From Embleya scabrispora (GTDB lineage Bacteria > Actinomycetota > Actinomycetes > Streptomycetales > Streptomycetaceae), in contig NZ_MWQN01000006.1 in assembly GCF_002024165.1 (NCBI RefSeq), positions 124,001 to 188,000 on the forward strand: DNA of 64,000 bases. The letters are read 5' to 3'. Position 1 is the stretch's first letter; every line of letters starts with the position of its first letter. The notes below the pieces were generated by a model, which worked only from the letters and a program-made list of their open reading frames with translations, did not search any database and was not told the origin of the DNA. Below are positions 1-64,000 of this stretch, piece after piece. The position numbers and the translations under genes are program-made.

Positions 1-1
1 C

Positions 2-418
2 GTCGTCGACGACATCGCCGTCGCGATCCAGGAGAGCGATGCCCGGATCGAACACGACCCGCTGCCGCGCGTCCAGGGCGACCCCACGCAACTCGCTCTC
101 CTGCTACAGAACCTGCTCGTCAACGCGATCAAGTTCCGCGACCTCGAACACGCGCCGCTCCTGCGCATGAGCGTCGAACGCGACGGCCGGATGTGGCGCT
201 TCGCTCTCACCGACAACGGCATCGGCATCGCCCCCGAATACGCCGACCGCATCTTCGTCGTCTTCCAACGCCTGCACACCCGCGAGGCATACCCCGGCAA
301 CGGCATCGGCCTGGCCATGTGCAAGAAGATCGTCGAATTCCACGGCGGCCGCATCCACCTCGACCCCGACCACACCGAAGGCACCCGCATCGTCTTCACC
401 CTCCCGGCCGACGCGTGA
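2..418 (+). CDS. Histidine kinase, C-terminal ATPase part (cut by window edge)
   Basis: Only the last 138 residues are present; the gene starts before the window. The visible part is a HATPase_c domain: N-box NLLVNAIKF, G1 box DNGIGIAPEY, a RIFVVFQRLHT F-box-like segment and G2 box GNGIGLAMCKKIV. The FQRLHT and GIGLAMCKKIV spacing is typical of bacteriophytochrome-like and CHASE3-type sensor kinases. It closely resembles the same region of the complete kinase at 4417-6024, so the two are paralogs. It is followed 180 bp later on the same strand by a response regulator (599-1393), the natural partner by context. The input domain cannot be seen. Family call is firm, partner and signal are inference. 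Confidence 0.93.
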   Translation, partial: VVDDIAVAIQESDARIEHDPLPRVQGDPTQLALLLQNLLVNAIKFRDLEHAPLLRMSVERDGRMWRFALTDNGIGIAPEYADRIFVVFQRLHTREAYPGNGIGLAMCKKIVEFHGGRIHLDPDHTEGTRIVFTLPADA

Positions 419-598
419 CCACACCCGCCCCACACAGGAACCGCCCCGGGCCTACAGTGCTCGTCGTTCCCCGATCCGGCGCGAACGTCGGGTGGGGACG
501 CCACGCTCGCACGAGGTACGGTCACCCCGCGGCCGCGCCGCCCGGGCCCCGGTGGTCGCCCCCGGAAGGGCGAGGCGAAACGCCCTCGGCCGCGTAGG

Positions 599-1393
599 GT
601 GTCCGGCATGGCCAGGAACGACTTCCCCTCCGCATTGACCGAGGACGAGATCGCCCGCCTCGCCGACACCGCCGTCGCCGACCTCGCACGGCGACTGGCC
701 ACACGTGTCTTCGACTCCGGTGACCGGGCGCGCGACAACGACGCACTCGGGCGCCTGCGCATGCTCGCGCACCTGTCCCGGGCCGTCGATCGCAACGCCG
801 CGGAGGAGGCCGCGGCAGCCGCCGCCGCGGGCGCACGCTACCCGCAACTGGGCGACGCCTGGTACGTCACCCGCCAAGCCGCCCGCCAACGTTGGCCCGG
901 CCTGGTCTTCACCGCCACACCCGCCTCCCGGCCCCTTCCCCGCGGGGCCGGAACGCCGGACGGCGCCGACCACTACGACGTGTTGCTCGTGGAGGACGAC
1001 CCGGCCGACGGCATCATCATCGCCGAGGGCCTGCGCGAACAGGGCACCGTGCGCACGGTCACGCGCGTGGACGACGGGCGCGCCGCGCTGCGGTTCCTGC
1101 GCGAACAGGGCAACGCCCGCCCCGCCCTGATCGTGATCGACCTGAACATACCCCGGATGAGCGGACAGGAACTGCTCACCGTCCTGAGCGACGACCCCGC
1201 GCTGCGGGCGATCCCGGTCGTCGTCCTCACCAACTCCGACGACCCCCGCGACGTGCACACCGCATTCGACCTCCACGCCAACGCCTACGTCACCAAACCG
1301 GTCAGACTCGACGACTTCCTCGCGGCCGTCCGCGGCATCGACACCTTCTTCCACTCCGCCCGTCGCGAAACGACGCCGCCACCGACGTACTGA
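599..1393 (+). CDS. Response regulator with N-terminal HTH-like region and C-terminal receiver
   Basis: A 264-residue protein. Residues about 125-250 form a CheY/Rcp1-like receiver: acidic cluster E132/D133/D134, probable phosphoacceptor D181 in VIDLNIPRMSG, T211 and K233 (TKPV). Residues 1-100 are helical, ending in ARYPQLGDAWYVTRQAARQR, which resembles the HTH of many actinobacterial proteins (Y/W..IG...G.TRQAA..R). If it binds DNA, the order is reversed compared with usual regulators. It follows the kinase fragment at 2-418 and is a paralog of 3509-4306. Start is GTG 599; an in-frame ATG at 608 with AGGGTG upstream is an alternative. Receiver certain, DNA binding inferred. Confidence 0.88.
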   Translation: MSGMARNDFPSALTEDEIARLADTAVADLARRLATRVFDSGDRARDNDALGRLRMLAHLSRAVDRNAAEEAAAAAAAGARYPQLGDAWYVTRQAARQRWPGLVFTATPASRPLPRGAGTPDGADHYDVLLVEDDPADGIIIAEGLREQGTVRTVTRVDDGRAALRFLREQGNARPALIVIDLNIPRMSGQELLTVLSDDPALRAIPVVVLTNSDDPRDVHTAFDLHANAYVTKPVRLDDFLAAVRGIDTFFHSARRETTPPPTY

Positions 1394-2116
1394 CCCCCGA
1401 TACCGACCCCCGCCCGCCGCGACCAGATCGTGCGACTTTCGGGACGGGGGCCGCTCACCCGGGACCGTGGTGGCGGACAGCGCAGCCCCGCCTATCACCC
1501 GGCACCACTCACACCCTGGTCCGTGAGGGACGCGCGCTGCCCCCGGATCGGTCGGCAGCCGCCGTCGACCGGCACGAATTCGATCGGACCCGGCGTCGCA
1601 AAGTCGTCCAGCCGGAGTGGAGTCCGCCCAAGTCGGGGTGGCGGAAGGGCTCGTAGCGCGGCCGGTACGCGTCCCACCGGACAATCAGGGCAGCACACGC
1701 CCGGTTCGCCGAGTTCGTCCCGGCGCGCTGTCCATTCCGGTGACGGCTCCAATCCGGACGACGGAGTCGGCACGAGCAACGCCTCGATCGCGGCCCGCGC
1801 CCGACCACGATCGACCGGACGAACCGGGGCTCCCCCCGATGCCCGTGGCAACTCGCGCACGGCGGCCGGAAGCAGCGGCTCCCCGCCGCCGGCCGATCGC
1901 GGGCTGGGACTCTGTTCCCCTTGCCGATCCGCCGGCCCCCGGCGAGGAGAGCAGCGCCTGGCTCTGTTCTCGAGAGACGACAGCGTTTCTACGGCGGTTC
2001 GGGAGGCACCGGGGCTCTGGGCCCGGGCCGGATGTTCACGGGTTTCGGCAGCGAGAGGCTGTTCGGCTGGGTTGTGGACCGGGCGCGTTCGATTGCGAGG
2101 ATCTTGGGTCTCGGGG
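1394..2116. other. Intergenic stretch without a supported gene
   Basis: Overlapping open frames exist on both strands (for example 1430-2152 plus and 1495-2184 minus), but their translations are low-complexity, rich in Arg/Pro/Ala, and match no family I recognise. The minus frame near 1620-1700 has somewhat gene-like composition and could be a relic. Confidence 0.4.
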
Positions 2117-2147
2117 TTGAGGTTGCCGTTGCGGCAGCTCCTACCGT
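2117..2147 (+). promoter_or_regulatory. Putative MerR-type promoter/operator with 19-bp spacer
   Basis: TTGAGG (2117-2122) and TACCGT (2142-2147) are separated by 19 bp, the overlong spacing typical of MerR-activated promoters. The spacer contains the imperfect dyad GTTGCCG-TTG-CGGCAGC (2122-2138, 6 of 7 positions paired). It lies about 50 bp before the TipA-like MerR gene, which suggests autoregulation. Inferred from sequence only. Confidence 0.45.
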
Positions 2148-2197
2148 CGTGACCAGGGCCGGAGAAACCGGCCCGGCGACACACATGTGCGGGAGTC

Positions 2198-2959
2198 GTG
2201 ATGGACTGGCCGATCTCAGAGGTGGCCCGGATGTCGGGCGTGACCGCCCGGACACTGCGTCACTACGACGAGACGGGCCTGCTGCCGCCGGCCCGGATCG
2301 GAGCCAACGGGCACCGCTATTACGAGCAGGGTCAGCTGCTGCGGCTGCAACAGATCCTCTTGTTGCGGGCGCTGGGCGTCGGGCTGCCGGAGATCGACCG
2401 GATCCTGTCGGACAGGGTCGACGAGGTGGACGCCCTGCGGGGCCACCACCGGCGCCTCCTCGCGGAACGGGACCGCCTCGACACACTGGCCGACACCGTA
2501 TCCCGCACAATCGCCGAACTGGAGCAGTCCAGGAAGGACGGCAACCCCATGACCATCAACCGACCGGAAAACCTCTTCGAAGGCGTCACACCCTCCCATT
2601 ACGAGGAGAACATGCGCGACTTCCCCGAACTCGCCGAAGAGATCGCACAACGCGCCGACGCAATGAGCCAGGCCGACGCCGACGCCGCGCACCGTGAGCG
2701 CACCGCGCAGATGATCCGGCTGGCCGAACTCATGGCCGCAGGCCACCCGGCCGACGCCGACCCGGTCCAGGCCGAGATCGACACCCAGTACCGGGCACTG
2801 ACCGCACTGCACGCGGTCACCGCCGAGGACTACCGGGCCATCGGACGCTCCGTCGTCGACAACGAGACGTGGCGCGCCGCATACGAGGCCGTTGCTTCCG
2901 GCCTGGCCGCGTACCAGCGCGATGCCATCGAGGTCTACACCACCACCCGGCTGAACTGA
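2198..2959 (+). CDS. MerR-family regulator with TipAS-like ligand domain
   Basis: A 253-residue protein. Residues 4-75 are a MerR winged helix (ISEVARMSGVTARTLRHYDE, then GLLPPARIGANGHRYY), followed by a dimerisation helix to about residue 110. Residues about 115-250 resemble the TipAS domain of TipAL, which binds thiopeptide antibiotics in Streptomyces and related molecules elsewhere. Starts GTG-ATG, so residue 1 or 2 may be the initiator. A probable MerR-type promoter with 19-bp spacer lies upstream, and a perfect hairpin terminator begins 5 bp after the stop, so the gene looks monocistronic. Family is clear; ligand and targets are unknown. Confidence 0.9.
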   Translation: MMDWPISEVARMSGVTARTLRHYDETGLLPPARIGANGHRYYEQGQLLRLQQILLLRALGVGLPEIDRILSDRVDEVDALRGHHRRLLAERDRLDTLADTVSRTIAELEQSRKDGNPMTINRPENLFEGVTPSHYEENMRDFPELAEEIAQRADAMSQADADAAHRERTAQMIRLAELMAAGHPADADPVQAEIDTQYRALTALHAVTAEDYRAIGRSVVDNETWRAAYEAVASGLAAYQRDAIEVYTTTRLN

Positions 2960-2963
2960 GACA

Positions 2964-3010
2964 CGACGCAACCGCCATCGCGAGGAAGAGTCGCGATGGC
3001 GGTTGCGTCG
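2964..3010 (+). terminator. Strong hairpin terminator after the MerR gene
   Basis: Perfect 20-bp arms (2964-2983 and 2991-3010) around a 7-base loop GGAAGAG, starting 5 bp after the MerR stop codon. No T-tract follows, as is common for actinomycete terminators. Confidence 0.85.
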
Positions 3011-3508
3011 CGTCCCGGCGGTCCGGCGATGTTCGATCCCGAGGACCGGCCGCGGCCGCCTCAACACGGTGCCGCCCATTCCCGTGAACAACGACTTCCC
3101 TCACGAAAGACCGCCTCCCAACGCGCTGAATAATCGCTGTCGGAAGTCGTGAACAAAGCCACAGCGCCCCTGTCGCCGTCTCGCCTCATACACCTCTCCC
3201 GGTACGTCCGTCCGGCGCCCATCGGCCGGCGGCATCGAGGCGAGAACCGCCCGCGTGCGTCCGACACCGCGCGATCGAGACGCCCGACGGCTCGACCGGC
3301 TCCGTCATCGCGTCGCCCCATCTATCGGGAGACACCCACGGCGTCCGGGGTGAAACGGTGCTCGGGGCCCGTACGCCCGACGCCGCCGGGAATCGGCCCC
3401 GGCTCGAAACACCTTTCGCCGAGGTTCACCCGTCGTCGGGCGGGGACGACGGCGGGCCATGGGCACGCGACTCCCTTGCCCCCCTGCGTGCGGTCGCGGA
3501 GGTGGGCG
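3011..3508. other. Intergenic region between convergent genes
   Basis: About 500 bp between the MerR terminator and the 3' end of the minus-strand response regulator. I see no supported gene or further strong hairpin. Confidence 0.5.
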
Positions 3509-4306
3509 TCACGGGCGTCGGGTGGGATCCTCCGCGGTGGTTCCGGCGGAGGCCCGAGTGGCGGTGCCCAGGTAGAAGGTGTCGATGCTCTGCACGGCCC
3601 GCTCGAATTCGTCCAGATTGACCGGCTTGGCCACATACGCGTTTGCGTGGCTGCTGTAGGCGCCGCTGACGTCGTCCGGCGCGGTGGAGGTGGTGAGGAC
3701 GACCACGGGGATGACCTGCAGGTCGGCATCGCTCTTGAGGATCTTGAGCAGATCGCGGCCGTTCATGCGGGGCATGTTCAGGTCCAGGACGATGAGTTCG
3801 GGACGCGCGTTGTCCGGGTCGCGCAGGTATTCCAGGGCGGCGACGCCGTCGGTGACCCGGATCAGGTTTCGGGCGCCGCGCTCGGAGAGGGCCTCCTCGA
3901 TGAGCATGGCGTCGGCGATGTCGTCCTCGACGAGCAGGACGTCGAAGGGTCGGGTGGGGACGGTCATCGTCGAATGCTCCGTGGGTGTGTCGTTCGAGTG
4001 GTGGAAGAGCCCCGGCCAGCGACGGCGTGCGCCCTGGCGGGTCAGGCCGCAGGCGGCCCCGATCTGCGGATAGCCGGCTCCCGCGCGCGCCGCGTCGACG
4101 GCCGCCTCCCGCTGGAGCCGCTCCGTGGCGTACCGGACGCGATCCAGCGTATGCAGCAGCGCCAGTGCCCGCGCCGCACCGTCCGGAGACGGGGAGGTCG
4201 GCGTCTGCGTCAGGCGGTCGGTGAGATCCCGAACGAGGGCGTCGACCTCCGCCTCGGCGGCGGCCGTCGTCGGCGGGACGGCCCACCGCACGTTGTTGCC
4301 TGACAT
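3509..4306 (-). CDS. Response regulator with N-terminal HTH-like region and C-terminal receiver (paralog)
   Basis: A 265-residue paralog of 599-1393. The receiver spans about 121-245: acidic cluster E127/D128/D129, phosphoacceptor D175 in VLDLNMPRMNG, and K227 (AKPV). The N-terminal part ends in YPQIGAACGLTRQGARRRW, matching the paralog. ATG 4306 was chosen because a promoter-like pair lies directly before it and upstream sequence is not gene-like. An internal ATG at codon 114 could produce a receiver-only form. It is divergent from the CHASE3 kinase at 4417, its most likely partner. Confidence 0.88.
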   Translation of the reverse strand: MSGNNVRWAVPPTTAAAEAEVDALVRDLTDRLTQTPTSPSPDGAARALALLHTLDRVRYATERLQREAAVDAARAGAGYPQIGAACGLTRQGARRRWPGLFHHSNDTPTEHSTMTVPTRPFDVLLVEDDIADAMLIEEALSERGARNLIRVTDGVAALEYLRDPDNARPELIVLDLNMPRMNGRDLLKILKSDADLQVIPVVVLTTSTAPDDVSGAYSSHANAYVAKPVNLDEFERAVQSIDTFYLGTATRASAGTTAEDPTRRP

Positions 4307-4313
4307 AGGGGGC

Positions 4314-4342
4314 ACTGTAGGCCCCGGGCCGACCCGCGACAA
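4314..4342 (-). promoter_or_regulatory. Probable promoter of the minus-strand response regulator, near-leaderless
   Basis: On the minus strand TTGTCG (4342-4337) and TACAGT (4319-4314) are 17 bp apart. The -10 ends 8 bases before the ATG at 4306, so the transcript would be leaderless or nearly so. The -35 overlaps the inverted repeat CGACAAC-AGCG-GTTGTCG (4337-4354), a possible regulator site between the divergent genes. Confidence 0.5.
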
Positions 4343-4416
4343 CAGCGGTTGTCGTGTCCGTCTAGAGTATGCCGACCGTACGCGACGGCGAGAGCGCCCC
4401 GGCGAGGAGTCCACGG

Positions 4417-6024
4417 ATGAGCAGTGATGACACGCGACCGCCCGCCGGGGGGCTCTCCGCGTGGACGACCCGACGGTGGCTCCGGGTGGGGGTGGCGGTG
4501 TCCCTGGCGATCCTGACCGTCCTCGGGGCGACGGGCGCATGGATTCTGGGACGGACGGGGACCATCAGCAACGACCTCGCCGACGTGCGGTCCCCGGCCC
4601 TGTCCGCCGCGTTGCATCTGGAATCGGCCGTGCTCAACCAGGAAACCGGGATCCGCGGATACGGGCTCACCGGCTCCCCGGAGTTCAAGGGCCCCTACGA
4701 GCAGGGACGCCTCGAACAGGACGCCGACATCCGACAGTTGACGAAACTGCTCCAGGACGACGCCGCCGCCCTGGAGGATCTCGGGGCGGTGCGCGGCGCC
4801 GTCGAACGGTGGCAGGACAGGATCGCCGGCCCCATAGCCGCCTCCCCTCCCGGATCCCCGTCGCCGGCGGCTTCCGAACGAGCCACGGAGGGCAGGACGG
4901 CCTTCGACGCGGTTCGTGTCGCATTGGCCCGCCAGCAGGAGCGCCTGCGCGCGGACCGCGACCGGGCCCGGAACGAGTTGATGTCCACCATGACGCTGCG
5001 GAACTGGGTGTTCGGCGCGATCGCGGTCTTGATCGTCGCCTTGGCGGCGCTGGTCTTCGAGGGACTGCGCCGCGGTATCCGCATCCCCTTGGAGCGGTTG
5101 GGAGCGGACGCTCGCGTCATCGCCGGGGGCGACTTCGAGCACCCGATCGCCGCGACCGGGCCGGCCGATCTGCGGCGCCTGAGCGCGGAGATCGACTTCA
5201 TGCGCCGGCGACTGGTGCGCGAGTTGGCGTTCGCCGAACAGACGCGGTTGCGTCTGGACGCCCAGGCGGCGAATCTCGAGCGGTCCAACACGGAGTTGGA
5301 GCAGTTCGCGTACGTGGCCTCGCACGACCTCCAGGAGCCGTTGCGCAAGGTCTCCAGTTTCACCCAACTGCTCCAGCGACGCTACGGCGGGCAACTCGAC
5401 GAGCGGGCCTCGCGGTACATCGACTTCGCGGTCGACGGAGCGAACCGCATGCAGATCCTGATCAACGACCTGCTCGAATTCTCCCGCGTGGGGCGGGTCC
5501 ACAACGCGCACCACAGCGTTGACCTGGACGACGTACTGGAACAGGCGCTGTCCGCGCTGAGCATCTCCGTCGAGGAGACCGGGGCGACGATCACCCACGA
5601 CCGGCTGCCGACGCTGACCGCCGACCCCACCCAGATCGGCATGCTCTGGCAGAACCTGATCTCCAACGCCGTCAAGTTCCGCCGCCCGGACGAACCCCCA
5701 CGGATCCACGTCACGGCGTCGCCCGAGGGCGAACTGTGGCGGTTCACCGTCACCGACAACGGCATCGGCATCGGCCCCGAGTACGTCGACAAGGTCTTCG
5801 TGATCTTCCAACGGCTGCACACCAAGGACGCCTATCCCGGCAGCGGCATCGGCCTCGCGATGTGCAAGAAGATCGTCGAGTTCCACGGCGGCACGATCGC
5901 CGTCGACCCCGACCACCGCGACGGCGCGCGCATCACCTTCACCCTGGCGACCCAACCGCCCCCGGAGCCGGACGCGTTGGTCATCCCCCAGGCGACCCGC
6001 GCCGGCGCGGAAACGACGTCATGA
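4417..6024 (+). CDS. CHASE3-HAMP sensor histidine kinase
   Basis: A 535-residue membrane kinase. TM1 lies at about 22-45, followed by an extracytoplasmic CHASE3-like helical domain (QETGIRGYGLTGSPEF is its signature), TM2 at about 192-212, a HAMP region, and HisKA with H303 in ASHDLQEPLRKV. The HATPase_c domain has NLISNAVKF, DNGIGIGPEY and GSGIGLAMCKKIV. ATG 4417 is preferred over an upstream in-frame start at 4369 because GAGGAG sits 8 bases before it. Its stop overlaps the ATG of the receiver-PP2C gene (ATGA), so both are translationally coupled. Divergent from the HTH-receiver regulator. Confidence 0.93.
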   Translation: MSSDDTRPPAGGLSAWTTRRWLRVGVAVSLAILTVLGATGAWILGRTGTISNDLADVRSPALSAALHLESAVLNQETGIRGYGLTGSPEFKGPYEQGRLEQDADIRQLTKLLQDDAAALEDLGAVRGAVERWQDRIAGPIAASPPGSPSPAASERATEGRTAFDAVRVALARQQERLRADRDRARNELMSTMTLRNWVFGAIAVLIVALAALVFEGLRRGIRIPLERLGADARVIAGGDFEHPIAATGPADLRRLSAEIDFMRRRLVRELAFAEQTRLRLDAQAANLERSNTELEQFAYVASHDLQEPLRKVSSFTQLLQRRYGGQLDERASRYIDFAVDGANRMQILINDLLEFSRVGRVHNAHHSVDLDDVLEQALSALSISVEETGATITHDRLPTLTADPTQIGMLWQNLISNAVKFRRPDEPPRIHVTASPEGELWRFTVTDNGIGIGPEYVDKVFVIFQRLHTKDAYPGSGIGLAMCKKIVEFHGGTIAVDPDHRDGARITFTLATQPPPEPDALVIPQATRAGAETTS

Positions 6025-7202
6025 GCGCGGGCGTCGACGAGGCCGGGTATCGCATCCTCCTGATCGAGGACGACCCGGGCGACGCGCTGCTCGTGGAGGA
6101 ACTCCTGCGCGACACGGCTCTGCGTTTCGATCTGACGATTCGCACCACGCTGGCCGAGGCGCGGGTGGAACTGGCGAAGGACACGATCGACTGCATCCTC
6201 CTGGACCTGCATCTGCCCGACGTCTCCGGTACGACCGCGGTCGGCATGGTCCGGGACCTGACCCCGCACACCGCCGTGATCGTCCTGACCGGGACGGCCG
6301 AGGCCCAAGCCGCCGCCGAGGCCATGGCCGCGGGCGCCCAGGACTACCTCGTCAAGGGACGGGTCGAGTCCGAACTCCTGTACCGCACGGTGCGCTACGC
6401 GGTCTACCGCAGCAGGACCGAACGCGCCGTCGTCGAAACCCAGGCCGCCCGCCTGCGCGCGCAGGAGAACGCCCGCCTCGAACGCGGCCTGCTGCCCCGA
6501 CCCCTGCTCGACACCTCCACGGTGACCGTCACCTCCCGCTACCTGCCCGGCGCCGACAGAGCCCTCCTCGGCGGGGACTTCCTCGACGTCGTCGAAAGCG
6601 ACGACAAACTCCTGCACGCCATCGTCGGCGACGTGAGCGGACACGGCGCCGACGCCGCCGCACTGGGCGTGTGCCTCAGGATCGCCTGGCGCTCCCTGGT
6701 ACTCGGCGGACACCGCGGCGGCGACCTCCTGAACCTGATGGAGCGCATCCTGATCGCCGAACGCGGCGACCAACCGCTGTTCGCCACCTGCACCCTGCTG
6801 ACCCTCGACGAAACCGCCGCAACCGCCACCCTCCACCTCGCCGGCCACCACGAACCCCTGCTGACCACCGACGAGGGCACCCACGAGGTGACCGCCGCCC
6901 ACGGCATCGCGCTGGGCATCATCCCCGGCGAACACAGATGGCCCGCCACCGTCGTCCCACTCCCACCCAGGGGAGCCTTGACGCTGTACACGGACGGCCT
7001 CACCGAAGGACACAACGGCGCCGACACCACACGCCTCGGCGTCGACGGACTGCTCGCACTCATCAAAAACCTTCCCTCCACCCCGCCGGACATCCACGTC
7101 GACCTGCTCATCGAACAAACCCACGCCCTCAACGCCGGACGCCACACCGACGACCTCGCGGTCCTGCGCCTCGACTGGGACACCCGACTTCACCGGATCT
7201 GA
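6021..7202 (+). CDS. Receiver domain fused to PP2C-type serine phosphatase (RsbU/SpoIIE-like)
   Basis: A 393-residue protein. The receiver is at about 10-128 (E16/D17/D18, phosphoacceptor D62 in LLDLHLPDVSG, T90, K112), followed by a helical linker and a SpoIIE/PP2C phosphatase domain at about 190-390. Metal-site motifs are visible: GGDFLDV, GDVSGHGADAAAL, YTDGLTE and TDDLAVLRL. Such proteins dephosphorylate anti-sigma antagonists in partner-switching stress pathways. ATG overlaps the kinase stop by four bases, so the kinase probably phosphorylates this receiver and controls the phosphatase. No anti-sigma or antagonist gene is adjacent. Confidence 0.93.
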   Translation: MSAGVDEAGYRILLIEDDPGDALLVEELLRDTALRFDLTIRTTLAEARVELAKDTIDCILLDLHLPDVSGTTAVGMVRDLTPHTAVIVLTGTAEAQAAAEAMAAGAQDYLVKGRVESELLYRTVRYAVYRSRTERAVVETQAARLRAQENARLERGLLPRPLLDTSTVTVTSRYLPGADRALLGGDFLDVVESDDKLLHAIVGDVSGHGADAAALGVCLRIAWRSLVLGGHRGGDLLNLMERILIAERGDQPLFATCTLLTLDETAATATLHLAGHHEPLLTTDEGTHEVTAAHGIALGIIPGEHRWPATVVPLPPRGALTLYTDGLTEGHNGADTTRLGVDGLLALIKNLPSTPPDIHVDLLIEQTHALNAGRHTDDLAVLRLDWDTRLHRI

Positions 7203-7971
7203 GAAGCGGCGCGAGACACGGAAACGGCAAGCCCCGCCTACGTACCGACCGGTCCGCCGCTCACCCGACTTGTACAGGCGGTCGCGGGCGGGTGTCACCC
7301 GGTGCCGTCGTCGGGGGTTTGTGACCCGTGGAGAGCCCTCGGTGAACGGTTCACCGTTCAGGGGTCGGCGTATCTCGCCGGCACCATCCGGATGCGCGCT
7401 GTCGATCGCCCACGGGACCGGACCCACAGGTTCGACGAACCGGCCGGTCGAATCCACGCCGAACCTCGGCAGCCTTTCGATCTCTTCTCCCCCTCCACGT
7501 TTCCGATTCTCTTCCCCCAACTGATCGCCTGTCTTTCGGCCGCGGCGCGGCCGTGCTCGGTACCGTTTCGTACGAACGACGATCCCTGCGCTGGGCACTG
7601 CCACACCCCAGGCGTTCCGCTCCCCCAGACCCACCCCGGGCGGCGATCGAAGCCTGCTCGTCGTCGATCGCCCCGAAGGGGTCGGTAAAGGGAGGCCGGG
7701 CAAGCGGCGGCAGCCGAGAGCTGTGAGCGGGACAAGGCCATCGCGCTTGCCGCACCCGGATCCACACGGCCGTGCCCGCCGGAGAACCAGCGGGCACCGC
7801 CGTCACGTCGCGTTCCTCGTCGGGAACGCGTAAGGGGCCCGGCCGAAGCCGGGCCCCGTGACACCGTCGGGTACAGCCCGCACAGGACACGCAAGTGATT
7901 GTGTGGACCCGACGAAGGATGCCCACCCGGCATGGCACCGACGTGGGGGTTGTGGGGGTCGTGTGCGGGAT
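7203..7971. other. Long intergenic stretch
   Basis: About 770 bp with only overlapping low-complexity frames on both strands and no recognisable family. It contains the hairpin at 7834-7857. Confidence 0.45.
7834..7857 (-). terminator. Hairpin terminator-like element
   Basis: Perfect 10-bp GC-rich arms (7834-7843 and 7848-7857) with a CGAA tetraloop, which is CGAA-like on one strand and TTCG on the other. It lies about 115 bp downstream of the disrupted minus-strand gene at 7972-8368 and could work in either direction. Confidence 0.6.
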
Positions 7972-8368
7972 TCACCCGAAGGAGTGGCCGACCGCGCGGG
8001 CGAAGGCGGGTTCGATCGCGTTGCACGGCGTTCCTACCGCGTGAATGCGCATGAGCCGGCCCAGGAGTCGGGTGAGTTCTACCGGTTCGCAGCGTCCGGG
8101 CCGGCTCACGTGGATCTCCCGAATGACATTCTCTTGGCCGGCGCAGCCGAAGGCGCGGTGGGCGTGGTCGAGGCGCGGCGAGCAGGTCCGCCGCGGCAGT
8201 CGGCCACCCCGCCCTCGAGGCGAGCGCGGTGACAGCCGTGCGGTCGACTTCGCGGCCGTCGAACTCCAGGCGCCCGCATCCGCACGGGGCCGGACGGCGC
8301 ACGGCCCGGTCCCGGTCGTCGGGATGGCCGCCGAATGCGTACTCGACCGCGCGGTCGTACGCGTCCAT
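7972..8368 (-). pseudogene. Frameshifted hypothetical protein gene
   Basis: From ATG 8368 one minus frame reads MDAYDRAVEYAFGGHPDDRD and on to a Cys/Gly-rich stretch ending about 8180. Coding character then moves to another frame (LDHAHRAFGCAGQENV, later LLGRLMRIHAVGTPCNAIE) and stops at TGA 7972-7974. Together they would give about 130 residues with consistent high third-position GC, so one indel near 8180 is likely. No family recognised. The upstream frame remains open to 8524, so the true start is unsure. Confidence 0.4.
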
Positions 8369-8596
8369 GAAGTCGTGTTCGGTGCGGGGGTCGTCGGCGA
8401 CGGGTTCGTGGGCCGCGGCGGGCCTGCCCTTCTCGGATCGTGCGTACGCGAGTGTGCATCGCCCGTTCAACGAGGGCCACGGCGCCGGGAAGCGGCCTCC
8501 CCTACGTGTCGCCGACCCCGGCATACTTGCCGGCCCCCGTCCGGCCGCGAACCCCGCGACGCGCCCGAGGAGTTCGGTGAACAGGAGGACACGCGG

Positions 8597-8827
8597 ATGA
8601 ACGTCGGCGACAAGGCGGGGACCTCGACGGATGGGCGCAGGCGAGCGTGCCCAAGGGTGCGGTCGGATTCGTCACGCGCGTTCGGCCGCCTGGAGATGAC
8701 GTCCACCGTCGCCGGTGTCCTGGGCGGCACGCGAGAGGTGGGGGTGATCGTGGATCCGGACCGGATCGCGCGGGTCCGAGCCGATCGGCCGTCCGTCCGG
8801 GCGGGGCGTCCGAATCCCGAACAGTGA
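8597..8827 (+). CDS. Small hypothetical protein
   Basis: A 76-codon frame starting at ATG 8597 with an excellent ribosome site, AGGAGG at 8583-8588, 8 bases before the start. Translation begins MNVGDKAGTSTDGRRRAC and is basic with no membrane segment or known motif. The ribosome site is the main support; codon use is only moderately gene-like, so it may be a truncated or frameshifted relic. Confidence 0.35.
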   Translation: MNVGDKAGTSTDGRRRACPRVRSDSSRAFGRLEMTSTVAGVLGGTREVGVIVDPDRIARVRADRPSVRAGRPNPEQ

Positions 8828-9137
8828 CGACCCGTGATCTAGTTGCCACCGCGATTGCCAACATGCGACATGTCGGTGATCGTTCGTCGGCTGTGTCGCT
8901 GTATTCGCGTGGGCATCGTCCAGGGCATGAGGTACAGCGATTCGCCCCGGGACGCGGGCGCCGACCTGGCCGCGCTGGTTCGGCAGGCCCATCTGTGGAA
9001 CGCACCGGAAGGGGAGGCGCCCGGGACACGTGCTCTGACCGCATAGGTTCGCCGGGTTGCGCGGACGCCGGCTGCGCTTGGTCCTCATCGCCGGACGGAA
9101 CCAGCAACCATCCGGTCACACCACCAGCGACTCACGG
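8828..9137. other. Intergenic stretch
   Basis: About 310 bp. A 67-codon plus frame (8843-9046) has a gene-like second half but no ribosome site or recognisable family, so it is not called. Confidence 0.4.
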
Positions 9138-10409
9138 TCACATGGAGCCAGGGTCGGCATGTAGTGACAAAGCCGCGACGTCGCCGCCGAAGCCCACGAC
9201 GAGCGAGCCTTCCGGGGTCACGGTCAGCGCATGGACCGGCGCGGGGAACACCAATTCCCGGCCGATCCGCCGCCCGGCCGCCGGCTCCCACAGGCACACC
9301 GTTCCATCCGAACCACCGGTGACGACCCTGAGTTCTCCACCGATCACCGCGGTCACCACCGCGGACACGGTGCCTTCGTGGCCGACCAGCCTGCCGACTT
9401 CCCGTCCCACGACCAGGTCCCACACGCGCACGGTGGCGTCATGACCTGCCGTGATCGCGTGGGCTCGGCCGCCGACGACCGCTGTCGCAACCGCCCACGC
9501 CTCGCCGTCGTGGCCCGTCAGGGGCTCCCCGACCGGTTGTCCGGTGGTCAGGTCCCACTGCCAGACCGTGCCGCCGCTCATACAGCCCACCGCATGGGGC
9601 CTGTCATCGATCACCAGCGTGTCGACGGCCATCAGGAATCCGTCGTGTCCGGTGAGTTCGCCGACCTGTTCCCCACTGGCCAGATCCCAGACCCGCACCG
9701 ACACGTCGTCGTCGCCGGCGAGCGCACACGGTCGCCCTTGGACGACAGCCGTGCCCAGACACCACACCTCACCGCTGATCCCCGGCAGCTCGCCCGTCTG
9801 CTGTCGGGTGGCCAGGTCCCACGCGCGTACCGCCCAGTCACTGGCTGTGATGATGTACGGTCGACCGTCCACTGTTGCCGTCGCCACCGCCCACACTCTG
9901 CCGTTGAGGTCGCTCATGGGTCCGCCGACCGGCCGGCCGGTCTCGAGGTCACGCACCCGGACCGTCCGGTCCTTGCTGCCGGTGACCACGACGTGGCGGC
10001 CGTCCGAGAAGGTGGTCACCACCGCGTCGACACCGCCGGTGTGACCGGACGGGTTCATCCGGAAGTGTGGGTCACTCCGCGCGCCGGTGGACCACAGCAC
10101 CCGCCATGGCTCGGCGTCGACGCCCTCCACCGGCACGGCGGCGATCCGCGCCGACAATCCCCGGTCCCCGTACCGAGCCGCGTCCAGGGCCAGCAGTTGC
10201 CGCCGGACCCACGGTGGCACGTCCCGGTGTACGTCCGCCGACGCTCGGTATACCGCAGCCATCAGTCGCACATCGGAATCCGCATCGGGAGCCGGCAACC
10301 CCAGGACCCGTTCCGGATCAGCGTTCACCAGCCATCGCAGGTCCGTCCACCATCCTTCCGCCCCCGACGGATCCGATGCCGAAGCGGTCACATGAACGTC
10401 GTCACTCAC
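9138..10409 (-). CDS. WD40-repeat beta-propeller protein, probably the C-terminal half of a larger STAND protein
   Basis: A 423-residue protein from GTG 10409. Residues about 1-140 (AAVYRASADVHRDVPPW, QLLALDAARYGDRGLSARI) resemble the linker preceding the propeller in large actinobacterial NTPase-WD40 proteins. The rest is about six to seven WD40 blades with VRVWDL/VRAWDL endings. No NTPase or catalytic domain is present, so the N-terminal half may have been lost. It lies about 330 bp downstream of the NB-ARC/TPR gene on the same strand and may be cotranscribed. The start has no strong ribosome site and the frame is open to 10709, so the N-terminus is uncertain. Confidence 0.75.
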   Translation of the reverse strand: MSDDVHVTASASDPSGAEGWWTDLRWLVNADPERVLGLPAPDADSDVRLMAAVYRASADVHRDVPPWVRRQLLALDAARYGDRGLSARIAAVPVEGVDAEPWRVLWSTGARSDPHFRMNPSGHTGGVDAVVTTFSDGRHVVVTGSKDRTVRVRDLETGRPVGGPMSDLNGRVWAVATATVDGRPYIITASDWAVRAWDLATRQQTGELPGISGEVWCLGTAVVQGRPCALAGDDDVSVRVWDLASGEQVGELTGHDGFLMAVDTLVIDDRPHAVGCMSGGTVWQWDLTTGQPVGEPLTGHDGEAWAVATAVVGGRAHAITAGHDATVRVWDLVVGREVGRLVGHEGTVSAVVTAVIGGELRVVTGGSDGTVCLWEPAAGRRIGRELVFPAPVHALTVTPEGSLVVGFGGDVAALSLHADPGSM

Positions 10410-10738
10410 GGCCGAGACTCTATTGATGCGGCCGGACAGGTCGTCCGCCAGGTGGATCAAGCTGCGCTCTTGAGAGGCCGTCCGCCCCAGCGGATGCCTT
10501 TCCCGCTTCGGATGCGGGCGCGCTCTTTGCGTTCGGCGGCCAGGACGTCGCGGCATCGGCGACTGCAAGGCCCCGGTGGTCATCGCCGAATTCGTCGACA
10601 TGATCGTCAAGTTGGTCGCCGCCGGCGTCAACACGACCGAACCCTCCGGCGGCCGGGACGGGCTCCGACGACGTGGACGGCGAGGCCCCGTCCGGGTAGA
10701 GACGAGCACACGGGTCAGGGAAGCCTCCGGGTCGGACG

Positions 10739-13564
10739 TCAGGGACGCCTCAATTCACGTAAGGCAGCCAGCCTCGCGAGCGTGTCGGGGTGTTCGGCGC
10801 CCAGCAGCCGCTCGCTGTCGGCCACCACCCGTTCCAGCAGGTCGATCGCCTCACCGGTCCGTCCCGCCTGCCGGTACGAGGTCGCCAGGTTCGCCCGGGA
10901 CTTCAGCGTGTCGGGGTGTTCCGCCCCCAGCAACCGCTCGCGGTCGACCAGCACCTGCTCCCCCAGGTCGATTGCCTCGTCAATCCGCCCCGCCTGCCGG
11001 TACGAGGCGGCCAGGTTCGCCCGGGACGTCAGCGTGTGGGGGTGTTCGGCGCCCAGCAGCCGTTCGCGGTCGAAAAGCACCCGCTCCAGCCGGTCGATCG
11101 CCTCGCCGGTCCGCCCCGCCTGCCAGTAGGAGACCGCGAGGTTCGCGCGAGCCGACAGCGTATGGGGGTGTTCCGCCCCCAGCAGCCGTTCGCTGTCGGC
11201 CAGCACCCGTTCCTCGAGGTCGATCGCCTCGTCGATTCGCCCCGCCTGCCGGTACGAGGCGGCCAGGTTCGCCCGAGCCGTCAGCGTGCGGGGGTGTTCC
11301 GCCCCCAGCAGCCGTTCGCTGTCGGCCAGCACCCGCTCCTCCAAGTCGATCGCCTCACCGATCCGCCCCGCCTGCCAGTAGGAGACGGCGAGGTTCGCGC
11401 GAGCCGACAGCGTATGGGGGTGTTCCGCCCCCAGCAGCCGTTCGCTGTCGGCCAGCACCCGCTCCTCCAGGTCGATCGCCTCACCGATCCGCCCCGCCTG
11501 CCGGTACGAGGCCGCCAGGTTCGCCCGAGCCGTCAGCGTGTCGGGGTGCTCCGCCCCCAGCAACCGCTCGCGGTCGGCCAGCACCCGCTCGTCGATGTCG
11601 ATCGCCTCGCCAATTCGCCCCACCTGCCAGTAGGAGACCGCCAGGTTCGCCCGGGACTTCAGCGTGTCGGGGTGTTCCGGCCCCAGTAACCGCTCGCGGA
11701 CGGCCACCACCCGCTCCTCCAGGTCGATCGCCTCGCCGATCCGCCCCGCCTGCCAGTAGGAGGCGGCCAGGTTCGCCCGGGACTTCAGCGTGTCGTGGTG
11801 TTCCGGCCCCAGCAGCCGTTCGCTGTCGGCCAGCACCCGCTCCTGGAGGTCGATCGCCTCGCCGATCCGCCCCACCTGCCAGTAGGAGACCGCCAGGTTC
11901 GCCCGAGCCGTCAGCGTGTCGGGGTGCTCCGCCCCCAGCAACCGCTCGGCGTCGGCTGTCGTACGCCGCCAGTGAGACGTCGAGGCGTTGTGGAGTCCCG
12001 CGTCGTTGAGGCTGTGTCCGGTTCGGTACAGAACCGCATGGCCGTCGGGGTGCCACAGGTGGTCGCCGGCGTGTGTGGTCAAGGTGTCGGTGTTGGCACG
12101 CAGGACGGCGGCCAGGTCCTGGTCGGTGTGGTCCTGGGCGGGCCACAGTCCGTGGAGTGCGTCGGCGATCGCGTGTACGGCGGTGGGGAGTTCGGTGTCG
12201 GGGGTGGTTTCGCGGGCGGCGCGGGCGGTGAGGGCGTGAATGCGGACGGCGCGGGGGCCGTGGCGGGAGTCGTCGGTGATCAGGCCGTATCGGTGCAGGA
12301 GCCGCACGACGGCGTGGGCGGTCTCGGCGTCGGCCACGGTGTCGGGGGTGCGGTGGGTGCCGAGGTGGTTCAGGACGCTGGGGTGGGTCCACAGTTCGCG
12401 GGGGTGTCCGGCGGGGTCGAGGAGGGCGGCCAACGCGAGGGCGGGGCCGGCGAGTCCGGTGGGTTCGGCGCGTTGGGCGGCATCGAGGGAGAGCAGGAGG
12501 GCGGCGGCAACGGGGCGGCCGTAGCGTTCGGTGTCCGCGTCGCGGGGCAACAGCTTGTCCAGGCGGGCGGTGCCGGCGGTGAACAGGCGCAGGTAGCGGG
12601 CGCAGGTCGCCTCTTCGTTGATCATGTAGGCGGCGGCGTGGGCGAGGGCCAGGGGCAGCAGGCCCAGTTCGCGGGCCAGGAGCGGGGCATCTTGGTCGAG
12701 GAGGTGCGCACATGCGGCGTGGGTGAGGCGTTCGCGCAGGTACGTCTCGGCTTCGGCCTGGGTGTAGGTGTCGACGTCGACGACGACGCGGCCACCGCCG
12801 GAGAGCAGCGCCTCGCGGCGGCGGGTGGTGTCCAGAACCCGGCCCTTGCCGGAGGGTGAGGGTGCCGGTGGCCACCAGGGTTCGAGCGCGCGGGGATCGG
12901 TGATGTCGTCGAGGACCACCAGCCACGAACGAGGCGTCGTCGCGAGCCAGTTCACGAACGCGCGGGCGTCGTCCTCGGCGTCCGAGCCGGCGGCGCCGGG
13001 GGCGGCGACCAGGCGGGCGGTGTTCGCGTAGGTGGTGATCACCTGTTCCGTGTCGGCGGCGTCGACCCACAAAACCAGGTCGACCCCGTCGGCGAGGGCC
13101 TGGTGGGCGTAGGCGGCTGCGAGTTGCGACTTGCCCATACCGCCGCCGCCGGACAGCACCACGCCCGCGTGCTCGGCCCGGGCCCGGTCGATCCGCTCGC
13201 GCAGCGGTGTGCGGTCCTGGAACGCGGAGGCCAACGCCGGTACGGGACGCGGCACGAGCGGCCACCGCACCGGCACCGGGTCGGGCGCGGCTCGGATGTT
13301 CTGATGGGTGATGCGGACGTTGGCGTTGCCGCTGATGGCCACGGCGTGAGGCGCGGATGCGGTGGCGGCCCCGCTTCGTGCGACGTGTACCGTCCTCGCC
13401 CCGCCGGTTCCCGAGGCTGGCGGCCCGCGGTGGCCGGACACCGCGGACCCGCCGTCGAAGGCGTGCGCATCGCCACTGTCGACGACCACCACCTCGTCCC
13501 CGGCCGCGGGGACGTCGGCGGGCGTGGCGGGGTCGCGTTCACGATCGCGTCGGCGCCATGGCAT
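10739..13564 (-). CDS. NB-ARC (STAND) ATPase with TPR array, module A
   Basis: A 941-residue protein. ATG 13564 was chosen because GAGGAGG lies 5 bases upstream. Residues 1-100 are a low-complexity leader beginning MPWRRRDRER. The NB-ARC ATPase follows, with Walker A GGGGMGKSQLA (about 138-147) and Walker B WLVVLDDITD (about 213-222), then a helical/winged region. The C-terminus has nine near-identical 42-residue kinesin-light-chain-type TPRs plus a partial one. STAND ATPases switch oligomeric state after ligand sensing by the repeats; many bacterial ones act in defence or regulation. No catalytic effector domain is visible. The upstream small membrane protein gene (55 bp away) is the likely partner. 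Confidence 0.92.
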   Translation of the reverse strand: MPWRRRDRERDPATPADVPAAGDEVVVVDSGDAHAFDGGSAVSGHRGPPASGTGGARTVHVARSGAATASAPHAVAISGNANVRITHQNIRAAPDPVPVRWPLVPRPVPALASAFQDRTPLRERIDRARAEHAGVVLSGGGGMGKSQLAAAYAHQALADGVDLVLWVDAADTEQVITTYANTARLVAAPGAAGSDAEDDARAFVNWLATTPRSWLVVLDDITDPRALEPWWPPAPSPSGKGRVLDTTRRREALLSGGGRVVVDVDTYTQAEAETYLRERLTHAACAHLLDQDAPLLARELGLLPLALAHAAAYMINEEATCARYLRLFTAGTARLDKLLPRDADTERYGRPVAAALLLSLDAAQRAEPTGLAGPALALAALLDPAGHPRELWTHPSVLNHLGTHRTPDTVADAETAHAVVRLLHRYGLITDDSRHGPRAVRIHALTARAARETTPDTELPTAVHAIADALHGLWPAQDHTDQDLAAVLRANTDTLTTHAGDHLWHPDGHAVLYRTGHSLNDAGLHNASTSHWRRTTADAERLLGAEHPDTLTARANLAVSYWQVGRIGEAIDLQERVLADSERLLGPEHHDTLKSRANLAASYWQAGRIGEAIDLEERVVAVRERLLGPEHPDTLKSRANLAVSYWQVGRIGEAIDIDERVLADRERLLGAEHPDTLTARANLAASYRQAGRIGEAIDLEERVLADSERLLGAEHPHTLSARANLAVSYWQAGRIGEAIDLEERVLADSERLLGAEHPRTLTARANLAASYRQAGRIDEAIDLEERVLADSERLLGAEHPHTLSARANLAVSYWQAGRTGEAIDRLERVLFDRERLLGAEHPHTLTSRANLAASYRQAGRIDEAIDLGEQVLVDRERLLGAEHPDTLKSRANLATSYRQAGRTGEAIDLLERVVADSERLLGAEHPDTLARLAALRELRRP
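10811..11944 (-). repeat. Nine 126-bp tandem repeats coding TPR units
   Basis: Nine in-frame copies of a 126-bp unit (42 residues, core RLLGAEHPDTL then RANLA.SY.QAGRIGEAID) lie in the 3' third of the NB-ARC gene. Copies are nearly identical at DNA level, implying recent expansion or gene conversion. Confidence 0.9.
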
Positions 13565-13619
13565 GGCGGCCTCCTCGCCTTCTCGGTGTGTCCCGGTGCG
13601 CGGCTTTGGCGTTGCCCTG

Positions 13620-13988
13620 TCAGGGGCGGTGGTCGATGCCGGTGCCGGCGCTGCTGCCCGGTCCGTCGGCGACCGCGTCGCCGGTGTGTTCCGCGCGCGC
13701 CGACCCGCCTCCCGGTCCCGCGGGACCGCGGATGCCGGAATGGGCGTCACCACCGCGTGTCGCCTCGGCGCGGCCCGTGTCGACGGCCTCCTCGTTCACG
13801 GGCTGCGGGGCCGGGACGGGCGGTTTCTGGAACAGGGCCCACACCAGCGCGCCCACACCCGTGGCGCCTTGGACCGAGGCGCCCACCAGCTGCCCCGTGT
13901 CCGGGCCGTCCACCAACCACACCAACGGCGTCGAGACGACCACCACCACCGCGACCGCCACAACCGCGACCCTCCACGCCTGGGACAT
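13620..13988 (-). CDS. Small two-helix membrane protein, partner of module A
   Basis: A 122-residue protein. The first 50 residues hold two probable membrane helices (VAVVAVAVVVVVSTPLVWLV, and QGATGVGALVWALF), followed by a polar Gly/Ala/Glu tail of about 65 residues. It lies 55 bp upstream of the NB-ARC gene on the same strand. The third STAND module has a similar gene order (25158-25553), which supports a functional pair. Role unknown; a membrane anchor or pore-forming effector is a possibility, but only context supports that. Confidence 0.7.
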   Translation of the reverse strand: MSQAWRVAVVAVAVVVVVSTPLVWLVDGPDTGQLVGASVQGATGVGALVWALFQKPPVPAPQPVNEEAVDTGRAEATRGGDAHSGIRGPAGPGGGSARAEHTGDAVADGPGSSAGTGIDHRP

Positions 13989-14167
13989 CCCCCACCCCCG
14001 GTCCCGTCGTCATCACAAGCCCAACGAACCCTGCCCGCCGGGCGCTTCCAGGATTACCAGACAAACCAGCTTGTCGCGCCGAAGCGCGACAACACGTGGC
14101 GGGCGGCGGAGTCACCGGCGCGTCGAATGTGGTGGGGGGTGTCATTGCGCGGCGACCAGGTGGACGT

Positions 14168-15099
14168 TCAGTTCGCCACCGGTGATGGGGGCATGGGCAG
14201 GTCCGCGAGTTTGACCGGGCGGCAGCGGGGGTGTCGAGGCGGATCTTGTACAGGATCGCGGCGCCGGATCCGACGCGGGAGACGAACAGGACGGTGTTGC
14301 CGTCGGCGGCGGCGAGGGTGGCGTCGGTGTTGGTGCGGTCGTTGGCCGGCAGCGGGGGGACGACCGAGGTCACCGAGGCGCGGTCGGGGGCGAGGGTGAC
14401 CCGGAGGAGGGCGCTGGTGTCGGCGCACACGAACGAGGCGTTGTCGATCCGGAAGCGGGGCGAGCAGTGCCGGGGGATCTTGTCGCCGCCGGGCATCCGC
14501 TCCTCGCCCTCGGTGATGTTTCGGCCGTTGCGGACCAGTGCATCCCGCGTCGGTACTCGTAGGCCGCGGCCACGTCGCCCGCCGGTGAGACCGTTTCGAC
14601 GGCGGCGGCCGGGGACCACACGCTCTCGCCGGACAACAGGAACGAGTTCCCTCCCGAACGCCCGCGTTCCCGGGGTGTTGCGGCGGATCGCGGATCGCGG
14701 GAGAGGACGCGCTTGTCGTCGTTCCGGTACCACAGGGCTCCGGTGTCGGGACCGAACAGGGGTGCCGACTCCATCGGCGCGCTCGGGGACACGAACTCGT
14801 CCCAGGCGGGCGGGATGCCGACGAAGCTGCCGGTGGTCGGGTCGAACGCCGCGGCGCGGCGCCCTCGACCGGGTGGCCCGGGGACGATGCCCGCCACGAG
14901 GGTGTGGTTGCGGTCGAAGAGTTGCCGCACCTGCTGGGCGGAGCGTTGCGCGTCTGCGGGGAACGGCGCGTTGGGGATCGGAGCTGCGGACCGCCCTCGG
15001 CCCGCTCCCTGGCCTGTCGGATCAGCGGATGGGTGTGTTCGGGCCGCACCGAGACACCGTTCTCGCCGGCGCGCTGTCGGCTGTCGCCGTCCCGGTCAC
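14168..15099 (-). pseudogene. Propeller-like protein downstream of module B, frameshifted
   Basis: Coding character runs through all three minus frames. A GTG at 15099 overlaps the NB-ARC stop (GTGA). Next are HTHPLIRQARERAEGG, then NAPFPADAQRSAQQVRQLFD onward to about 14540 (including FDPTTGSFVGIPPAWDEF and LFGPDTGALWYRNDD), then RIDNASFVCADTSALLRVTL to about 14215, and finally VKLADLPMPPSP before the stop at 14168. That needs at least three indels. The repeated short beta-strand/turn patterns suggest a beta-propeller-like fold of about 300 residues. It may be a real pseudogene or carry assembly errors. Position suggests a component of module B. Confidence 0.55.
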
Positions 15100-17909
15100 G
15101 TCCGTTCGTCCGGCACGCCCTGGGACAGGCGCAGACGCGCCGCCGCCGGTAACTCGCCCTTCCGGTCGCCGAGGTCGCGGTACAGGTCGCGCGCGCGTTC
15201 GTGGTGTTCGGCGGCTCCCGCGGGATCGCCGAGGGCGAGGCGGACGGTGCCGAGATGGTCGAGCGCGTCGGCCTCGCCGCGGCGATTGCCGATCGCGCGG
15301 TGCGTTTCCGCCGCCTGTCGGTGGAGTTCGGCCGCTGCGGCGAGGTCGCCGAGCGCTCGGCGGGCGGTGCCGAGATTGTCGAGCGCGTCGGCCTCGCCGT
15401 GGCGGCTGCCGATCGCGCCGTAGATCGCGCGGGCCCGTTCGTGGAGTTCGGCCGCGGCCGCCGGGTCGCCCAGTTCACGCCGGGCGACCCCCAGACGATC
15501 GAGGGCGGTGGCCTCGCCGATGCGGTTGCCGATGTCGTGGAAGAGGGCGTGCGCGCGTTCGTGGAGTTCGGCCGCGGCCGCCGGGTCGCCGAGCACGCGC
15601 CGGGCGAGGCCGAGGTTGTCCAGGGTCTTGGCCTCGCCGTGGCGGCTGCCGATGTCGTGGAAGAGGGCGTGCGCGCGTTCGTGGAGTTCGGCCGCGGCTG
15701 CCGGGTCGCCGAGCATGCGCCGCGTGTCGCCGAGGTCGTCGAGCGCGTTGGCCTCGCCGAGCCGGTGCCCGATCGCGTGGTAGAGCGCGCGGGCCTGTTC
15801 CAGGAGCGGCTCGGCCCCGGCGTAGTCGTCGAGCATGCGCCGGTCGCGACCGAGGTGGCCGACCGCGTTGGCCTCGCCGAGCCGGTCGCCGATCGCGCGG
15901 TACAGGTCCCGGGAGCGGGCGTGCAGCCGGGCCGCCTCCGCGTAGTCGTCGAGCAGGCGCCGGGTGGTGCCGAGATGGTCCGTCGCGTTGGCCTCGCCGA
16001 GGCGATCGCCCAGGTCGTGGTGCATCTCGCGCGCCCGTTCGTGGAGTTCGGCCGAGGCCGCGTATCGGCCGAGCATGCGCTGGGCGAGACCGAGGGCGTC
16101 GAGGGCGTGGGCCTCGCCGTGGCGATTGCCGGTCGCGCGGAACAAGGCGCTCGCCTGTTCGTGGAGTTCGGCCGCGGTGGCGTATTCGCCGAGCATGCGG
16201 TGGGCCGCGCCCAGGTTGTCCACCGCCTCGGCCTGCCCTGCGACGTGGCCGATCTCCCGGTAGAGCTCGCGGGCCCGCTGGTGCAGTTCCGCGGCTGTCG
16301 CGTATTCGCCCCGCAGGCGTCGCGCGAGACCGAGGTTGTCGAGCGCGTCGGCCTCGCCGCGGCGGTCACCGACCTCGCGGTACAACGCCCGGGCTCGTGC
16401 GTGCAGCTCGATCGCCTCCTCGTGATCGCCGAGCATGCGCCGGGCGACGCCGAGGTGATCGAGGGCGGTGGCCTCGTCGGCGGTGAGACGGTGGGCGCGC
16501 GCCGCGGCGGCGGCGACGCTATGGAGTTCGGCCGCCCGGGTCCAGGGGCCCTCGCGAAGCATGAAGCCGGCCGTGGCGGCGGTGAGGTCGATGAGGTAGC
16601 GGACCGGGCCGTGCGCCGCGGTGTGGTCGAGGCAGGCCAGGAGGTTGCCGCGCTCCGCGCGCATCCGCGCCCCGCTCGACGGGACCGCCGACCGGCGATC
16701 GGCCGGCTCTCGTCGCGTGGCGATGTCCAGGTAGTGGCCCAGAAGCCGGTCGATCGCCCTCGCGCGGTCGTTCTCGGGGTCGTGGGCGGCGAGAGCGCGG
16801 GCGTACACCCGCATCAGGTCGTGCAGCCGGTAACGGCCGGGTGTGGGTTGTTCGATCAGGTGGCGGTCGTCGAGTACGCGCAGTGCGGCGCGGGCCCGTT
16901 CGGGGGTGGTGTCGTCGAGGGCGGCGACCGCGGCGGCATCGAGGTCCGGGCCCGGGTGCAGTCCGAGCCGACGAAACAACCGCCTTCGCTCGAAGGGGAG
17001 TTCGTCGTAGGACAGCCTGAACGCGGTCGATACCGCGCGCGTACCGGCGCGAAGTTCCTCCAGACGGTCCTGCGCCGCCGCGAACTCCTCTACGAAATCC
17101 GTCAGGTGCCATGTCGGATGCGCGGCCAGGCGGGTTGCCAGCAGGGAGATCGCCAGCGGTAGCCCGCCGCACAGGGCGACGGCACGCTCGATCGCGAACG
17201 TGTCCGCGAGGCCGACCGGGGCGCGGCGGGCGAGTCGGCTGAACAGTACGACGCCCTGCCGACGGGGCAGACGGGGCAGGGTGAGGGGTTCGGCGCCGTC
17301 CAGCGCCAGCCGGGTCCGGCTGGTGATCAGGACCACACTGCCGTCCGCCCCGGGCAGCAGGGGTTCGACCTGACGTTCGTCGGCGGCGTCGTCCAACACG
17401 AGCAACAAGCGCAGCCCGGCGGTGTGATCGCGCCATGCTCCGACACGGCCGTCAAGGGTGCGCGGGACGTCCAGGGGGCGAAAACCTCGCGCGGTCAGCA
17501 GAGCGGCCAACACCTCCGCCGGATCGGCCGGGGCACGGTCGCCGGTGTGGGCGTGCAGGCTCACGAACAGCCGGCCGTCGGGAAAGCGTTCCTTGAGTCG
17601 ATGCGCGGCGTGGGTGGCCAGAGCGGTCTTCCCGATCCCCGGCATCCCGTCGACGGTGTGGATGACCAGCACCGCCCCCGGGCCGGCGGCGCCGTCGACG
17701 ATGCGGTCGAGCTCGCCGGCGCGGCCCGTGAACGCGGCCACGTCCCGGGGCAGCGTCTCGACCACCGTGACCGGCGCCGGAACCGGTACGGCGTCGACGG
17801 TGAGACTCAGATTTCCCACGGTTTGCGCGGCGACACCGCCGCGGTCGGCGTGGACCGACCAACGACCGGCGGACGCCGGGGCCGGGGGGTCGTCACCGGG
17901 TCCGGTCAC
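15096..17909 (-). CDS. NB-ARC (STAND) ATPase with TPR array, module B
   Basis: A 937-residue protein starting at GTG 17909, which overlaps the upstream stop (GTGA). After a short leader comes an AfsR/SARP-type NB-ARC domain: Walker A GMPGIGKT (residues 88-95), Walker B LLLVLDDAADE, and the GGLPLAISLLATRLA motif. A winged-helix stretch follows, with LHDLMRVYARALA. The C-terminal half has eleven 40-residue TPRs. It has no SARP DNA-binding domain. It probably acts as a signal-sensing switch with the small protein coded just upstream and the propeller-like gene just downstream. Confidence 0.93.
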   Translation of the reverse strand: MTGPGDDPPAPASAGRWSVHADRGGVAAQTVGNLSLTVDAVPVPAPVTVVETLPRDVAAFTGRAGELDRIVDGAAGPGAVLVIHTVDGMPGIGKTALATHAAHRLKERFPDGRLFVSLHAHTGDRAPADPAEVLAALLTARGFRPLDVPRTLDGRVGAWRDHTAGLRLLLVLDDAADERQVEPLLPGADGSVVLITSRTRLALDGAEPLTLPRLPRRQGVVLFSRLARRAPVGLADTFAIERAVALCGGLPLAISLLATRLAAHPTWHLTDFVEEFAAAQDRLEELRAGTRAVSTAFRLSYDELPFERRRLFRRLGLHPGPDLDAAAVAALDDTTPERARAALRVLDDRHLIEQPTPGRYRLHDLMRVYARALAAHDPENDRARAIDRLLGHYLDIATRREPADRRSAVPSSGARMRAERGNLLACLDHTAAHGPVRYLIDLTAATAGFMLREGPWTRAAELHSVAAAAARAHRLTADEATALDHLGVARRMLGDHEEAIELHARARALYREVGDRRGEADALDNLGLARRLRGEYATAAELHQRARELYREIGHVAGQAEAVDNLGAAHRMLGEYATAAELHEQASALFRATGNRHGEAHALDALGLAQRMLGRYAASAELHERAREMHHDLGDRLGEANATDHLGTTRRLLDDYAEAARLHARSRDLYRAIGDRLGEANAVGHLGRDRRMLDDYAGAEPLLEQARALYHAIGHRLGEANALDDLGDTRRMLGDPAAAAELHERAHALFHDIGSRHGEAKTLDNLGLARRVLGDPAAAAELHERAHALFHDIGNRIGEATALDRLGVARRELGDPAAAAELHERARAIYGAIGSRHGEADALDNLGTARRALGDLAAAAELHRQAAETHRAIGNRRGEADALDHLGTVRLALGDPAGAAEHHERARDLYRDLGDRKGELPAAARLRLSQGVPDERT
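15156..16475 (-). repeat. Eleven 120-bp tandem repeats coding TPR units
   Basis: Eleven in-frame 40-residue TPRs (core EADALDNLG.ARR.LGDPAAAAELHERA) in the module B ATPase. They are more diverged than those of module A, with the most similar copies in the middle of the array. Confidence 0.88.
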
Positions 17910-18409
17910 CCCTCCAACGGACCCGGCACCGAAGGGCCCGGCGCGGCTCCCAGGTGCACATCGCCCATGCCGAACGCCGCCGCCGACCCACCCTCCGCGG
18001 TGATGTTCAGGTCGCCGCGCACGACCGCACCGTGATGCCCGGCACTGTGGCCGCCCGCGGCGGCGCCGGCACGGCGAGCGGCCTCGACGAGCTCCCGCAA
18101 CTCCGTCTCCACGGCACGGCGTTCGTGCTCGGGGAGGCCGTCGAGCAGATCCTCGAACCGGGTTCGCCACGCCGACGCCGTCTCGGCTCCCACCCGCTCC
18201 GCGTCCGTCGCGTCCGGCGCGTTCTCGAGTGCGACCGCCACCCGGTCCAAACGCTCCAACGTCACCCGGGCGGCCTGTTCGTCGGCCCCGCCCCGTCCGA
18301 ACAGCCGGCCCACTCCGACCCGGAACGACGCCCACGCGTCGGTCCCCACCGCCTGCACGACGGCGGAACCGCCCATGGCGGCCAACGCGGTCAACGACTC
18401 GCTCAACAT
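17906..18409 (-). CDS. Small companion protein of module B
   Basis: A 167-residue protein from ATG 18409. The N-terminus is hydrophobic (LTALAAMGGSAVVQAVG), then come charged helices (about 45-125) and a glycine-rich tail with DLNITAEGGSAAAFGMGD. Its stop overlaps the GTG of the NB-ARC gene by four bases, so the two are cotranslated. Similar small genes before NB-ARC or TPR genes are known to me from Streptomyces, but without assigned function. Membrane association through the N-terminal segment is possible. Confidence 0.8.
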   Translation of the reverse strand: MLSESLTALAAMGGSAVVQAVGTDAWASFRVGVGRLFGRGGADEQAARVTLERLDRVAVALENAPDATDAERVGAETASAWRTRFEDLLDGLPEHERRAVETELRELVEAARRAGAAAGGHSAGHHGAVVRGDLNITAEGGSAAAFGMGDVHLGAAPGPSVPGPLEG

Positions 18410-18438
18410 CTTGACCCCCGAACCTCGCGGGCACGCCT

Positions 18439-19154
18439 TCACACGCCACCGATCAGGACATCGAAGCACGCCTCCGCCCGAAGCCGCAGCCGAACGCCGG
18501 ACTCCTCAACCTCCCGGCGGCCGGCCCTCGCGCGGCGAGGAACCGGTCGGCGAGTGGGCCGACGCGCGCGCCGGGTGTCGTTCCGCAGGGCGGTGCTGTG
18601 GATCTCGGCAGTCGGAGACGGTGCCGCGCACGAGAACCTCGACGGTTCGGTAGTCCGGTTCTCGATCCGGAGCCGGGTGCCCTCGATGACCGAGTCGTCG
18701 ATCAGGTGCCTCGATTCGGCCGCGGTGAGTCTCGAAGCCGCCGCCGGGGCAAGCGCTCTCGCCTGCGCGGCCGCGGCCGGTGGCGGCAGGTGGGGGCGAG
18801 CCTGCCGCTGGGCCTGGTGCTGCGGCGCGAGATCGCGCCGCTGTTGCACGCCGACCCGCTTGTGGCGGGCGAGCGGGAGTTGCCCGGCACGGTCGGTGGG
18901 CTGCCCGCACCACCACCGGTGCGGCGTGCCGGTGGTGCCCGAGGTCGTCGTGACCACGCGCACACCGAGTTCGGCCGCTACCGGCACCGTCCGCGCGTGG
19001 TCCATATCCGGGCGGAATTGCATCCGATGCAACTCGAGCCGGGCGTTGCCGCCAGGCGTGATCAGGTGGGTGGGCTTCTCGAACGCCAGGTGGTACTCGC
19101 CGGCGCGAAAGCGAACTCGCCCCTGGCCGGGATTGTAAACGTGTCCAGCTTCAC
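18439..19154 (-). CDS. Hypothetical protein upstream of module B
   Basis: The minus frame ending at 18439 has consistently high third-position GC from about 19140, with stretches such as VRFRAGEYHLAFEKPTHLI and TRLRIENRTTEPSRFSCA. It stops 30 bp before the module B small protein, so it probably heads the same operon. GTG 19154 begins a plausible N-terminus in a different frame, so a one-base indel near 19140 may exist. The middle is rich in Gln, Ala and Pro. No family recognised. Confidence 0.45.
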
Positions 19155-19485
19155 GCCGTCCGCAACGACCCGTGGCTACAACCCGCGCGCGACACAACGA
19201 GAGGCCACCCGACCGTCCGACATGGCATCGTCGGCGGGGAGCGCGTCATCGTCAAATACCGCAGGCTACGAGGGGCCCGATGCCCGCACCTGGCGCGTGG
19301 TCGTGATCCCTCGAGAGCAAGGGTTGTCCCGTGGTCAGCGCAGCGCCGGCCCCGTGTCACCGATGCTCGTGCGGGTGGCCTTGGCGTTCCAGGGGCCGGA
19401 CGGGCCACCAGCGGGGTAGAGCACCGGGGTTCGATCGTGCGCCTCGTAGAGGAGGGGCACGTGCCGAAATGACGAAAGGGCACTC

Positions 19486-19641
19486 GTGACCGAAAATCTC
19501 GGCCCCTTCAGCAGCCCCGCTACCAACACCTTGGGCGGGGTGACCGACACCCTGGGCAGCCTTGTCAATGGACAAGCCCGCCGTGGACCAGGCCACCGGC
19601 TGACCCCGCGGACAACGTGGCTTCGCAGTCACAGCCCCTGA
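19486..19641 (+). CDS. Possible small protein
   Basis: GTG 19486 has GAAAGG 5-10 bases upstream and opens a 51-codon frame starting MTENLGPFSSPATNTLGGV. A perfect hairpin lies 38 bp after the stop. An alternative ending in another frame (MDKPAVDQATG) hints at a frameshift. Function unknown. Confidence 0.3.
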   Translation: MTENLGPFSSPATNTLGGVTDTLGSLVNGQARRGPGHRLTPRTTWLRSHSP

Positions 19642-19678
19642 GCGCTCACCGGGGGCCGTACGGTTCGTTCCACTCCGC

Positions 19679-19713
19679 GTTTCGGCCGCCGACTGGTTGT
19701 CGGCGGCCGAAAC
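19679..19713 (+). terminator. Perfect hairpin terminator
   Basis: 15-bp perfect arms (19679-19693 and 19699-19713) around TGGTT. It lies 38 bp after the possible small gene at 19486 and may act on either strand. Confidence 0.65.
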
Positions 19714-20344
19714 GCCGGAAGCCGGTGCGGCCACCGCACCAGCTCTTCATGGCCGGGTCCGAGTCCAGTCCACCGCTGGTGATGCCGGCGAGGCTGGTGA
19801 TCGACCGGCAGCAGGTCGTCTGCGTGCACCGGGGCCACTCCGGCTGACGCAAACCCCACACCCAGGACACCGGGGCCTCGTCCGTGGACGAACCACCTCC
19901 TTTCGCCGCCATCCGTCGTTCCGGGCCTCGCCCACGCCGCGCCCGCCCGCCGCCGGCCCACCCTGGGCGCCGTGCCGCGGGCCAGGCGCCTAGGCGGCCG
20001 GGTGTCCGCGCCGGTGCCGGGAGGCCACCGGCGTCCGGGCGACCCTTGGTCGGCGTCGACCACGGCGATCCCCACGATCCGCACAGAGCCCTGAAACCGG
20101 CGGAGCGTCTGCGCGCGTTCGCAAGTGCCCGGGCCCGGCTTCCGCGCCTCGTCTGCCCGGCGACTTCCTGCCTGATGGCCTCGGCTGCGGGCACACCGCT
20201 CTCGCGGACACCTCGCCGGGTACGCCGAAGCGGTGACCTGTCGGTGTCCGCAGGTTATCGGAGAACGCGGCGGGGAGCGGGGAGGGTGTCCGACTCCCGG
20301 CGCAATCGCCAAGGACGATGAAACGAACACGGCAGGAGCGTGTC

Positions 20345-20686
20345 ATGAGGCGTCTTCTCGCAACTTCGGGCATCGCAGCAACGGTTTTGCTCGCCGGTGC
20401 CGCCCCGTCCACCGCCACGGAAAGGGGCGAGCCGCCCGATGCCGTCTGGCGATACGAGTGCATCTATCCCGACTATCACCCGAAGTCGGGGAACGTCGAG
20501 GACCACATGAGCCAGTGCGAAGCGAAGAACGGGGCCCAGACCGGCTGGGGAGACATCAAACAACCATTCGAGGTCTACAGCAAGCACCAGGGGATCACGT
20601 ACTGGTGCAACTCCCCCAACGCGAACGGCGCCTACGGGAGAATCTCGAACGGAATCCTGTTCGCCTACGCGTGCAAGAAGGTGTAG
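20345..20686 (+). CDS. Small secreted protein with four mature cysteines
   Basis: A 113-residue protein from ATG 20345, chosen because GGCAGGAG lies 6-7 bases upstream; an in-frame ATG at 20318 lacks one. The N-terminus is a Sec signal peptide (MRRLLATSGIAATVLLAGAA). The mature part, about 90 residues, is rich in Tyr, Gly and Asn and has four cysteines near the motifs YECIYPDYH, SQCEAKNG, YWCNSP and YACKKV, probably forming two disulfides. No known family; a small extracellular binding or inhibitor protein is possible. Confidence 0.75.
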   Translation: MRRLLATSGIAATVLLAGAAPSTATERGEPPDAVWRYECIYPDYHPKSGNVEDHMSQCEAKNGAQTGWGDIKQPFEVYSKHQGITYWCNSPNANGAYGRISNGILFAYACKKV

Positions 20687-20821
20687 CCGCCTCCCCCCCG
20701 CGTCGCCGCTCGGGAAACCGTCGCACCGATCACGGCGGGCATCGTTTCGGGTATCGGTACCGCGTCGGGTGACGCCCGCTCGGGAACAGCGAAGCAATCA
20801 CGTCCGCCGGTACGGCTCGGG

Positions 20822-21901
20822 ATGGCCGAAGTTCACCGACAAGGAAAAGGCCCCGTGTCTGTTTCGACGACTCCCGGAACCGCATGGAAGTCGACCTTCA
20901 GGAATGTGGGGGGCCGGCTCCACAGCCCGCCGGTGCCGTACCGCAACGCCGACGGCCGCGTCGGGTGGGTGCACATCACCGGCGACGGCTCGTTGTGGTT
21001 CACGGAGCACCGGTTCGACGACACCTTCAGCGCGTGGAAGAAGATCGAGGGCACCACGGGGGCCAAGGGACGGCCCGCCACCCTGAAGGGCTCGGACGGT
21101 CGGGTGCGCATCTTCCACCGCACCGGCGACGGCTGCCTGTACGAGGTGATCCAACAGGACTTGGACACCCCCGAGTTCGACGCACCGAGGAAACTGACCG
21201 ACGACTGTGCAGGCCCTCCTGCAGCCACCCTGACGGGCAACGGTTCGGCCGGCGTCTTCTACCTCACGGCGGACGGCAAGGTCGGGCACCTGCATCCCCT
21301 GCCCGGCGCCTCGGGCGGCTACACCGTGAGCTCCGGCGACAGCACGTGGCCGAAGTTCCTGAGCGTGGTCGTGGCGCTGGACGGCTCCGGCTGCCTCGTG
21401 CTGGGCGGCGAAGGCGTGGGAGGCACCCTCCACGTGCTGCGCCAGAAGATCCCCGACTACGGGGACTGGACGATCAAGGAGGCGCACGCGAGCAACGTCG
21501 GCTCCGAGATCAGCGCCGTCGCCGACGCCGCCGGCCGCGTCTTCCTCTTCTACCGGTCCGGCGACGGCGGCAAGGTGTGCTTCGTCGCCCAGGACGCCGC
21601 CCGCACCGGGTTCCACCCGCAGCGGTCCATCGGCGGCACCGCCAAGGGCGGCGTGGGCGCGGCCCTCGACCGGGACAACCGCATCAACGTCACCGTCCTG
21701 GGCACGGACAACGCGCTCCACCTCAACGTGCAAAGCAGTCAGGCCGGGCACACCTTCGAGGGCTTCTCCCGACTCGGCGACCCCCAACAACCCGCCCACT
21801 CCACCCCGCTGATCCACCGTGGCCTGCACAACCTCCTCCACCTGTCCATCGCCGACATCAACACCCGGCAGCAGCTGACCACCGCGCAGCATCGGGTCTG
21901 A
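20822..21901 (+). CDS. PLL/tachylectin-like beta-propeller protein
   Basis: A 359-residue protein with repeated units of about 50 residues carrying GRVGWVHITGDGSLWFTEH, DGRVRIFHRTGDGCLYEV and AGVFYLTADGKVGHLH. This pattern is seen in PLL-like and tachylectin-2 propellers, which often bind glycans. No signal peptide is visible. A GTG at 20855 preceded by AAGGAAAAGG is an alternative start, removing 11 residues. Neighbours are a secreted protein and a beta/gamma-crystallin-like gene, so surface or extracellular interaction is plausible. Confidence 0.75.
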   Translation: MAEVHRQGKGPVSVSTTPGTAWKSTFRNVGGRLHSPPVPYRNADGRVGWVHITGDGSLWFTEHRFDDTFSAWKKIEGTTGAKGRPATLKGSDGRVRIFHRTGDGCLYEVIQQDLDTPEFDAPRKLTDDCAGPPAATLTGNGSAGVFYLTADGKVGHLHPLPGASGGYTVSSGDSTWPKFLSVVVALDGSGCLVLGGEGVGGTLHVLRQKIPDYGDWTIKEAHASNVGSEISAVADAAGRVFLFYRSGDGGKVCFVAQDAARTGFHPQRSIGGTAKGGVGAALDRDNRINVTVLGTDNALHLNVQSSQAGHTFEGFSRLGDPQQPAHSTPLIHRGLHNLLHLSIADINTRQQLTTAQHRV

Positions 21902-22539
21902 CACCGCGACCGGCACCGACACGGCCGAAGGCCCATGCCCAGTGCCGAAATCACCGACACTGCCCCGGCGAAGCCGGCCCACTTCGGCAGACGCGCATGA
22001 GGTGCCGGTCAGTCCGCCGGGCAGGGGTGGGAACGCCCCCGTACCCGCGCGGCGCCGCCTTCGAGATTCTCGACGGGATGGGCGCCGCCGGGCCTTGAGG
22101 TCATCCGCTCGGACGGTGCTCGGCATCCGTCGAGTGCCGGTGGACGGGTTGTCCTTCTGCCACGCACACCGGCGAATACCACAGGCTCCGAATACATGTC
22201 TGATACCAGCTATTCGATCCGAATTGCATCCGACGCGACTTGCGCCATCTCCGAATGCGAGTGGATCCGCAGGTGGTCGCTCAACCGAAGAACCGGGTGC
22301 CGCCCCTTGCCCTGTGGCCCGGGTATGCCGTCGTTGTCATGTGCAGTGCCCCGGTGGTGCGACTGACCGATGATCCGACCGTGCCGACCTGCCGGCGTCC
22401 GGCAGGCGATCTCGACCGGTGGTGGGGCACATGCCCGGCGCACGAAGGAGTGAATGTTCGGGCGAGTCCGCCACCCGCCCGGGCCCGTGGTCCCTAACGT
22501 CGCCTTCGTCTTGTTCAACCCAAGGAAACCGAGGCAAAC
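21902..22539. other. Intergenic region with a copy of a 65-bp repeat
   Basis: About 640 bp with no supported gene. It contains the repeat copy at 22171-22235; the remaining 300 bp before 22540 should hold the promoter of the crystallin-like gene, but I could not fix -35/-10 boxes. Confidence 0.4.
22171..22235 (+). repeat. Diverged 65-bp direct repeat, copy 1
   Basis: Aligns without gaps to 23370-23434 with 48 of 65 identical bases, including GAATACC, GAATAC and TACCAGCT. The two copies flank the crystallin-like gene. Confidence 0.6.
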
Positions 22540-22980
22540 ATGGCCACCGATCACGTGATCGTTCACGGCGAGCGCGGCTGCAAGGGCAAGAAGCAGATCC
22601 TGGAGCCCGGCGCCTACGACACGAGCGCCCTGGACGACGACGACTTCATCAGCTCGGTCACCATCCCGAAGGGATGGACGGTGACGCTGTACGAGGACGC
22701 CAAGTTCGCCGGCCGCAGCAGGACTCTCACCGAGGCGGGTGACGTCGGCGACGACTTCGACAACATCACGTCCTCCCTGACCGTCTCCAGCCCCGACAAG
22801 GAGACGATCGTCAAGGTCGGCGACAGCCACAAGGACGGCAAGGGCAGCCCGATCACCATCGAGCAGAACGACATCGACGTCGACGCCAAGACCCTCCTCA
22901 AGCTGACCCAGAAGTTCCCCCCGAGGTACGAACAGGTCATGGTCCTCAGCTTCACCATGACGCCCGACCTGCCCGAGTAG
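22540..22980 (+). CDS. Beta/gamma-crystallin-fold protein
   Basis: A 146-residue acidic protein. Residues 1-85 show a crystallin-like Greek-key pattern: VTLYEDAKFAGRSRTLTEAG then DDFDNITSSLTV. The remainder (KVGDSHKDGKG and a charged helix) is not recognised. No signal peptide is seen, so it may be cytoplasmic or exported another way. These folds often bind calcium or carbohydrate, but canonical N/D-x-S/T-S sites are only partly present. A terminator follows 20 bp after the stop. Confidence 0.72.
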   Translation: MATDHVIVHGERGCKGKKQILEPGAYDTSALDDDDFISSVTIPKGWTVTLYEDAKFAGRSRTLTEAGDVGDDFDNITSSLTVSSPDKETIVKVGDSHKDGKGSPITIEQNDIDVDAKTLLKLTQKFPPRYEQVMVLSFTMTPDLPE

Positions 22981-23000
22981 ACGGCCCGGACCGCTCTCCC

Positions 23001-23029
23001 GAGCCCCGCCGGTCCTCCCGGTGGGGCTC
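23001..23029 (+). terminator. Hairpin terminator after the crystallin-like gene
   Basis: 12-bp arms (23001-23012 and 23018-23029, one G-U pair) around TCCTC, 20 bp after the stop. Confidence 0.75.
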
Positions 23030-23553
23030 TCGGCCCTCTCCAGCGCCGCCTCAAGGCTTGTCTTCCCTGCCCTGATCGAGGTCGGCAACTCCGGGCTAGC
23101 GTTCCGAACTTCGGCCGCCGGTGGACTCCTGCCGAGGTCACTCTGGCGCCCGCAGCACGGGCGGACCCGAGAACTTGACCTATCCGCCACAGAGAGCCAC
23201 TTACCACTGCGTGGCAGCTTCGAGAGGACGGCCGCCTCGACGGCTGCACCGGCGCCGCGGCCCGTCCCACCCGTCGAACGAACGGCCTTCCGGTTCGGGG
23301 GGAGCCGTCGAACTCGCGCCGGGCACCCGTGGGACCGCCGGACTCCGGACAGGTTGACACCGGCCCGTCGCCGAATACCGCAAAGTACGAATACGTGCCC
23401 GTTACCAGCTGTTCGAGCCGATCTGGACCCGGCGGACGTGGAGCCGTAAGACGCACCGTCACCACGGCCTCCCATTGCTCGGGACGTCGCCCTGGGTGGC
23501 CTGTTCGAGCTTGGACCGCTGTAACCACCCGGCGGGTGGCCGTCATCGGCGTG
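23030..23553. other. Intergenic region with second 65-bp repeat copy
   Basis: About 520 bp between a terminator and the 3' end of module C. Besides the repeat at 23370-23434, I see no supported gene. Confidence 0.4.
23370..23434 (+). repeat. Diverged 65-bp direct repeat, copy 2
   Basis: Partner of 22171-22235 (48 of 65 identical, no gaps), about 1.2 kb away on the same strand. Confidence 0.6.
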
Positions 23554-25161
23554 CTACGTGGACCGCGCCCGTTCCAGGCCGACTCGCACCGCGGCAATCA
23601 ACGGATGACCGGGGCTGAGGACCCGCTCGGCGTCGGCGAGGGTGCGTTCGTACAAGGGGATTGCCCGCCCGAGATCTCCTGCCGACTCGTACGTGCCGGC
23701 GAGGTTGTTGCGGGAGTCCAGCGTGTCGGGGTGGTCAGGCCCCGACGCCCGCTCGCGGGCGGTCACGGCGCGTTGGAAGCCGAGGACGGCGGGGGCGAGT
23801 CCTCCTTGCCACTGTCGGTAGCTGGCCGCGCGGTCGAGGGCGCGGGCGGTGTGGGCCGTGTCGTGGTCGGGGGCGTGCCGGCGGGTGAGGGCATCGACGT
23901 GCGGGAGGAGGGTTCGGCAGGTGGGCAGGTTCGCGGGGTGTTTGGCATCGGTGGGGAAGGCGATGGCGAGGAGTGCGGCGGCGCTGTCGCGGGCGTGGGC
24001 GATGTCGTCGGGTCGACGGCGTGGGGTCGGGGGTGCGGGCGTGGGTCTGGACGAGGCGGTGGACGGTCAGGGTGCCGTCTCGGTTGTCGGTGATCATGCT
24101 GTAGGCGACGAGTCGGCCGATCGCGGCGGCCAGGTCGGGGGTGCTCCAAGGGGGCGAGGAGAGTGCGGGGGATGTGGTCGGGGGGCGTACCAGGCCAGGA
24201 TCCGCAGCAGTTCCCCGGCGAAGGGGGTGTCGGCGAGGCGGTCCAGGGTCAGGTTCCAGATCCGGGCGACGGTGCGTCGGGAGTCACCGTTCGTGGCGGC
24301 GGCGGCGAACATCGCGGCGGGCCATCGGTCGAGCATGTCGAGGTAGGCGCGCGGTGCGGTGCCGGTCTGCGCGCAGTACGCGGCGGCCTGTTCCACCGCC
24401 AGCGCCAGGTGCCCGGGTTCCGCGCACACCGCGGCGGCCCCCTCGACCTCGCGCGGCCCTTGGTGGGTGAGGATCCGGGTGAACAGGTCGAGGGCATCGG
24501 CCGATTCCAGAACGCCCAGTCGGATGGTGGTGGCGTGGCGGTGCCAGCCGGTCGCGCGACGGGTGGTGACCAGGACCCGGCCCCGTCCTCCGACCCCGTC
24601 GAGCAGCAGGTCGATGTGGGCGGGGTCCTCGACGTTGTCCAGCACGAGCAGCCAGTCGTCGTGTCCGGCGAGCCACGCGAGGGCACGCTGGGTCTGCAAC
24701 TCGGCGGGCAGTCCGACCAGCCCGGGGTGCAGGGCCCGCGCGAGCGCGCTCAATCCCGCGTCGACCTTCGTCGGATCCTCGGCGGTGATCCACCACCGCA
24801 CCTGCTCGTCCCGGGTCGCGGCCCAGTGGGCGGCGAGCGCGGACTTGCCGACCCCGCCCAGCCCGTGCACCGCGTGCACGACGACCTCACCGGCTCCGGC
24901 GAACGCCGCCTTCAGGGCGCCCAGTTCGCCGGCGCGGCCCACGAACGGCACGATGCGGCGAATGTTCGACACCCCCGCACGGGCGGCGTCGTCGGGGATC
25001 GGCGCGTACGCTTCCGGGGGCAGCGCGAACTCGGCGCGGATCGCCACCGGGTTGACCATGTCGCGCTCCGCCGCTTTGGACCCCGCCGTCGCCGAGACGC
25101 CCGGCGCCGCGGTGGGGGCGTCGGCGTCGGCGGCCCGCCTGCGGCGGCGCCACCGTGTCAC
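23554..25161 (-). pseudogene. NB-ARC (STAND) ATPase with TPR, module C, frameshifted
   Basis: From ATG 25161 the first about 325 residues are intact and start MTRWRRRRRAADADAP. They include Walker A GLGGVGKSALA, Walker B WLLVLDNVED and LALAVEQAAAYCAQTG. Near 24180 the reading shifts at a run of six G, again near 24140 (five G) and near 24030. The C-terminal TPR part then continues (HPDTLDSRNNLAGTYESAGD) to the stop at 23554. Restored length would be about 530 residues with one to two TPRs. The shifts at homopolymers make assembly error a real alternative to decay. ATG overlaps the stop of the membrane partner gene. Confidence 0.75.
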
Positions 25162-25553
25162 GAGCTGCGGTGCGCGCTCGGATCGGTCATGTCCCCGCCC
25201 GCGGCGTTCGACCCGCCCAACGTGGACACACCCCGCCCCGGAACCCTGGGCGAACCCGACCCCGAGCCGGTGTCACGCGCCGAGGGATTGCGCATGTCCC
25301 CGCCCGCCGCGTTCGACCCACTGTCCGCGAACACCGTCGGTGACCCGGAGCGCAGCCACGCCGTCACCGACGCCCACGTCGACACGACACCCGCGACCGC
25401 CCCCATCACACTGCCCACGGCGGCCGCCATGTCGAGATCGGCGACCAACGGCAACACGACCAACCCCACCGCAGCCGCCACACGACGACCGCCACAACCA
25501 CCAGACACGCCTTCCGCCAACCCGTCACGCACCCATCGTCGGACCACAGGCAT
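25158..25553 (-). CDS. Small membrane protein, partner of module C
   Basis: A 131-residue protein from ATG 25553. After a basic start (MPVVRRWVRDGL) come two hydrophobic helices (RVAAAVGLVVLPLVADLDM, and VGSVMGAVAGVVSTW) and a Gly/Ser/Pro-rich tail containing the repeated motif GSNAAGGDM. Its stop overlaps the ATG of the NB-ARC gene (ATGA). The order and general design match the module A partner (13620-13988). Function unknown; the pairing suggests a membrane-located input or effector. Confidence 0.65.
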   Translation of the reverse strand: MPVVRRWVRDGLAEGVSGGCGGRRVAAAVGLVVLPLVADLDMAAAVGSVMGAVAGVVSTWASVTAWLRSGSPTVFADSGSNAAGGDMRNPSARDTGSGSGSPRVPGRGVSTLGGSNAAGGDMTDPSAHRSS

Positions 25554-26414
25554 GACCAAGTCTCGGGAAGAGGCGACACGGGCGACGAACAGGTACCGGG
25601 ACCGCGCTCCGGCGATTCGACACAGACATCGACCGGGCGACCGTCGTCCGGCGACACCACCGACCGGCATCGACCATCAGCGAGCCGGCCAACAGCGTCG
25701 ACATCGGGGGGCATCCTCAACCGGAGATGGCAGGGGCGTCCGCGCTCGTAGCCGGGGCTTGGGAGGATGCGCCGCAGGGCGATCAGTGGGCGCAGGAACT
25801 CGAGCGACTCCCGTTGAGTACGTGGCGCAACGCCACGAGGTGGTCGCGTGCGTTGAGCCAGGTGACCCTCGTGTGCTCGTGCACGAGAGTGTGTACCGGG
25901 GCCAGTTGGTCCTCGCGACCCGATGTCGCGATCTCCTCGAGTTCGCGACCGGCGACCGCTCCGGCGATCGGCCCCGACGGACACCAGCGCCCACTGTTCG
26001 TCGGCGTGGCGCAGGCCCTGGCCTTGCAGTCGGCGGGTGTGTCGGCGGCGGTGATCGTCGACTTCTTGACGGGCATCGGTGGCATCGGCACCCGGTCAAC
26101 GTAGCGAGGCCGCGCAACATCATTTCGGGGTGTGGCGTGCGTTGTTCGGCCCGCGGGGTGCGCCGGTGGTGTCCGGGTGCGCAGCGGTGGCTATACGTCC
26201 GGGATCCCGGTGGCCGCGCGCAGGGTGCCCTGGGAGAACAGGACGTCCGCGGGGGTGCCGTCGGGTGGAACGGCGAGGACGGCGACCTCCACCAGCGTGC
26301 GTTCGACGCGGGCCCAGCGCGGTTGTGCCCCCGGCAGGCGCGATACCTTGGCGTTCGCGTCGTAGAGGATGTGGCGGCCGGGGGCTTGGCGGGCGTCGGT
26401 GACGTCGCCGCCGG
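25554..26414. other. Region of gene-like fragments without a clear complete gene
   Basis: Two minus-strand fragments have good third-position GC. One is 25783-26091 (MPPMPVKKSTITAADTPAD, later VHEHTRVTWLNARDHLVAL). The other ends at 26191 (RHILYDANAKVSRLPGAQPR, VEVAVLAVPPDGTPADV). Neither has a start or ribosome site I trust, and frames appear to change inside both. They may be remnants of one or two decayed genes. Confidence 0.35.
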
Positions 26415-26800
26415 GTGCGGTTCGCCCCGCAGGCCGTACGCCTCCTTGCCGGCGACGACCGCGAACCCCCGCCGCTCGACTGGGCCACGTTGGCGAACGA
26501 GCGCTCGGCCACCGAACCGATCGAGCCGCAGGGGTGGTGGAACCCCCGATGGGAGGCGGCGGTCGCAGTGGCCCTGGCCCACGCGGTGGCGGCATCCGAG
26601 AGCGATCCCGTGACCGTGCCCGACGGTCTGCTCACCGAGACCTTCGGCCGCTCGGGCCACCCGCAGACGGGCGAGGCATGGCAGTCGCCCGCCCCCGTCG
26701 CCACTGTGCCCCTGGCCGCCGAGGTGTGGATGTACCCGGCCTTCGACCAGGACCGTCACGACCGCCGCCACCAGTGCGACCGCCTGCCCATCCCGGCGGT
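26415..26800 (+). pseudogene. Hypothetical protein fragment
   Basis: From GTG 26415 about 125 codons have strong gene-like composition (WATLANERSATEPIEPQGWW, AAVAVALAHAVAASESDPV, VPLAAEVWMYPAFDQD). After about 26800 the frame continues to 27122, but with random-looking composition, suggesting truncation or a frameshift. No known family and no ribosome site at the start. Confidence 0.4.
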
Positions 26801-27121
26801 CAGGCATCCGAGGGTGCTACCTGGAGCAGTCAGCCCAGGACGCCCGTCCGCAACGGCCGGGTCGAGTTCGGGAAGCCGCAACGGCTTCATCTGGGTCCTC
26901 CCCGCAATGGGGCGGACGGCCCCTTGCACAGTCGGAGAGCGCAACGCTCCCCTACTCGGCAAGCGTTACCTGATCTCTCGCAGATCACAACGAACACACC
27001 GCGATGGTGTGGCGCAGCCTCGGGCCCTGCGCCTTGACAGGTCACCTGTCGTCGTTGGGGTCCTGCTTCCGTGCCGGCCTCCTCGCACAGGTGACTCCGT
27101 ACACCGTCGAGAAAACACGTG

Positions 27122-27313
27122 ATGTCGTCCGTTCTCGGGGAGATTGCTTCCGCGTCCCCGTGGCTCGTGCTGTTCCTGTTGTTCATCCTGGTGGTGGCCC
27201 TGGTCGCCTCCATGGCCCTGTGCCTGCGCGGCACCCGGGCGGTGGAGCGGCCGGCGATCATCCGCGCGCTCGCCGACCTGGTGCGCGCCCTACGGGGCGG
27301 TGCTCGCCGCTGA
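27122..27313 (+). CDS. Single-pass small membrane protein
   Basis: A 63-residue protein (GTG 27119 or ATG 27122). One strong membrane helix (PWLVLFLLFILVVALVASMA) follows a short polar start, then a basic amphipathic tail ending ALADLVRALRGGARR. No known family. GAG lies 7 bases before the GTG. The next gene, 27444-28121, is on the same strand 130 bp later. Confidence 0.6.
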   Translation: MSSVLGEIASASPWLVLFLLFILVVALVASMALCLRGTRAVERPAIIRALADLVRALRGGARR

Positions 27314-27443
27314 CCCGGCTCGTCGGAGGCCGACTCGCCCCGCCGGTGGCGAGCCGGCCTCGGCTGTTCAGCCGATGGGCTTGAGCTTTAACCGTGCGCT
27401 CTCGAGGGGCGCGCGGGCTGATGACATAGGTGAGAATCGTGGG

Positions 27444-28121
27444 GTGCAGGCCACCAGCGCGCTCGCGAGCGGCGATGAGATACGCGCCTATTTGAAGGGC
27501 CAGGTGAACCTGGCCCTTCGCCGTCCTGGTATGTACGGGGACGAAGTGGCGTTGCGGCTTCTGGTGGACCACTTGTTGTTCGCGGAGGGCCGGCCCGACG
27601 CGTGGACCGGGCAGCAGCGCCATTGGGAGGAACGCGGGGCCTGGACCTCGCGGGGAATCGCGGGGGCCTTCGGCGACCTCCTTCCGGGGAACTGCCGTTC
27701 GTACTCCGTGGCCGCGATCTACGCGGAGTTCGCGCACCGTCGTGGCTGGCTCGTCCCCGACCGCGTCCTCACGACGGACGAGTACGACGTGCTGCGCGGC
27801 ACCGTGCGCCGCTGGGCGTCCCGAGATCGCGTGTGGGCGGACGTCGTCACCGAGTTCGGCATCCCGTCGGTACTGTTCGGCGGAACCAACCCGCTGTATG
27901 GCAAGGCACTCGGCTACGTGAGCGCAGACCCCGGGGAGCCACCGGTGGTCTTCCATCTGTGGAACGGCAGCGCTCCGGGGGCTGCGTCATCGTGGCCACC
28001 CGACCTCACGGAACCCCTCCTGCTCGCGGTGCGCTGCGACGACGCCCCCTTTCGAGAATCCTTCACCTTCACCCCCGCCGGCCGGCGACTACGCCCCCAG
28101 AGCACCGAACCGATCCCCTGA
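27444..28121 (+). CDS. Conserved-looking hypothetical protein
   Basis: A 225-residue, probably cytosolic protein. Gene-like throughout, with distinctive stretches LALRRPGMYGDEVALRLLVD, RSYSVAAIYAEFAHRRGWL and SVLFGGTNPLYGKALGYV. I recall similar Streptomyces hypothetical proteins but no function. GTG 27444 has a weak ribosome site, and ATG at codon 30 (GMYGDE) is an alternative. A perfect 11-bp hairpin (27494-27519) lies inside the N-terminal coding region. Confidence 0.65.
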   Translation: MQATSALASGDEIRAYLKGQVNLALRRPGMYGDEVALRLLVDHLLFAEGRPDAWTGQQRHWEERGAWTSRGIAGAFGDLLPGNCRSYSVAAIYAEFAHRRGWLVPDRVLTTDEYDVLRGTVRRWASRDRVWADVVTEFGIPSVLFGGTNPLYGKALGYVSADPGEPPVVFHLWNGSAPGAASSWPPDLTEPLLLAVRCDDAPFRESFTFTPAGRRLRPQSTEPIP

Positions 28122-28291
28122 CCGCCGTCGAGTCCCGCGACACCGGTGGAAGTCATCGGCGTACCACGGGCGTTCCGGAACCGCCGCAGAACCCTCTGGG
28201 CACGACAGCCGACAGCGTCCACCAGCAGTGACGTCCCGCGCACGACGGATCAAGCCCGAAGAAGGTTGGAACCCAAGGCGAGACAACGCAG

Positions 28292-28711
28292 GTGAACCGA
28301 TCGATCGGCGGGGAGCGGTACCCGTGGAGCGTCGGCGCGGCCAACCGGCAGGGGGACCTGTGGCCGGAGACCCAGGTGACCGCCTATCACGGAGGCACCG
28401 GGAGGCTGTGCGGCGTCGCGGTCAGCGCGCGTCGCGGCCCGGAGGTCACCTGGGACGGCATCGATCTGGTCGGAGGCGTGCCCTCCGCGGTGGAGGAGCA
28501 ACTCAGGACCCGCGCGACGTCGCACGGCATCGTGGACTTCCGCTACTCGCCGGACGGCCTCGCTCTGGAGCAGTTCGGCATCGTGATGAGGGTCCAACGA
28601 ACTGGCGACATCCTGCTGACCCGGCCGGTGTTCGTGGCGCGCGAATGGGCACCAATGGCCGGAGACGCCTCGTTGGGGCCGATGGCGAAGCACGAGTGGC
28701 GACGGGGCTGA
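28292..28711 (+). CDS. Hypothetical protein
   Basis: A 139-residue frame from GTG 28292. The middle and C-terminal parts are clearly gene-like (VTWDGIDLVGGVPSAVEEQ, LALEQFGIVMRVQRTGDIL); the first 30 residues are less convincing and there is no clear ribosome site. No membrane segment or known family. It follows 27444-28121 in the same direction. Confidence 0.55.
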   Translation: MNRSIGGERYPWSVGAANRQGDLWPETQVTAYHGGTGRLCGVAVSARRGPEVTWDGIDLVGGVPSAVEEQLRTRATSHGIVDFRYSPDGLALEQFGIVMRVQRTGDILLTRPVFVAREWAPMAGDASLGPMAKHEWRRG

Positions 28712-29664
28712 ACGCGCAACGGGCAATCGTAATATGGCAGTTCGCCGAAGACGCCGAGCGTGAGGATCTCTCGGCCGATGAGGACGAGAGCGTCGGGCGA
28801 CGGCTCGCGCGGCTCGACGGCCAGGGCTCGTGGCCCGCGGCCGTGGGTGGGCGTACGACGGCGGCAGACGGTTCGAATCCGGGGCGTCCGGGCCATCACC
28901 CACGGGGGGCGACATCCGTTCGAACACCGACATGGCGGTTCCCGCGGATGAATGACGAGAGCACGCTCCGGATTGAAACCCCCCACCACTCACGGCGGCC
29001 GACGTCACCGCGCAAGTCCATGGTTCGGCCCGGACGCATCCCGTCGGGCGACAACCTGGTGGCGATCCCTCGACTACCTGCACGACGGCGCGGCCCCACT
29101 GCGGCGATTCGGGCGAGCGCCGCGCAGCAGGAGGAGCTGATCCAACGCATGCAGCAGGGAATCCGCGGCGCGGGTGACGTCGAAATCGAGGATTCGATCC
29201 GGGTGTTCGACCACGGTTCAAGCCGCCTGGCAGGCCTGGTCGACCGCGCGCGAGCGTGCGGCGCCGGCCTCCCTGGAACGGCACGAGGCACCTCCTCGCG
29301 GGGGGACGGGAACCACGTTCGACGCTTCGGTGTCGAACCTCGACGACCTCCGCGAGGACGATGGACGAGATCGCCGAGCTGCAGGCCCGCGACACCAGGG
29401 GGAGCAGTTGGACGCCGACGAACAGGCGGGCGTTGCGGGATGATCGAGCCGCCGGCCGACGGGTGGGCTCGTGACTCCGGACCGCGTCTTGCGGGGTGTC
29501 GTCGGCAGCGCCGCCCGCAGCGCCCGAGACTGTGATGCGTCCATCGGGCGGATTGTCACCGAGCCCGGATGTCACCTCAGCGGAGGAGGACTCGGCCGCC
29601 GCCTCGCCGCCCACGGCGTCCCAAACCGCCCCGCTCGGGCTGCCGCCCTCGTCCAACGCCTCCC
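28712..29664. other. Region of degraded or unsupported coding sequence
   Basis: Gene-like patches occur on the plus strand (29100-29440, helical, with FDASVSNLDDLREDD; 29496-29684, Pro/Ser-rich) and on the minus strand (about 29320-29440, hydrophobic ARLFVGVQLLPLVSRA). None has a start or stays in one frame, so no gene is called. Possibly remains of one disrupted gene. Confidence 0.35.
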
Positions 29665-30858
29665 TCACTGGAGCACGACGGTGACGCCGCGCTCGCGCAG
29701 GAGGTTCACGGTCTCCTCGAAGTACGACACGCCACCGAGGTGGTGCAGGATGTGTCCGGCGAGGGCGTGGCGGGCGATGTCGGCGTGGTGCCAGACGAGG
29801 GTGAACGGGGAGACGACGGAGGGCCCGCCGCCCAGGTAGTCGGCCACCGAGTCCAGGCATGTCCCGTAGTTGGCGCCGGGGCCGAGCAGGGCTTCGCCGA
29901 GTGCCAGGAGCAGGCCGGTCCGGTCCGTGACGTGCTGTCCGTCCAGCTGGTATGTCCCGCCGGAGAGGCCCTCTGGCCAGTACGGGCCAATGCGGGTGAG
30001 GCGCAGCCACTCGGACCGGCCCTTGGCGTCGAACTGTGCCCACTGGTTGGGCAGGGTGGGAACGCCGTCGGACCAGGTCTCCCACACTGGGCGGGCGGCC
30101 AGGGTGGGGCGGTCGTCACCGGGGTCGGTGATGGTGACGTCGATCAGGGTTCCTCCGAGGACGGATGGGCGTACCTCGACGATGTGCAGGTCGAGGCGGT
30201 ACCCGGTCATCGTCCGGCCATGGCGGTCGAGAGGCCGGAGCGTGATCGGGTCGCCCTTCTGCGGAAGGGGACGGCGCAGCAGGGCGAGAAGCGGTGCGGC
30301 GGGTTCGCAGCCGATCAGGTGCACGGGCTGGGTGGGTCGCTGCGGGCGCGGGGTGATCAGGCCGTCAATGGAACGGCAACTGTCCGATGGGCTGTCCCCC
30401 TGGATCGAGGGGAACCACAGGTCGAACCGCGGACTCGAAGGCAGCCGTTGGCTGCCCCAGTAGTCGTCCCGCCTGACGCCGGTGCCCACGACGATGTCCA
30501 CGCGTCGGGGATCGCCCGGGGTGGGCCACTGGGCCAGGACAGCCGTGTCCTCCAGGTCCCAGAAGCGGGCCGGCCCGTCGTTGGAGGGATCCACAGGCTC
30601 GATCGAGAGCATTCCGTCCCCCAGCAGCCGCACCGGTTCGGTGCGGACCGCCACGGCCTGGACCAGCAGGCTCTCGCGCGGGCAGCCGCGCAGCGTCAGG
30701 ACCTCTCGCGGCAGCGGAGGCGGATCCATGAACAGGCCCTCGACCTCTGCACACCGCCCCCACAGCACGTCCCCCTCCTCACCGTGGATGTCCTCCCGCA
30801 CCAGGAGATACCGGACCGGGAAGTCCGGCTCCCACCCGGCATGTTCCTCGGACCGCAC
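29665..30858 (-). CDS. Large protein with C-terminal barstar-like domain
   Basis: A 397-residue protein from GTG 30858 with GGGGAG 5 bases upstream. The last about 90 residues look like a barstar fold (ALGEALLGPGANYGTCLDS, then FTLVWHHADIARHAL). Barstars inhibit barnase-type RNases. The first 300 residues (FPVRYLLVREDIHGEE, LHIVEVRPSVLGGTLIDV) are mostly beta and unrecognised, a pattern seen in long actinobacterial barstar-family proteins. It may protect against an RNase toxin, but no toxin gene is adjacent. Confidence 0.72.
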   Translation of the reverse strand: MRSEEHAGWEPDFPVRYLLVREDIHGEEGDVLWGRCAEVEGLFMDPPPLPREVLTLRGCPRESLLVQAVAVRTEPVRLLGDGMLSIEPVDPSNDGPARFWDLEDTAVLAQWPTPGDPRRVDIVVGTGVRRDDYWGSQRLPSSPRFDLWFPSIQGDSPSDSCRSIDGLITPRPQRPTQPVHLIGCEPAAPLLALLRRPLPQKGDPITLRPLDRHGRTMTGYRLDLHIVEVRPSVLGGTLIDVTITDPGDDRPTLAARPVWETWSDGVPTLPNQWAQFDAKGRSEWLRLTRIGPYWPEGLSGGTYQLDGQHVTDRTGLLLALGEALLGPGANYGTCLDSVADYLGGGPSVVSPFTLVWHHADIARHALAGHILHHLGGVSYFEETVNLLRERGVTVVLQ

Positions 30859-30946
30859 GCTTCTCCCCTGCTACCAGGCTGTCTTGGCGCGCCAACCCTA
30901 CGGCTCGCCGACGCTGAAGCCCTCCGAAATCGGGTGCTCGGAATGA

Positions 30947-31246
30947 CTCCCCCCGCCAGTCGACGCGGCCGGCTGGGACGCGAAGACCCGCGAGCGGTAC
31001 GCCAACGACCTCGACGACGAGCGGTCCCTGGCGGCCGTCCACGACAGCGTCAACCAGAGCAAGGCCGACCGCGACCCCGCCGAATGGATGCCACCCGCCG
31101 CATCCGCCACCCGCCGCTACCTCACCGACCGGGTCGTCGTGAAAACCAGGTGGGGCCTGGACGTGGACACCGCCGAACGCGCCGCCCTCGACCGCATCCT
31201 CGCCCGCCGCGACGACACCGCCACCACCGTCACCCATGCCCGGTAG
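30947..31246 (+). pseudogene. C-terminal fragment of HNH endonuclease family protein (DUF1524-like)
   Basis: The plus frame ending at TAG 31244-31246 reads GWDAKTRERYANDLDDERSL, NQSKADRDPAEWMPP and TRWGLDVDTAERAAL. This resembles the end of secreted actinobacterial HNH/DUF1524 nucleases, including the N-x-SK-x-D-x-P-x-W element. The open frame begins after TGA 30944-30946, so the nuclease N-terminus is missing. A relic with no start codon. Confidence 0.6.
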
Positions 31247-31479
31247 CAACCGCGACGGACATGGCTGCGGGCGGTCGGGCCGGGCTTCGCCCGCGGATCC
31301 CGCGGCAACGAGGCCCCACGGTCGCGGGACGTGTTCGACGACCCGACCGCCCCGGCAGCGAAGGCGTGCACCGGCCGCGGCGGGTCCCGGAGGCGTCGGG
31401 CTCGTTCGAACTGCTGCGGACCCTCGTCCTCGCCCAGGCGCCGTGAGGTTCGCCGGTCACCAACAGCGCCGGTCCTCGG

Positions 31480-31683
31480 CTACGGAAGCTTCTCGATCGA
31501 CGGCACACCTGGGAATCCGGCGGCCACCTCGGTCGGCAGGGAAGGCGACGCCCAGCAGCGCCTCCAGACGCCCCAGGCGGGATCCTCCTTCGGGCCGACC
31601 GCCCCGAGATCGAGCAGGCGCACCTCCGCTTCGAAACCCAGCACCGGCACCCCCGTAACCTCGGGCGCTCGCACAGAACGCAT
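31480..31683 (-). CDS. Short hypothetical protein or gene fragment
   Basis: A 67-codon frame from ATG 31683 with strong third-position GC (VPVLGFEAEVRLLDLGAVG, PAWGVWRRCWASPSLPTEV). No ribosome site is visible, and composition suggests the C-terminal end of a longer gene. Function unknown. Confidence 0.35.
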   Translation of the reverse strand: MRSVRAPEVTGVPVLGFEAEVRLLDLGAVGPKEDPAWGVWRRCWASPSLPTEVAAGFPGVPSIEKLP

Positions 31684-32029
31684 TCGTCATGGCTTGGGTT
31701 TCCCAGCCCGGCAGCGCGCTGACCACTGATCGACTGGGCTTGATCGCACCCGCCGCCAAGCCTGTTCAAGCGCGGACCCTGACGACGTGTTCCTCCCCCG
31801 GCCGATCAGCAAGCACCGGCTGCAGCGCACCACTGGGCAGCCGCCTTCGTTGCCGTCACGAAATTTCCGCCACAGCCACTTTCAAAGATCGCCATCAGAA
31901 CCGACCGTCCGCCGGAGAAAACATCCACCGAACACCTCGTCCGCGACCGTCCACGGCCCCCGGATGCGCGCCGCGTGCTCCGAGAGGGTTCTCCACGAGC
32001 CCTTGGCCGTCGCGGCGGAGCGCCCGCGT

Positions 32030-32852
32030 TCAGGCCGCGGTTCGTCGCGCGGCGCCGAGGCGGCGCAATGCGTCGTCGAGTCCGGCCTGGGTGTGGTCGA
32101 GCCAGGTGGTGGTGATGTCGGTGTCTGCGCGGGGGGTGGTCGGGGTCGCGGTGCAGGCGGGGTGGTTCGTCGTGATGGGCGGCGCGGGCGTGGGTGATGG
32201 CGTGTCCGGCTCGCGCGGCGGCGGCGAGTTCCTCGCCGGCCGTGTCCAGGTACGCGCGGGTGGCGGGGTCGGTGACCTTCGCCAGACTCGCCGGGTCCGT
32301 CAAAGCGGAGCAAGCTCAGGGGGTCAACGCCGGGGGCAGGCCCGGAAGTTGTGCCAGGTGTGCGAGGGCCGTGCTCTCCATCAGGGCCAGGGAGTACGTC
32401 AGTCGTCCGAGTTTCGACAGACAGGTGTCATCGGGAAACATGCGGGCCATTGTGCGAAACCGGTTCGACGTCACCGACGCTTTCGGTCCTCGTACCGCGA
32501 TGCGACCATCCCGGCGGGCGGGTACTCGTCCGTTGCGTGCCAGACGTCCGAGGGGCGGGGCGGTTCGGGACCGTCGGGGCCCACGCGGAGCATGCGGGAG
32601 ATTCGGACCACGAGCAGATGCCGGTCCTGGGCGCGCAGTTCGTTCGTTCGGGCGGCCGCGCGGAATTCGACGGCGACGCGGGCGTAGGCGGCGCGGGCGT
32701 TTTCGTCGAGGTCGTGGAGCATGGGCCACCACTGTGTGAGGGCGAAGTGCAGGCTGCGGCGGACGCCGTGCGCGGTGGCGAAGCCGCCCGATTCCGGCGT
32801 CCATCGATCGCGAACCGGCGCGCGTCAAGCGCGTCCTCGCCGAGGCGGACAC
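32030..32852 (-). pseudogene. Hypothetical gene broken by several frameshifts
   Basis: Gene-like minus segments change frame repeatedly: GFATAHGVRRSLHFALTQWW into LDENARAAYARVAVEFRAAA (to about 32475), then TMARMFPDDTCLSKLGRLTY (to 32316), then ASLAKVTDPATRAYLDTAGE, then TTTWLDHTQAGLDDALRRLG to the stop at 32030. Together these give about 260 residues, largely helical. One junction (32471-32474) is GTGA, so two coupled small genes are an alternative to a frameshift there. No family recognised. Confidence 0.45.
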
Positions 32853-32902
32853 CCCACCCCCGTCCTGGCGGGGCGGAGAGCAGGCGCCGTGTCGAATATC
32901 GG

Positions 32903-34393
32903 TCAGCGGACACTCGGGAACTTTCCGGTTTCGTCCTCAAGCGCCGGACGGGCTGCGATGGGGGTCGTGGTGATGGAGTGGCGGCGTAGCGCCAGGGTGG
33001 CCAGGAGGCCGATGGCCATGCCCGCGGCGGTGAGCAGGACGACCACGAACTCGCCGTCGGCGGTGGCGATTCGCAGTGCGGCGCCGTTCTTTCCGTCGGT
33101 GCCGATGTCGGCGATCGCGGTGAACGCTGCGAGGCCGATCGCGTTGCCGAGGTTGAGGGTGGTGGAGGCGATCCCGTTGGCGACGCCCTGCTCGGCGGGT
33201 GCGGTCCCGGTGGCCGCCGCGATCCACATGGCGGTCCAGACGATGCCCTGCCCGATGCCGGAGACCACGAGTCCGGGTACGAGCAGGCCGTAGCCGGCGC
33301 CCTCGTCGAAGCCGACGGCCAGTGCGGCGGTACCGATCACGCCGATCACGAAGCCGATGATCAGCGTGCGGCGATTGCCGAACCGGGTGGCCAGGCGCTC
33401 GCCGAGTTGGGTGCCGGCGGCGATGGCGACCGAGGGGATCAGGAAGGCGAGCCCGGTCTCCAGCGCGCTGTAGCCGTGCACGCTTTGCAACAACACGGTG
33501 AGGAAGTACGGCAGTACACCGAAAGTGGCCATGTAGATGAACGTGATGCCCATCCCGACGGTGAGGCTGCGATTGCGGAACAACCGGAACGGCATCAGCG
33601 GGTCCCGCGTGCGCGCCTCGACGGCGGCGAACACCGCGAGCAGCAGCACGGCCAGGACGAACGCGCCGATCACCAACGGGTCGCCCCAGCCCAGTTCGGG
33701 CCCCTCGACCAGGGCGGCGACCAGGAGGGTGGAGCCGCCGGTGACGCCGAGCGCGCCGGGCAGGTCGAACCGACGGCGGACGCCCCGGGCCGGATCGCGG
33801 GGAATGACGAACAGCGCCGCGAGCGCGGCCAGTGCGGCGAGGGGGACGTTGACGAAGAACACCGCGGGCCAGCCGAAGTGCTCGGTCAGCACGCCGCCGA
33901 GAAGGGCGCCGATGGTCAGCCCGCTCGCGCCCGCGCCGCCCCAGACCGCCAGGGCTCGATTGCGCTTCGGGCCCTCCTCGAACAGGGTGTTGATCAGGGA
34001 CAGGGTGGCCGGCAGCAGCAGCGCGCCGCCGATGCCCTGAATCGCGCGCGCCACGATGATCGTGCCGGAGTCGGGCGCGAGGCCGCCCGCCAGCGAGGAC
34101 AGCGCGTAGACGAGCAGGGCCGCCACGAAGGTTCGGCGTCGGCCGAGCAGGTCCGCGGCGCGCCCGCCGACCAGCAGGAAGCCACCGGCGAAGACGACGT
34201 ACGCGCTGACCACCAACTGCTGGGTCTGGCCGGGGAAGCCGAGATCATCGCCGATCTCGGGCAACGCGACGAACACGATGTTGAGGTCGAGGGCGTAGAT
34301 CAACTGTGCGAGGGCCAACAACGCCAGCGTCCAGCCGAGGCGTCGCCGGCCGGCGGCCGCCCTCGGCGGTGTCGGCGTGGAGAAAGTGGACAT
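32903..34393 (-). CDS. MFS drug exporter (DHA2/EmrB-like, 14 helices)
   Basis: A 496-residue membrane protein from ATG 34393 with GAAGGGG about 8-10 bases upstream. It starts with a polar Pro/Thr-rich leader, then LIYALDLNIVFVALPEIGDD (motif D1-like), GGRAADLLGRRRTF (motif A) and about 14 membrane segments. Members of this group export drugs or dyes by proton antiport. The divergent ArsR-type gene at 34624 probably controls it. Substrate unknown. Confidence 0.92.
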   Translation of the reverse strand: MSTFSTPTPPRAAAGRRRLGWTLALLALAQLIYALDLNIVFVALPEIGDDLGFPGQTQQLVVSAYVVFAGGFLLVGGRAADLLGRRRTFVAALLVYALSSLAGGLAPDSGTIIVARAIQGIGGALLLPATLSLINTLFEEGPKRNRALAVWGGAGASGLTIGALLGGVLTEHFGWPAVFFVNVPLAALAALAALFVIPRDPARGVRRRFDLPGALGVTGGSTLLVAALVEGPELGWGDPLVIGAFVLAVLLLAVFAAVEARTRDPLMPFRLFRNRSLTVGMGITFIYMATFGVLPYFLTVLLQSVHGYSALETGLAFLIPSVAIAAGTQLGERLATRFGNRRTLIIGFVIGVIGTAALAVGFDEGAGYGLLVPGLVVSGIGQGIVWTAMWIAAATGTAPAEQGVANGIASTTLNLGNAIGLAAFTAIADIGTDGKNGAALRIATADGEFVVVLLTAAGMAIGLLATLALRRHSITTTPIAARPALEDETGKFPSVR

Positions 34394-34480
34394 GCCAATA
34401 CGCCCCTTCGTGAATCGCGTGGGTCGGGTCACGGGATGGTTCCGGCACTCGGCGGGCGAGTCACCCAACCGCAACCAAGC

Positions 34481-34498
34481 GTACGAATGATTGCGTAC
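34481..34498. promoter_or_regulatory. Putative ArsR-family operator, site 1
   Basis: GTACGAATGATTGCGTAC contains inverted GTACG/CGTAC arms. It resembles site 2 (34584-34603) in the pattern GTwCGAAT..GATTG..CG. Located between the divergent MFS and ArsR genes. Confidence 0.5.
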
Positions 34499-34583
34499 AG
34501 TCGGACCATAGGGCAAGCCCGTCCCCCCGGGAACCGCCGCCACGGGCTCACCCGTGACCACAACAGCGCAGGTCATCCCGCCT

Positions 34584-34603
34584 GTTCGAATAGATTGTCC
34601 GAA
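34584..34603. promoter_or_regulatory. Putative ArsR-family operator, site 2
   Basis: GTTCGAATAGATTGTCCGAA, 20 bp before the ArsR start, shares most positions with site 1, and its ends are partly inverted (TTCG/CGAA). Binding here would repress both genes. Confidence 0.5.
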
Positions 34604-34623
34604 TGTCGCGGTACAGTGGGAGT

Positions 34624-34947
34624 ATGAGTTACCGTCACCCCAACCGCGATCAGATCCGGATCGAGAGCGTCCTGTCGGCGCTCGGCAACCCGCTGCGGCT
34701 CGGCGCGGTTCGGGTGCTCGACGCGGGCGGGGAACACAACTGCGGCAGCGTGCTCGCTGTGCTGGGCGTGACCGCGAAGTCGACCATGACGCACCACTGG
34801 CGTGTGTTGCGGGACAGCGGCGTGATCACTCAGGAGCCCTCCGGTCGGGAGAACCTGCTCTCGCTGCGCCGCGCCGACCTCGACGCCCGCTACCCGGGCC
34901 TGCTCGACGCGATCCTGAGCGGCGCCCGCACCGACGCCGACGGCTGA
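34624..34947 (+). CDS. ArsR-type winged-helix repressor
   Basis: A 107-residue protein from ATG 34624, with GGGAG 2-6 bases upstream; an upstream in-frame ATG at 34603 is less likely. One HTH domain: SVLSALGNPLRLGAVRVLDA, then VTAKSTMTHHWRVLRDSGVI and the wing QEPSGRENLLSLR. No metal-binding CxC is seen, so the ligand is more likely organic. Divergent from the MFS exporter, with two similar operator-like sites between. Confidence 0.88.
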   Translation: MSYRHPNRDQIRIESVLSALGNPLRLGAVRVLDAGGEHNCGSVLAVLGVTAKSTMTHHWRVLRDSGVITQEPSGRENLLSLRRADLDARYPGLLDAILSGARTDADG

Positions 34948-35381
34948 AAGGCCCGCGAGGCTGAGGGTCCTACTGCGTCGGGGCCGGTGCCGATAGCGCC
35001 GGATCGGCGAAACGAACGCCGAGCTTCGGTGACGACGCGGGGGTGTCGCCGCCACCATGGGTCGGGGCCGGACAACCGGTGGAACCGGTCGAGTGCTTGG
35101 CCGTCGCCGACGACGGTCGCGGCCTCGTTCCGGTCGTCCACAGCTTCGATCAGTGGGCTGCGCACCGCTGCGGTGCGCCATCAGGCCATGCCGTGGCGGA
35201 ACGCCCCCGCGAACGATTCCACCGGGGCGGCCTCCTCCGCGAATCTCCAGGTCGTCTCGCACATCACCGACGTCTTGTTCACGCAGGGCGGACCAATCCG
35301 GTTGCCTCGCTCACCGACCGCCCGGCGGTCGTCGACGACGTCGGGACGACACGCTCGCCGCGCACACGTCTGGGCGTCGAC
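34948..35381. other. Intergenic stretch
   Basis: About 430 bp after the ArsR gene with overlapping unsupported frames on both strands. Nothing I can name. Confidence 0.4.
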
Positions 35382-36111
35382 ATGATCGGTCGCCGGCACC
35401 GACGGCCTGGGACCGCCCGACGTCACCCCGGAGAGCTTTCGGGCCATCGGGTTCGGAAATCGGGTGCTCACCGGCGAACTGAGCCGGGACGACGTGGTGG
35501 CGCCGTGTCGGGCGCGGCCGACCCTGCCGGACTCGAAGGGCCGGCCGGTCGACGTGCTCGCCTGCGGCACCTGCGGGCCGAACCCACGAGCGCCCGAGCC
35601 GTGTTGTGGCGCGCCTTCCTCGCCCGTTCCGCCCACAGCACGCAGGACACCCCCTTTGACCTGTGGATCACGCTGTTCGATCCGGCCGCACCGCTCCCGA
35701 CGCCGCGCGGGATCAACTCCCCCCACCCGACGTGCGCCGCGCCGGAACCGGTGGCGTTCCGCCGGACGCCCCGTTCGGCGCGACGCAAAGCTTCGGTTCG
35801 ATCCCGATCCACGGCTGCGACGAGGACATGGGCTGGTTCGACCTGACGCTCACCGACCGCGATCCGAAGGAGGCCGCCGGGACACCCGCCGAGGTGCGGC
35901 ACGGGTCGAGTGTCGTCACGGCGGTCGAGCCGACCCCCGCCGGGCCGCGCGGCCGCACCTTGCTGAACCACGCGCGGTCGGCGAACCCGGCCTCGCCCTG
36001 TCACCACGACCGAACCCGGCCCTTGCCGCGAAGGCGTGGGGCACCGACCGCTTCACCGACGCGGAGATCAGGGTGGATCCCGCGTCGACCGCCCAGGCTC
36101 CGCGCGGCTGA
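35382..36111 (+). pseudogene. Decayed hypothetical gene
   Basis: Plus-strand coding character passes through all three frames: ESFRAIGFGNRVLTGELSRD, then FLARSAHSTQDTPFDLWITL (about 35610-35700), then GSIPIHGCDEDMGWFDLTLT (about 35790-35900), and finally AWGTDRFTDAEIRVDPAS to the stop at 36109-36111. At least three shifts are needed, with a total of about 240 residues. No family recognised. Confidence 0.4.
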
Positions 36112-36206
36112 GCGAACACGGACGGCGGGACGGCTTCGGCCGAGCGGGAGTGCGGAGATTCGAACACCGGGTCCGGCCAGGGGGCAGCGCGGGCCCGGCG
36201 TTCGGG

Positions 36207-37730
36207 TCAGTGGCGGCGCGTCGACCGACCGTTGCCGGTGAACGCGCCGATCACAGTGGCGGCGAACACCGCTATCGCCACCCACGCGAACCAGTCGCCG
36301 AGTCGGGTGTAGAGGGTCCTGGAGCCGGACAGTTCGACGTCTGCCAGCGCGGTGGTGAAAGGGGCCCGGCCGCCGGTGGTGCTGTCGGCGATCACGCGGC
36401 CGGCGAGGTCGCTGACCACGAGCGCGCCCCGACGCGCCGTGCGGGCGACGGCGAAGCCGTTCTCCACGCCCCGGGTGAGGGCCATGCGGCTGTGAAGCCA
36501 TCCGTCGGTGCCGAAGTCCCATGCCGGGGCGAGCAGCAGTCGGGTCCCGTGGTCGCCGTACTCGCGCATGAGGCCGGGGAAGTCCATGTCCTTGCAGATG
36601 GTCAGACCCACACGCGTGTCCGTCCCGGCCATGAAGGCGACGCCCTCGCCGGCGGTGAACTCGTCCTCCTGTCCGGGGACCATGTGGTGTTTGCGGTAGC
36701 TCACCGGCGCACCCCCACCGGCAGGGAAGTCGAGCGCGGTGTTGTACAGTGCGCCACCGGTCGTCAGCCGCACGCCCACGACGATGTCGACGCGCCGCTC
36801 CACGGCCAGCGCGGCAAGCGGGCCGGAGAGTTCGGGCAGCGTGCGCTCGTCCGCCTCGAAGGCGTTCTCGGAGAGCAGGACCACACGCGCGCCCCGGTCG
36901 GCCAGGCGGCCGATCTGCGCCAGGTAGTCGGTCAACAGCGCACGCCCCCGGGTGGTGGCGACGGATATCGCCTCGGCGTCTCGGGACGTGGACACCAGGC
37001 CCACCTTCACGCGATCGCTCGACCCACCGGTCGTGTTCAACCGGACGACGCCGTACCCCAGCGCGCCGGCCAGCACGACACCGGCGACGGCACCCACGAT
37101 CCAGCGGGATCGCACCGTGATCGCGGGCGCCAGGCACGTGGCGACGACCGCCGGCACGCCCAGGACCAGAAAGGTGATGCCCCAGGGGCCGGTGGCCGAC
37201 GCGGTCTGCAACACGGGGAGCACATCGGCCTGGGTGTACGCAAGGCTCCAGAAGGCGCCGTTGGGTGTGGCGGCCGAGACGACCCACTCCAGTGCCGCCC
37301 AGGCCGCGGGCAGGGCCGATGCGGCGAGCGCGAAGCGGCGGCGCAGCAGCAGGCGGCGGACGAGCAGCACCACGAGTGCGAAGATGGCGGCGGTGCCCAC
37401 GAGGATCCCCAGTGCCGCGGGCAGCGGCATCATCAGCTTGTCCTCGTCGCGGTAGTACGTCCACACGCCGGTCTCGCCGCCCAGCCACGCGGCGAACGCG
37501 ACGGTGGCGCACCATCGGGCGCCGATACGCGGGGCGAGCAGGAGGACGGGCAGCGGCGCGAGCCAGGTGAGCCACGGCAGCGGTTCCAAGCCGGTACCGA
37601 AGCGGAACAGCGCCGCCGAGAGCAGCGCAGTCGTCGCGGCGAGCAGGATCCGGCGCCCTCGCGAGAGCAGCGGGGACGGCGTGTCGGGGCCGACGGTGGG
37701 CGGGGTTGTGGTGCTGTCGAGGGCAGACAT
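36207..37730 (-). CDS. Lnt-like membrane acyltransferase/nitrilase-fold protein
   Basis: A 507-residue protein. The N-terminal half has about six membrane helices (LLAATTALLSAALFRFG onward) and the C-terminal domain is a carbon-nitrogen hydrolase with the expected Glu-Lys-Cys triad: LSENAFE, YRKHHMVPGQE and TICKDMDFPG. A last membrane helix ends the protein. This is the architecture of apolipoprotein N-acyltransferase (third acyl chain on lipoproteins), although actinobacteria carry several paralogs of unknown substrate. ATG 37730 was chosen for GAGGAG 8-13 bases upstream. It lies about 160 bp downstream of a two-component system. Confidence 0.88.
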   Translation of the reverse strand: MSALDSTTTPPTVGPDTPSPLLSRGRRILLAATTALLSAALFRFGTGLEPLPWLTWLAPLPVLLLAPRIGARWCATVAFAAWLGGETGVWTYYRDEDKLMMPLPAALGILVGTAAIFALVVLLVRRLLLRRRFALAASALPAAWAALEWVVSAATPNGAFWSLAYTQADVLPVLQTASATGPWGITFLVLGVPAVVATCLAPAITVRSRWIVGAVAGVVLAGALGYGVVRLNTTGGSSDRVKVGLVSTSRDAEAISVATTRGRALLTDYLAQIGRLADRGARVVLLSENAFEADERTLPELSGPLAALAVERRVDIVVGVRLTTGGALYNTALDFPAGGGAPVSYRKHHMVPGQEDEFTAGEGVAFMAGTDTRVGLTICKDMDFPGLMREYGDHGTRLLLAPAWDFGTDGWLHSRMALTRGVENGFAVARTARRGALVVSDLAGRVIADSTTGGRAPFTTALADVELSGSRTLYTRLGDWFAWVAIAVFAATVIGAFTGNGRSTRRH

Positions 37731-37891
37731 GGGTTCGGGACTCCTCACGAGCGGCGGGGTCCTCCGCCTCCGCCGACTGTCGCGGCGGGAGCGGACGACT
37801 CTCCGATGCTGTCGCCCGCGGGGGTCCGGCGGATCGCCGCCGCGGGTGAACCCGGACTCGCCGGCCGGAGGGAGGCGGGGCCGCCCGGGTC

Positions 37892-38596
37892 TCAGCCGTC
37901 GCCGGGTACCACGAGTCCCGATTCGTAGCCGAAGACGACGGCCTGCGCGCGGTCGCGCAACCCGAGCTTGGTCAGCACGCTGCTCACGTGGGTCTTGACG
38001 GTGTGTTCGCTCACGACCAGGACCTCGGCGATCTCCGCGTTGGTCAGGCCCGCGGCGAGCAGGCGCAGGGTGTCGATCTCGCGTGCCGTGAGTTCGCCGA
38101 GGCGGGCGGCGAGGCGGGGCACGGGGCGGCCGGAGCCGGCCAGCGTGTCGATCAGCCTGCGGGTCACGGTCGGCGCGAGCAGCGATTGCCCCGCGGCGAC
38201 CACCCGCACGGCGCGGATCAGGTCGTGGCGGTCCATGTCCTTGAGCAGGAAGCCGCTCGCGCCGGCCTTGAGCGCGTCGTGCACGTACTCGTCGTCGTCG
38301 AACATGGTCAGCACGAGGACCTTCGCCGAGGTCGTGGCGCGGATCCTCGATGTCGCCTCGACCCCGTCGAGGGCGGGCATCCGGATGTCCATCAGCACCA
38401 CGTCGGGGCGCAGGGCCTCGGTCACGCGCACCGCCTCCGCGCCGTCGGCGGCCTCCCCCACGACCTCGATGTCCGGTTCGGCGCCGAGGATCAGCGAGAA
38501 GCCGCCGCGAAACAGTTCCTGGTCGTCGGCGACCACCACCCGCACGACGGCGCCGCCCGTCGATCCCGCCCGGGCCGTTGCCCTGGTCTCGTTCAT
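37892..38596 (-). CDS. NarL/LuxR-type response regulator
   Basis: A 234-residue protein. The receiver (about 18-135) has D24/D25, phosphoacceptor D70 in VVLMDIRMP and GFLLKD with the conserved Lys. A LuxR HTH follows at about 165-230 (LTAREIDTLRLLAAGLTNAE, EHTVKTHVSSVLTKLG). ATG 38596 overlaps the kinase stop by four bases (ATGA), so they form a coupled pair. The Lnt-like gene downstream may be a target. Confidence 0.95.
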   Translation of the reverse strand: MNETRATARAGSTGGAVVRVVVADDQELFRGGFSLILGAEPDIEVVGEAADGAEAVRVTEALRPDVVLMDIRMPALDGVEATSRIRATTSAKVLVLTMFDDDEYVHDALKAGASGFLLKDMDRHDLIRAVRVVAAGQSLLAPTVTRRLIDTLAGSGRPVPRLAARLGELTAREIDTLRLLAAGLTNAEIAEVLVVSEHTVKTHVSSVLTKLGLRDRAQAVVFGYESGLVVPGDG

Positions 38597-39786
38597 GCTC
38601 GTTCTCCCCGTTGCGGGCGCTCCGCTCCGGTGGGGAGCGTCGCGTCCACCGTGAACCCGTTTCCGTCCGGGTTCCTTCCCACGCGCAGTCGACCGCCGCA
38701 GGCCGCGACGCGCTCGCGCATGCCGATGATGCCGTAGCCGGGGGATCCGGTATCGCCGCCGTCGGCGCCGCGTCCGTCGTCGCTCACGGTGACCCGCACG
38801 GCCGACTGCGACCAGCGCAGGTCGACTCGCAGGCGATGCGCGCGCGCGTGCTTGAGGGTGTTGGTGATCGACTCCTGGACGATTCGGTAGGCGGCGAGGC
38901 CGACGTCGCTCGGCACCGGGACGGGGTCGCCGTGTTGTTCGAACGTGGCGTCGAGTCCCGCTCTGCGGACGCGCTCGACCAGGTCGGCGACGGCGTCGAT
39001 CCCGGGCTGGGCGCCCCGGGTCGTGATCTGCTCGTCGACGCGCAGCACGCCGAGGATCTGCCGGAGTTGCCCGACGGCCTCGCGTCCGGTTCGGGAGATG
39101 GCGGCGAAGATGGCCTCCGCGCGTTCGGGGTCGCTGCGGACCACGCCGGGTCCGGCGTCGGCCTGGACGAGCATCAGGCCCACGGAGTGGGTGAGCACGT
39201 CGTGCATGTCCCGCGCGATCCGGGTGCGCTCGCGCGCGGCGGCGGCGAAGCGTTCCTCGTCGAGGCGTCGGGCCCGTTCGTCCAGCGCCTCGATCCGGGC
39301 GCGGCGTGCGCGAGTGCCGTTTCCCAGCGCGAGGGCGGTGGCGAATTCCATACCTGTGTACGCGTAGTAGGGCGTTTCCTCGTGGGCCGCGACGAGGGAC
39401 AGCGCGACGGCCGCGGTGCCGGCCACGAGGGTCGCGGTGCGGCGGGGGGACGGTGCGGAGGCCGCGATGGTGTAGGCGCACACCAGCGCCCCGTACGGGA
39501 GTGGCGGGAGCTGCCGGTCGAGCGCGAGGACGGTGGTGGCCGCGCCCACGACGACGCAGGTGCCGATCGGCGCGCGGCGGCGCCACAGCAGCGGCAGCGC
39601 GGTCGCGACGGCGGCGAACAGGGTCCACCACACGATCGGCGGTGTGACGACGATCGGCAGGACCGCGCCGAGCAGGACCGCGCCGGTGATCGCCGCGTCG
39701 GCCCGGCGAGGCGACACGCCCCCGACGCGCGGATTCGGCACGCGGCGCACCGCGAGTCGTCGGAGGGCCGTCGCCGCACGTTCCAC
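38593..39786 (-). CDS. Two-component sensor histidine kinase (HisKA_3)
   Basis: A 397-residue protein from GTG 39786, with GGGAG 5 bases upstream. The N-terminal 150 residues contain several membrane helices, followed by a coiled segment, the HisKA_3 dimerisation helix with phosphoaccepting His in ERTRIARDMHDVLTHS, and a HATPase (VSDDGRGADGG, GYGIIGMRERV). It pairs with the response regulator at 37892-38596. Such systems often sense envelope stress; the ligand is not evident. Confidence 0.94.
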   Translation of the reverse strand: MERAATALRRLAVRRVPNPRVGGVSPRRADAAITGAVLLGAVLPIVVTPPIVWWTLFAAVATALPLLWRRRAPIGTCVVVGAATTVLALDRQLPPLPYGALVCAYTIAASAPSPRRTATLVAGTAAVALSLVAAHEETPYYAYTGMEFATALALGNGTRARRARIEALDERARRLDEERFAAAARERTRIARDMHDVLTHSVGLMLVQADAGPGVVRSDPERAEAIFAAISRTGREAVGQLRQILGVLRVDEQITTRGAQPGIDAVADLVERVRRAGLDATFEQHGDPVPVPSDVGLAAYRIVQESITNTLKHARAHRLRVDLRWSQSAVRVTVSDDGRGADGGDTGSPGYGIIGMRERVAACGGRLRVGRNPDGNGFTVDATLPTGAERPQRGERA

Positions 39787-40202
39787 ATCGCTCCCGTCGC
39801 CCGCGGTCCGCGTGCCGGAATGTATCGGATCACGGTTTCGGTGTCGCCGCCGTCGTGCGCGCACGGCGTCCGTAGGAGGTGCGCGGAACCCGAGTTCGAC
39901 GCGCCGTCTGTCGGAGTGCTCCTGGACGTCACTGTCCGACGTCCCGCGCGCGACCACCGGACTCGATGACGAGAAGGTCCGGCACCCGGCGAAGACCCCG
40001 CGGCGGCGATCACCGCCCGAACACCCTTTTCCGTGCCCGGTCCACCGCGCCCGCCGCGGCCACGCAAGGCACACGGGATGTAACGAGCGACTCCGGACGC
40101 GGGACGCCGGGGCCAGGATCGTCGAGCGCGTCGAGCGAGGTGGTCACGGCCGGGCACGTGCCGGCCGGTGGCCGTGGTCGACCGCAAGGCGGGGGAACGT
40201 GG
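39787..40202. other. Intergenic stretch
   Basis: About 415 bp between two minus-strand genes. No supported gene; it should hold the promoter of the two-component operon, which I could not locate. Confidence 0.4.
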
Positions 40203-40889
40203 TCAGTCCGGAGCAAGGCGGGCGATGCCGTCCAGCAGCGTTGTCAGTTTACGGGCGAACCAGTTCTCCGGGGGTCCGGTGACGATGCGGGTCATCGCGG
40301 CGTGGACGACCGGGTCGGCGCCGGGGGGAGCGACGGCGAGCAGCGCGCGCCGGCGTTCGGCCGCCTGCTCGGGGCCGGGCGCGGCATCCGTCCCGGAGCC
40401 TTGTCCGGCCAGGAAGAAGAACAGCGCCTGTTCGGCGACCAGATCGGCCGCGAGGATCGCGTCCTCGGCGGCGAACCCTCGTGCGGTGAGCGCCTCGACG
40501 GTGCGGTGGACCCTGGCCCGATACGCGGGCGAGTCCACACTGAGCGACGCGATCTCCCCTGCCAGTCCGCGGTGGTCGGTCAAGAGTGCGAAGTGGCAGT
40601 GTGCGTACGCCTCGAGGTGGCTCCGCCAGTCGCCGTCGCGCCGTTTCGGCCACGCGGCGTGCTCGACGACGTGGTCCATCGCGGCCGCCGCCAGGGCGTC
40701 GCGGGTCGGGAAGTAGCGGTAGAGCGTGGAGTGTCGGACCCCGAGTCGGTCCGCCACCGTCGTCATGGCGAGTCGGTCGAACCCGACGGCCACCGCGGCG
40801 CGCACGATCGCCTCACGGTCGACCCTCGCAGGACGGCCCGCGCTGCGCCGCACACCGTTCGCGGGCCGTTCACGACCGGATTCGGACAC
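40203..40889 (-). CDS. TetR-family repressor
   Basis: A 228-residue protein from GTG 40889, with GAGGAG 8 bases upstream. The HTH is at about residues 22-67 (VAVGFDRLAMTTVADRLGVR, HSTLYRYFPTRDALA), followed by a helical ligand domain. Divergent from the alpha/beta hydrolase gene, with a perfect 13-bp palindrome in the 96-bp gap, so it probably represses both. Confidence 0.92.
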   Translation of the reverse strand: MSESGRERPANGVRRSAGRPARVDREAIVRAAVAVGFDRLAMTTVADRLGVRHSTLYRYFPTRDALAAAAMDHVVEHAAWPKRRDGDWRSHLEAYAHCHFALLTDHRGLAGEIASLSVDSPAYRARVHRTVEALTARGFAAEDAILAADLVAEQALFFFLAGQGSGTDAAPGPEQAAERRRALLAVAPPGADPVVHAAMTRIVTGPPENWFARKLTTLLDGIARLAPD

Positions 40890-40951
40890 GATACGGACTC
40901 CTCTTCCCGGCAGGGTCTCCACTTCCCGGAAACGCCACTCGGCGATAATAA

Positions 40952-40964
40952 TGACACGGTGTCA
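40952..40964. promoter_or_regulatory. TetR operator palindrome
   Basis: TGACAC-G-GTGTCA, perfectly symmetric, between the divergent TetR and hydrolase genes and 22 bp before the hydrolase start. An AT-rich GATAATAAT lies directly beside it and may be a -10 region. Confidence 0.7.
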
Positions 40965-40985
40965 CTAATAGGAAGGGCGTCACCC

Positions 40986-41813
40986 ATGGAGGAGTTCACC
41001 TACCACGGACACGACGGCGGCCGTCTGTACTCCGTGGCCCTCGGCGCCGGCCCCGCCCTCGTGGGCCTGCACGGCGGCGGACCCGATCACCACAGCCTCC
41101 TGCCGCTGGCCGAGCGACTCGCCGACCGCCACCGGGTGCTGCTGCCGGACATCCGCGGCTACGGCCGTTCCATCTGCCGGGACCCGGACGCGCACACCTG
41201 GGACCGGTACACCGACGACGTGTTCCGCCTGCTCGACGACCGGGACGTCCAAGCGGCGGTTCTGGTCGGCACCGGCCTCGGCGCGACCGTGAGCCTGCGT
41301 GCGGCCCTGGCACGCCCCGAGCGCGTGATCGCCGTGGTGGCGATCTCGCTCGAGGACATCGAGGACGACACCGCCAAGGCCGAAGAGAGGGCGATGCTCG
41401 ACGCGTTCGCGCACCGTGCGCGAACATCCGGCGTCGAGGCGGCATGGGCACCCCTGCTCCCCGTGTTCCCCCCACTCATCCGTGCCCTGGTACGGGACGG
41501 CATGCCCCGCGCCGACGCCCGCAGCATCGCCGCGGCCGCCGCCATCGGACGCGATCGTGCCTTCCGCCACGTCGACGAACTCGGCGCCATCCGAACCCCC
41601 GTGCTGATCATCCCGGGCGGCGACGCCCGCCATCCGTCCACCCTCGCCGTCCGGGCCGCGCGCGTCATGCCCGCCGGCACCGTGTCCACCGCCCGCCCGT
41701 TCGGCACCCTGCACACCGCCGAAGACCTCGCGAAGCAGTACGCCGACCACATCCACGACTTCGCCGCGGCCGCGTCGCCGCATCGAAAGGACCCGCTCGA
41801 TCCGGTCGGGTGA
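40986..41813 (+). CDS. Alpha/beta-hydrolase fold protein with Thr at the nucleophile position
   Basis: A 275-residue protein from ATG 40986 (AGGAAGGG upstream). The fold is clear: LVGLHGGGPDHHS (oxyanion HGGG), LLPDIRGYGRS, VLVGTGLGATVSLRAAL at the nucleophile elbow, VLIIPGGDARHPS for the acid region and GTLHTAEDLA for the His. The expected GxSxG is GTGLG, with T96 at the Ser place, so it may be inactive, atypical or a binding protein. Divergent from a TetR gene that probably controls it. Confidence 0.9.
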   Translation: MEEFTYHGHDGGRLYSVALGAGPALVGLHGGGPDHHSLLPLAERLADRHRVLLPDIRGYGRSICRDPDAHTWDRYTDDVFRLLDDRDVQAAVLVGTGLGATVSLRAALARPERVIAVVAISLEDIEDDTAKAEERAMLDAFAHRARTSGVEAAWAPLLPVFPPLIRALVRDGMPRADARSIAAAAAIGRDRAFRHVDELGAIRTPVLIIPGGDARHPSTLAVRAARVMPAGTVSTARPFGTLHTAEDLAKQYADHIHDFAAAASPHRKDPLDPVG

Positions 41814-42573
41814 CGCGCCGCCTCCACACGCCGGCGGACGGACGCCGAGACCGGCGCGCGTATCGACGTCCCGCTCCTGCGGCCCGAACAGGCGCGGGAC
41901 GCGACGCGGACGCCGGTCCTCCTCGGGGTGCGTCGCCCTGTGCCCGCGATGGAGTTCGCGAACGCGGCGTGGCGGCGCTCGCGTGCCTCCGGAGCCCGGG
42001 CCCGTTCCGTGTCGTCCTGGTGCGACGAACAGGCCACCGGGTCCGCCGGGCTTACGTACTGTCGGGGCCCTTCGGCCGCGCGGCGGGCGCACGGACGCCC
42101 GGATCCCGTGGGGCGCGGACTCGTCTCGGTGCCCCATCCCTCCTCGGCGCCCCGGGGCGGGAAGACCTGGCGGGCCCAGCCTCGGGCTGCTCGCGGACGA
42201 CCGTCCACGGGGATCGGACGCGGAGATCATCGGCTCGGTGTCGGGCCCATCGGCAACGCCGGGCGACGATCGACACATGTGGTCCGGACCGGGGCGTGTC
42301 ACCCGCTCGCGCGTGGGGCGAACGCGCGAAGACACCACCCGGGCCCGGACGCGTCACCCCGGTACCCGGGAACACGCCCGCCCGTCCGGCTCCCCGGGGC
42401 GCCAAGGATCCCGACTCCGCTCGCGCGGGTCCCGCACCGCGGGGGACGACGGTTTCGGACCGGACCGGCGTATCACCGACCGCCCGCCGGAGCATGTCGG
42501 CGGCATCATGCTCGAGTCGCACGAGAATCGCGCGACGCGCGAGCCGATCGCGCGGGACCGCGGGCGGGTGCCG
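41814..42573. other. Intergenic region, possible decayed coding
   Basis: About 760 bp. A plus frame at 41840-41960 (ETGARIDVPLLRPEQARD) is gene-like, but nothing continues in one frame or has a start. No gene called. Confidence 0.4.
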
Positions 42574-42602
42574 TTGACAATTCCAATACGGTCGTCCATA
42601 TT
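42574..42602 (+). promoter_or_regulatory. Promoter of the TetR gene, near-leaderless
   Basis: TTGACA (42574-42579), 17-bp spacer and CATATT (42597-42602). The ATG is 6 bases after the -10, so the mRNA is probably leaderless. CAATA/TATTG inverted arms (42584-42603) overlap the promoter and may be the autoregulatory operator. Confidence 0.6.
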
Positions 42603-42608
42603 GATATC

Positions 42609-43205
42609 ATGGCAAGACCATCCAAGAAGACGCAACTTCTGGCCGGCGGTACCGAGACGGTGCGACGACTGGGCCTGACAGGGGCGAGCGTGCGCGACAT
42701 CACCACCGGCGCCGGGGTTCCGTTGGGTTCGTTCTCCAATCACTTCGCCTCCAAGGAGGCATTCGGCCTGGAGGTGCTCGACGGCTACTTCGGCGACGTG
42801 CTGACCATCGTCGCGACGACGCTGGAGGACGAGACCCGGCCGCCCCTGGAACGCCTGCGGGCCTACTTCGACGCGGTCACCGCCCGCCTGGAAAACCGCG
42901 GCTGGCGCGACGGGTGCCTGATCGGCAACACCAGCCTGGATTCCACCGAACACAGCGAACTCCTGCGCAACCGCATCGCGGAATACTTCGCGCGCTGGCG
43001 CGAACCCTTCGCCCGCTGCCTCGAGGACGCCGTCGCGGCCGGCGACGTCCGACCCACCGTGCCGGTCCTCGACCTCGCCGACTTCCTGCTGGCGTCGTGG
43101 CACGGCGCCATCCTGCGGATGAAGGTCGAACGCGACCCGGAACCCCTGGAGCGATTCAAGGCGGTCGTCTTTACCACCGTGCTCGCACCGCGACCCGACC
43201 GCTGA
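42609..43205 (+). CDS. TetR-family regulator upstream of haloalkane dehalogenase
   Basis: A 198-residue protein. HTH at about 10-55 (VRRLGLTGASVRDITTGAGV, PLGSFSNHFASKEAFGLEVL) and a TetR_C-type ligand domain (DGCLIGNTSLDSTEHSELLR). No ribosome site precedes the ATG, consistent with a leaderless transcript. The dehalogenase follows 97 bp later on the same strand, probably the regulated gene or operon partner. Confidence 0.93.
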   Translation: MARPSKKTQLLAGGTETVRRLGLTGASVRDITTGAGVPLGSFSNHFASKEAFGLEVLDGYFGDVLTIVATTLEDETRPPLERLRAYFDAVTARLENRGWRDGCLIGNTSLDSTEHSELLRNRIAEYFARWREPFARCLEDAVAAGDVRPTVPVLDLADFLLASWHGAILRMKVERDPEPLERFKAVVFTTVLAPRPDR

Positions 43206-43302
43206 GCCCGCCCCTCGATCCCCGCACGCCTCGACCACGTCCCGACCCGCAGGGCGAACGCACCGCCTCCCGCACCTGTTCGCGCTCGAAAGGACATCTG
43301 CC

Positions 43303-44211
43303 ATGACGGACACCCGCACCCGCACGCCCCTCGGCATCCCCGTCGACGACACCCACCCGCGATCCGCGGTGAGCGTGCTCGATGCCCGGATGGTTTACGT
43401 CGACACCGGATCCGACGACGAGACCACCGCCCCGGTGGTCTTCCTGCACGGGAACCCGACCTCGTCGTACCTGTGGCGCAACGTGATCCCCCACGTCGCC
43501 GGCGATCGACGCTGCCTGGCCCCGGACCTGGTCGGCATGGGCGACTCGGACCCCGCCCCCGACGGCGCCTACCGCTTCACCGACCACTCCCGCCGACTCG
43601 ACGCCTGGTTCGACGCCGTACTGCCCACCGGCCCGGTGACTCTCGTCCTGCACGACTGGGGCTCGGCACTGGGGTTCGACTGGGCGCGCCGACACGCCGA
43701 CCGGATCGAAGGGATCGCCTACATGGAGGCGATCGTCCAACCCCGCCTGTGGTCCGACTTCCCCGCCGGCCGCGACGCGCTGTTTCGCGCGATGCGCTCC
43801 GAGGACGGTGAAAAGATGATCATGGACGACAACTTCTTCATCGAGACCGTCCTGCCCAAGAGCGTCCTGCGCCCGCTCGACGAACGCGAGATGGACGCCT
43901 ATCGGGCGCCGTTCCGAACTCCCGCCTCCCGCAGGCCCACCCTGGTGTTCCCGCGCGAACTCCCCATCGACGGAACGCCCGCCGACGTCGCACGCGTCGT
44001 CGACGACTACGGACGCTGGCTCGCCCACAGCCCGATCCCCAAGCTCCTGATCTCGGCACAGCCCGGCGCGATCCTCGTCGGCCGCGCCCTCGAATTCGCC
44101 CGGACCTGGCCCAACCAGACCGAGGTCGCCGTATGTGGCATCCACTACGTCCAAGAAGACTCCCCCCACGAGATCGGCTCCGCCGTGCGCGACTTCGTCC
44201 GGCGCCTCTGA
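43303..44211 (+). CDS. Haloalkane dehalogenase
   Basis: A 302-residue alpha/beta hydrolase matching the LinB/DhaA group: HGNPTSSYLWRN with halide-binding N51, nucleophile D118 and W119 in LHDWGSALG, acid E142, and catalytic H281 in IHYVQEDSPHEIG. These enzymes split carbon-halogen bonds hydrolytically to alcohols. GAAAGGA lies 9 bases before the ATG. No signal peptide, so cytosolic. Physiological substrate unknown. Controlled probably by the upstream TetR. Confidence 0.94.
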   Translation: MTDTRTRTPLGIPVDDTHPRSAVSVLDARMVYVDTGSDDETTAPVVFLHGNPTSSYLWRNVIPHVAGDRRCLAPDLVGMGDSDPAPDGAYRFTDHSRRLDAWFDAVLPTGPVTLVLHDWGSALGFDWARRHADRIEGIAYMEAIVQPRLWSDFPAGRDALFRAMRSEDGEKMIMDDNFFIETVLPKSVLRPLDEREMDAYRAPFRTPASRRPTLVFPRELPIDGTPADVARVVDDYGRWLAHSPIPKLLISAQPGAILVGRALEFARTWPNQTEVAVCGIHYVQEDSPHEIGSAVRDFVRRL

Positions 44212-44309
44212 ACGCCGTGCGCGCGCGTCCCGACTCCGGGGACGCGCGGGGGCACGGGCGCACCCGGGCGATCGACGGCGTCCTTCGGTTGTGATGGCCA
44301 CGCAAGAGG

Positions 44310-44486
44310 TCAGCGGTGGGTGATCCACCACATGAGCCAGGTTCCGGCAGCGGTACCGATACCGGTGGCCACGCCGCGCGCGGCGGTCGCGGTCAGGACT
44401 CGGCCGGCACGGGCCGGACGGGCCCGCGATGTCGCGGTGGGCGAGGCGGTGGGGCGTTCGTGCGTGCCGGGGGCGGTGGTGGTCAT
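44310..44486 (-). CDS. Small C-terminal-helix membrane protein
   Basis: A 58-residue frame from ATG 44486: a Thr/Ala/Pro/Arg-rich first half (HERPTASPTATSRARP) and one C-terminal hydrophobic helix (GVATGIGTAAGTWLMWWI). No clear ribosome site, no known family. Convergent with the dehalogenase. Confidence 0.45.
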   Translation of the reverse strand: MTTTAPGTHERPTASPTATSRARPARAGRVLTATAARGVATGIGTAAGTWLMWWITHR

Positions 44487-44897
44487 ATCTGTGTCCCGAG
44501 GATGCGCGGTGGATGGATGGGCGGTTGAGGTGCCGCCTTGTTCCAGCGTGGCCGTGTCGGGGGTGTGCGAGCCGTGCGGGCACACGGGAGTCGGACGGGA
44601 ATGGCACATATTCCACACGAGGCCTGTCGTGGGCGGATCGCCGTTTCGCCTGCCCAGGGCACGTGCGACGTACGAGACTTGGCGAAAATTGGCGGACGGG
44701 TGCGTGGGGGCGTGGATGGCGATCGGGATGCCGGACCAACGACGGTTGCCAGCGGGTGCGCGGCGGGAGTTGGTGATCGAGTTACACGCCCTGTATACGG
44801 CTGGCACGAACCCGAAGCCGCGCTCGCGTCTCCGAGCGAACTGCACGAGCTCCGGGAATTTCGTCGCCCGACGCTACACATCGAGAGCCGAGAGCCC
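44487..44897. other. Intergenic stretch
   Basis: About 410 bp; frames on both strands are unsupported. Nothing I can name. Confidence 0.4.
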
Positions 44898-45476
44898 TCA
44901 GCCCCCGACGTAGGTCAGCTCCACGTCGATACCGGCCAACAGGAGCTCGCGGGCGGACTCCAGGGCCAAGCAGCCGCTCAGCCAGCGCCCGCTGAGGCCC
45001 TCGACCAGGGAGGTCATCCGCTGGGCGGCGGCATGCGCGGCGGCGACCGTGGCGTCGGGCACAGCCTGCCCGATGAGCGCGGCGATCTCCTCGCTCCACA
45101 ACTCGACGGCGTCGGCCAGGCTGCCGCGCAGAGTGTCGTCGAACATCGCGCTGGCGCGCAGCTCGCCCCACGCGGTGCTGTTCTCGCGCACCTCGGGGAT
45201 GTCCTGAAACTCCAGCAGCAAGGTCTGCTCGAGGACCTTCCGGGGCGTGTCGGCACCGGACTCGGCCACTCGCTCGCTCGTGTACGCGCCGGCCCGGTCG
45301 CTGATGAAGCCCAGCGTCGCACGCAGGATCCCGTCGCGATCCTTGAAGTGGTAGTAGATGAGCCCGGTCGAAACACCGGCCTCCGCTGCCAGCTCCTCCA
45401 CGCGCAGTCCGCGCACGCCCTTGCGGGCGATCTCACGGGCGGCGGCTTTCATGATCACAGTTCGACGGTCGGCCAC
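44898..45476 (-). CDS. TetR-family regulator 1 of a divergent paralogous pair
   Basis: A 192-residue protein from GTG 45476. HTH MKAAAREIARKGVRGLRVEE, LAAEAGVSTGLIYYHFKDRD, then a helical ligand domain (ENSTAWGELRASAMFDDTL). It is clearly paralogous to the divergent gene at 45642-46247, including the DIPEVRENSTAWGE and EGLS.RWL motifs and almost the same recognition helix. A palindrome lies between them. It probably regulates the agmatine deiminase genes to the right. Confidence 0.92.
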   Translation of the reverse strand: MADRRTVIMKAAAREIARKGVRGLRVEELAAEAGVSTGLIYYHFKDRDGILRATLGFISDRAGAYTSERVAESGADTPRKVLEQTLLLEFQDIPEVRENSTAWGELRASAMFDDTLRGSLADAVELWSEEIAALIGQAVPDATVAAAHAAAQRMTSLVEGLSGRWLSGCLALESARELLLAGIDVELTYVGG

Positions 45477-45576
45477 GACCCGACACTCTAGCCCCAACGG
45501 GCTCGCAGCCCCGAGGGGCCGCAGACGTCCGCCCTGCCCGCCGTTGTCCTCGCGATGCCTGCCCAACGCTAGACTG

Positions 45577-45590
45577 ACTGAACATTCAGT
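45577..45590. promoter_or_regulatory. TetR operator, site 1 (between divergent TetR genes)
   Basis: ACTGAA-CA-TTCAGT, perfectly symmetric, extended GACTGAACATTCAGTTCA. On the minus strand it lies between TTGAAC and TAGCGT (17-bp spacing), a likely promoter for the minus-strand TetR. Nearly the same sequence recurs at 46243 and a variant at 50323. Confidence 0.75.
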
Positions 45591-45641
45591 TCAATCTCGT
45601 CTAGTGCAAGGGGTCGGCGTCGACCCCGATGGGGTGCCACG

Positions 45642-46247
45642 GTGTCTTCTCGCCGCCGATTGTCGATCCTGGAAACGACCGCTCGGCTCATAGCCCGCAA
45701 CGGCATACGCGGTCTACGGGTCGAGGAACTCGCGGCCGAGGCCGGCGTCTCGGTCGGCCTCGTCTACTACCACTTCGGCGACCGGTCCGGACTGATCCGG
45801 CACACCTGGGAGTTCATCAACGAGCGCGCCGAACGCTACACCGCCTCGGACGTCGACCCCGCCGTGGATCCGCGCGGCCACCTGGAGGACATGCTGCTGG
45901 CAGAACTGCAGGACGTCCCCGAGGTCGTGGAGAACAGCACCGCCTGGGGAGAGTTCCGCGCCGGCGCGATGTTCGCGGCGGAGCTCGGGCCGTCCGTGCG
46001 CGAGGCCCTGGACCGCTGGGTGGCCGACGCGGCCGAGCTGATCCGCGGCGCCCAGTCCCTCGGCGACGCATCCGCCGACACCTCGGCACTCGACGCAGCC
46101 GAGCGGCTGACCGCCCTCATCGAGGGCCTCAGCGAGCGCTGGCTGACCGGCGCACTGCCCGTGGAGCGGGCGCGCGACCTGCTGCGCGGCGCCCTGGACC
46201 TGGAGCTCGGACGCCGGGAACGTCAGCCCGCCACAGTGTCTGACTGA
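45642..46247 (+). CDS. TetR-family regulator 2 of a divergent paralogous pair
   Basis: A 201-residue protein from GTG 45642. HTH ETTARLIARNGIRGLRVEEL, AAEAGVSVGLVYYHFGDRSG, and a ligand domain paralogous to the divergent regulator (VPEVVENSTAWGEFRAGAMF). The stop codon overlaps a second copy of the operator. With the paralog it may read two related ligands through one operator type. Confidence 0.93.
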   Translation: MSSRRRLSILETTARLIARNGIRGLRVEELAAEAGVSVGLVYYHFGDRSGLIRHTWEFINERAERYTASDVDPAVDPRGHLEDMLLAELQDVPEVVENSTAWGEFRAGAMFAAELGPSVREALDRWVADAAELIRGAQSLGDASADTSALDAAERLTALIEGLSERWLTGALPVERARDLLRGALDLELGRRERQPATVSD

Positions 46248-46256
46248 AATTTCAGT
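46243..46256. promoter_or_regulatory. TetR operator, site 2 (before the agmatine deiminase relic)
   Basis: ACTGAA-AT-TTCAGT, perfectly symmetric; the extended form differs from site 1 only in the two central bases. It overlaps the end of the TetR gene and lies about 170 bp before the deiminase relic. Confidence 0.75.
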
Positions 46257-46423
46257 TCAGGTCACGGTGGGGCTGCGTTGGCGCGGGCACGCACTCGGCA
46301 ACGCCTGTCCGTGCCCATGCCCCACCCTGGGAGTGCGACCGGCCACCGCCGCGCGCGGTCTCCCGCGCACCCTCAGCGCAAGCCGCGAACAGCGCGGGCG
46401 CACGACCACATAGAGGTATCCCC

Positions 46424-47165
46424 GTGTCCGGATTCCGACCCGCGCACCGCGGCGTCCTGCGTGCCTTCGGTATCGGGACCGCAGGCGCGGCCGTCGCCGG
46501 ATCCGCCCTCGCCGATCCCGCCGCCGCCGCGGCGGCGGCCCCCGCCGGATCGTCCGGGCGGGCGTATGGCGGGAGCCGCCGCCTGCGGGTCCCCGCCGAC
46601 GACGTCCGGCACGCGCGCACCTGGATGTCCTGGCCTGCGAGCCGCTCCATCAGGGGCCGGCAGTTGTCCGGTGTGCAGCACGACATCGCCGGGATCGCCA
46701 AGGCGGTGACCGGCTTCGAACCGGTGATCATGTGCGCGGTAGACGAGGATGCCGCGGATCAGGCCCGCACGATGTGCGGCCCCGGCATCACGGTGACCAC
46801 TGACGAGGTCCCCACCGACGACCTGTGGATGCGCGACAGCTGCGCGGTGTTCCGCACGGATGGCACCGGCCGTGTCTCCGCCGTCCGAGGAGACCGACGC
46901 CAAGGGCCGCCCGCTCCAGGTCATCACCCTGCAGGGACCGCAGCACACCCGGTCGAGGAACCGCGATCTGGTCGACTCGTACCTGAACTTCCACCTCGTC
47001 AACGGCGCCGTCATCACCGCCCGGTTCGGCGACCCGCGCGCGGACGCGGCGGCCGAGGCCAAGCTCGCGAGCGCCTTCCCCGGACGCGTCGTGGTCCAAC
47101 TCGACGTCGACCGCCTGATGGGCGGCGGCGGAGGCATCCACTGCTCGACGATGCAGCAGCCCGCG
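46424..47165 (+). pseudogene. Agmatine deiminase-family gene with internal deletion
   Basis: From GTG 46424 (GAGG 7-9 bases upstream) the N-terminus is intact: export-signal-like stretch, VPADDVRHARTWMSWPASRS, DDLWMRDSCAVFRTDG. Near 46875 the coding frame shifts and resumes at ETDAKGRPLQVI, continuing to GGGGGIHCSTMQQPA with the catalytic Cys region. Compared with the intact paralog at 50532-51710, about 150 residues are missing, including the GEGGA.ETDG and H-x-D motifs, so it cannot be active. The normal stop is also lost. An operator copy remains upstream. Confidence 0.85.
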
Positions 47166-47341
47166 TCCCAGCCGGTCCGACCGGACGACCGGACGACCGG
47201 CCGGACCGTCGCCGGTGACGCGGCGCCGTCCCCGGCGGCATCCCCTCCTCCGCGTGCCCATTCGGGAGTCCCCGTGCACCCCTCCGGTGTCCCGCCCCTG
47301 TCCCGGCCCGCCTTCCAGCCCCCTCGCGCCGGACATATCCG

Positions 47342-47850
47342 CAGCGCGTCGGCGGACACGGATACCGGGTCGCGGCCCTGCTCGGGATCGGCGGCATGGG
47401 GTGGGTGTACCTGGCGTACACGCCCGGCGGACGGCCGGTGGCACTCAAGGTCGTCCGGCCGGAGTATGCCGCCGACCCCGAGTTCCGCGTGCGGTTCGCC
47501 CACGAGGTGGCCAACGCGCGGCGCATCCACGGCTTCCTCACCGCGCCCGTGGTGGACGCCGCGCCGACGCGGAGCTGCCCTGGCTCGCCGGCACGTACGT
47601 GCCGGCCCCTCGCTGCGGCAGGTCGTCGACGCCCGCGGCCCGCTGCCCACCCGTACGGTACTGCTGCTGATCGGTGGCATCGCCGAAGCCCTCCAGGAGA
47701 TCCACCGCGTCCACGTCGTGCACGGCGATCTCAAGCCCGCCGACGTCCTGGTCACCGCCGACGGGCCGCGCGTCATCGACTTCGGCATCGCCCGCGCCGC
47801 CGACACCGTCGCACTCACCGGTGTCGGCATCGGCAACGGAAATCGGCCAG
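47342..47850 (+). pseudogene. Serine/threonine protein kinase fragment
   Basis: Begins abruptly with YRVAALLGIGGMGWVYLAYT (glycine loop) and PVALKVVRPEYAADPEF (Lys), shifts frame near 47560, then continues with PAPSLRQVVDARGPLPTRTV, HVVHGDLKPADVLVT (catalytic loop, G-D instead of R-D) and VIDFGIARAADTVALTG. It ends before the activation segment and C-lobe. A Pkn-type relic, truncated at both ends and frameshifted. Confidence 0.75.
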
Positions 47851-47918
47851 ACCCGCGCGGAGGCTCCATCGGACGCCGCGGCCCGCACCCGGCGCCTGAC
47901 CGCCGAAGGGCCCCGCCG

Positions 47919-48791
47919 TCAGGCCGGGCCCGCGTCCGTGCGGGATTCCACCACCGCGCCCGCGAACACCGCCGCGGTCAGGCAGATCGCCACGATGGCC
48001 TCCGCCCACAGGAAGGCCAGGTAGTCCAGCAACGACCCGATCGGCGGGTTGCCGGGCGCGGTGTTGCGGAACGCGGCCAGGGCGAACAGCGTCGCCGCCA
48101 TCCACCCCAGCGCGGGCCAGACCAGCCCGCGGCGGCCGCCGACCATCACCTTCGCGCCGATGAAGACGGCGATGGCCAGTGCCCACATCGCCACGATCAT
48201 GAACACTGCGAACAGCAGGACCGTCCTGGACCGCTGCACGCCGAGGTCGAACCCGGCGACGCCGTGCTCGTTGGCCGCGTCGACGTCGATCGCGAAGAGC
48301 GCGTCGACGTTGACGAGGGTCATGGAGACCGGGACCGCCGCGCCGTCGGCCGTCGCGGAGAACGCGATGTCGGTGGCGTATTCGTCGAAGGGGTAGTCGG
48401 TGACCGCTCCCCCGGCCAGGGCGACGGGCACGTCCTTGGCGTCCACGCGAGTGTGGGCCGGGAACGTGAGGTCGCCGCGCACGTCCTGCGAGGTTCGCAG
48501 GACCAGGTCCTGGGACGTCAGCAGGCCGTCCTCCTCGGCGAGGCGCCCGCGCGGGGTGACCATGACGCGCAGGGTGAGCTCCCGCGCCGCCGCGTCGACG
48601 CGCTGCACGGTGGCCCTGACGTCGATGCGGTCGGGCGCGGGGTTCGGGGCGTGGTAGGTGGTGTCCAGCGCGATCCGCTCACCGACCTGCATCCACACCC
48701 CGACGGCCAGGATGAGTGCGACGACCATGGAGCCGACGACCGTGGCCGCGATACGTCGGCGGCTCCAGTGGCCTCGGGACGGACCTTTCAC
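47919..48791 (-). CDS. DUF4436-family membrane protein
   Basis: A 290-residue protein from GTG 48791. One N-terminal membrane helix (IAATVVGSMVVALILAVGVW), an extracytoplasmic beta-rich domain of about 150 residues (YPFDEYATDIAFSATADG), then three to four C-terminal helices (VLLFAVFMIVAMWALAIAVF, YLAFLWAEAIVAICLTAAVF). This fits DUF4436, whose function is unknown. It lies 57 bp downstream of the lipoprotein deiminase on the same strand, probably one operon. Confidence 0.75.
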   Translation of the reverse strand: MKGPSRGHWSRRRIAATVVGSMVVALILAVGVWMQVGERIALDTTYHAPNPAPDRIDVRATVQRVDAAARELTLRVMVTPRGRLAEEDGLLTSQDLVLRTSQDVRGDLTFPAHTRVDAKDVPVALAGGAVTDYPFDEYATDIAFSATADGAAVPVSMTLVNVDALFAIDVDAANEHGVAGFDLGVQRSRTVLLFAVFMIVAMWALAIAVFIGAKVMVGGRRGLVWPALGWMAATLFALAAFRNTAPGNPPIGSLLDYLAFLWAEAIVAICLTAAVFAGAVVESRTDAGPA

Positions 48792-48848
48792 GCGCGCCTC
48801 CGCACTGGTGGACTGGGCAGTGCCCGGACGGGCGCCGCGGAAAGCCGG

Positions 48849-50042
48849 TCAGGCCACGGGTGCGGTCGGCTGGTCGTGGGTCGCGCAATGGATGCCGCCG
48901 CCACCAGAGGCGATGACGTCGATCCGCACGGGGACGATGTCGCGGGTCGGGAAGTGGTCCTTGAGGATCTGCCCGGCGCGGTCGTCGGCGGCCCCGTCGC
49001 CGAACTTCGGGAAGAAGACGGCCTTGTTGCCGATGTAGAAGTTGGCATACGAAGACAGGAAATCGTCGCCGCGGCCGTTGGTCCTGGCGGGGTCGGGCTG
49101 CGGGAGGTCGACCACCTCGATGGTCTTGCCGCGCGCGTCGGTGGCGTCCTTCAGGACGCTGCGGGCCTGCGCGGCCGACATCGACCACGAGTCCTCGGGC
49201 TCGCCGGGGAACGCGGTGTCCAGCAGGACGACGCCGGGAGCGACGAACCGCACCAGCGCGTCCACATGGGCATCGGTGATGTCCTGGCCCCTGACCCCGT
49301 CGAACCAGATCATCGTGGTGACCCCGAGCAGCCTCTTCAACTCGTCCTCGATCTGCTGCCGGGTCTTGTCCGGGTTGCGGTTGGTGTTGACCAGTGAGCT
49401 CTCGGTGGCCAGCAGTGTCCCGGCGCCGTCGGTCTCCAGCGCGCCGCCTTCGCCCACGATCCAGGTCCGGTCGCGCGAGATGCCGTACCTGGCGAGGACC
49501 TCGCGGGCGACGAGCGCGTCGTTGGCGTGCGCCTGCTTGTCGCCCCAGCCGTTGAAGTCGAGGTCGACGCCGCGCAGCCTGCCGCCGTCCTCGACGAACA
49601 CCGGCGCGGTGTCGCGTGCCCACAGGTCGTCCACGGCGATGGGCACCACCTCGACGTCGGAGCCGCAGGCGGACTCGGCGGCGTCGGCCTGGTCGGGGCG
49701 GGCGAGCATGACCAGGGGCTCGGTGGCGGCGATGGCGCGGGCCAGGCGGGCGATGTCCGTGCGTACGGCAGGCAGGTCGGTGTCCCAGATGCCGGTGGAG
49801 GCGGGCCAGGACATGAACGTGCGCGCGTGCGGCTCCCATTCGGCGCCGAACCGGCGGCCGACCCGGGTCGGTGAGGGCGAGCCGGGCGCGCTCGGGTTCT
49901 CGCTCGGGCCGCCGGACGGCGCGGGCACCTGCGCAGCGTCGCCGGAGGAGTCGGAACACGCCGCGAGCCCGAAGGTGCCCGCGCCGACGCCGGCCATCGT
50001 GCGGAGCACTTGGCGGCGGGACACCGAAGGGGTATCGGTCAC
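48849..50042 (-). CDS. Agmatine deiminase-family lipoprotein, Tat-exported
   Basis: A 397-residue protein from GTG 50042. The N-terminus has a Tat motif SRRQVLRTM and a lipobox ending in Cys (FGLAAC). The deiminase domain has SWPASTGIW, DDLWARDTAPVF, GEGGALETDG, H-x-D in DAHVDALVRF and catalytic C386 in GGGGIHC. The family hydrolyses guanidino groups (agmatine to N-carbamoylputrescine plus ammonia, or peptidyl-arginine). The lipoprotein form would act on the outer face of the membrane. Divergent from 50532, sharing an operator region. Confidence 0.88.
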   Translation of the reverse strand: MTDTPSVSRRQVLRTMAGVGAGTFGLAACSDSSGDAAQVPAPSGGPSENPSAPGSPSPTRVGRRFGAEWEPHARTFMSWPASTGIWDTDLPAVRTDIARLARAIAATEPLVMLARPDQADAAESACGSDVEVVPIAVDDLWARDTAPVFVEDGGRLRGVDLDFNGWGDKQAHANDALVAREVLARYGISRDRTWIVGEGGALETDGAGTLLATESSLVNTNRNPDKTRQQIEDELKRLLGVTTMIWFDGVRGQDITDAHVDALVRFVAPGVVLLDTAFPGEPEDSWSMSAAQARSVLKDATDARGKTIEVVDLPQPDPARTNGRGDDFLSSYANFYIGNKAVFFPKFGDGAADDRAGQILKDHFPTRDIVPVRIDVIASGGGGIHCATHDQPTAPVA

Positions 50043-50531
50043 GAGTCCCGTCCTTCCGGATGGTGGAGAGGTCGGCGGACGGGCCGCGCCACCGCGATGA
50101 GGGCGACCGGAGCAACCGGACGGGTACCCCGTGCCGGCGTGTCCGTGCGGAGCGATCGGGTGCACCGCCGGGCGAACGAGTGAATGCGGGCGCGGACCGA
50201 GTGTCCGGATTCCCGCCGACAGCGGGGTGCCCGCCGGCAGGCGGCGGGCGGGTGATCCCGGACCGTCCGGACGGCGTCCGGGCCGTGGATGGCGGGTGAA
50301 GGACCCTTACCCCTCCATATCTTGACTGATTTTTCAGTCAGTGCCACAGTGTGGGCACGCCAACCGAAACCGTCCCGCGGCCCCGCCCGACGCTCCGGGC
50401 CCGACGGTCCGGCCTGGACCGTCGGATTCGGACACGGCGAGCGCGACACGAAGGTCCGCAGCGCACCGCCTCACCGCCCCATGTATCCGACCCCGCCGTT
50501 CCGGCGGGAGCAGCCGACAGGAGAGTCAGCC
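50043..50531. other. Shared regulatory region between divergent deiminase operons
   Basis: About 490 bp without a supported gene. Contains the operator palindrome at 50323-50340; a TTGACT at 50322 overlaps it and could be a -35 box for the rightward operon. Confidence 0.55.
50323..50340. promoter_or_regulatory. TetR operator, site 3 (between divergent deiminase genes)
   Basis: TGACTGA-TTTT-TCAGTCA, perfect 7-bp arms. It shares GACTGA..TTTCAGT with sites 1 and 2, so the same regulators probably act here. Located 192 bp before the rightward operon. Confidence 0.7.
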
Positions 50532-51710
50532 ATGCATGAAGCGCACGGTTCGAACCGCTCGGACGCGCTCGACGGCTCCGCCGCGCACCCGTCCCGCCGC
50601 AACTTCGTCGGCGCCGCGCTGCTCGGCGCCGCGGGCCTGACCGTCGGTGCATCCTCCCGGGCCGGCGCAACCCCGCGCACCGCCGCCAAAGCCCGGGTCG
50701 CTGCCGCCGTCCTGCGGGTCCCCGCAGACGACGTCGCACACGTACGCACCTGGATGGCGTGGCCGAGCAAGTCGTCGATCTGGGGCAACCGGCTCAGCGG
50801 CGTGCAGAACGACGTCGCGCTCATCGCCAAGACGATCGCCCGCTTCGAGCCGGTGGTCATGATGGCGGCGGACTCCTCCAGCGCGAGCACCGCACGGTCC
50901 AAGTGCGGCTCCACGGTGACCGTCATCAGCTCGATCCCGGTCGACGACCTGTGGGCCCGCGACACCGCGCCGGTGTTCCGAACCGACGGCTCCGGCCGCC
51001 GCGACGCGGTCGGCCTCGGCTTCAACGGCTGGGGCAGCAAGCAGACCCACGCCAAGGACGCCCTGGTGGCCTCCCAAATCGCCTCGTTCGACGGCCTGGC
51101 GTTCACCAGGGCCGGCTTCACCGGTGAGGGCGGCGCGATCGAGACCGACGGTGACGGCACCGTGATGGCCACCGAGTCCAGCCTGATCAACGGCAACCGC
51201 AACCCCGGCATGACCAAAGCGCAGGTCGAGGCCGCAGTGCTGGCCGCCTACGGGGCGACCAGGATGCTGTGGGTTCCCGGTATCAAGGGCCAGGACATCA
51301 CCGACGACCACATCGACGCCACCTCGCGGTTCATCCGCCCCGGCGTCGTCATGGTGCAGATGCCGCCCGCGAGCCGCACCGACATTTGGGCGCAGGACGC
51401 CCGCAAGCAGTTCCAGATCCTGTCCGCGGCGACCGACGCGAAGGGCCGCCGCCTGCGGGTGATCCGCATCGACGGGCCGGACACGGTGCGCTCCGACAGC
51501 GAGGACTTCGTCGACTCGTACATCAACTTCCACGTCTGCAACGGCGGCGTCGTCATGGCGCAGTTCGGCGACACGGCCAAGGACGCCGCGGCCAAGCAGG
51601 TCGTCGCCGCCGCTTTCCCGGGCCGCCAGGTCGTGCAGATCAACATCGACCGCATCGCCCTCGGGGGCGGCGGCGTGCACTGCACGACCATGCAGGAGCC
51701 CGTCGCCTAG
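50532..51710 (+). CDS. Agmatine deiminase-family protein, Tat-exported
   Basis: A 392-residue protein from ATG 50532 (AGGAG 8 bases upstream). Tat signal SRRNFVGAALLGAAG without a lipobox, so likely secreted. The deiminase domain has AWPSKSSIW, DDLWARDTAPVF, GEGGAIETDG, DDHIDATSRF and C384 in GGGGVHC; all expected catalytic positions are present. First gene of the rightward operon, followed by two further deiminases and an ABC transporter. Closest homolog in the window is the relic at 46424. Confidence 0.9.
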   Translation: MHEAHGSNRSDALDGSAAHPSRRNFVGAALLGAAGLTVGASSRAGATPRTAAKARVAAAVLRVPADDVAHVRTWMAWPSKSSIWGNRLSGVQNDVALIAKTIARFEPVVMMAADSSSASTARSKCGSTVTVISSIPVDDLWARDTAPVFRTDGSGRRDAVGLGFNGWGSKQTHAKDALVASQIASFDGLAFTRAGFTGEGGAIETDGDGTVMATESSLINGNRNPGMTKAQVEAAVLAAYGATRMLWVPGIKGQDITDDHIDATSRFIRPGVVMVQMPPASRTDIWAQDARKQFQILSAATDAKGRRLRVIRIDGPDTVRSDSEDFVDSYINFHVCNGGVVMAQFGDTAKDAAAKQVVAAAFPGRQVVQINIDRIALGGGGVHCTTMQEPVA

Positions 51711-51794
51711 GCAATGCCCGCAGCGTCCGACCGGCGCCGGACCACTCCTCCTGTGTCGTACAGCGCCCACCGCACTACCCGTTCGGAGTTCATC

Positions 51795-52961
51795 GTGTCT
51801 GGTTCGTCCATCTCCCGCCGCGCAGTCCTGCGCGGCATGGTCGCCGCCGGCGCCGTGGCCACCGGTGCCGCCGCCTGCTCCTCCGCCGAGGACGGTGCCG
51901 ACGAGCCCGCCGGCCGGGCAACGGGCCGGCCGGAAGGCGGCACTGCGGCACCGGCGGGGAGAAGGTTCGGCGCGGAGTGGGAAAAGCACGAGCGGACGCT
52001 CATGTCCTGGCCCGCCTCCGCCGGGATCCGGGGCAAGGACCTGCGCGAGGACGTGGCTCGGGTGGCCCGGGCGATCGCCGAGTTCGAGCCGGTGGTCCTC
52101 CTGACCCGCCCGGGCCAGGAGGACGCCGCCCGCAAGGCGTGCGGCTCCCTGGTCGAGGTGGCCGCCGTCCCGGTCGACGGCCTGTGGGCGCGCGATACCG
52201 CGGCGGTCTGCGTCGAGGATGCCGGGGCGCTGCTCGGCATCGACTTCAACTTCAACGGCTGGGGCGACAAGCAGACCCACGCCAACGACGGCAAGGTCGC
52301 CGCAGCCGTGCCGGCGCGCTACAACCTGGCACGGTTCCAGGCCCCGCTCGTGGCCGAAGGCGGCTCGTTCGAGACCGACGGGGCCGGCACGCTGATGGTC
52401 ACCGAGAGCTCGATCGTCAACGCCAACCGCAACCCCGGCAGGAACAGGGCCCAGCTCGAAGAAGAACCCAAGCGCACGCTCGGGGTCACGCAGGTGGTGT
52501 GGTTCGCGGGCGTGCGCGGCGAGGACATCACCGACGCGCATGTCGACTCGCTGGTGCGGTTCGCCGCGCCTGGCGTCGTGCTGCTCGACACGCCCTTCCC
52601 CTGCATGCCGGCCGACTCGTGGTCGCGGTCCGCCGACCGGGCCCGCGCGGTACCGAAGGACGCGGTGGACGCGCGGGGCAAGGCGTTCGAGGTGATCGAC
52701 CTGCCGCAGCCGGATCCGGACCGAATCACCGGCCGCGGCGACACGTTCCTGTCCACGTACGCCAACTTCTACATCGCGAACGGTGCGGTGCTCATCCCCG
52801 AGTTCGGCGACCCCGAGGCCGACGACCGGGCCAAGCGCATGCCGGCCGACCACTTCCCCGGGCGTGAGGTCGTCGCCGTTCCGATCGACGGCATCGCCTC
52901 CGGCGGTGGCGGCATCCACTGCTCCACCCACGACGTGCCGGCCGCGCCCGCGGCCCGGTAG
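51795..52961 (+). CDS. Agmatine deiminase-family lipoprotein, Tat-exported
   Basis: A 388-residue protein from GTG 51795. Tat motif SRRAVLRGM and a lipobox-like ATGAAAC, then FGAEWEKHERTLMSWPASA. Motifs: DGLWARDTAAVC, AEGGSFETDG, DAHVDSLVRF and C376 in GGGGIHC. The usual GEGG is AEGG here and RDT.PV reads RDTAAV, so activity may be altered. Most similar to the minus-strand lipoprotein at 48849. 84 bp after the previous gene, same operon. Confidence 0.86.
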   Translation: MSGSSISRRAVLRGMVAAGAVATGAAACSSAEDGADEPAGRATGRPEGGTAAPAGRRFGAEWEKHERTLMSWPASAGIRGKDLREDVARVARAIAEFEPVVLLTRPGQEDAARKACGSLVEVAAVPVDGLWARDTAAVCVEDAGALLGIDFNFNGWGDKQTHANDGKVAAAVPARYNLARFQAPLVAEGGSFETDGAGTLMVTESSIVNANRNPGRNRAQLEEEPKRTLGVTQVVWFAGVRGEDITDAHVDSLVRFAAPGVVLLDTPFPCMPADSWSRSADRARAVPKDAVDARGKAFEVIDLPQPDPDRITGRGDTFLSTYANFYIANGAVLIPEFGDPEADDRAKRMPADHFPGREVVAVPIDGIASGGGGIHCSTHDVPAAPAAR

Positions 52962-53065
52962 TCCCGGGCGTCGGCTCCGCCCGAGGCGATCCAGCCGACG
53001 AATCCCACCCACCGACCTCCTTTCCGCGGTTACCGCACCACCCACGATCGAAAGAGACAACACCC

Positions 53066-54079
53066 ATGACGTTCCGGATGCCCGCCGAGTGGACCGAGCA
53101 CGACCGCTGCCTGATGGCCTGGCCGACCCGCGCCGACCTGTGGGGCGAGATGTTCGCGTCCGCGAAGACGGAGTACGCCGCGGTCGCCCGCGCCATCGCG
53201 GAGTTCGAGCCGGTCACCATGGTCACCGTGCCGGGCTCGGGCGGCGAGGCCCGGACGCTGTGCGGCGAAGCGGTCACCGTCGTCGAACTGCCCATCGACG
53301 ACGCGTGGTTCCGCGACTCGGGCCCGATCTTCGTCACCGATGAGGACGGCCGCCGAGCGGGCGTCGACTTCCGGTTCAACGCGTGGGGCCGCAAGCACTC
53401 CCCGTGGGATTCGGACGACAAGGTGGCCGCGGCGCTGATCGCCCGGGTGGGCGACGAGCGCATCGCCTCGGACATGATCCTCGAGGGCGGCGCCATCACC
53501 GTCGACGGAGAGGGCACCCTCATCACCACCGAGCAATGCCTGCTGCACCCGAACCGCAACCCGGACATGAGCCGCGCCGAGATCGAGGCGGAGATCAAAG
53601 CGAAGCTGGGCGTCACCAAGATCGTCTGGCTGCCGTACGGCGGCCTGCTGGACGAGGAGACGGACGGACACGTCGACGGCGTATGCGCGTTCGTCGCGCC
53701 GGGCAAGGTGATCATCCAGCTGCCCGAGGACCCGGAGCACCCCGACTACGCCCGCTGCCGCGCGAACCGCGCCGTGCTGGAGGCGTCCACGGACGCGCGG
53801 GGCCGCCCGTTCGAGATCGTCGAGATCTCGCAGTCGAACGCCTTGCTCTGGGGCGGCATCGACATCGAGGTGTCGTACCTGAACTTCTACATCGCCAACG
53901 GCGGCGTCGTCGTGCCGGTCGCGGACCATCCCGCGGACGCCGGGGCGCTCGCCGTCATCCAGGCCGCCTTCCCCGACCGGAAGGTCGTCGGCGTCGTCAC
54001 CCCGACCGTCGCCTACGGCGGCGGCGGCGTGCACTGCATCACCCAGCAGGTCCCCGTCACGTCCTCGCCCTCCGCCTAG
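53066..54079 (+). CDS. aguA: Agmatine deiminase, cytosolic
   Basis: A 337-residue protein without a signal peptide (MTFRMPAEWTEHDRCLMAWP). It has DDAWFRDSGPIFV, LEGGAITVDGEG, TDGHVDGVCAF and catalytic C324 in GGGGVHC, closest of the five to classical AguA, which converts agmatine to N-carbamoylputrescine. GAAAGAGA lies 8 bases before the start. 32 bp before the ABC binding protein, so transport and hydrolysis are probably coupled. No putrescine carbamoyltransferase or N-carbamoylputrescine amidase gene is nearby. Confidence 0.9.
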   Translation: MTFRMPAEWTEHDRCLMAWPTRADLWGEMFASAKTEYAAVARAIAEFEPVTMVTVPGSGGEARTLCGEAVTVVELPIDDAWFRDSGPIFVTDEDGRRAGVDFRFNAWGRKHSPWDSDDKVAAALIARVGDERIASDMILEGGAITVDGEGTLITTEQCLLHPNRNPDMSRAEIEAEIKAKLGVTKIVWLPYGGLLDEETDGHVDGVCAFVAPGKVIIQLPEDPEHPDYARCRANRAVLEASTDARGRPFEIVEISQSNALLWGGIDIEVSYLNFYIANGGVVVPVADHPADAGALAVIQAAFPDRKVVGVVTPTVAYGGGGVHCITQQVPVTSSPSA

Positions 54080-54110
54080 CCCGCGCACTCCCCCTCGGAA
54101 GGGACTCCCG

Positions 54111-55787
54111 ATGCCCGGAAACGCTCCGTTCCCGTCCAGACCCTCCATACGCCGCGCCGCCGTCCCGGCCGCGGTGCTGGCGCTCGCACTCGTCGCGGCC
54201 TGTTCGGGACCGCCGAAGAACAACGACAACCCGGCGGGCCCGTCCGGGGGAGGCACCAACGCGGGCGGCTTCGCACTGTCGGCCGGGACCCCGCCGGCCA
54301 AGGGCGACATCGACAAGTTCGGCTGGGCGCTGTACGCCGAACCGCTCACCCTGGACTGGATCCAGGCGTTCGACTACCCGCAGAACACCGTGCTCTCGAA
54401 CGTCTGCGAGAGCCTGATGCGCTGGACCCCCGATCTGAAGGTCCAGCCGGGGCTGGCCCAGAAGGCGTCCAACCCGGACCCGAACACGTGGGTGTACGAC
54501 CTGCGCCAGGGCGTGAAGTTCCACAACGGCGAGACGATGACCGCGGACGACGTGGTCTTCAGCTTCGGCCGCCAGATGAACCCGGACCTGGCCGCGTCCT
54601 GGGCCGAGTCGTTCGAGAACGTCGACGCGGTAACCGCCACCGGCCCGCTGCAGGTCACCGTCAAGCTCAAGAAACCCGACTCGCTGTTCCCGCAGCTGAT
54701 GGCGACCGCGGCGGGCGTGGTGGCGAACCGCAGGGGCGTCGAGGCGCACGGCAAGGACTACGGCGTCGAAGGCAGCCTGGAGTGCACGGGCCCGTACAGG
54801 CTCGCCCGCTGGGCCAAGGGCCAGTCCGTGGACCTGGAGCGGTTCAACGGCTACTGGGGAACCAAGCCGAAGGCCAAGACGGTCGAGTTCAAGTTCCTCA
54901 CCGACCCCTCCGCGCGTACCAACGCGATGCTGAGCGGCGAGGTCGACGGCGGGTTCCTCATCCCGACCGAGAGCTACCAGCGGCTGCGCGCCGGCGGCGT
55001 CGGCACACTGTACGCGGGCGAGGGATTGAGCACGGTCAACGTGAACGTGACGAGCATGAAGGGCGCGCTCGGCGACGTGCGCGTGAGGCGGGCGCTGTCG
55101 ATGGCGCTGGACCGTTCCGGCTTCGTCAAGACCGCGCTGGCGGGCAACGGCACGGTCACCAACTCGATCACGCCCAAGGCGTCGTGGACGGGCTCCTCGC
55201 CGCAGGTGCCGGCCGACGCGTTCGACAAACTGCCGCCGTCCGCGCAGGACATCGACGGCGCGAAGAAGCTGATCGAGGAGGCGGGCGCCAAGGGCAAGAA
55301 GGTCGTCGTCGCGACCAGCCCGATCGGGCAGGACGTGAGCCTGCTGGCGACCGCGATCCAGGACGCCGGAACCAGGATCGGCCTCGACGTCGAGCTCGAG
55401 ACGATCGCGCCGGACGCGTTCTCGGCGCTGTTCACCGACCCGGCGGCGCGCGAGGGGATCGACATGTTCCCCGAGACGTACTACCTGTCGGTGACCGACC
55501 CGGTCGACCTGCTGCGCAACTTCCGGACCGGCGGGTACCAGAACCACGCCGGCTACTCGAACCCGGAGTACGACGCGCTGGTGGAGCAGATCACCGCGAC
55601 GTACGACCCGCAGCAGCGGATCGCGCTGGAGGCCAAGCTCCAGAAGATGGCCGCCGACCAGGTGCTGTGGATGCCGGTCGCCGAGTGGCCCTCCACGGTG
55701 TTCCTGAACAAGCGGATCACCGGCGCGCCTACCACCATCGCGTACATGTACTACCCGTGGGCGGCCGATGTGGGGGCCGCGGGGTGA
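54111..55787 (+). CDS. ABC transporter substrate-binding lipoprotein, family 5
   Basis: A 558-residue protein. Lipoprotein signal with lipobox LVAAC (C31), then the SBP_bac_5 fold (SNVCESLMRWTPDLKVQPGL, WVYDLRQGVKFHNGETMTAD, LECTGPYRLARW). This family binds oligopeptides, nickel and other cationic or peptide-like ligands. GGAAGGG lies 8 bases before the ATG. Stop overlaps the permease GTG. Context suggests an agmatine-like, arginine-containing or citrulline-like ligand, but this is inference. Confidence 0.94.
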   Translation: MPGNAPFPSRPSIRRAAVPAAVLALALVAACSGPPKNNDNPAGPSGGGTNAGGFALSAGTPPAKGDIDKFGWALYAEPLTLDWIQAFDYPQNTVLSNVCESLMRWTPDLKVQPGLAQKASNPDPNTWVYDLRQGVKFHNGETMTADDVVFSFGRQMNPDLAASWAESFENVDAVTATGPLQVTVKLKKPDSLFPQLMATAAGVVANRRGVEAHGKDYGVEGSLECTGPYRLARWAKGQSVDLERFNGYWGTKPKAKTVEFKFLTDPSARTNAMLSGEVDGGFLIPTESYQRLRAGGVGTLYAGEGLSTVNVNVTSMKGALGDVRVRRALSMALDRSGFVKTALAGNGTVTNSITPKASWTGSSPQVPADAFDKLPPSAQDIDGAKKLIEEAGAKGKKVVVATSPIGQDVSLLATAIQDAGTRIGLDVELETIAPDAFSALFTDPAAREGIDMFPETYYLSVTDPVDLLRNFRTGGYQNHAGYSNPEYDALVEQITATYDPQQRIALEAKLQKMAADQVLWMPVAEWPSTVFLNKRITGAPTTIAYMYYPWAADVGAAG

Positions 55788-56746
55788 TATTCCTGAGATT
55801 CGCCGTACGGCGGTTGCTGGAGATGGCCGTCACCCTGCTCGGCGCCTCGTTCGTGGTCTTCGGTGCGATGTACCTGGCGCCGGGGAATGCGGCGAGTTTC
55901 CTCCTGGGCGGGCGGTCGGCCTCGCCGGCCGCCCTTCGGGCGATCGAGAACCAGTACCACCTGAACGACCCGTTCATCGTGCAGTACGGCCGCTGGCTCG
56001 GGAACATCCTGCACGGCGACTTCGGCCGCTCGCTGCAGTACCGCACCGACGTGTCCGAACTTCTGTCCTCCCGGCTGCCCACCACGCTCCTCCTCGTCGG
56101 CATGGCGCTGGTCGTCGTCATCGTGCTCGGCCTGGCTCTCGGCTGGATCGGCGCGGTGCGCGGCGGCGCGACCGACTCGGGGATCCTGGTCGGCACCACG
56201 TTCGCGATCGGCACGCCGTCGTTCGTGGCGGCGATCCTGCTCCAGGGCCTGTTCGCGGTGCAGTTGGGTTGGTTCCCGTCCAGCGGCAGCGGAAGCGGGG
56301 ACGGGTTCGGCCGGATGCTGTGGCACCTGGCCCTCCCGGCCGTCGCGCTCGCGCTCTACCTGGTCGGGCTGCTGGCCCGGGTAACGCGGGCGGCGATGCT
56401 CGAGGCGATGGAGGGCGAGCACGTCACCGTCGCCCGCAGCCGCGGTGTCCCCGAACGGCACATCATCGGCCGGCACGTTTTCCGCAACGCGCTCGGCCCC
56501 GTACTGACCACCGCGGGCCTGATCGTCTCGACGCTGCTGGTGTGCACCGTGCTCGTGGAGTCCGCGTTCAGCGTCGGCGGCATCGGACAGCTTCTCGAAC
56601 TGTCCGCTACCACCAAGGACTTCCCGACCGTGCAGGCCATCTCCCTGATCATCATCGCGGTCTTCATGACCGTGAACCTCCTCGTCGACCTGCTGCTGCC
56701 CCTGGTCGACCCGCGCATCAGCCTGGGATCGAGGGCCGACGCATGA
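55784..56746 (+). CDS. ABC permease, DppB/OppB type
   Basis: A 320-residue membrane protein from GTG 55784, overlapping the binding-protein stop (GTGA). Six membrane helices; N-terminal FAVRRLLEMAVTLLGASFVV, DPFIVQYGRWLGNILHGDFG and the cytoplasmic EAA-like loop (ARSRGVPERHIIGRHVFRNA). First of two permease subunits. Confidence 0.94.
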   Translation: MIFLRFAVRRLLEMAVTLLGASFVVFGAMYLAPGNAASFLLGGRSASPAALRAIENQYHLNDPFIVQYGRWLGNILHGDFGRSLQYRTDVSELLSSRLPTTLLLVGMALVVVIVLGLALGWIGAVRGGATDSGILVGTTFAIGTPSFVAAILLQGLFAVQLGWFPSSGSGSGDGFGRMLWHLALPAVALALYLVGLLARVTRAAMLEAMEGEHVTVARSRGVPERHIIGRHVFRNALGPVLTTAGLIVSTLLVCTVLVESAFSVGGIGQLLELSATTKDFPTVQAISLIIIAVFMTVNLLVDLLLPLVDPRISLGSRADA

Positions 56747-57600
56747 GTTCCGTGACCCTCATCCGGCGTCCGGGCCTGTCCCGGATCCGCGCGAGGCGCG
56801 CTCCGCTGTACGTGGTCAGCCTGGTGTTCGTCGGCGTGGTCGTCGTCATGGCGCTGCTCGCGCCGTGGATCGCGCCGTACGACCCCAACACGGCCGAGCT
56901 CGGCAACGCGCTGGCACCGTCGTCGGCGGACCATCTGCTCGGTGTGGACGCGGCGGGCCGGGACACGCTGTCCCGGCTCGTCGTCGGGGCCCGCACCTCG
57001 CTGCTCGGCCCGCTCGGCGTGGTCGTCATCTCCACGCTGCTGGGCGCGGCGGTCGGCGTCGCGGCCGGCTGGCGCGGCGGCCGGCTCGACTCGCTGCTGT
57101 CGCGCGGCTCCGAACTGACGCTGGCCTTCCCGGGGTTGCTGATGGCGATCCTCATCGTGGCGGTCTACGGCGAGGGGCTCATGGCGCCGGTCGTGGCGCT
57201 GTCGATCGCGTACTTCCCGTACGTCAGCCGACTCACCCGCTCACTGGTGCTCGCCGAACGTGCCCGGCCCTACGTGGCCGCGTACCAGGTGCAGGGGCAC
57301 TCGGGGCCGCAGATCTGCGTCAAGCACGTGGTGCCCAACATCGCGCCGGTGGTGCTGGCGCAGTCCACCGTCAACTTCGGGTACGCCCTGATCGACCTGG
57401 CCGGCCTGTCGTTCCTCGGCCTGGGTGTCCCGGCTCTCACACCCGACTGGGGACGCATGGTCTTCGACGGCAAGTCCGCCATCCAGAGCGGCTATCCGCT
57501 CTCGGCGATCGTCCCGTGTCTGGCGATCATCCTCACCGTCGTGGCGTTCAACGTGGTCGGCGAGCGGTGGGCCGACAAGGTCGCGGGGAGGAAGCGGTGA
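56743..57600 (+). CDS. ABC permease, DppC/OppC type
   Basis: A 285-residue membrane protein; ATG 56743 overlaps the previous stop (ATGA). It contains APWIAPYDPN, HLLGVDAAGRDTLSRLVVGA (OppC N-terminal motif) and the EAA-like loop ending KHVVPNIAPVVLAQ. Six helices. Second permease subunit of the importer. Confidence 0.94.
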   Translation: MSSVTLIRRPGLSRIRARRAPLYVVSLVFVGVVVVMALLAPWIAPYDPNTAELGNALAPSSADHLLGVDAAGRDTLSRLVVGARTSLLGPLGVVVISTLLGAAVGVAAGWRGGRLDSLLSRGSELTLAFPGLLMAILIVAVYGEGLMAPVVALSIAYFPYVSRLTRSLVLAERARPYVAAYQVQGHSGPQICVKHVVPNIAPVVLAQSTVNFGYALIDLAGLSFLGLGVPALTPDWGRMVFDGKSAIQSGYPLSAIVPCLAIILTVVAFNVVGERWADKVAGRKR

Positions 57601-58577
57601 GCGCAACACTCGACATCCAAGGGCTGCGGCTGTGGCTCCCGGACACCGCCCGCCCGGTCTTGGACGGCGTCGACCTGACGGTCGGCCCGTCGGAGACGGT
57701 GGCGCTGGTCGGCGAGTCGGGCTCCGGCAAGACCCTGACGTCTCGCACGGTGCTGCGCCTGCTTCCCAAGGACGCAGAGACCCACGGCAAGGTCCTGGTC
57801 GCCGGAGACGACGTGCTGACCATGAACGCCAAGCAGCTGCGCAGGCTGCGCACACAGACCGCGGCGATGGTCTTCCAGGACCCGCGCGCCGCCATCAACC
57901 CGCTGCGCCGCATCGGCGACTTCCTCACCGAGGGCATGCGGCTCAACAAGCTGATGACGGCGCCGACGGCGACCGCACGCGCGGGCGAACTCCTGGACGC
58001 GGTCGGCCTGTCCGCTGATCTGATGGGAAGCTATCCGGGCCGGTTGTCGGGCGGCATGCTGCAACGCGTCATGATCGCCGCGGCGCTCATGGGCGACCCG
58101 AAGCTGCTGCTCGCCGACGAGCCGACCACCGCACTGGACGTCACCTCGCAGGCCGAGGTCGTCACGCTACTCGGCGACCTGCGCGAACGCTTCGGCACAG
58201 GGCTGCTGTTCGTCACCCACGACCTGGGGCTCGCCGCCGCGATCAGCGACCGTGTGTACGTGATGTACGCGGGACGTATCGCGGAGACCGGGCCTGCCGC
58301 GTCGATCTTCGCGCGGCCGCGACACCCGTACACCAGGGCGCTGCTCGAGTCGACGCCGAGCCTGGACGCCCCGCAGGGCCGGCTGACGGCCATCGAGGGC
58401 CGGCCGCCGGACCTGCGCAAGGACGTGGTCGGCTGTCCGTTCGCACCCCGGTGCGCGCTCGCCACCGAGGTGTGCACGACGACGGCGCCGCCCGTCTCCG
58501 CCGCGCCCGACGAGCCCGCGCACACCGCCGCATGCCACCACGCGGAACGTCTGGAACGGGAGGCCGCGGATGTCTGA
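57597..58577 (+). CDS. ABC ATPase, DppD/OppD type
   Basis: A 326-residue protein from GTG 57597, overlapping the previous stop (GTGA). Walker A GESGSGKT, signature LSGGMLQRVMIA, Walker B LLLADEPTTALD, H-loop FVTHDLG, and the C-terminal oligopeptide motif CPFAPRC with further cysteines, which may bind an iron-sulfur cluster as in related OppD/DppD proteins. Confidence 0.95.
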   Translation: MSATLDIQGLRLWLPDTARPVLDGVDLTVGPSETVALVGESGSGKTLTSRTVLRLLPKDAETHGKVLVAGDDVLTMNAKQLRRLRTQTAAMVFQDPRAAINPLRRIGDFLTEGMRLNKLMTAPTATARAGELLDAVGLSADLMGSYPGRLSGGMLQRVMIAAALMGDPKLLLADEPTTALDVTSQAEVVTLLGDLRERFGTGLLFVTHDLGLAAAISDRVYVMYAGRIAETGPAASIFARPRHPYTRALLESTPSLDAPQGRLTAIEGRPPDLRKDVVGCPFAPRCALATEVCTTTAPPVSAAPDEPAHTAACHHAERLEREAADV

Positions 58578-59403
58578 CTTTCTCCTCGAAGTCAGCGGAC
58601 TGACCCGCACGTTCGGTGAGGTGCGCGCGGTGGACGAGGTGTCGTTCACGTTGGCGAAGGCCGGTTCGCTCGGCATCGTCGGCGAGTCCGGGTCCGGTAA
58701 AACCACCACCGCCCGGATCATCGTCGGGTTGGAGCGCGCCGAGGGGGGCGTCGTGCGCGTGCACGGCGAGGAGCAGTCCGCGGGCGGGCGCGGACGGGCG
58801 GCCCGACTGGCCCGTGCCCGCCGCATCCAGATGGTGTTCCAAGACCCCTACCTGTCGCTCGACCCGCGCACCAGCGTCCAGGACGTGCTGCGGGAGACCC
58901 TCAAGCTGCACTTCCCGGACATCGACCACGCCTCGCGCATCCGGGAGTTGCTCGACCGAGTCGGGCTCGGCACGCGGGCGGCGGAGGCACGGCCGCGCGA
59001 ACTGTCCGGCGGGCAGCGGCAGCGCGTCGCCATCGCGCGGGCCATCGCGGTCGAGCCTGCCATCCTCGTCCTCGACGAGGCGGTCGCCGCGCTGGACGTC
59101 TCGGTCCAGGCGCAGATCCTCAACCTGCTCGCGGATATCCGCGAACAGACCGGTATCGGCTACCTGTTCATCACGCACGACCTGGGCGTGGTGCGCTGCG
59201 TCACGGATGACGTGATCGTGATGCGGCGCGGGCGGATCGTCGAGGCGGGTCGCACCGCGGACGTGCTCACGTCGCCGCAGCACCCGTACACGCAGCTGCT
59301 GCTGGCCTCCGTGCCACGGCCCGGCTGGGACCCGAAGGCCATCGGACAGGCGCGGCGCGCACTGGCGGATGCCGCCGAGGGCCGGCCGGCGAAGGCGGGC
59401 TGA
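58570..59403 (+). CDS. ABC ATPase, DppF/OppF type
   Basis: A 277-residue protein overlapping the previous gene by 8 bases. Walker A GESGSGKTT, signature LSGGQRQRVAIA, Walker B ILVLDEAVAALD and H-loop FITHDLG. It lacks the long Cys-rich C-terminal extension of its partner. Last gene of the operon, followed 8 bp later by a strong terminator. Confidence 0.95.
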   Translation: MSDFLLEVSGLTRTFGEVRAVDEVSFTLAKAGSLGIVGESGSGKTTTARIIVGLERAEGGVVRVHGEEQSAGGRGRAARLARARRIQMVFQDPYLSLDPRTSVQDVLRETLKLHFPDIDHASRIRELLDRVGLGTRAAEARPRELSGGQRQRVAIARAIAVEPAILVLDEAVAALDVSVQAQILNLLADIREQTGIGYLFITHDLGVVRCVTDDVIVMRRGRIVEAGRTADVLTSPQHPYTQLLLASVPRPGWDPKAIGQARRALADAAEGRPAKAG

Positions 59404-59411
59404 CGAACACG

Positions 59412-59452
59412 CGGGGGTGCCCGTCCTGGGTGTGGCAGGACGGACACCCCCG
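59412..59452 (+). terminator. Strong operon terminator
   Basis: 17-bp arms (59412-59428 and 59436-59452, one G-U pair) around GGTGTGG, 8 bp after the last ABC gene. Ends the deiminase/ABC operon. Confidence 0.88.
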
Positions 59453-59651
59453 CTTCGGCCCGCTTCGGTGGCCGGGTGTGATGGGGCCGCGGCCCAGACC
59501 GAGTGGGTCGCGCAGCCCGGCCGGGGAGTTGACCGTCTGCGCGAGAGTGCCCAGGACCTTGTCGGACGCCTCGCTGCCCTTCGCGCTCACGGAACCGACT
59601 CACGGCGACTGCGGCTGCTCAGCCGGTGACTGGCATCGGGGCGGAAATCGG

Positions 59652-60227
59652 TCATCGGCGGCCGGTCGTGGCATCGCCCGCCCAGACGAACTGCTCGCCC
59701 AGGGTGATCGTGATGCCGCGATCCCAGCGGCGGATTCGGCCGTCGCGCTCCCACGCGTCCCACGCCGGCTCGATCTCGTCCACCAGGCGCCGAAGCCCAC
59801 CCTGCCCGGCGCAGATCCGGCCGTCGGGCAGCGTGGTGAGTACCGCCCACAATCGGGCGCCGTCGTGGATCCACGCGTTGACGCCGTCCTCGGTGAGCAG
59901 TCGGGCGACGGCCCGAGTGGCGAGGGTATGGACGCGGTCGACACCGCCCAGTCGCGCCGCGCTGTCCTGCGCCCAACCGCGCACCGCGTCACCGTCGCCA
60001 ACGTCCAGTCCCATCAGGTACGGCTTCGTGGCGCGCGGTCCGTGTTCGGCGGAACGGGTTGCACGAGCGGTGAGTTCGCCCGTGTGAACCAGCGCCGCGC
60101 GGTCGGTGTCGGCGAGCGCCACTCGGGCCCCACGCCGGGCGAACTCGACCGCCAACGCCCGCCCCGGTCCCGCCCCGACCCCGGTGACCGCGACCACTCT
60201 GCCGTCCGGGTTCCGCACCGGTCCCAC
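59652..60227 (-). pseudogene. Short-chain dehydrogenase N-terminus fused to an unrelated segment
   Basis: From GTG 60227 the first about 105 residues form an SDR Rossmann start: VVAVTGVGAGPGRALAVEFA (the TGxxxGxG motif altered to TGVGAGPG) and RGARVALADTDRAALV. The catalytic Tyr-x-x-x-Lys half is missing. The remaining about 85 residues (NAWIHDGARLWAVLTTLPDG, WERDGRIRRWDRGITITLGE) come from an unrelated protein. The join is in frame near 59900. Possibly a deletion relic; function unlikely. Confidence 0.55.
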
Positions 60228-60669
60228 CTCCGCACCCGCGTCGACACCGGTCAAGAAGTCGGGTGAACAGCGCCGATACCCGCGTCCGTACCGACCGATG
60301 CTTTTGGACCGATGCTTTTGGTACGACCGGTGTCCGACCGGCTCGGCAATCCCGGCGCAGCCGGGATGACGCCGCACGAGTGACGACCAAGGTGACGCCG
60401 CATGAGCCGCGCCCGTCCCGGGGCGCGGTTCAGCCCCCGAATCGGGGGGCGGCTGCCGTCACACGGTCGACCAACTTCCGGTCCCCTCGCGCGGTCCGCG
60501 TTCGGGTGAGCCCGGACCCGGCCCGGTTTCGGTCACCCGCGAGAGGGGACACGGCAAACCGTGCCCGCCGGTGCGCGGCACTGCGGCGACGCCGCACCAT
60601 CCCTCCCCACCGGCCGGTCCGTGAGCCATTGTGCCGTCGGTGCCCACCTCGAGCAGGAAGACGCTCCCC
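60228..60669. other. Intergenic region with a 14-bp tandem repeat
   Basis: About 440 bp without a supported gene. GACCGATGCTTTTG occurs twice in tandem (60293-60306 and 60307-60320); it may be part of a regulatory site, though nothing else supports this. Confidence 0.45.
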
Positions 60670-61575
60670 ATGACCTCCACCACCACCTCCCCGGCGGCCG
60701 ACACGTTCCTGCCCGAGGGCGGCCATCCCTTCCACATCACCCCGAACGAGGAGCGTTGTCTGCGGACGCAGGGCGCGCGCGTCGCCCCCTCCCCCGTCAT
60801 CGCCCAGGCCGCGTCCTTCGACGAATACGTCCGCCAACTCATGATCCCGCCCGCCGTGATGGACCTCTACCGCAAGGCCGCGGACCTGCGCATGTCCCCC
60901 ATCGAGATCGAGGCGATGCGCAAACACCTCGCACCGCTCGCGCCCGGCTCCAACGGGCTGCTGCGCCGCATCATGCTCGACAAGGCGGAAAGGGACGACA
61001 CCCACCCGCCCTACATCCGCGTCGCGTGCACCGGCAGGGGCACCTACGACCAGTGGGCCGTCGACCACGGCCACATCGACACCCTCGACGACCCCTACGG
61101 CGACATCGGATCACCCGCCGTACTGGAGATCTGGCCCGCCCAGCACTATTCGCCGATCCACTCCCACGGCAAGACCACCGGCATCGTCTTCTGCCTCGCC
61201 GGCCAACTCGACGTCATGGTCTACGACCGCCTCGCCAAGGACGCCACCAAACTCGCCCTGGTCACCCTCACCCCCGGCCAATGCGCCTGGCTCACCAAGA
61301 CGAACTTCGCCGTCCACAAGGTCTACTGCCCCCTCGACGGCGGCAACGGCCCCACCCGCCCCGACTACATCAACAACACCGACGAGTTCGGCGCCAGCTT
61401 CCACGTCTACCTCAACGAGGACGAACTCACCGTGCAAGCCTACGACGAGAGCGACACCCGAGACGCCTTCGACTACATCGACGAGATCACCGGCGAACAA
61501 AGGCAGTTCAAGACCTACTCCGACCTGTCCTGGAGCATCCTGCGCCGCGTCCTGGCCAACACCCCACTCGGCTGA
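60670..61575 (+). CDS. Cysteine dioxygenase-like cupin protein
   Basis: A 301-residue protein from ATG 60670; AGGAAG lies 8-13 bases upstream. Residues about 135-235 form a cupin with the metal motif PIHSHGKTTGIVFCLAG (H-x-H) and the third His in NFAVHKVYCPL, as in CDO-type thiol dioxygenases. The N-terminal 130 residues are helical and longer than in classical CDO, and the C-terminus (VQAYDESDTRDAFDYIDEIT) is also extended. Likely an iron-dependent dioxygenase of a thiol or related small molecule. No partner gene is visible. Confidence 0.75.
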   Translation: MTSTTTSPAADTFLPEGGHPFHITPNEERCLRTQGARVAPSPVIAQAASFDEYVRQLMIPPAVMDLYRKAADLRMSPIEIEAMRKHLAPLAPGSNGLLRRIMLDKAERDDTHPPYIRVACTGRGTYDQWAVDHGHIDTLDDPYGDIGSPAVLEIWPAQHYSPIHSHGKTTGIVFCLAGQLDVMVYDRLAKDATKLALVTLTPGQCAWLTKTNFAVHKVYCPLDGGNGPTRPDYINNTDEFGASFHVYLNEDELTVQAYDESDTRDAFDYIDEITGEQRQFKTYSDLSWSILRRVLANTPLG

Positions 61576-62189
61576 ACCAGCCCCGGCCCTTCCCGAAGTC
61601 CGGCGGCCGACCCCGCGGACCCCGGACGACGACGCCCCTTCGAGGAGCGTCGAGGCGGCCACGGCACATCGCGGCCCCGCCGGGAGAGGCGATGCCACCT
61701 GCACCGTCCGCAAGGGCGACGGGACCACCACGGTCACCGTCATCAGCCCTCGGCCCTCACGGAACCGTGCGCAATGGTCTCCCGATACACGGCTCTTGTC
61801 ACTCTGGTCATCGAACTTCCGCACACTCGAATCTCGCGCCCGCACGGCGCGTGGGCGCGCACACGCAGGGACTGGGCGTAGATGGCCTCAAGGACGTCGA
61901 CGAAGCCGGGCCTCGGTCGGTGTGACGACCGCGAAACAGGATGCACGAGGCTCAGGGGACAGATCCGGCGCGCGCCGCCTGGCCACCGCTCACAGTGCTC
62001 CGGCGGAATGACCGCCCGGGGCCGATGCCATCGGTGAACGCCGCTCGGTGCCTCGGACCAGGGGCACTGTCACGGATGGCGCTGACGTTGTTTGGCGGGC
62101 TCTGGCAGCGATCACGGGGAGCCGTCACGCTCGGTGAGAACGCCCAGACCCGCAGAGGGGTGTGGGGTGACGGCGCAGGCATTGAGGGA
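61576..62189. other. Intergenic stretch next to a transposase remnant
   Basis: About 610 bp with no supported gene. A short plus frame near 61690 (CTVRKGDGTTTVTVI) may be a relic. The sequence adjoining the transposase break at about 62197 is probably unrelated flanking DNA. Confidence 0.45.
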
Positions 62190-62646
62190 ACCATGTGTAG
62201 ACCTCGGCCAGGTGGGGCTGGACCTCGCCGGTGGTCAGCCCCTTCGCGGACAGCGAGATCACCATCTCGTCCACCTCCGACAGACGCCGCTGCCGCTCGC
62301 GGACGATCCGCGGCTCGAACGATCCGTCGCGGTCCCGCGGCACCGATATCTCCACCGGGCCCACATCGGTCAACACGGTCTTCGCGCGCGTGCCGTTGCG
62401 CAAGTTCCCGCGGTTGTCCCCGACCGGATCGTGCTTCTCATACTCGAGATGGTCGGTGATCTCACCCTCGAGAGCGGACTCGAGAATCCGCTTGGTCAGT
62501 TGCTGCAACAGCCCGCCCTCGCCCACCAGATCCAGGCCCTGGGCCCGGGCCCGACCCACCAACTCGTTCAACCGGCCGTCCACAGCCTCATCGGCGACGC
62601 CCTCAACCGGGCTGTCCTGCACCGGCTCTGACATCACGTCAGTCAT
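62190..62646 (-). mobile_element. IS256-family transposase N-terminal remnant
   Basis: From ATG 62646 about 150 residues match the start of mutator-type IS256 transposases: LLQQLTKRILESALEGEITD, HLEYEKHDPVGDNRGNLRNG, VPRDRDGSFEPRIV and SLSAKGLTTGEVQPHLAEVY. Homology stops near 62197; the catalytic DDE part is gone, and the frame runs on as random sequence to 62125. A dead remnant; no terminal inverted repeats were found. Confidence 0.88.
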
Positions 62647-62757
62647 CTCTCGGCGTCACTTTCATGATCAGGTTCCACCGTTGGTTTTACAGTCCCGCCC
62701 CCGGGTCACGAGCGGACGCCGTATCCGGTCGCGGCCCGGGGGGTACGAGGCGCGACG

Positions 62758-63765
62758 TCAACGAGGGTTCGGCTCCCCGGCCGTCCACGGCACGGCTGGA
62801 GGACATGCCTGCGCAAGCATCCGCTGGGGCGGCGCGACATAACCGAGGATGCGGCCGTCGGGGGTACGGGCGCAGTCGGTCGCACCTCTGATGTGGTCCT
62901 TGGCAGAGTCCCAGACCAGCGCGCCCGACGCGTCGTAGCCGCGGATCCGGTTGTCCTCGGCGGGCTCCGGATCGCCGGCCCGTGCCGAGGAGCCCGTGGC
63001 GTACCAGATCCCGCCCGCCATCAGGGCGTCCTGTTCGCCTCGGCCATAATCCATGGTGACGCGGGTGACCCTGCCGCTGTATCGACCCCAGCCCTCCGTG
63101 GTCCACCGCCCCTGGAGCGTCTGGCCTCCTTCCAGGACTTCCACCGGCCCGATCATCCAGGCGCCATCGCGGCTGGAGGAGTCGGGTGAGGGAGTGGAGT
63201 CCGGCGCCGCGTCCCCGTGGCAATCGACCATCTGCCCGCGGTCGTCGACCGCGGTGGCGAAGTACAGGTCCGGGCGGCCCGGTCGCGGCGTACGCACGGC
63301 CAGATACGGACGAAACCTCGCGGCCGCCGCGGCCTGCGGCCGGCCGTCACCTCCAGGCAGAGTCAGTACACAGCGGTACACGAAATCCCGCGCGAGCGCC
63401 TCGGAGATGGCCCGCCCCTCGGGCACCGGGAGCATGCCCGCGGGCAGGGTGGGCGGCTTCACCACGGGGACCGGCGACTCGGTGCTCGCCGCGGACGCCT
63501 TCCCCGACGCCGCGGGCGGCGCATGGTGGGACCGGGCATCGTCATCGGAGAGGTTCACCGCGATACCCGTCGTAAGGGCCGCCACCGACGCCGCCACCAG
63601 GAGCGGGATGCGGTGGCGCGCCAGGAGCCCGCGCCGGGCGGGTAGCGCGGCGAGGCGAGGGTGGAGGTCGACGTCCTCGGCGGCGTCGAGCAGGGCCAAG
63701 ACCTCCTCCCGGCGCAGGTCGTGGTCGCGCAGGTCACGGTCGGCGGGCGGACGGTTCGCGATCAT
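62758..63765 (-). CDS. Single-pass membrane protein coupled to ECF sigma factor (CU044_5270-like)
   Basis: A 335-residue protein from ATG 63765 with AGGAGG 5-6 bases upstream. A short cytoplasmic helical part (REEVLALLDAAEDVDLHPRL), one membrane helix (IPLLVAASVAALTTGIAV) and a large extracytoplasmic domain (GGIWYATGSSARAGDPEPA, IRGYDASGALVWDSAKDHI). The ATG overlaps the sigma factor stop (ATGA). Topology and coupling suggest an anti-sigma or signal-sensing partner, although no zinc motif HxxxCxxC is visible. Confidence 0.75.
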   Translation of the reverse strand: MIANRPPADRDLRDHDLRREEVLALLDAAEDVDLHPRLAALPARRGLLARHRIPLLVAASVAALTTGIAVNLSDDDARSHHAPPAASGKASAASTESPVPVVKPPTLPAGMLPVPEGRAISEALARDFVYRCVLTLPGGDGRPQAAAAARFRPYLAVRTPRPGRPDLYFATAVDDRGQMVDCHGDAAPDSTPSPDSSSRDGAWMIGPVEVLEGGQTLQGRWTTEGWGRYSGRVTRVTMDYGRGEQDALMAGGIWYATGSSARAGDPEPAEDNRIRGYDASGALVWDSAKDHIRGATDCARTPDGRILGYVAPPQRMLAQACPPAVPWTAGEPNPR

Positions 63766-64000
63766 GACGCCTCCTGGGAAAACGCGGACCGGCGACCGGT
63801 CACGGCATCGGCCCGGGCCCTCTCGTCGGATGGGTCGGGCGGGACGAGTTTGCGCAACCTGGCTCGGGCCCGATGCAGTCGGGATTTGACCGTCCCGGCG
63901 GCCACACCCAGCACTGCCGCGGCGCCGTGCGTGTCGAGGCCGCTCCAGACGCACAACTCGAGGACCTCTCGGTCGTGGTCGGAGAGTTGGGCCATCGCCC
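63762..64000 (-). CDS. ECF sigma factor, C-terminal part (cut by window edge)
   Basis: Only the last about 78 residues are visible, containing sigma-70 region 4: LSDHDREVLELCVWSGLDTH, AAAVLGVAAGTVKSRLHRAR (HTH). The gene enters from the right edge, so region 2 is not seen. Stop overlaps the start of the membrane protein by four bases, a common arrangement for sigma/anti-sigma pairs. Confidence 0.9.
   Translation of the reverse strand, partial: AMAQLSDHDREVLELCVWSGLDTHGAAAVLGVAAGTVKSRLHRARARLRKLVPPDPSDERARADAVTGRRSAFSQEAS

Follow-up and report, generated by a model that had tools for sequence, protein, structure and literature searches.

Deiminase and importer genes at the locus

The window analyzed, a stretch of 64,000 nucleotides from Embleya scabrispora, contained four complete PF04371 deiminase genes and one relic (D1) within a span of 7.5 kb (Table 1), in agreement with the preliminary description of this DNA. 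A search of the genome with the PF04371 profile (PAD_porph/agmatine deiminase superfamily) returned seven matches, six of them inside the window, and two of these six were the remnants of D1: positions 46586-46861 corresponded to profile positions 1-87, and positions 46884-47162, in the other frame, to 229-321. The genes D2-D5 covered the profile over its full length and scored 320-391 bits (cut-off 25). The Tat-type signals predict that D2, D3 and D4 are exported; lipoboxes were found on two of them, and the cytosolic D5 lay beside a complete importer, all as had been described. The count of three complete signal-bearing deiminases stood insofar as the three frames were open. However, D4, whose likelier start was 51795, departed from four columns that were more than 97% conserved among 178 exported homologues and carried three further unusual prolines; hence, it is probably decaying.

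Table 1. Features of the deiminase-importer locus (positions refer to the window).
Feature	Coordinates	Strand	Remarks
TetR regulator	44898..45566	-	TetR_C_6; BetI-like below cut-off
Second TetR regulator	45642..46247	+	TetR_C_6; divergent from the preceding gene
D1, relic of exported PF04371 deiminase	46586..47162	+	Middle of the gene lost; N- and C-terminal thirds lie in different frames
DUF4436 membrane protein	47919..48791	-	Recurrent neighbour of lipoprotein-type deiminases (19/80 named loci)
D2, deiminase	48849..50042	-	Predicted Tat signal and lipobox, SRRQVL...GLAAC
D3, deiminase	50532..51710	+	Predicted Tat signal SRRNFV, without lipobox
D4, deiminase	51714..52961	+	Predicted Tat signal and lipobox, SRRAVL...GAAAC; frame open
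D5, deiminase, cytosolic	53066..54079	+	No signal in translation; first gene of the importer block
SBP_bac_5 lipoprotein	54111..55787	+	Lipobox VAAC
Permease B	55790..56746	+	BPD_transp_1
Permease C	56743..57600	+	BPD_transp_1, OppC_N
ATPase D (AtpD)	57597..58577	+	ABC_tran, oligo_HPY
ATPase F (AtpF)	58570..59403	+	ABC_tran, oligo_HPY

The family-5 (Opp/Dpp/Nik) ABC importer was complete, comprising the SBP_bac_5 protein, two permeases and two oligo_HPY ATPases, and D5 was located directly upstream of it. The gaps along D5-SBP-PermB-PermC-AtpD-AtpF were 31, 2, -4, -4 and -8 bp, with 3 bp between D3 and D4 and 104 bp between D4 and D5; owing to these short gaps, the genes from D3 through AtpF read as a single plus-strand operon. 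The minus-strand TetR protein is probably the regulator of the locus. No match to an Rfam family or a tRNA was found in the window.

Opp/Dpp-like importers belong to a family better known for peptides. Among the matches listed for the importer genes, no substrate-specific NCBIfam model was over its cut-off, and no Pot-type importer was present in the cluster. The importer type as such counts against reading the locus as agmatine scavenging. OppA and DppA use an Asp for the amino group of the peptide; the alignments left the register of this position in the SBP uncertain, and it was not used as evidence.

Conserved linkage and the exported deiminase clade

The linkage was investigated in 150 Streptomycetaceae genomes, adjacency being defined as a distance of at most 300 bp from a PF04371 gene among the matches listed. 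Among those deiminase matches, all 22 orthologous SBPs adjoined a deiminase, compared with none of the 30 next-best paralogous SBPs, and the linkage exceeds chance. A scan of named loci showed that the whole importer was kept in 72 of the 80 cytosolic (D5-type) deiminase loci, and an exported deiminase was present in 68 of those 72. The concern that homologues might be scattered was dismissed because the linkage was conserved, and the exported deiminases with the SBP_bac_5 importer were thus supported as a linked set. The distribution was patchy, with the cluster found in 22/150 genomes. A median of seven PF04371 matches per genome was recorded where the cluster was present (4-9, n=22) and of one in the other PF04371 genomes (1-14, n=86). 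A literature search restricted to papers outside subscription found none that linked such deiminases with a urease or an ABC importer. The abstract of Harris et al. 2020 is said to mention a survey of PAD genomic contexts, and part of the deiminase linkage may already be in print there.

Tat-like signals, scored by a home-made rule, were found in 140 of the 178 exported-type homologues, in 1/86 D5-type and in 2/17 housekeeping ones, so that the export claimed earlier was retained as a prediction. The catalytic residues were conserved almost without exception (Cys, Glu and Asp204 in 286/286 homologues each, His in 285/286). In the tree, a 100/98 branch placed all 57 exported-type rows together with the P. 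aeruginosa Agu2A'-like and Phyllobacterium proteins on one side, and D5, the housekeeping and other deiminases on the opposite side. The exported copies were consequently not without precedent, since a P. aeruginosa plasmid operon holds a Tat-signal deiminase of the same clade. An AlphaFold model of D3 (pLDDT 90.3) had an agmatine deiminase as its nearest fold, with TM values of 0.84-0.86 to agmatine deiminases versus 0.72-0.73 to PPAD. The model of D5 was dropped (pLDDT 67.9).

None of the four complete deiminases reached the cut-off of 381.8 of TIGR03380, the AguA equivalog (D5 362.4, D2 251.7, D3 235.2, D4 210.6). According to passages of one paper, the plant agmatine deiminase binds the terminal amine via Asp220 and Asp89, and bacterial enzymes bind it differently (PMC6447857). 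The Asp89 equivalent was present in all 86 D5-type proteins and in 177/178 exported ones, the sole exception being D4 of the window. At the Asp220 position, D5-type proteins had an acid in 82/86 cases (Glu), all 178 exported copies had Ile or Val with an Asp one residue earlier, and all 17 housekeeping deiminases had Gly. As the plant amine-binding position is Ile/Val or Gly in the exported and housekeeping enzymes, their substrate may not be agmatine. The active-site loop between repeats four and five comprised 17-21 residues, compared with a long lid in the plant enzymes.

The divergent urease and the missing AguB

It had been noted earlier that no carbamoyl-processing gene was nearby. This was true of the window, but misleading, as close relatives carry a candidate for that role, a divergent urease (UreAB-UreC'), exactly there, and the Embleya genome has lost it; the argument drawn from it against plain agmatine catabolism was not supported. 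UreAB-UreC' was located within 10 kb in 41 of the 72 complete-importer loci and was absent from 31/72 (20/49 full-length loci). UreC' occurred in 99 of the 108 genomes with PF04371 and in none of the 42 without it. Its tightest tie was to the housekeeping deiminases, whose operon partner UreAB-UreC' is. Among the deiminase matches listed, at least 92 of the 111 UreC' matches had a PF04371 neighbour in the same orientation, no more than 300 bp away. D5, the importer and UreAB-UreC' formed one consecutive run of genes in a single direction in Nonomuraea sediminis (L245) and in Microtetraspora fusca (L247). Outside Streptomycetaceae, some UreC' genes adjoined a polyamine-type importer (L152 and L160, TIGR01187 over cut-off), and a deiminase lay in the stretch analyzed in only 12/29 UreC' loci.

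UreC' did not reach the cut-off of 680 of the UreC model TIGR01792 (641.7 and 639.1, versus 873.9 for the canonical copy), and it met the subfamily cut-off of 354 of NF009686. The metal ligands and the catalytic flap His were kept in 73/73 sequences. The pocket was remodelled, with Ala-to-Gly and Ala-to-Cys replacements in 73/73, and the flap Cys was kept in only 3/73. No urease accessory genes were found in the UreC' neighbourhoods examined, and UreF was missing from 10 of the 99 genomes with UreC'.

UreC' was found neither in the window nor anywhere in the E. scabrispora genome, whose housekeeping deiminase locus had lost UreAB-UreC' by a 2.6 kb deletion. Hence, the final step is not made by UreC' in this organism. 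UreC' was still not found near two other loci (G113 and G030) after their flanks were extended by 20 kb, and the guessed neighbouring contig of a third (G053) held nothing relevant.

AguB (N-carbamoylputrescine amidase) over its cut-off was found in 0/150 genomes, and in E. scabrispora no match was found at E<=1e-60. As a candidate for the missing step it was rejected: 141/150 genomes held sub-threshold homologues only (best 269.7 bits versus 410.25), and these occurred with or without deiminases. The CN_hydrolase at 36207-37748 was rejected as AguB and was apolipoprotein N-acyltransferase-like.

Proposed pathway, alternatives and known systems

We proposed an Agu2-like scavenging of external guanidino amines in which a urease-derived ureido hydrolase replaces AguB, a reading to which an even chance was given. 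Its substrate would most likely be agmatine or agmatine-like amines. The Tat-exported deiminases, some of them lipid-anchored, would convert the external guanidino group to a ureido group and ammonia, the family-5 lipoprotein importer would take up the product or the substrate, and the co-transcribed cytosolic D5 would finish imported molecules not yet deiminated. In many relatives UreAB-UreC' would then split the ureido group into an amine, CO2 and ammonia, which is the job of AguB in an agu2-type operon. In E. scabrispora only deimination and import would remain, because this genome no longer has the urease-like genes and, of its exported copies, one survives as a relic and a second is probably decaying; the pathway appears to be breaking down in part there.

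More tentatively, and at somewhat below even probability, UreAB-UreC' may be a urease-fold enzyme acting on the ureido groups of larger deiminase-made molecules and no longer on free urea, possibly without need of the usual nickel accessory set; with the exported deiminases and the Opp-type importer it would form a previously unnamed outside-in guanidino pathway in Streptomycetaceae. Such an enzyme would be a third solution beside AguB and putrescine transcarbamylase. Proteins called 'urease subunit alpha' or 'agmatine deiminase family' abound in the genomes of Streptomyces and its kin. If the proposed pathway is true, many of these names are wrong or incomplete, the genes serving one pathway for nitrogen from external guanidino compounds with the remodelled urease last. 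It would also provide a testable function for the second, widespread urease, explain why the exported deiminases form families, and warn that a lone deiminase match is not a marker of the citrulassin PAD.

The exported enzymes could instead be peptidyl-arginine deiminases acting on secreted peptides, whether RiPPs that the organism makes itself (citrulassin-type lasso peptides, for example) or peptides of others, with the Opp-type importer taking up the citrulline peptides. This was judged unlikely: the D3 model was closer in fold to agmatine deiminases than to PPAD, the nearest characterized-looking relatives of the exported clade sit with aguB, and it is not obvious what the linked urease-like enzyme would do in peptide citrullination. 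Such a role would nevertheless fit the Opp/Dpp-like importer, the short active-site loop, which would allow a larger substrate to fit, and the formation of the citrulline of citrulassin A by a distally encoded Streptomyces PAD, as described in parts of two papers (PMC9266682, PMC12971885). The D5-importer block of S. katrae NRRL ISP-5550 (L235) argues only weakly against it, because the PAD experiment used a different strain, S. katrae NRRL B-16271, as its des-citrulassin host.

It is less probable still that the locus modifies or destroys external guanidino antibiotics or natural products for self-protection or competition. The many diverged exported paralogues per genome, the patchy distribution, the TetR regulators and the lipid-anchored copies are consistent with this, whereas the co-linearity of the urease-like genes with the importer points to catabolism, the catalytic residues and the linkage are conserved over genera with different natural products, and no biosynthetic genes were found among the window proteins searched. 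The least probable explanation, that the exported enzymes mainly release ammonia or remove an external signal (agmatine sensing) with import being secondary, recalls agu2ABCA', which in the consulted parts of two papers responds to environmental agmatine and affects biofilm with agmatine levels little changed (PMC4211729, PMC4287709), but sits poorly with D5 being tightly co-linear with all five importer genes in 72/80 loci.

The known system nearest to the proposed pathway was the P. aeruginosa plasmid operon (L258), with the order deiminase-aguB-SBP-deiminase and a Tat signal on one deiminase; judging by gene order, it is agu2ABCA'-like. Agu2A' was reportedly found to be exported by Tat (Williams et al. 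2010). In both P. aeruginosa and Phyllobacterium the gene of the exported clade has aguB as well as an importer or a binding protein in its neighbourhood. The Embleya locus shares with agu2ABCA' a cytosolic and a Tat-signal deiminase together with a binding protein, and the exported deiminases fall in a common clade. It differs in that it has several paralogues of the exported type, encodes a complete family-5 importer within the operon and lacks AguB, and its relatives have the urease-like enzyme.

With AguA/AguB (TIGR03380/TIGR03381), the window deiminases share the PF04371 fold and the catalytic residues, and D5 has an acid at the position that binds the amine in the plant enzyme, although all of them fall below the AguA equivalog cut-off and the sampled genomes lack AguB over its own. 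UreC' retains every metal ligand of the UreC of urease as well as its lysine and its catalytic flap His, and the gamma and beta subunits are fused; it differs in its sub-cut-off score, changed pocket, mostly lost flap Cys and neighbourhoods without accessory genes. The citrulassin PAD (WP_064069847.1, Harris et al. 2020) is a distally encoded Streptomyces deiminase, and it probably belongs to the same superfamily as the deiminases of the window.

Deiminase genes and the linked importer

In the window (G000:C6:124001-188000, from a genome of 11 Mb), a profile search recovered four full-length deiminases of the PF04371 family (D2-D5) and a relic (D1), in agreement with the preliminary description. 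The seventh PF04371 match of the genome was the housekeeping deiminase. Twin-arginine signals were recognized at the translated N-termini of D2, D3 and D4, and lipoboxes in D2 and D4; D5 had no signal and was followed by a SBP_bac_5 binding protein (SBP), two permeases and two ATPases with intergenic gaps of at most 31 bp. Hence, three Tat-type copies, two of them with a lipobox, stood as predicted signals, and the cytosolic copy indeed adjoined a complete family-5 importer, both as had been described.

Features located in the Embleya scabrispora genome (window positions unless a contig or locus is named)
Feature	Location	Remark
Two large NB-ARC/TPR proteins	10739-13753; 15096-18449	
DUF4436 membrane protein	47919-48791	recurs next to deiminases of the lipoprotein type, in 19 of 80 named loci
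Mutator-family transposase fragment	62125-62646	close to the end of the cluster's contig
Housekeeping deiminase	C1:5440047	
ureAB'-ureC' deletion, housekeeping deiminase left in place	G000:C1, locus L048 11939-11951 vs L094 10246-12856	nucleotide alignment

The PF04371 family was present in 108 of 150 Streptomycetaceae genomes and an orthologous SBP (at least 67% identity) in 22. All 22 orthologous SBPs had a PF04371 gene, among the 150 PF04371 matches listed, within 300 bp on the same strand, compared with none of the next 30 SBPs (40-65% identity). The median number of PF04371 matches per genome, fragments included, was 7 in cluster genomes and 1 in the other 86 PF04371 genomes. The order D5-SBP-PermB-PermC-AtpD-AtpF was kept in 19 loci picked for the best D5-type matches. 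In a scan of named genomes covering the best 80 of 130 loci, the whole importer block was found in 72, was lacking in 6, and could not be judged in 2 that ended too early; at least one exported-type deiminase lay within 10 kb in 68 of the 72. Genera with the cluster included Streptomyces, Kitasatospora, Streptacidiphilus, Yinghuangia, Embleya, Nonomuraea, Microtetraspora and Catenulispora. The co-occurrence of exported deiminases and SBP_bac_5 genes, put forward earlier as a check, was thus conserved, and the cluster is a real, conserved system. In one genome (G073), which had 14 PF04371 matches, an importer ATPase beside one of them (L042) looked broken.

The catalytic Cys, Glu and Asp204 were present in all 286 homologues and the His in 285. 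In a tree of 101 rows, 57 exported-type rows were placed together with the P. aeruginosa plasmid and Phyllobacterium deiminases on one side of a branch with 100/98 support; the opposite side comprised D5 (27 rows, 84/76), other deiminases and a housekeeping clade of 12 rows (100/100). By a home-made rule, which missed some signals including that of the P. aeruginosa protein (plain by eye), Tat-like signals were assigned to 140 of 178 exported-type (52 with a lipobox), 1 of 86 D5-type and 2 of 17 housekeeping proteins. The predicted structure of D3 (pLDDT 90.3) was nearest to agmatine deiminases (TM 0.84-0.86; peptidylarginine deiminase PPAD, 0.72-0.73). Despite their plasmid names, the Tsukamurella tyrosinosolvens records L102 and L264, in which a lipobox deiminase adjoins a TetR gene, are probably chromosome pieces, since they include chromosomal genes such as dxr, ispG and pks13.

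A divergent urease as a linked partner

Unbiased clustering of neighbours yielded two extra families, a fused urease gamma-beta subunit (UreAB) and a urease alpha subunit (UreC'). The pair lay within the cluster in 15 of the 19 loci, two of the 15 being cut by contig ends. Within the best 80 of 130 named loci, UreC' was found within 10 kb in 41 of 72 whole-importer loci and in 29 of 49 full-length ones. In Nonomuraea sediminis and Microtetraspora fusca the pair came after the final ATPase gene and had the same orientation. The earlier statement that no carbamoyl-processing gene is nearby held for the window but would not hold for its relatives Embleya hyalina and Yinghuangia seranimata, where UreAB-UreC', a candidate for this role, was located just upstream of D5. 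The N-carbamoylputrescine amidase AguB did not exceed the cut-off of a profile search in any of the 150 Streptomycetaceae genomes.

The housekeeping deiminase, a single-copy gene in most Streptomycetaceae, is likewise tied to UreC'. Among the matches listed, 92 of 111 UreC' genes had a same-strand PF04371 gene within 300 bp, 8 had one within 5 kb, 2 farther away and 9 none on the contig. By plain counts uncorrected for kinship, UreC' occurred in 99 of the 108 PF04371-bearing genomes and in none of the 42 others. Outside the family, a class-wide draw of 394 genomes gave 29 UreC' loci; a deiminase was present in the stretch examined at 12, adjacent and on the same strand in 9. Several of the loci without a deiminase adjoined a transporter of the polyamine (L152, L160) or amino-acid (L149) type. 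In distant actinobacteria (L149, L154, L160) the neighbours of the divergent urease were an Amidohydro_3 protein and an importer, in place of a deiminase.

UreC' scored 641.7 and 639.1 against a urease-alpha equivalog cut-off of 680, compared with 873.9 for a canonical copy. In an alignment of 73 variant sequences with only two canonical ureases, numbered after Klebsiella urease, all metal ligands (His, Lys and Asp) were kept, as was the flap His; the flap Cys was kept in 3 of 73. The motif SDSQAMGR became SDAQGMGR-like and EGAGGGH became EGCGGGH, the Ala-to-Gly and Ala-to-Cys changes occurring in 73 of 73. The pocket is remodelled and probably larger, and would suit a substituted urea better than urea. 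A UreF match was missing in 10 of 99 UreC' genomes versus 9 of 51 others; two of the ten (G072, G139) were single-contig assemblies in which no second urease passed E 1e-150, which hints that maturation of UreC' may not need the standard nickel accessory proteins.

Possible substrates, and apparent gene decay in Embleya scabrispora

In plant agmatine deiminase, Asp220 and Asp89 are described as holding the amine of agmatine (PMC6447857). The place of Asp220 was occupied by Glu in 82 of 86 D5-type proteins and by Ile or Val, with Asp one residue before, in 178 of 178 exported-type proteins, the same motif as in the P. aeruginosa plasmid protein. All 17 housekeeping deiminases had Gly there, mostly with Arg two before the His. 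Judging by these residues, D5 would suit an amine substrate, as perhaps would the exported copies, whereas the housekeeping deiminase/UreC' pair probably acts on another substrate, such as a guanidino acid. The agmatine reading is at its weakest here.

A whole-genome search found one canonical urease and no UreC' in the window genome. The ureAB'-ureC' genes stood beside the housekeeping deiminase in all three congeners searched; relative to one of them (G001, 92-96% nucleotide identity), 2.6 kb was missing here, with ends within about 30 bp of both genes and an adjoining ~0.3 kb unalignable. D4 carried substitutions in four near-invariant columns (W106R, D156G, F166C, L314P), the second-highest count of 178 exported-type proteins, and D156 aligned with plant Asp89. 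One such departure was present in D2, whereas D3 and D5 had none. The importer thus appears to be maintained together with D5, D3 and D2, while the step that would split the ureido group and two of the exported copies (D4 and the relic D1) are lost or being lost. For D5 and D3 the closer match was Yinghuangia seranimata (87% for D5), ahead of Embleya hyalina of the same genus (78%), a hint of transfer or differential loss.

Comparison with known systems

The P. aeruginosa plasmid operon has the order deiminase-aguB-SBP-deiminase and includes a Tat-signal deiminase; the Phyllobacterium deiminase of the exported clade adjoins an importer and aguB. Of 22 proteobacterial plasmid records, seven neighbourhoods were examined (H6, H7, H9, H10, H11, H12, H22): a binding protein or importer lay beside the deiminase in four and aguB in two. 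The claim that exported copies are unusual was weaker than proposed, since the P. aeruginosa Tat-signal deiminase shares their clade; the divergent urease, which could not be noticed from the window itself, is the more surprising part of the system. The cluster is a multi-copy, importer-linked and urease-linked variant of the Pseudomonas exported agmatine-deiminase operon.
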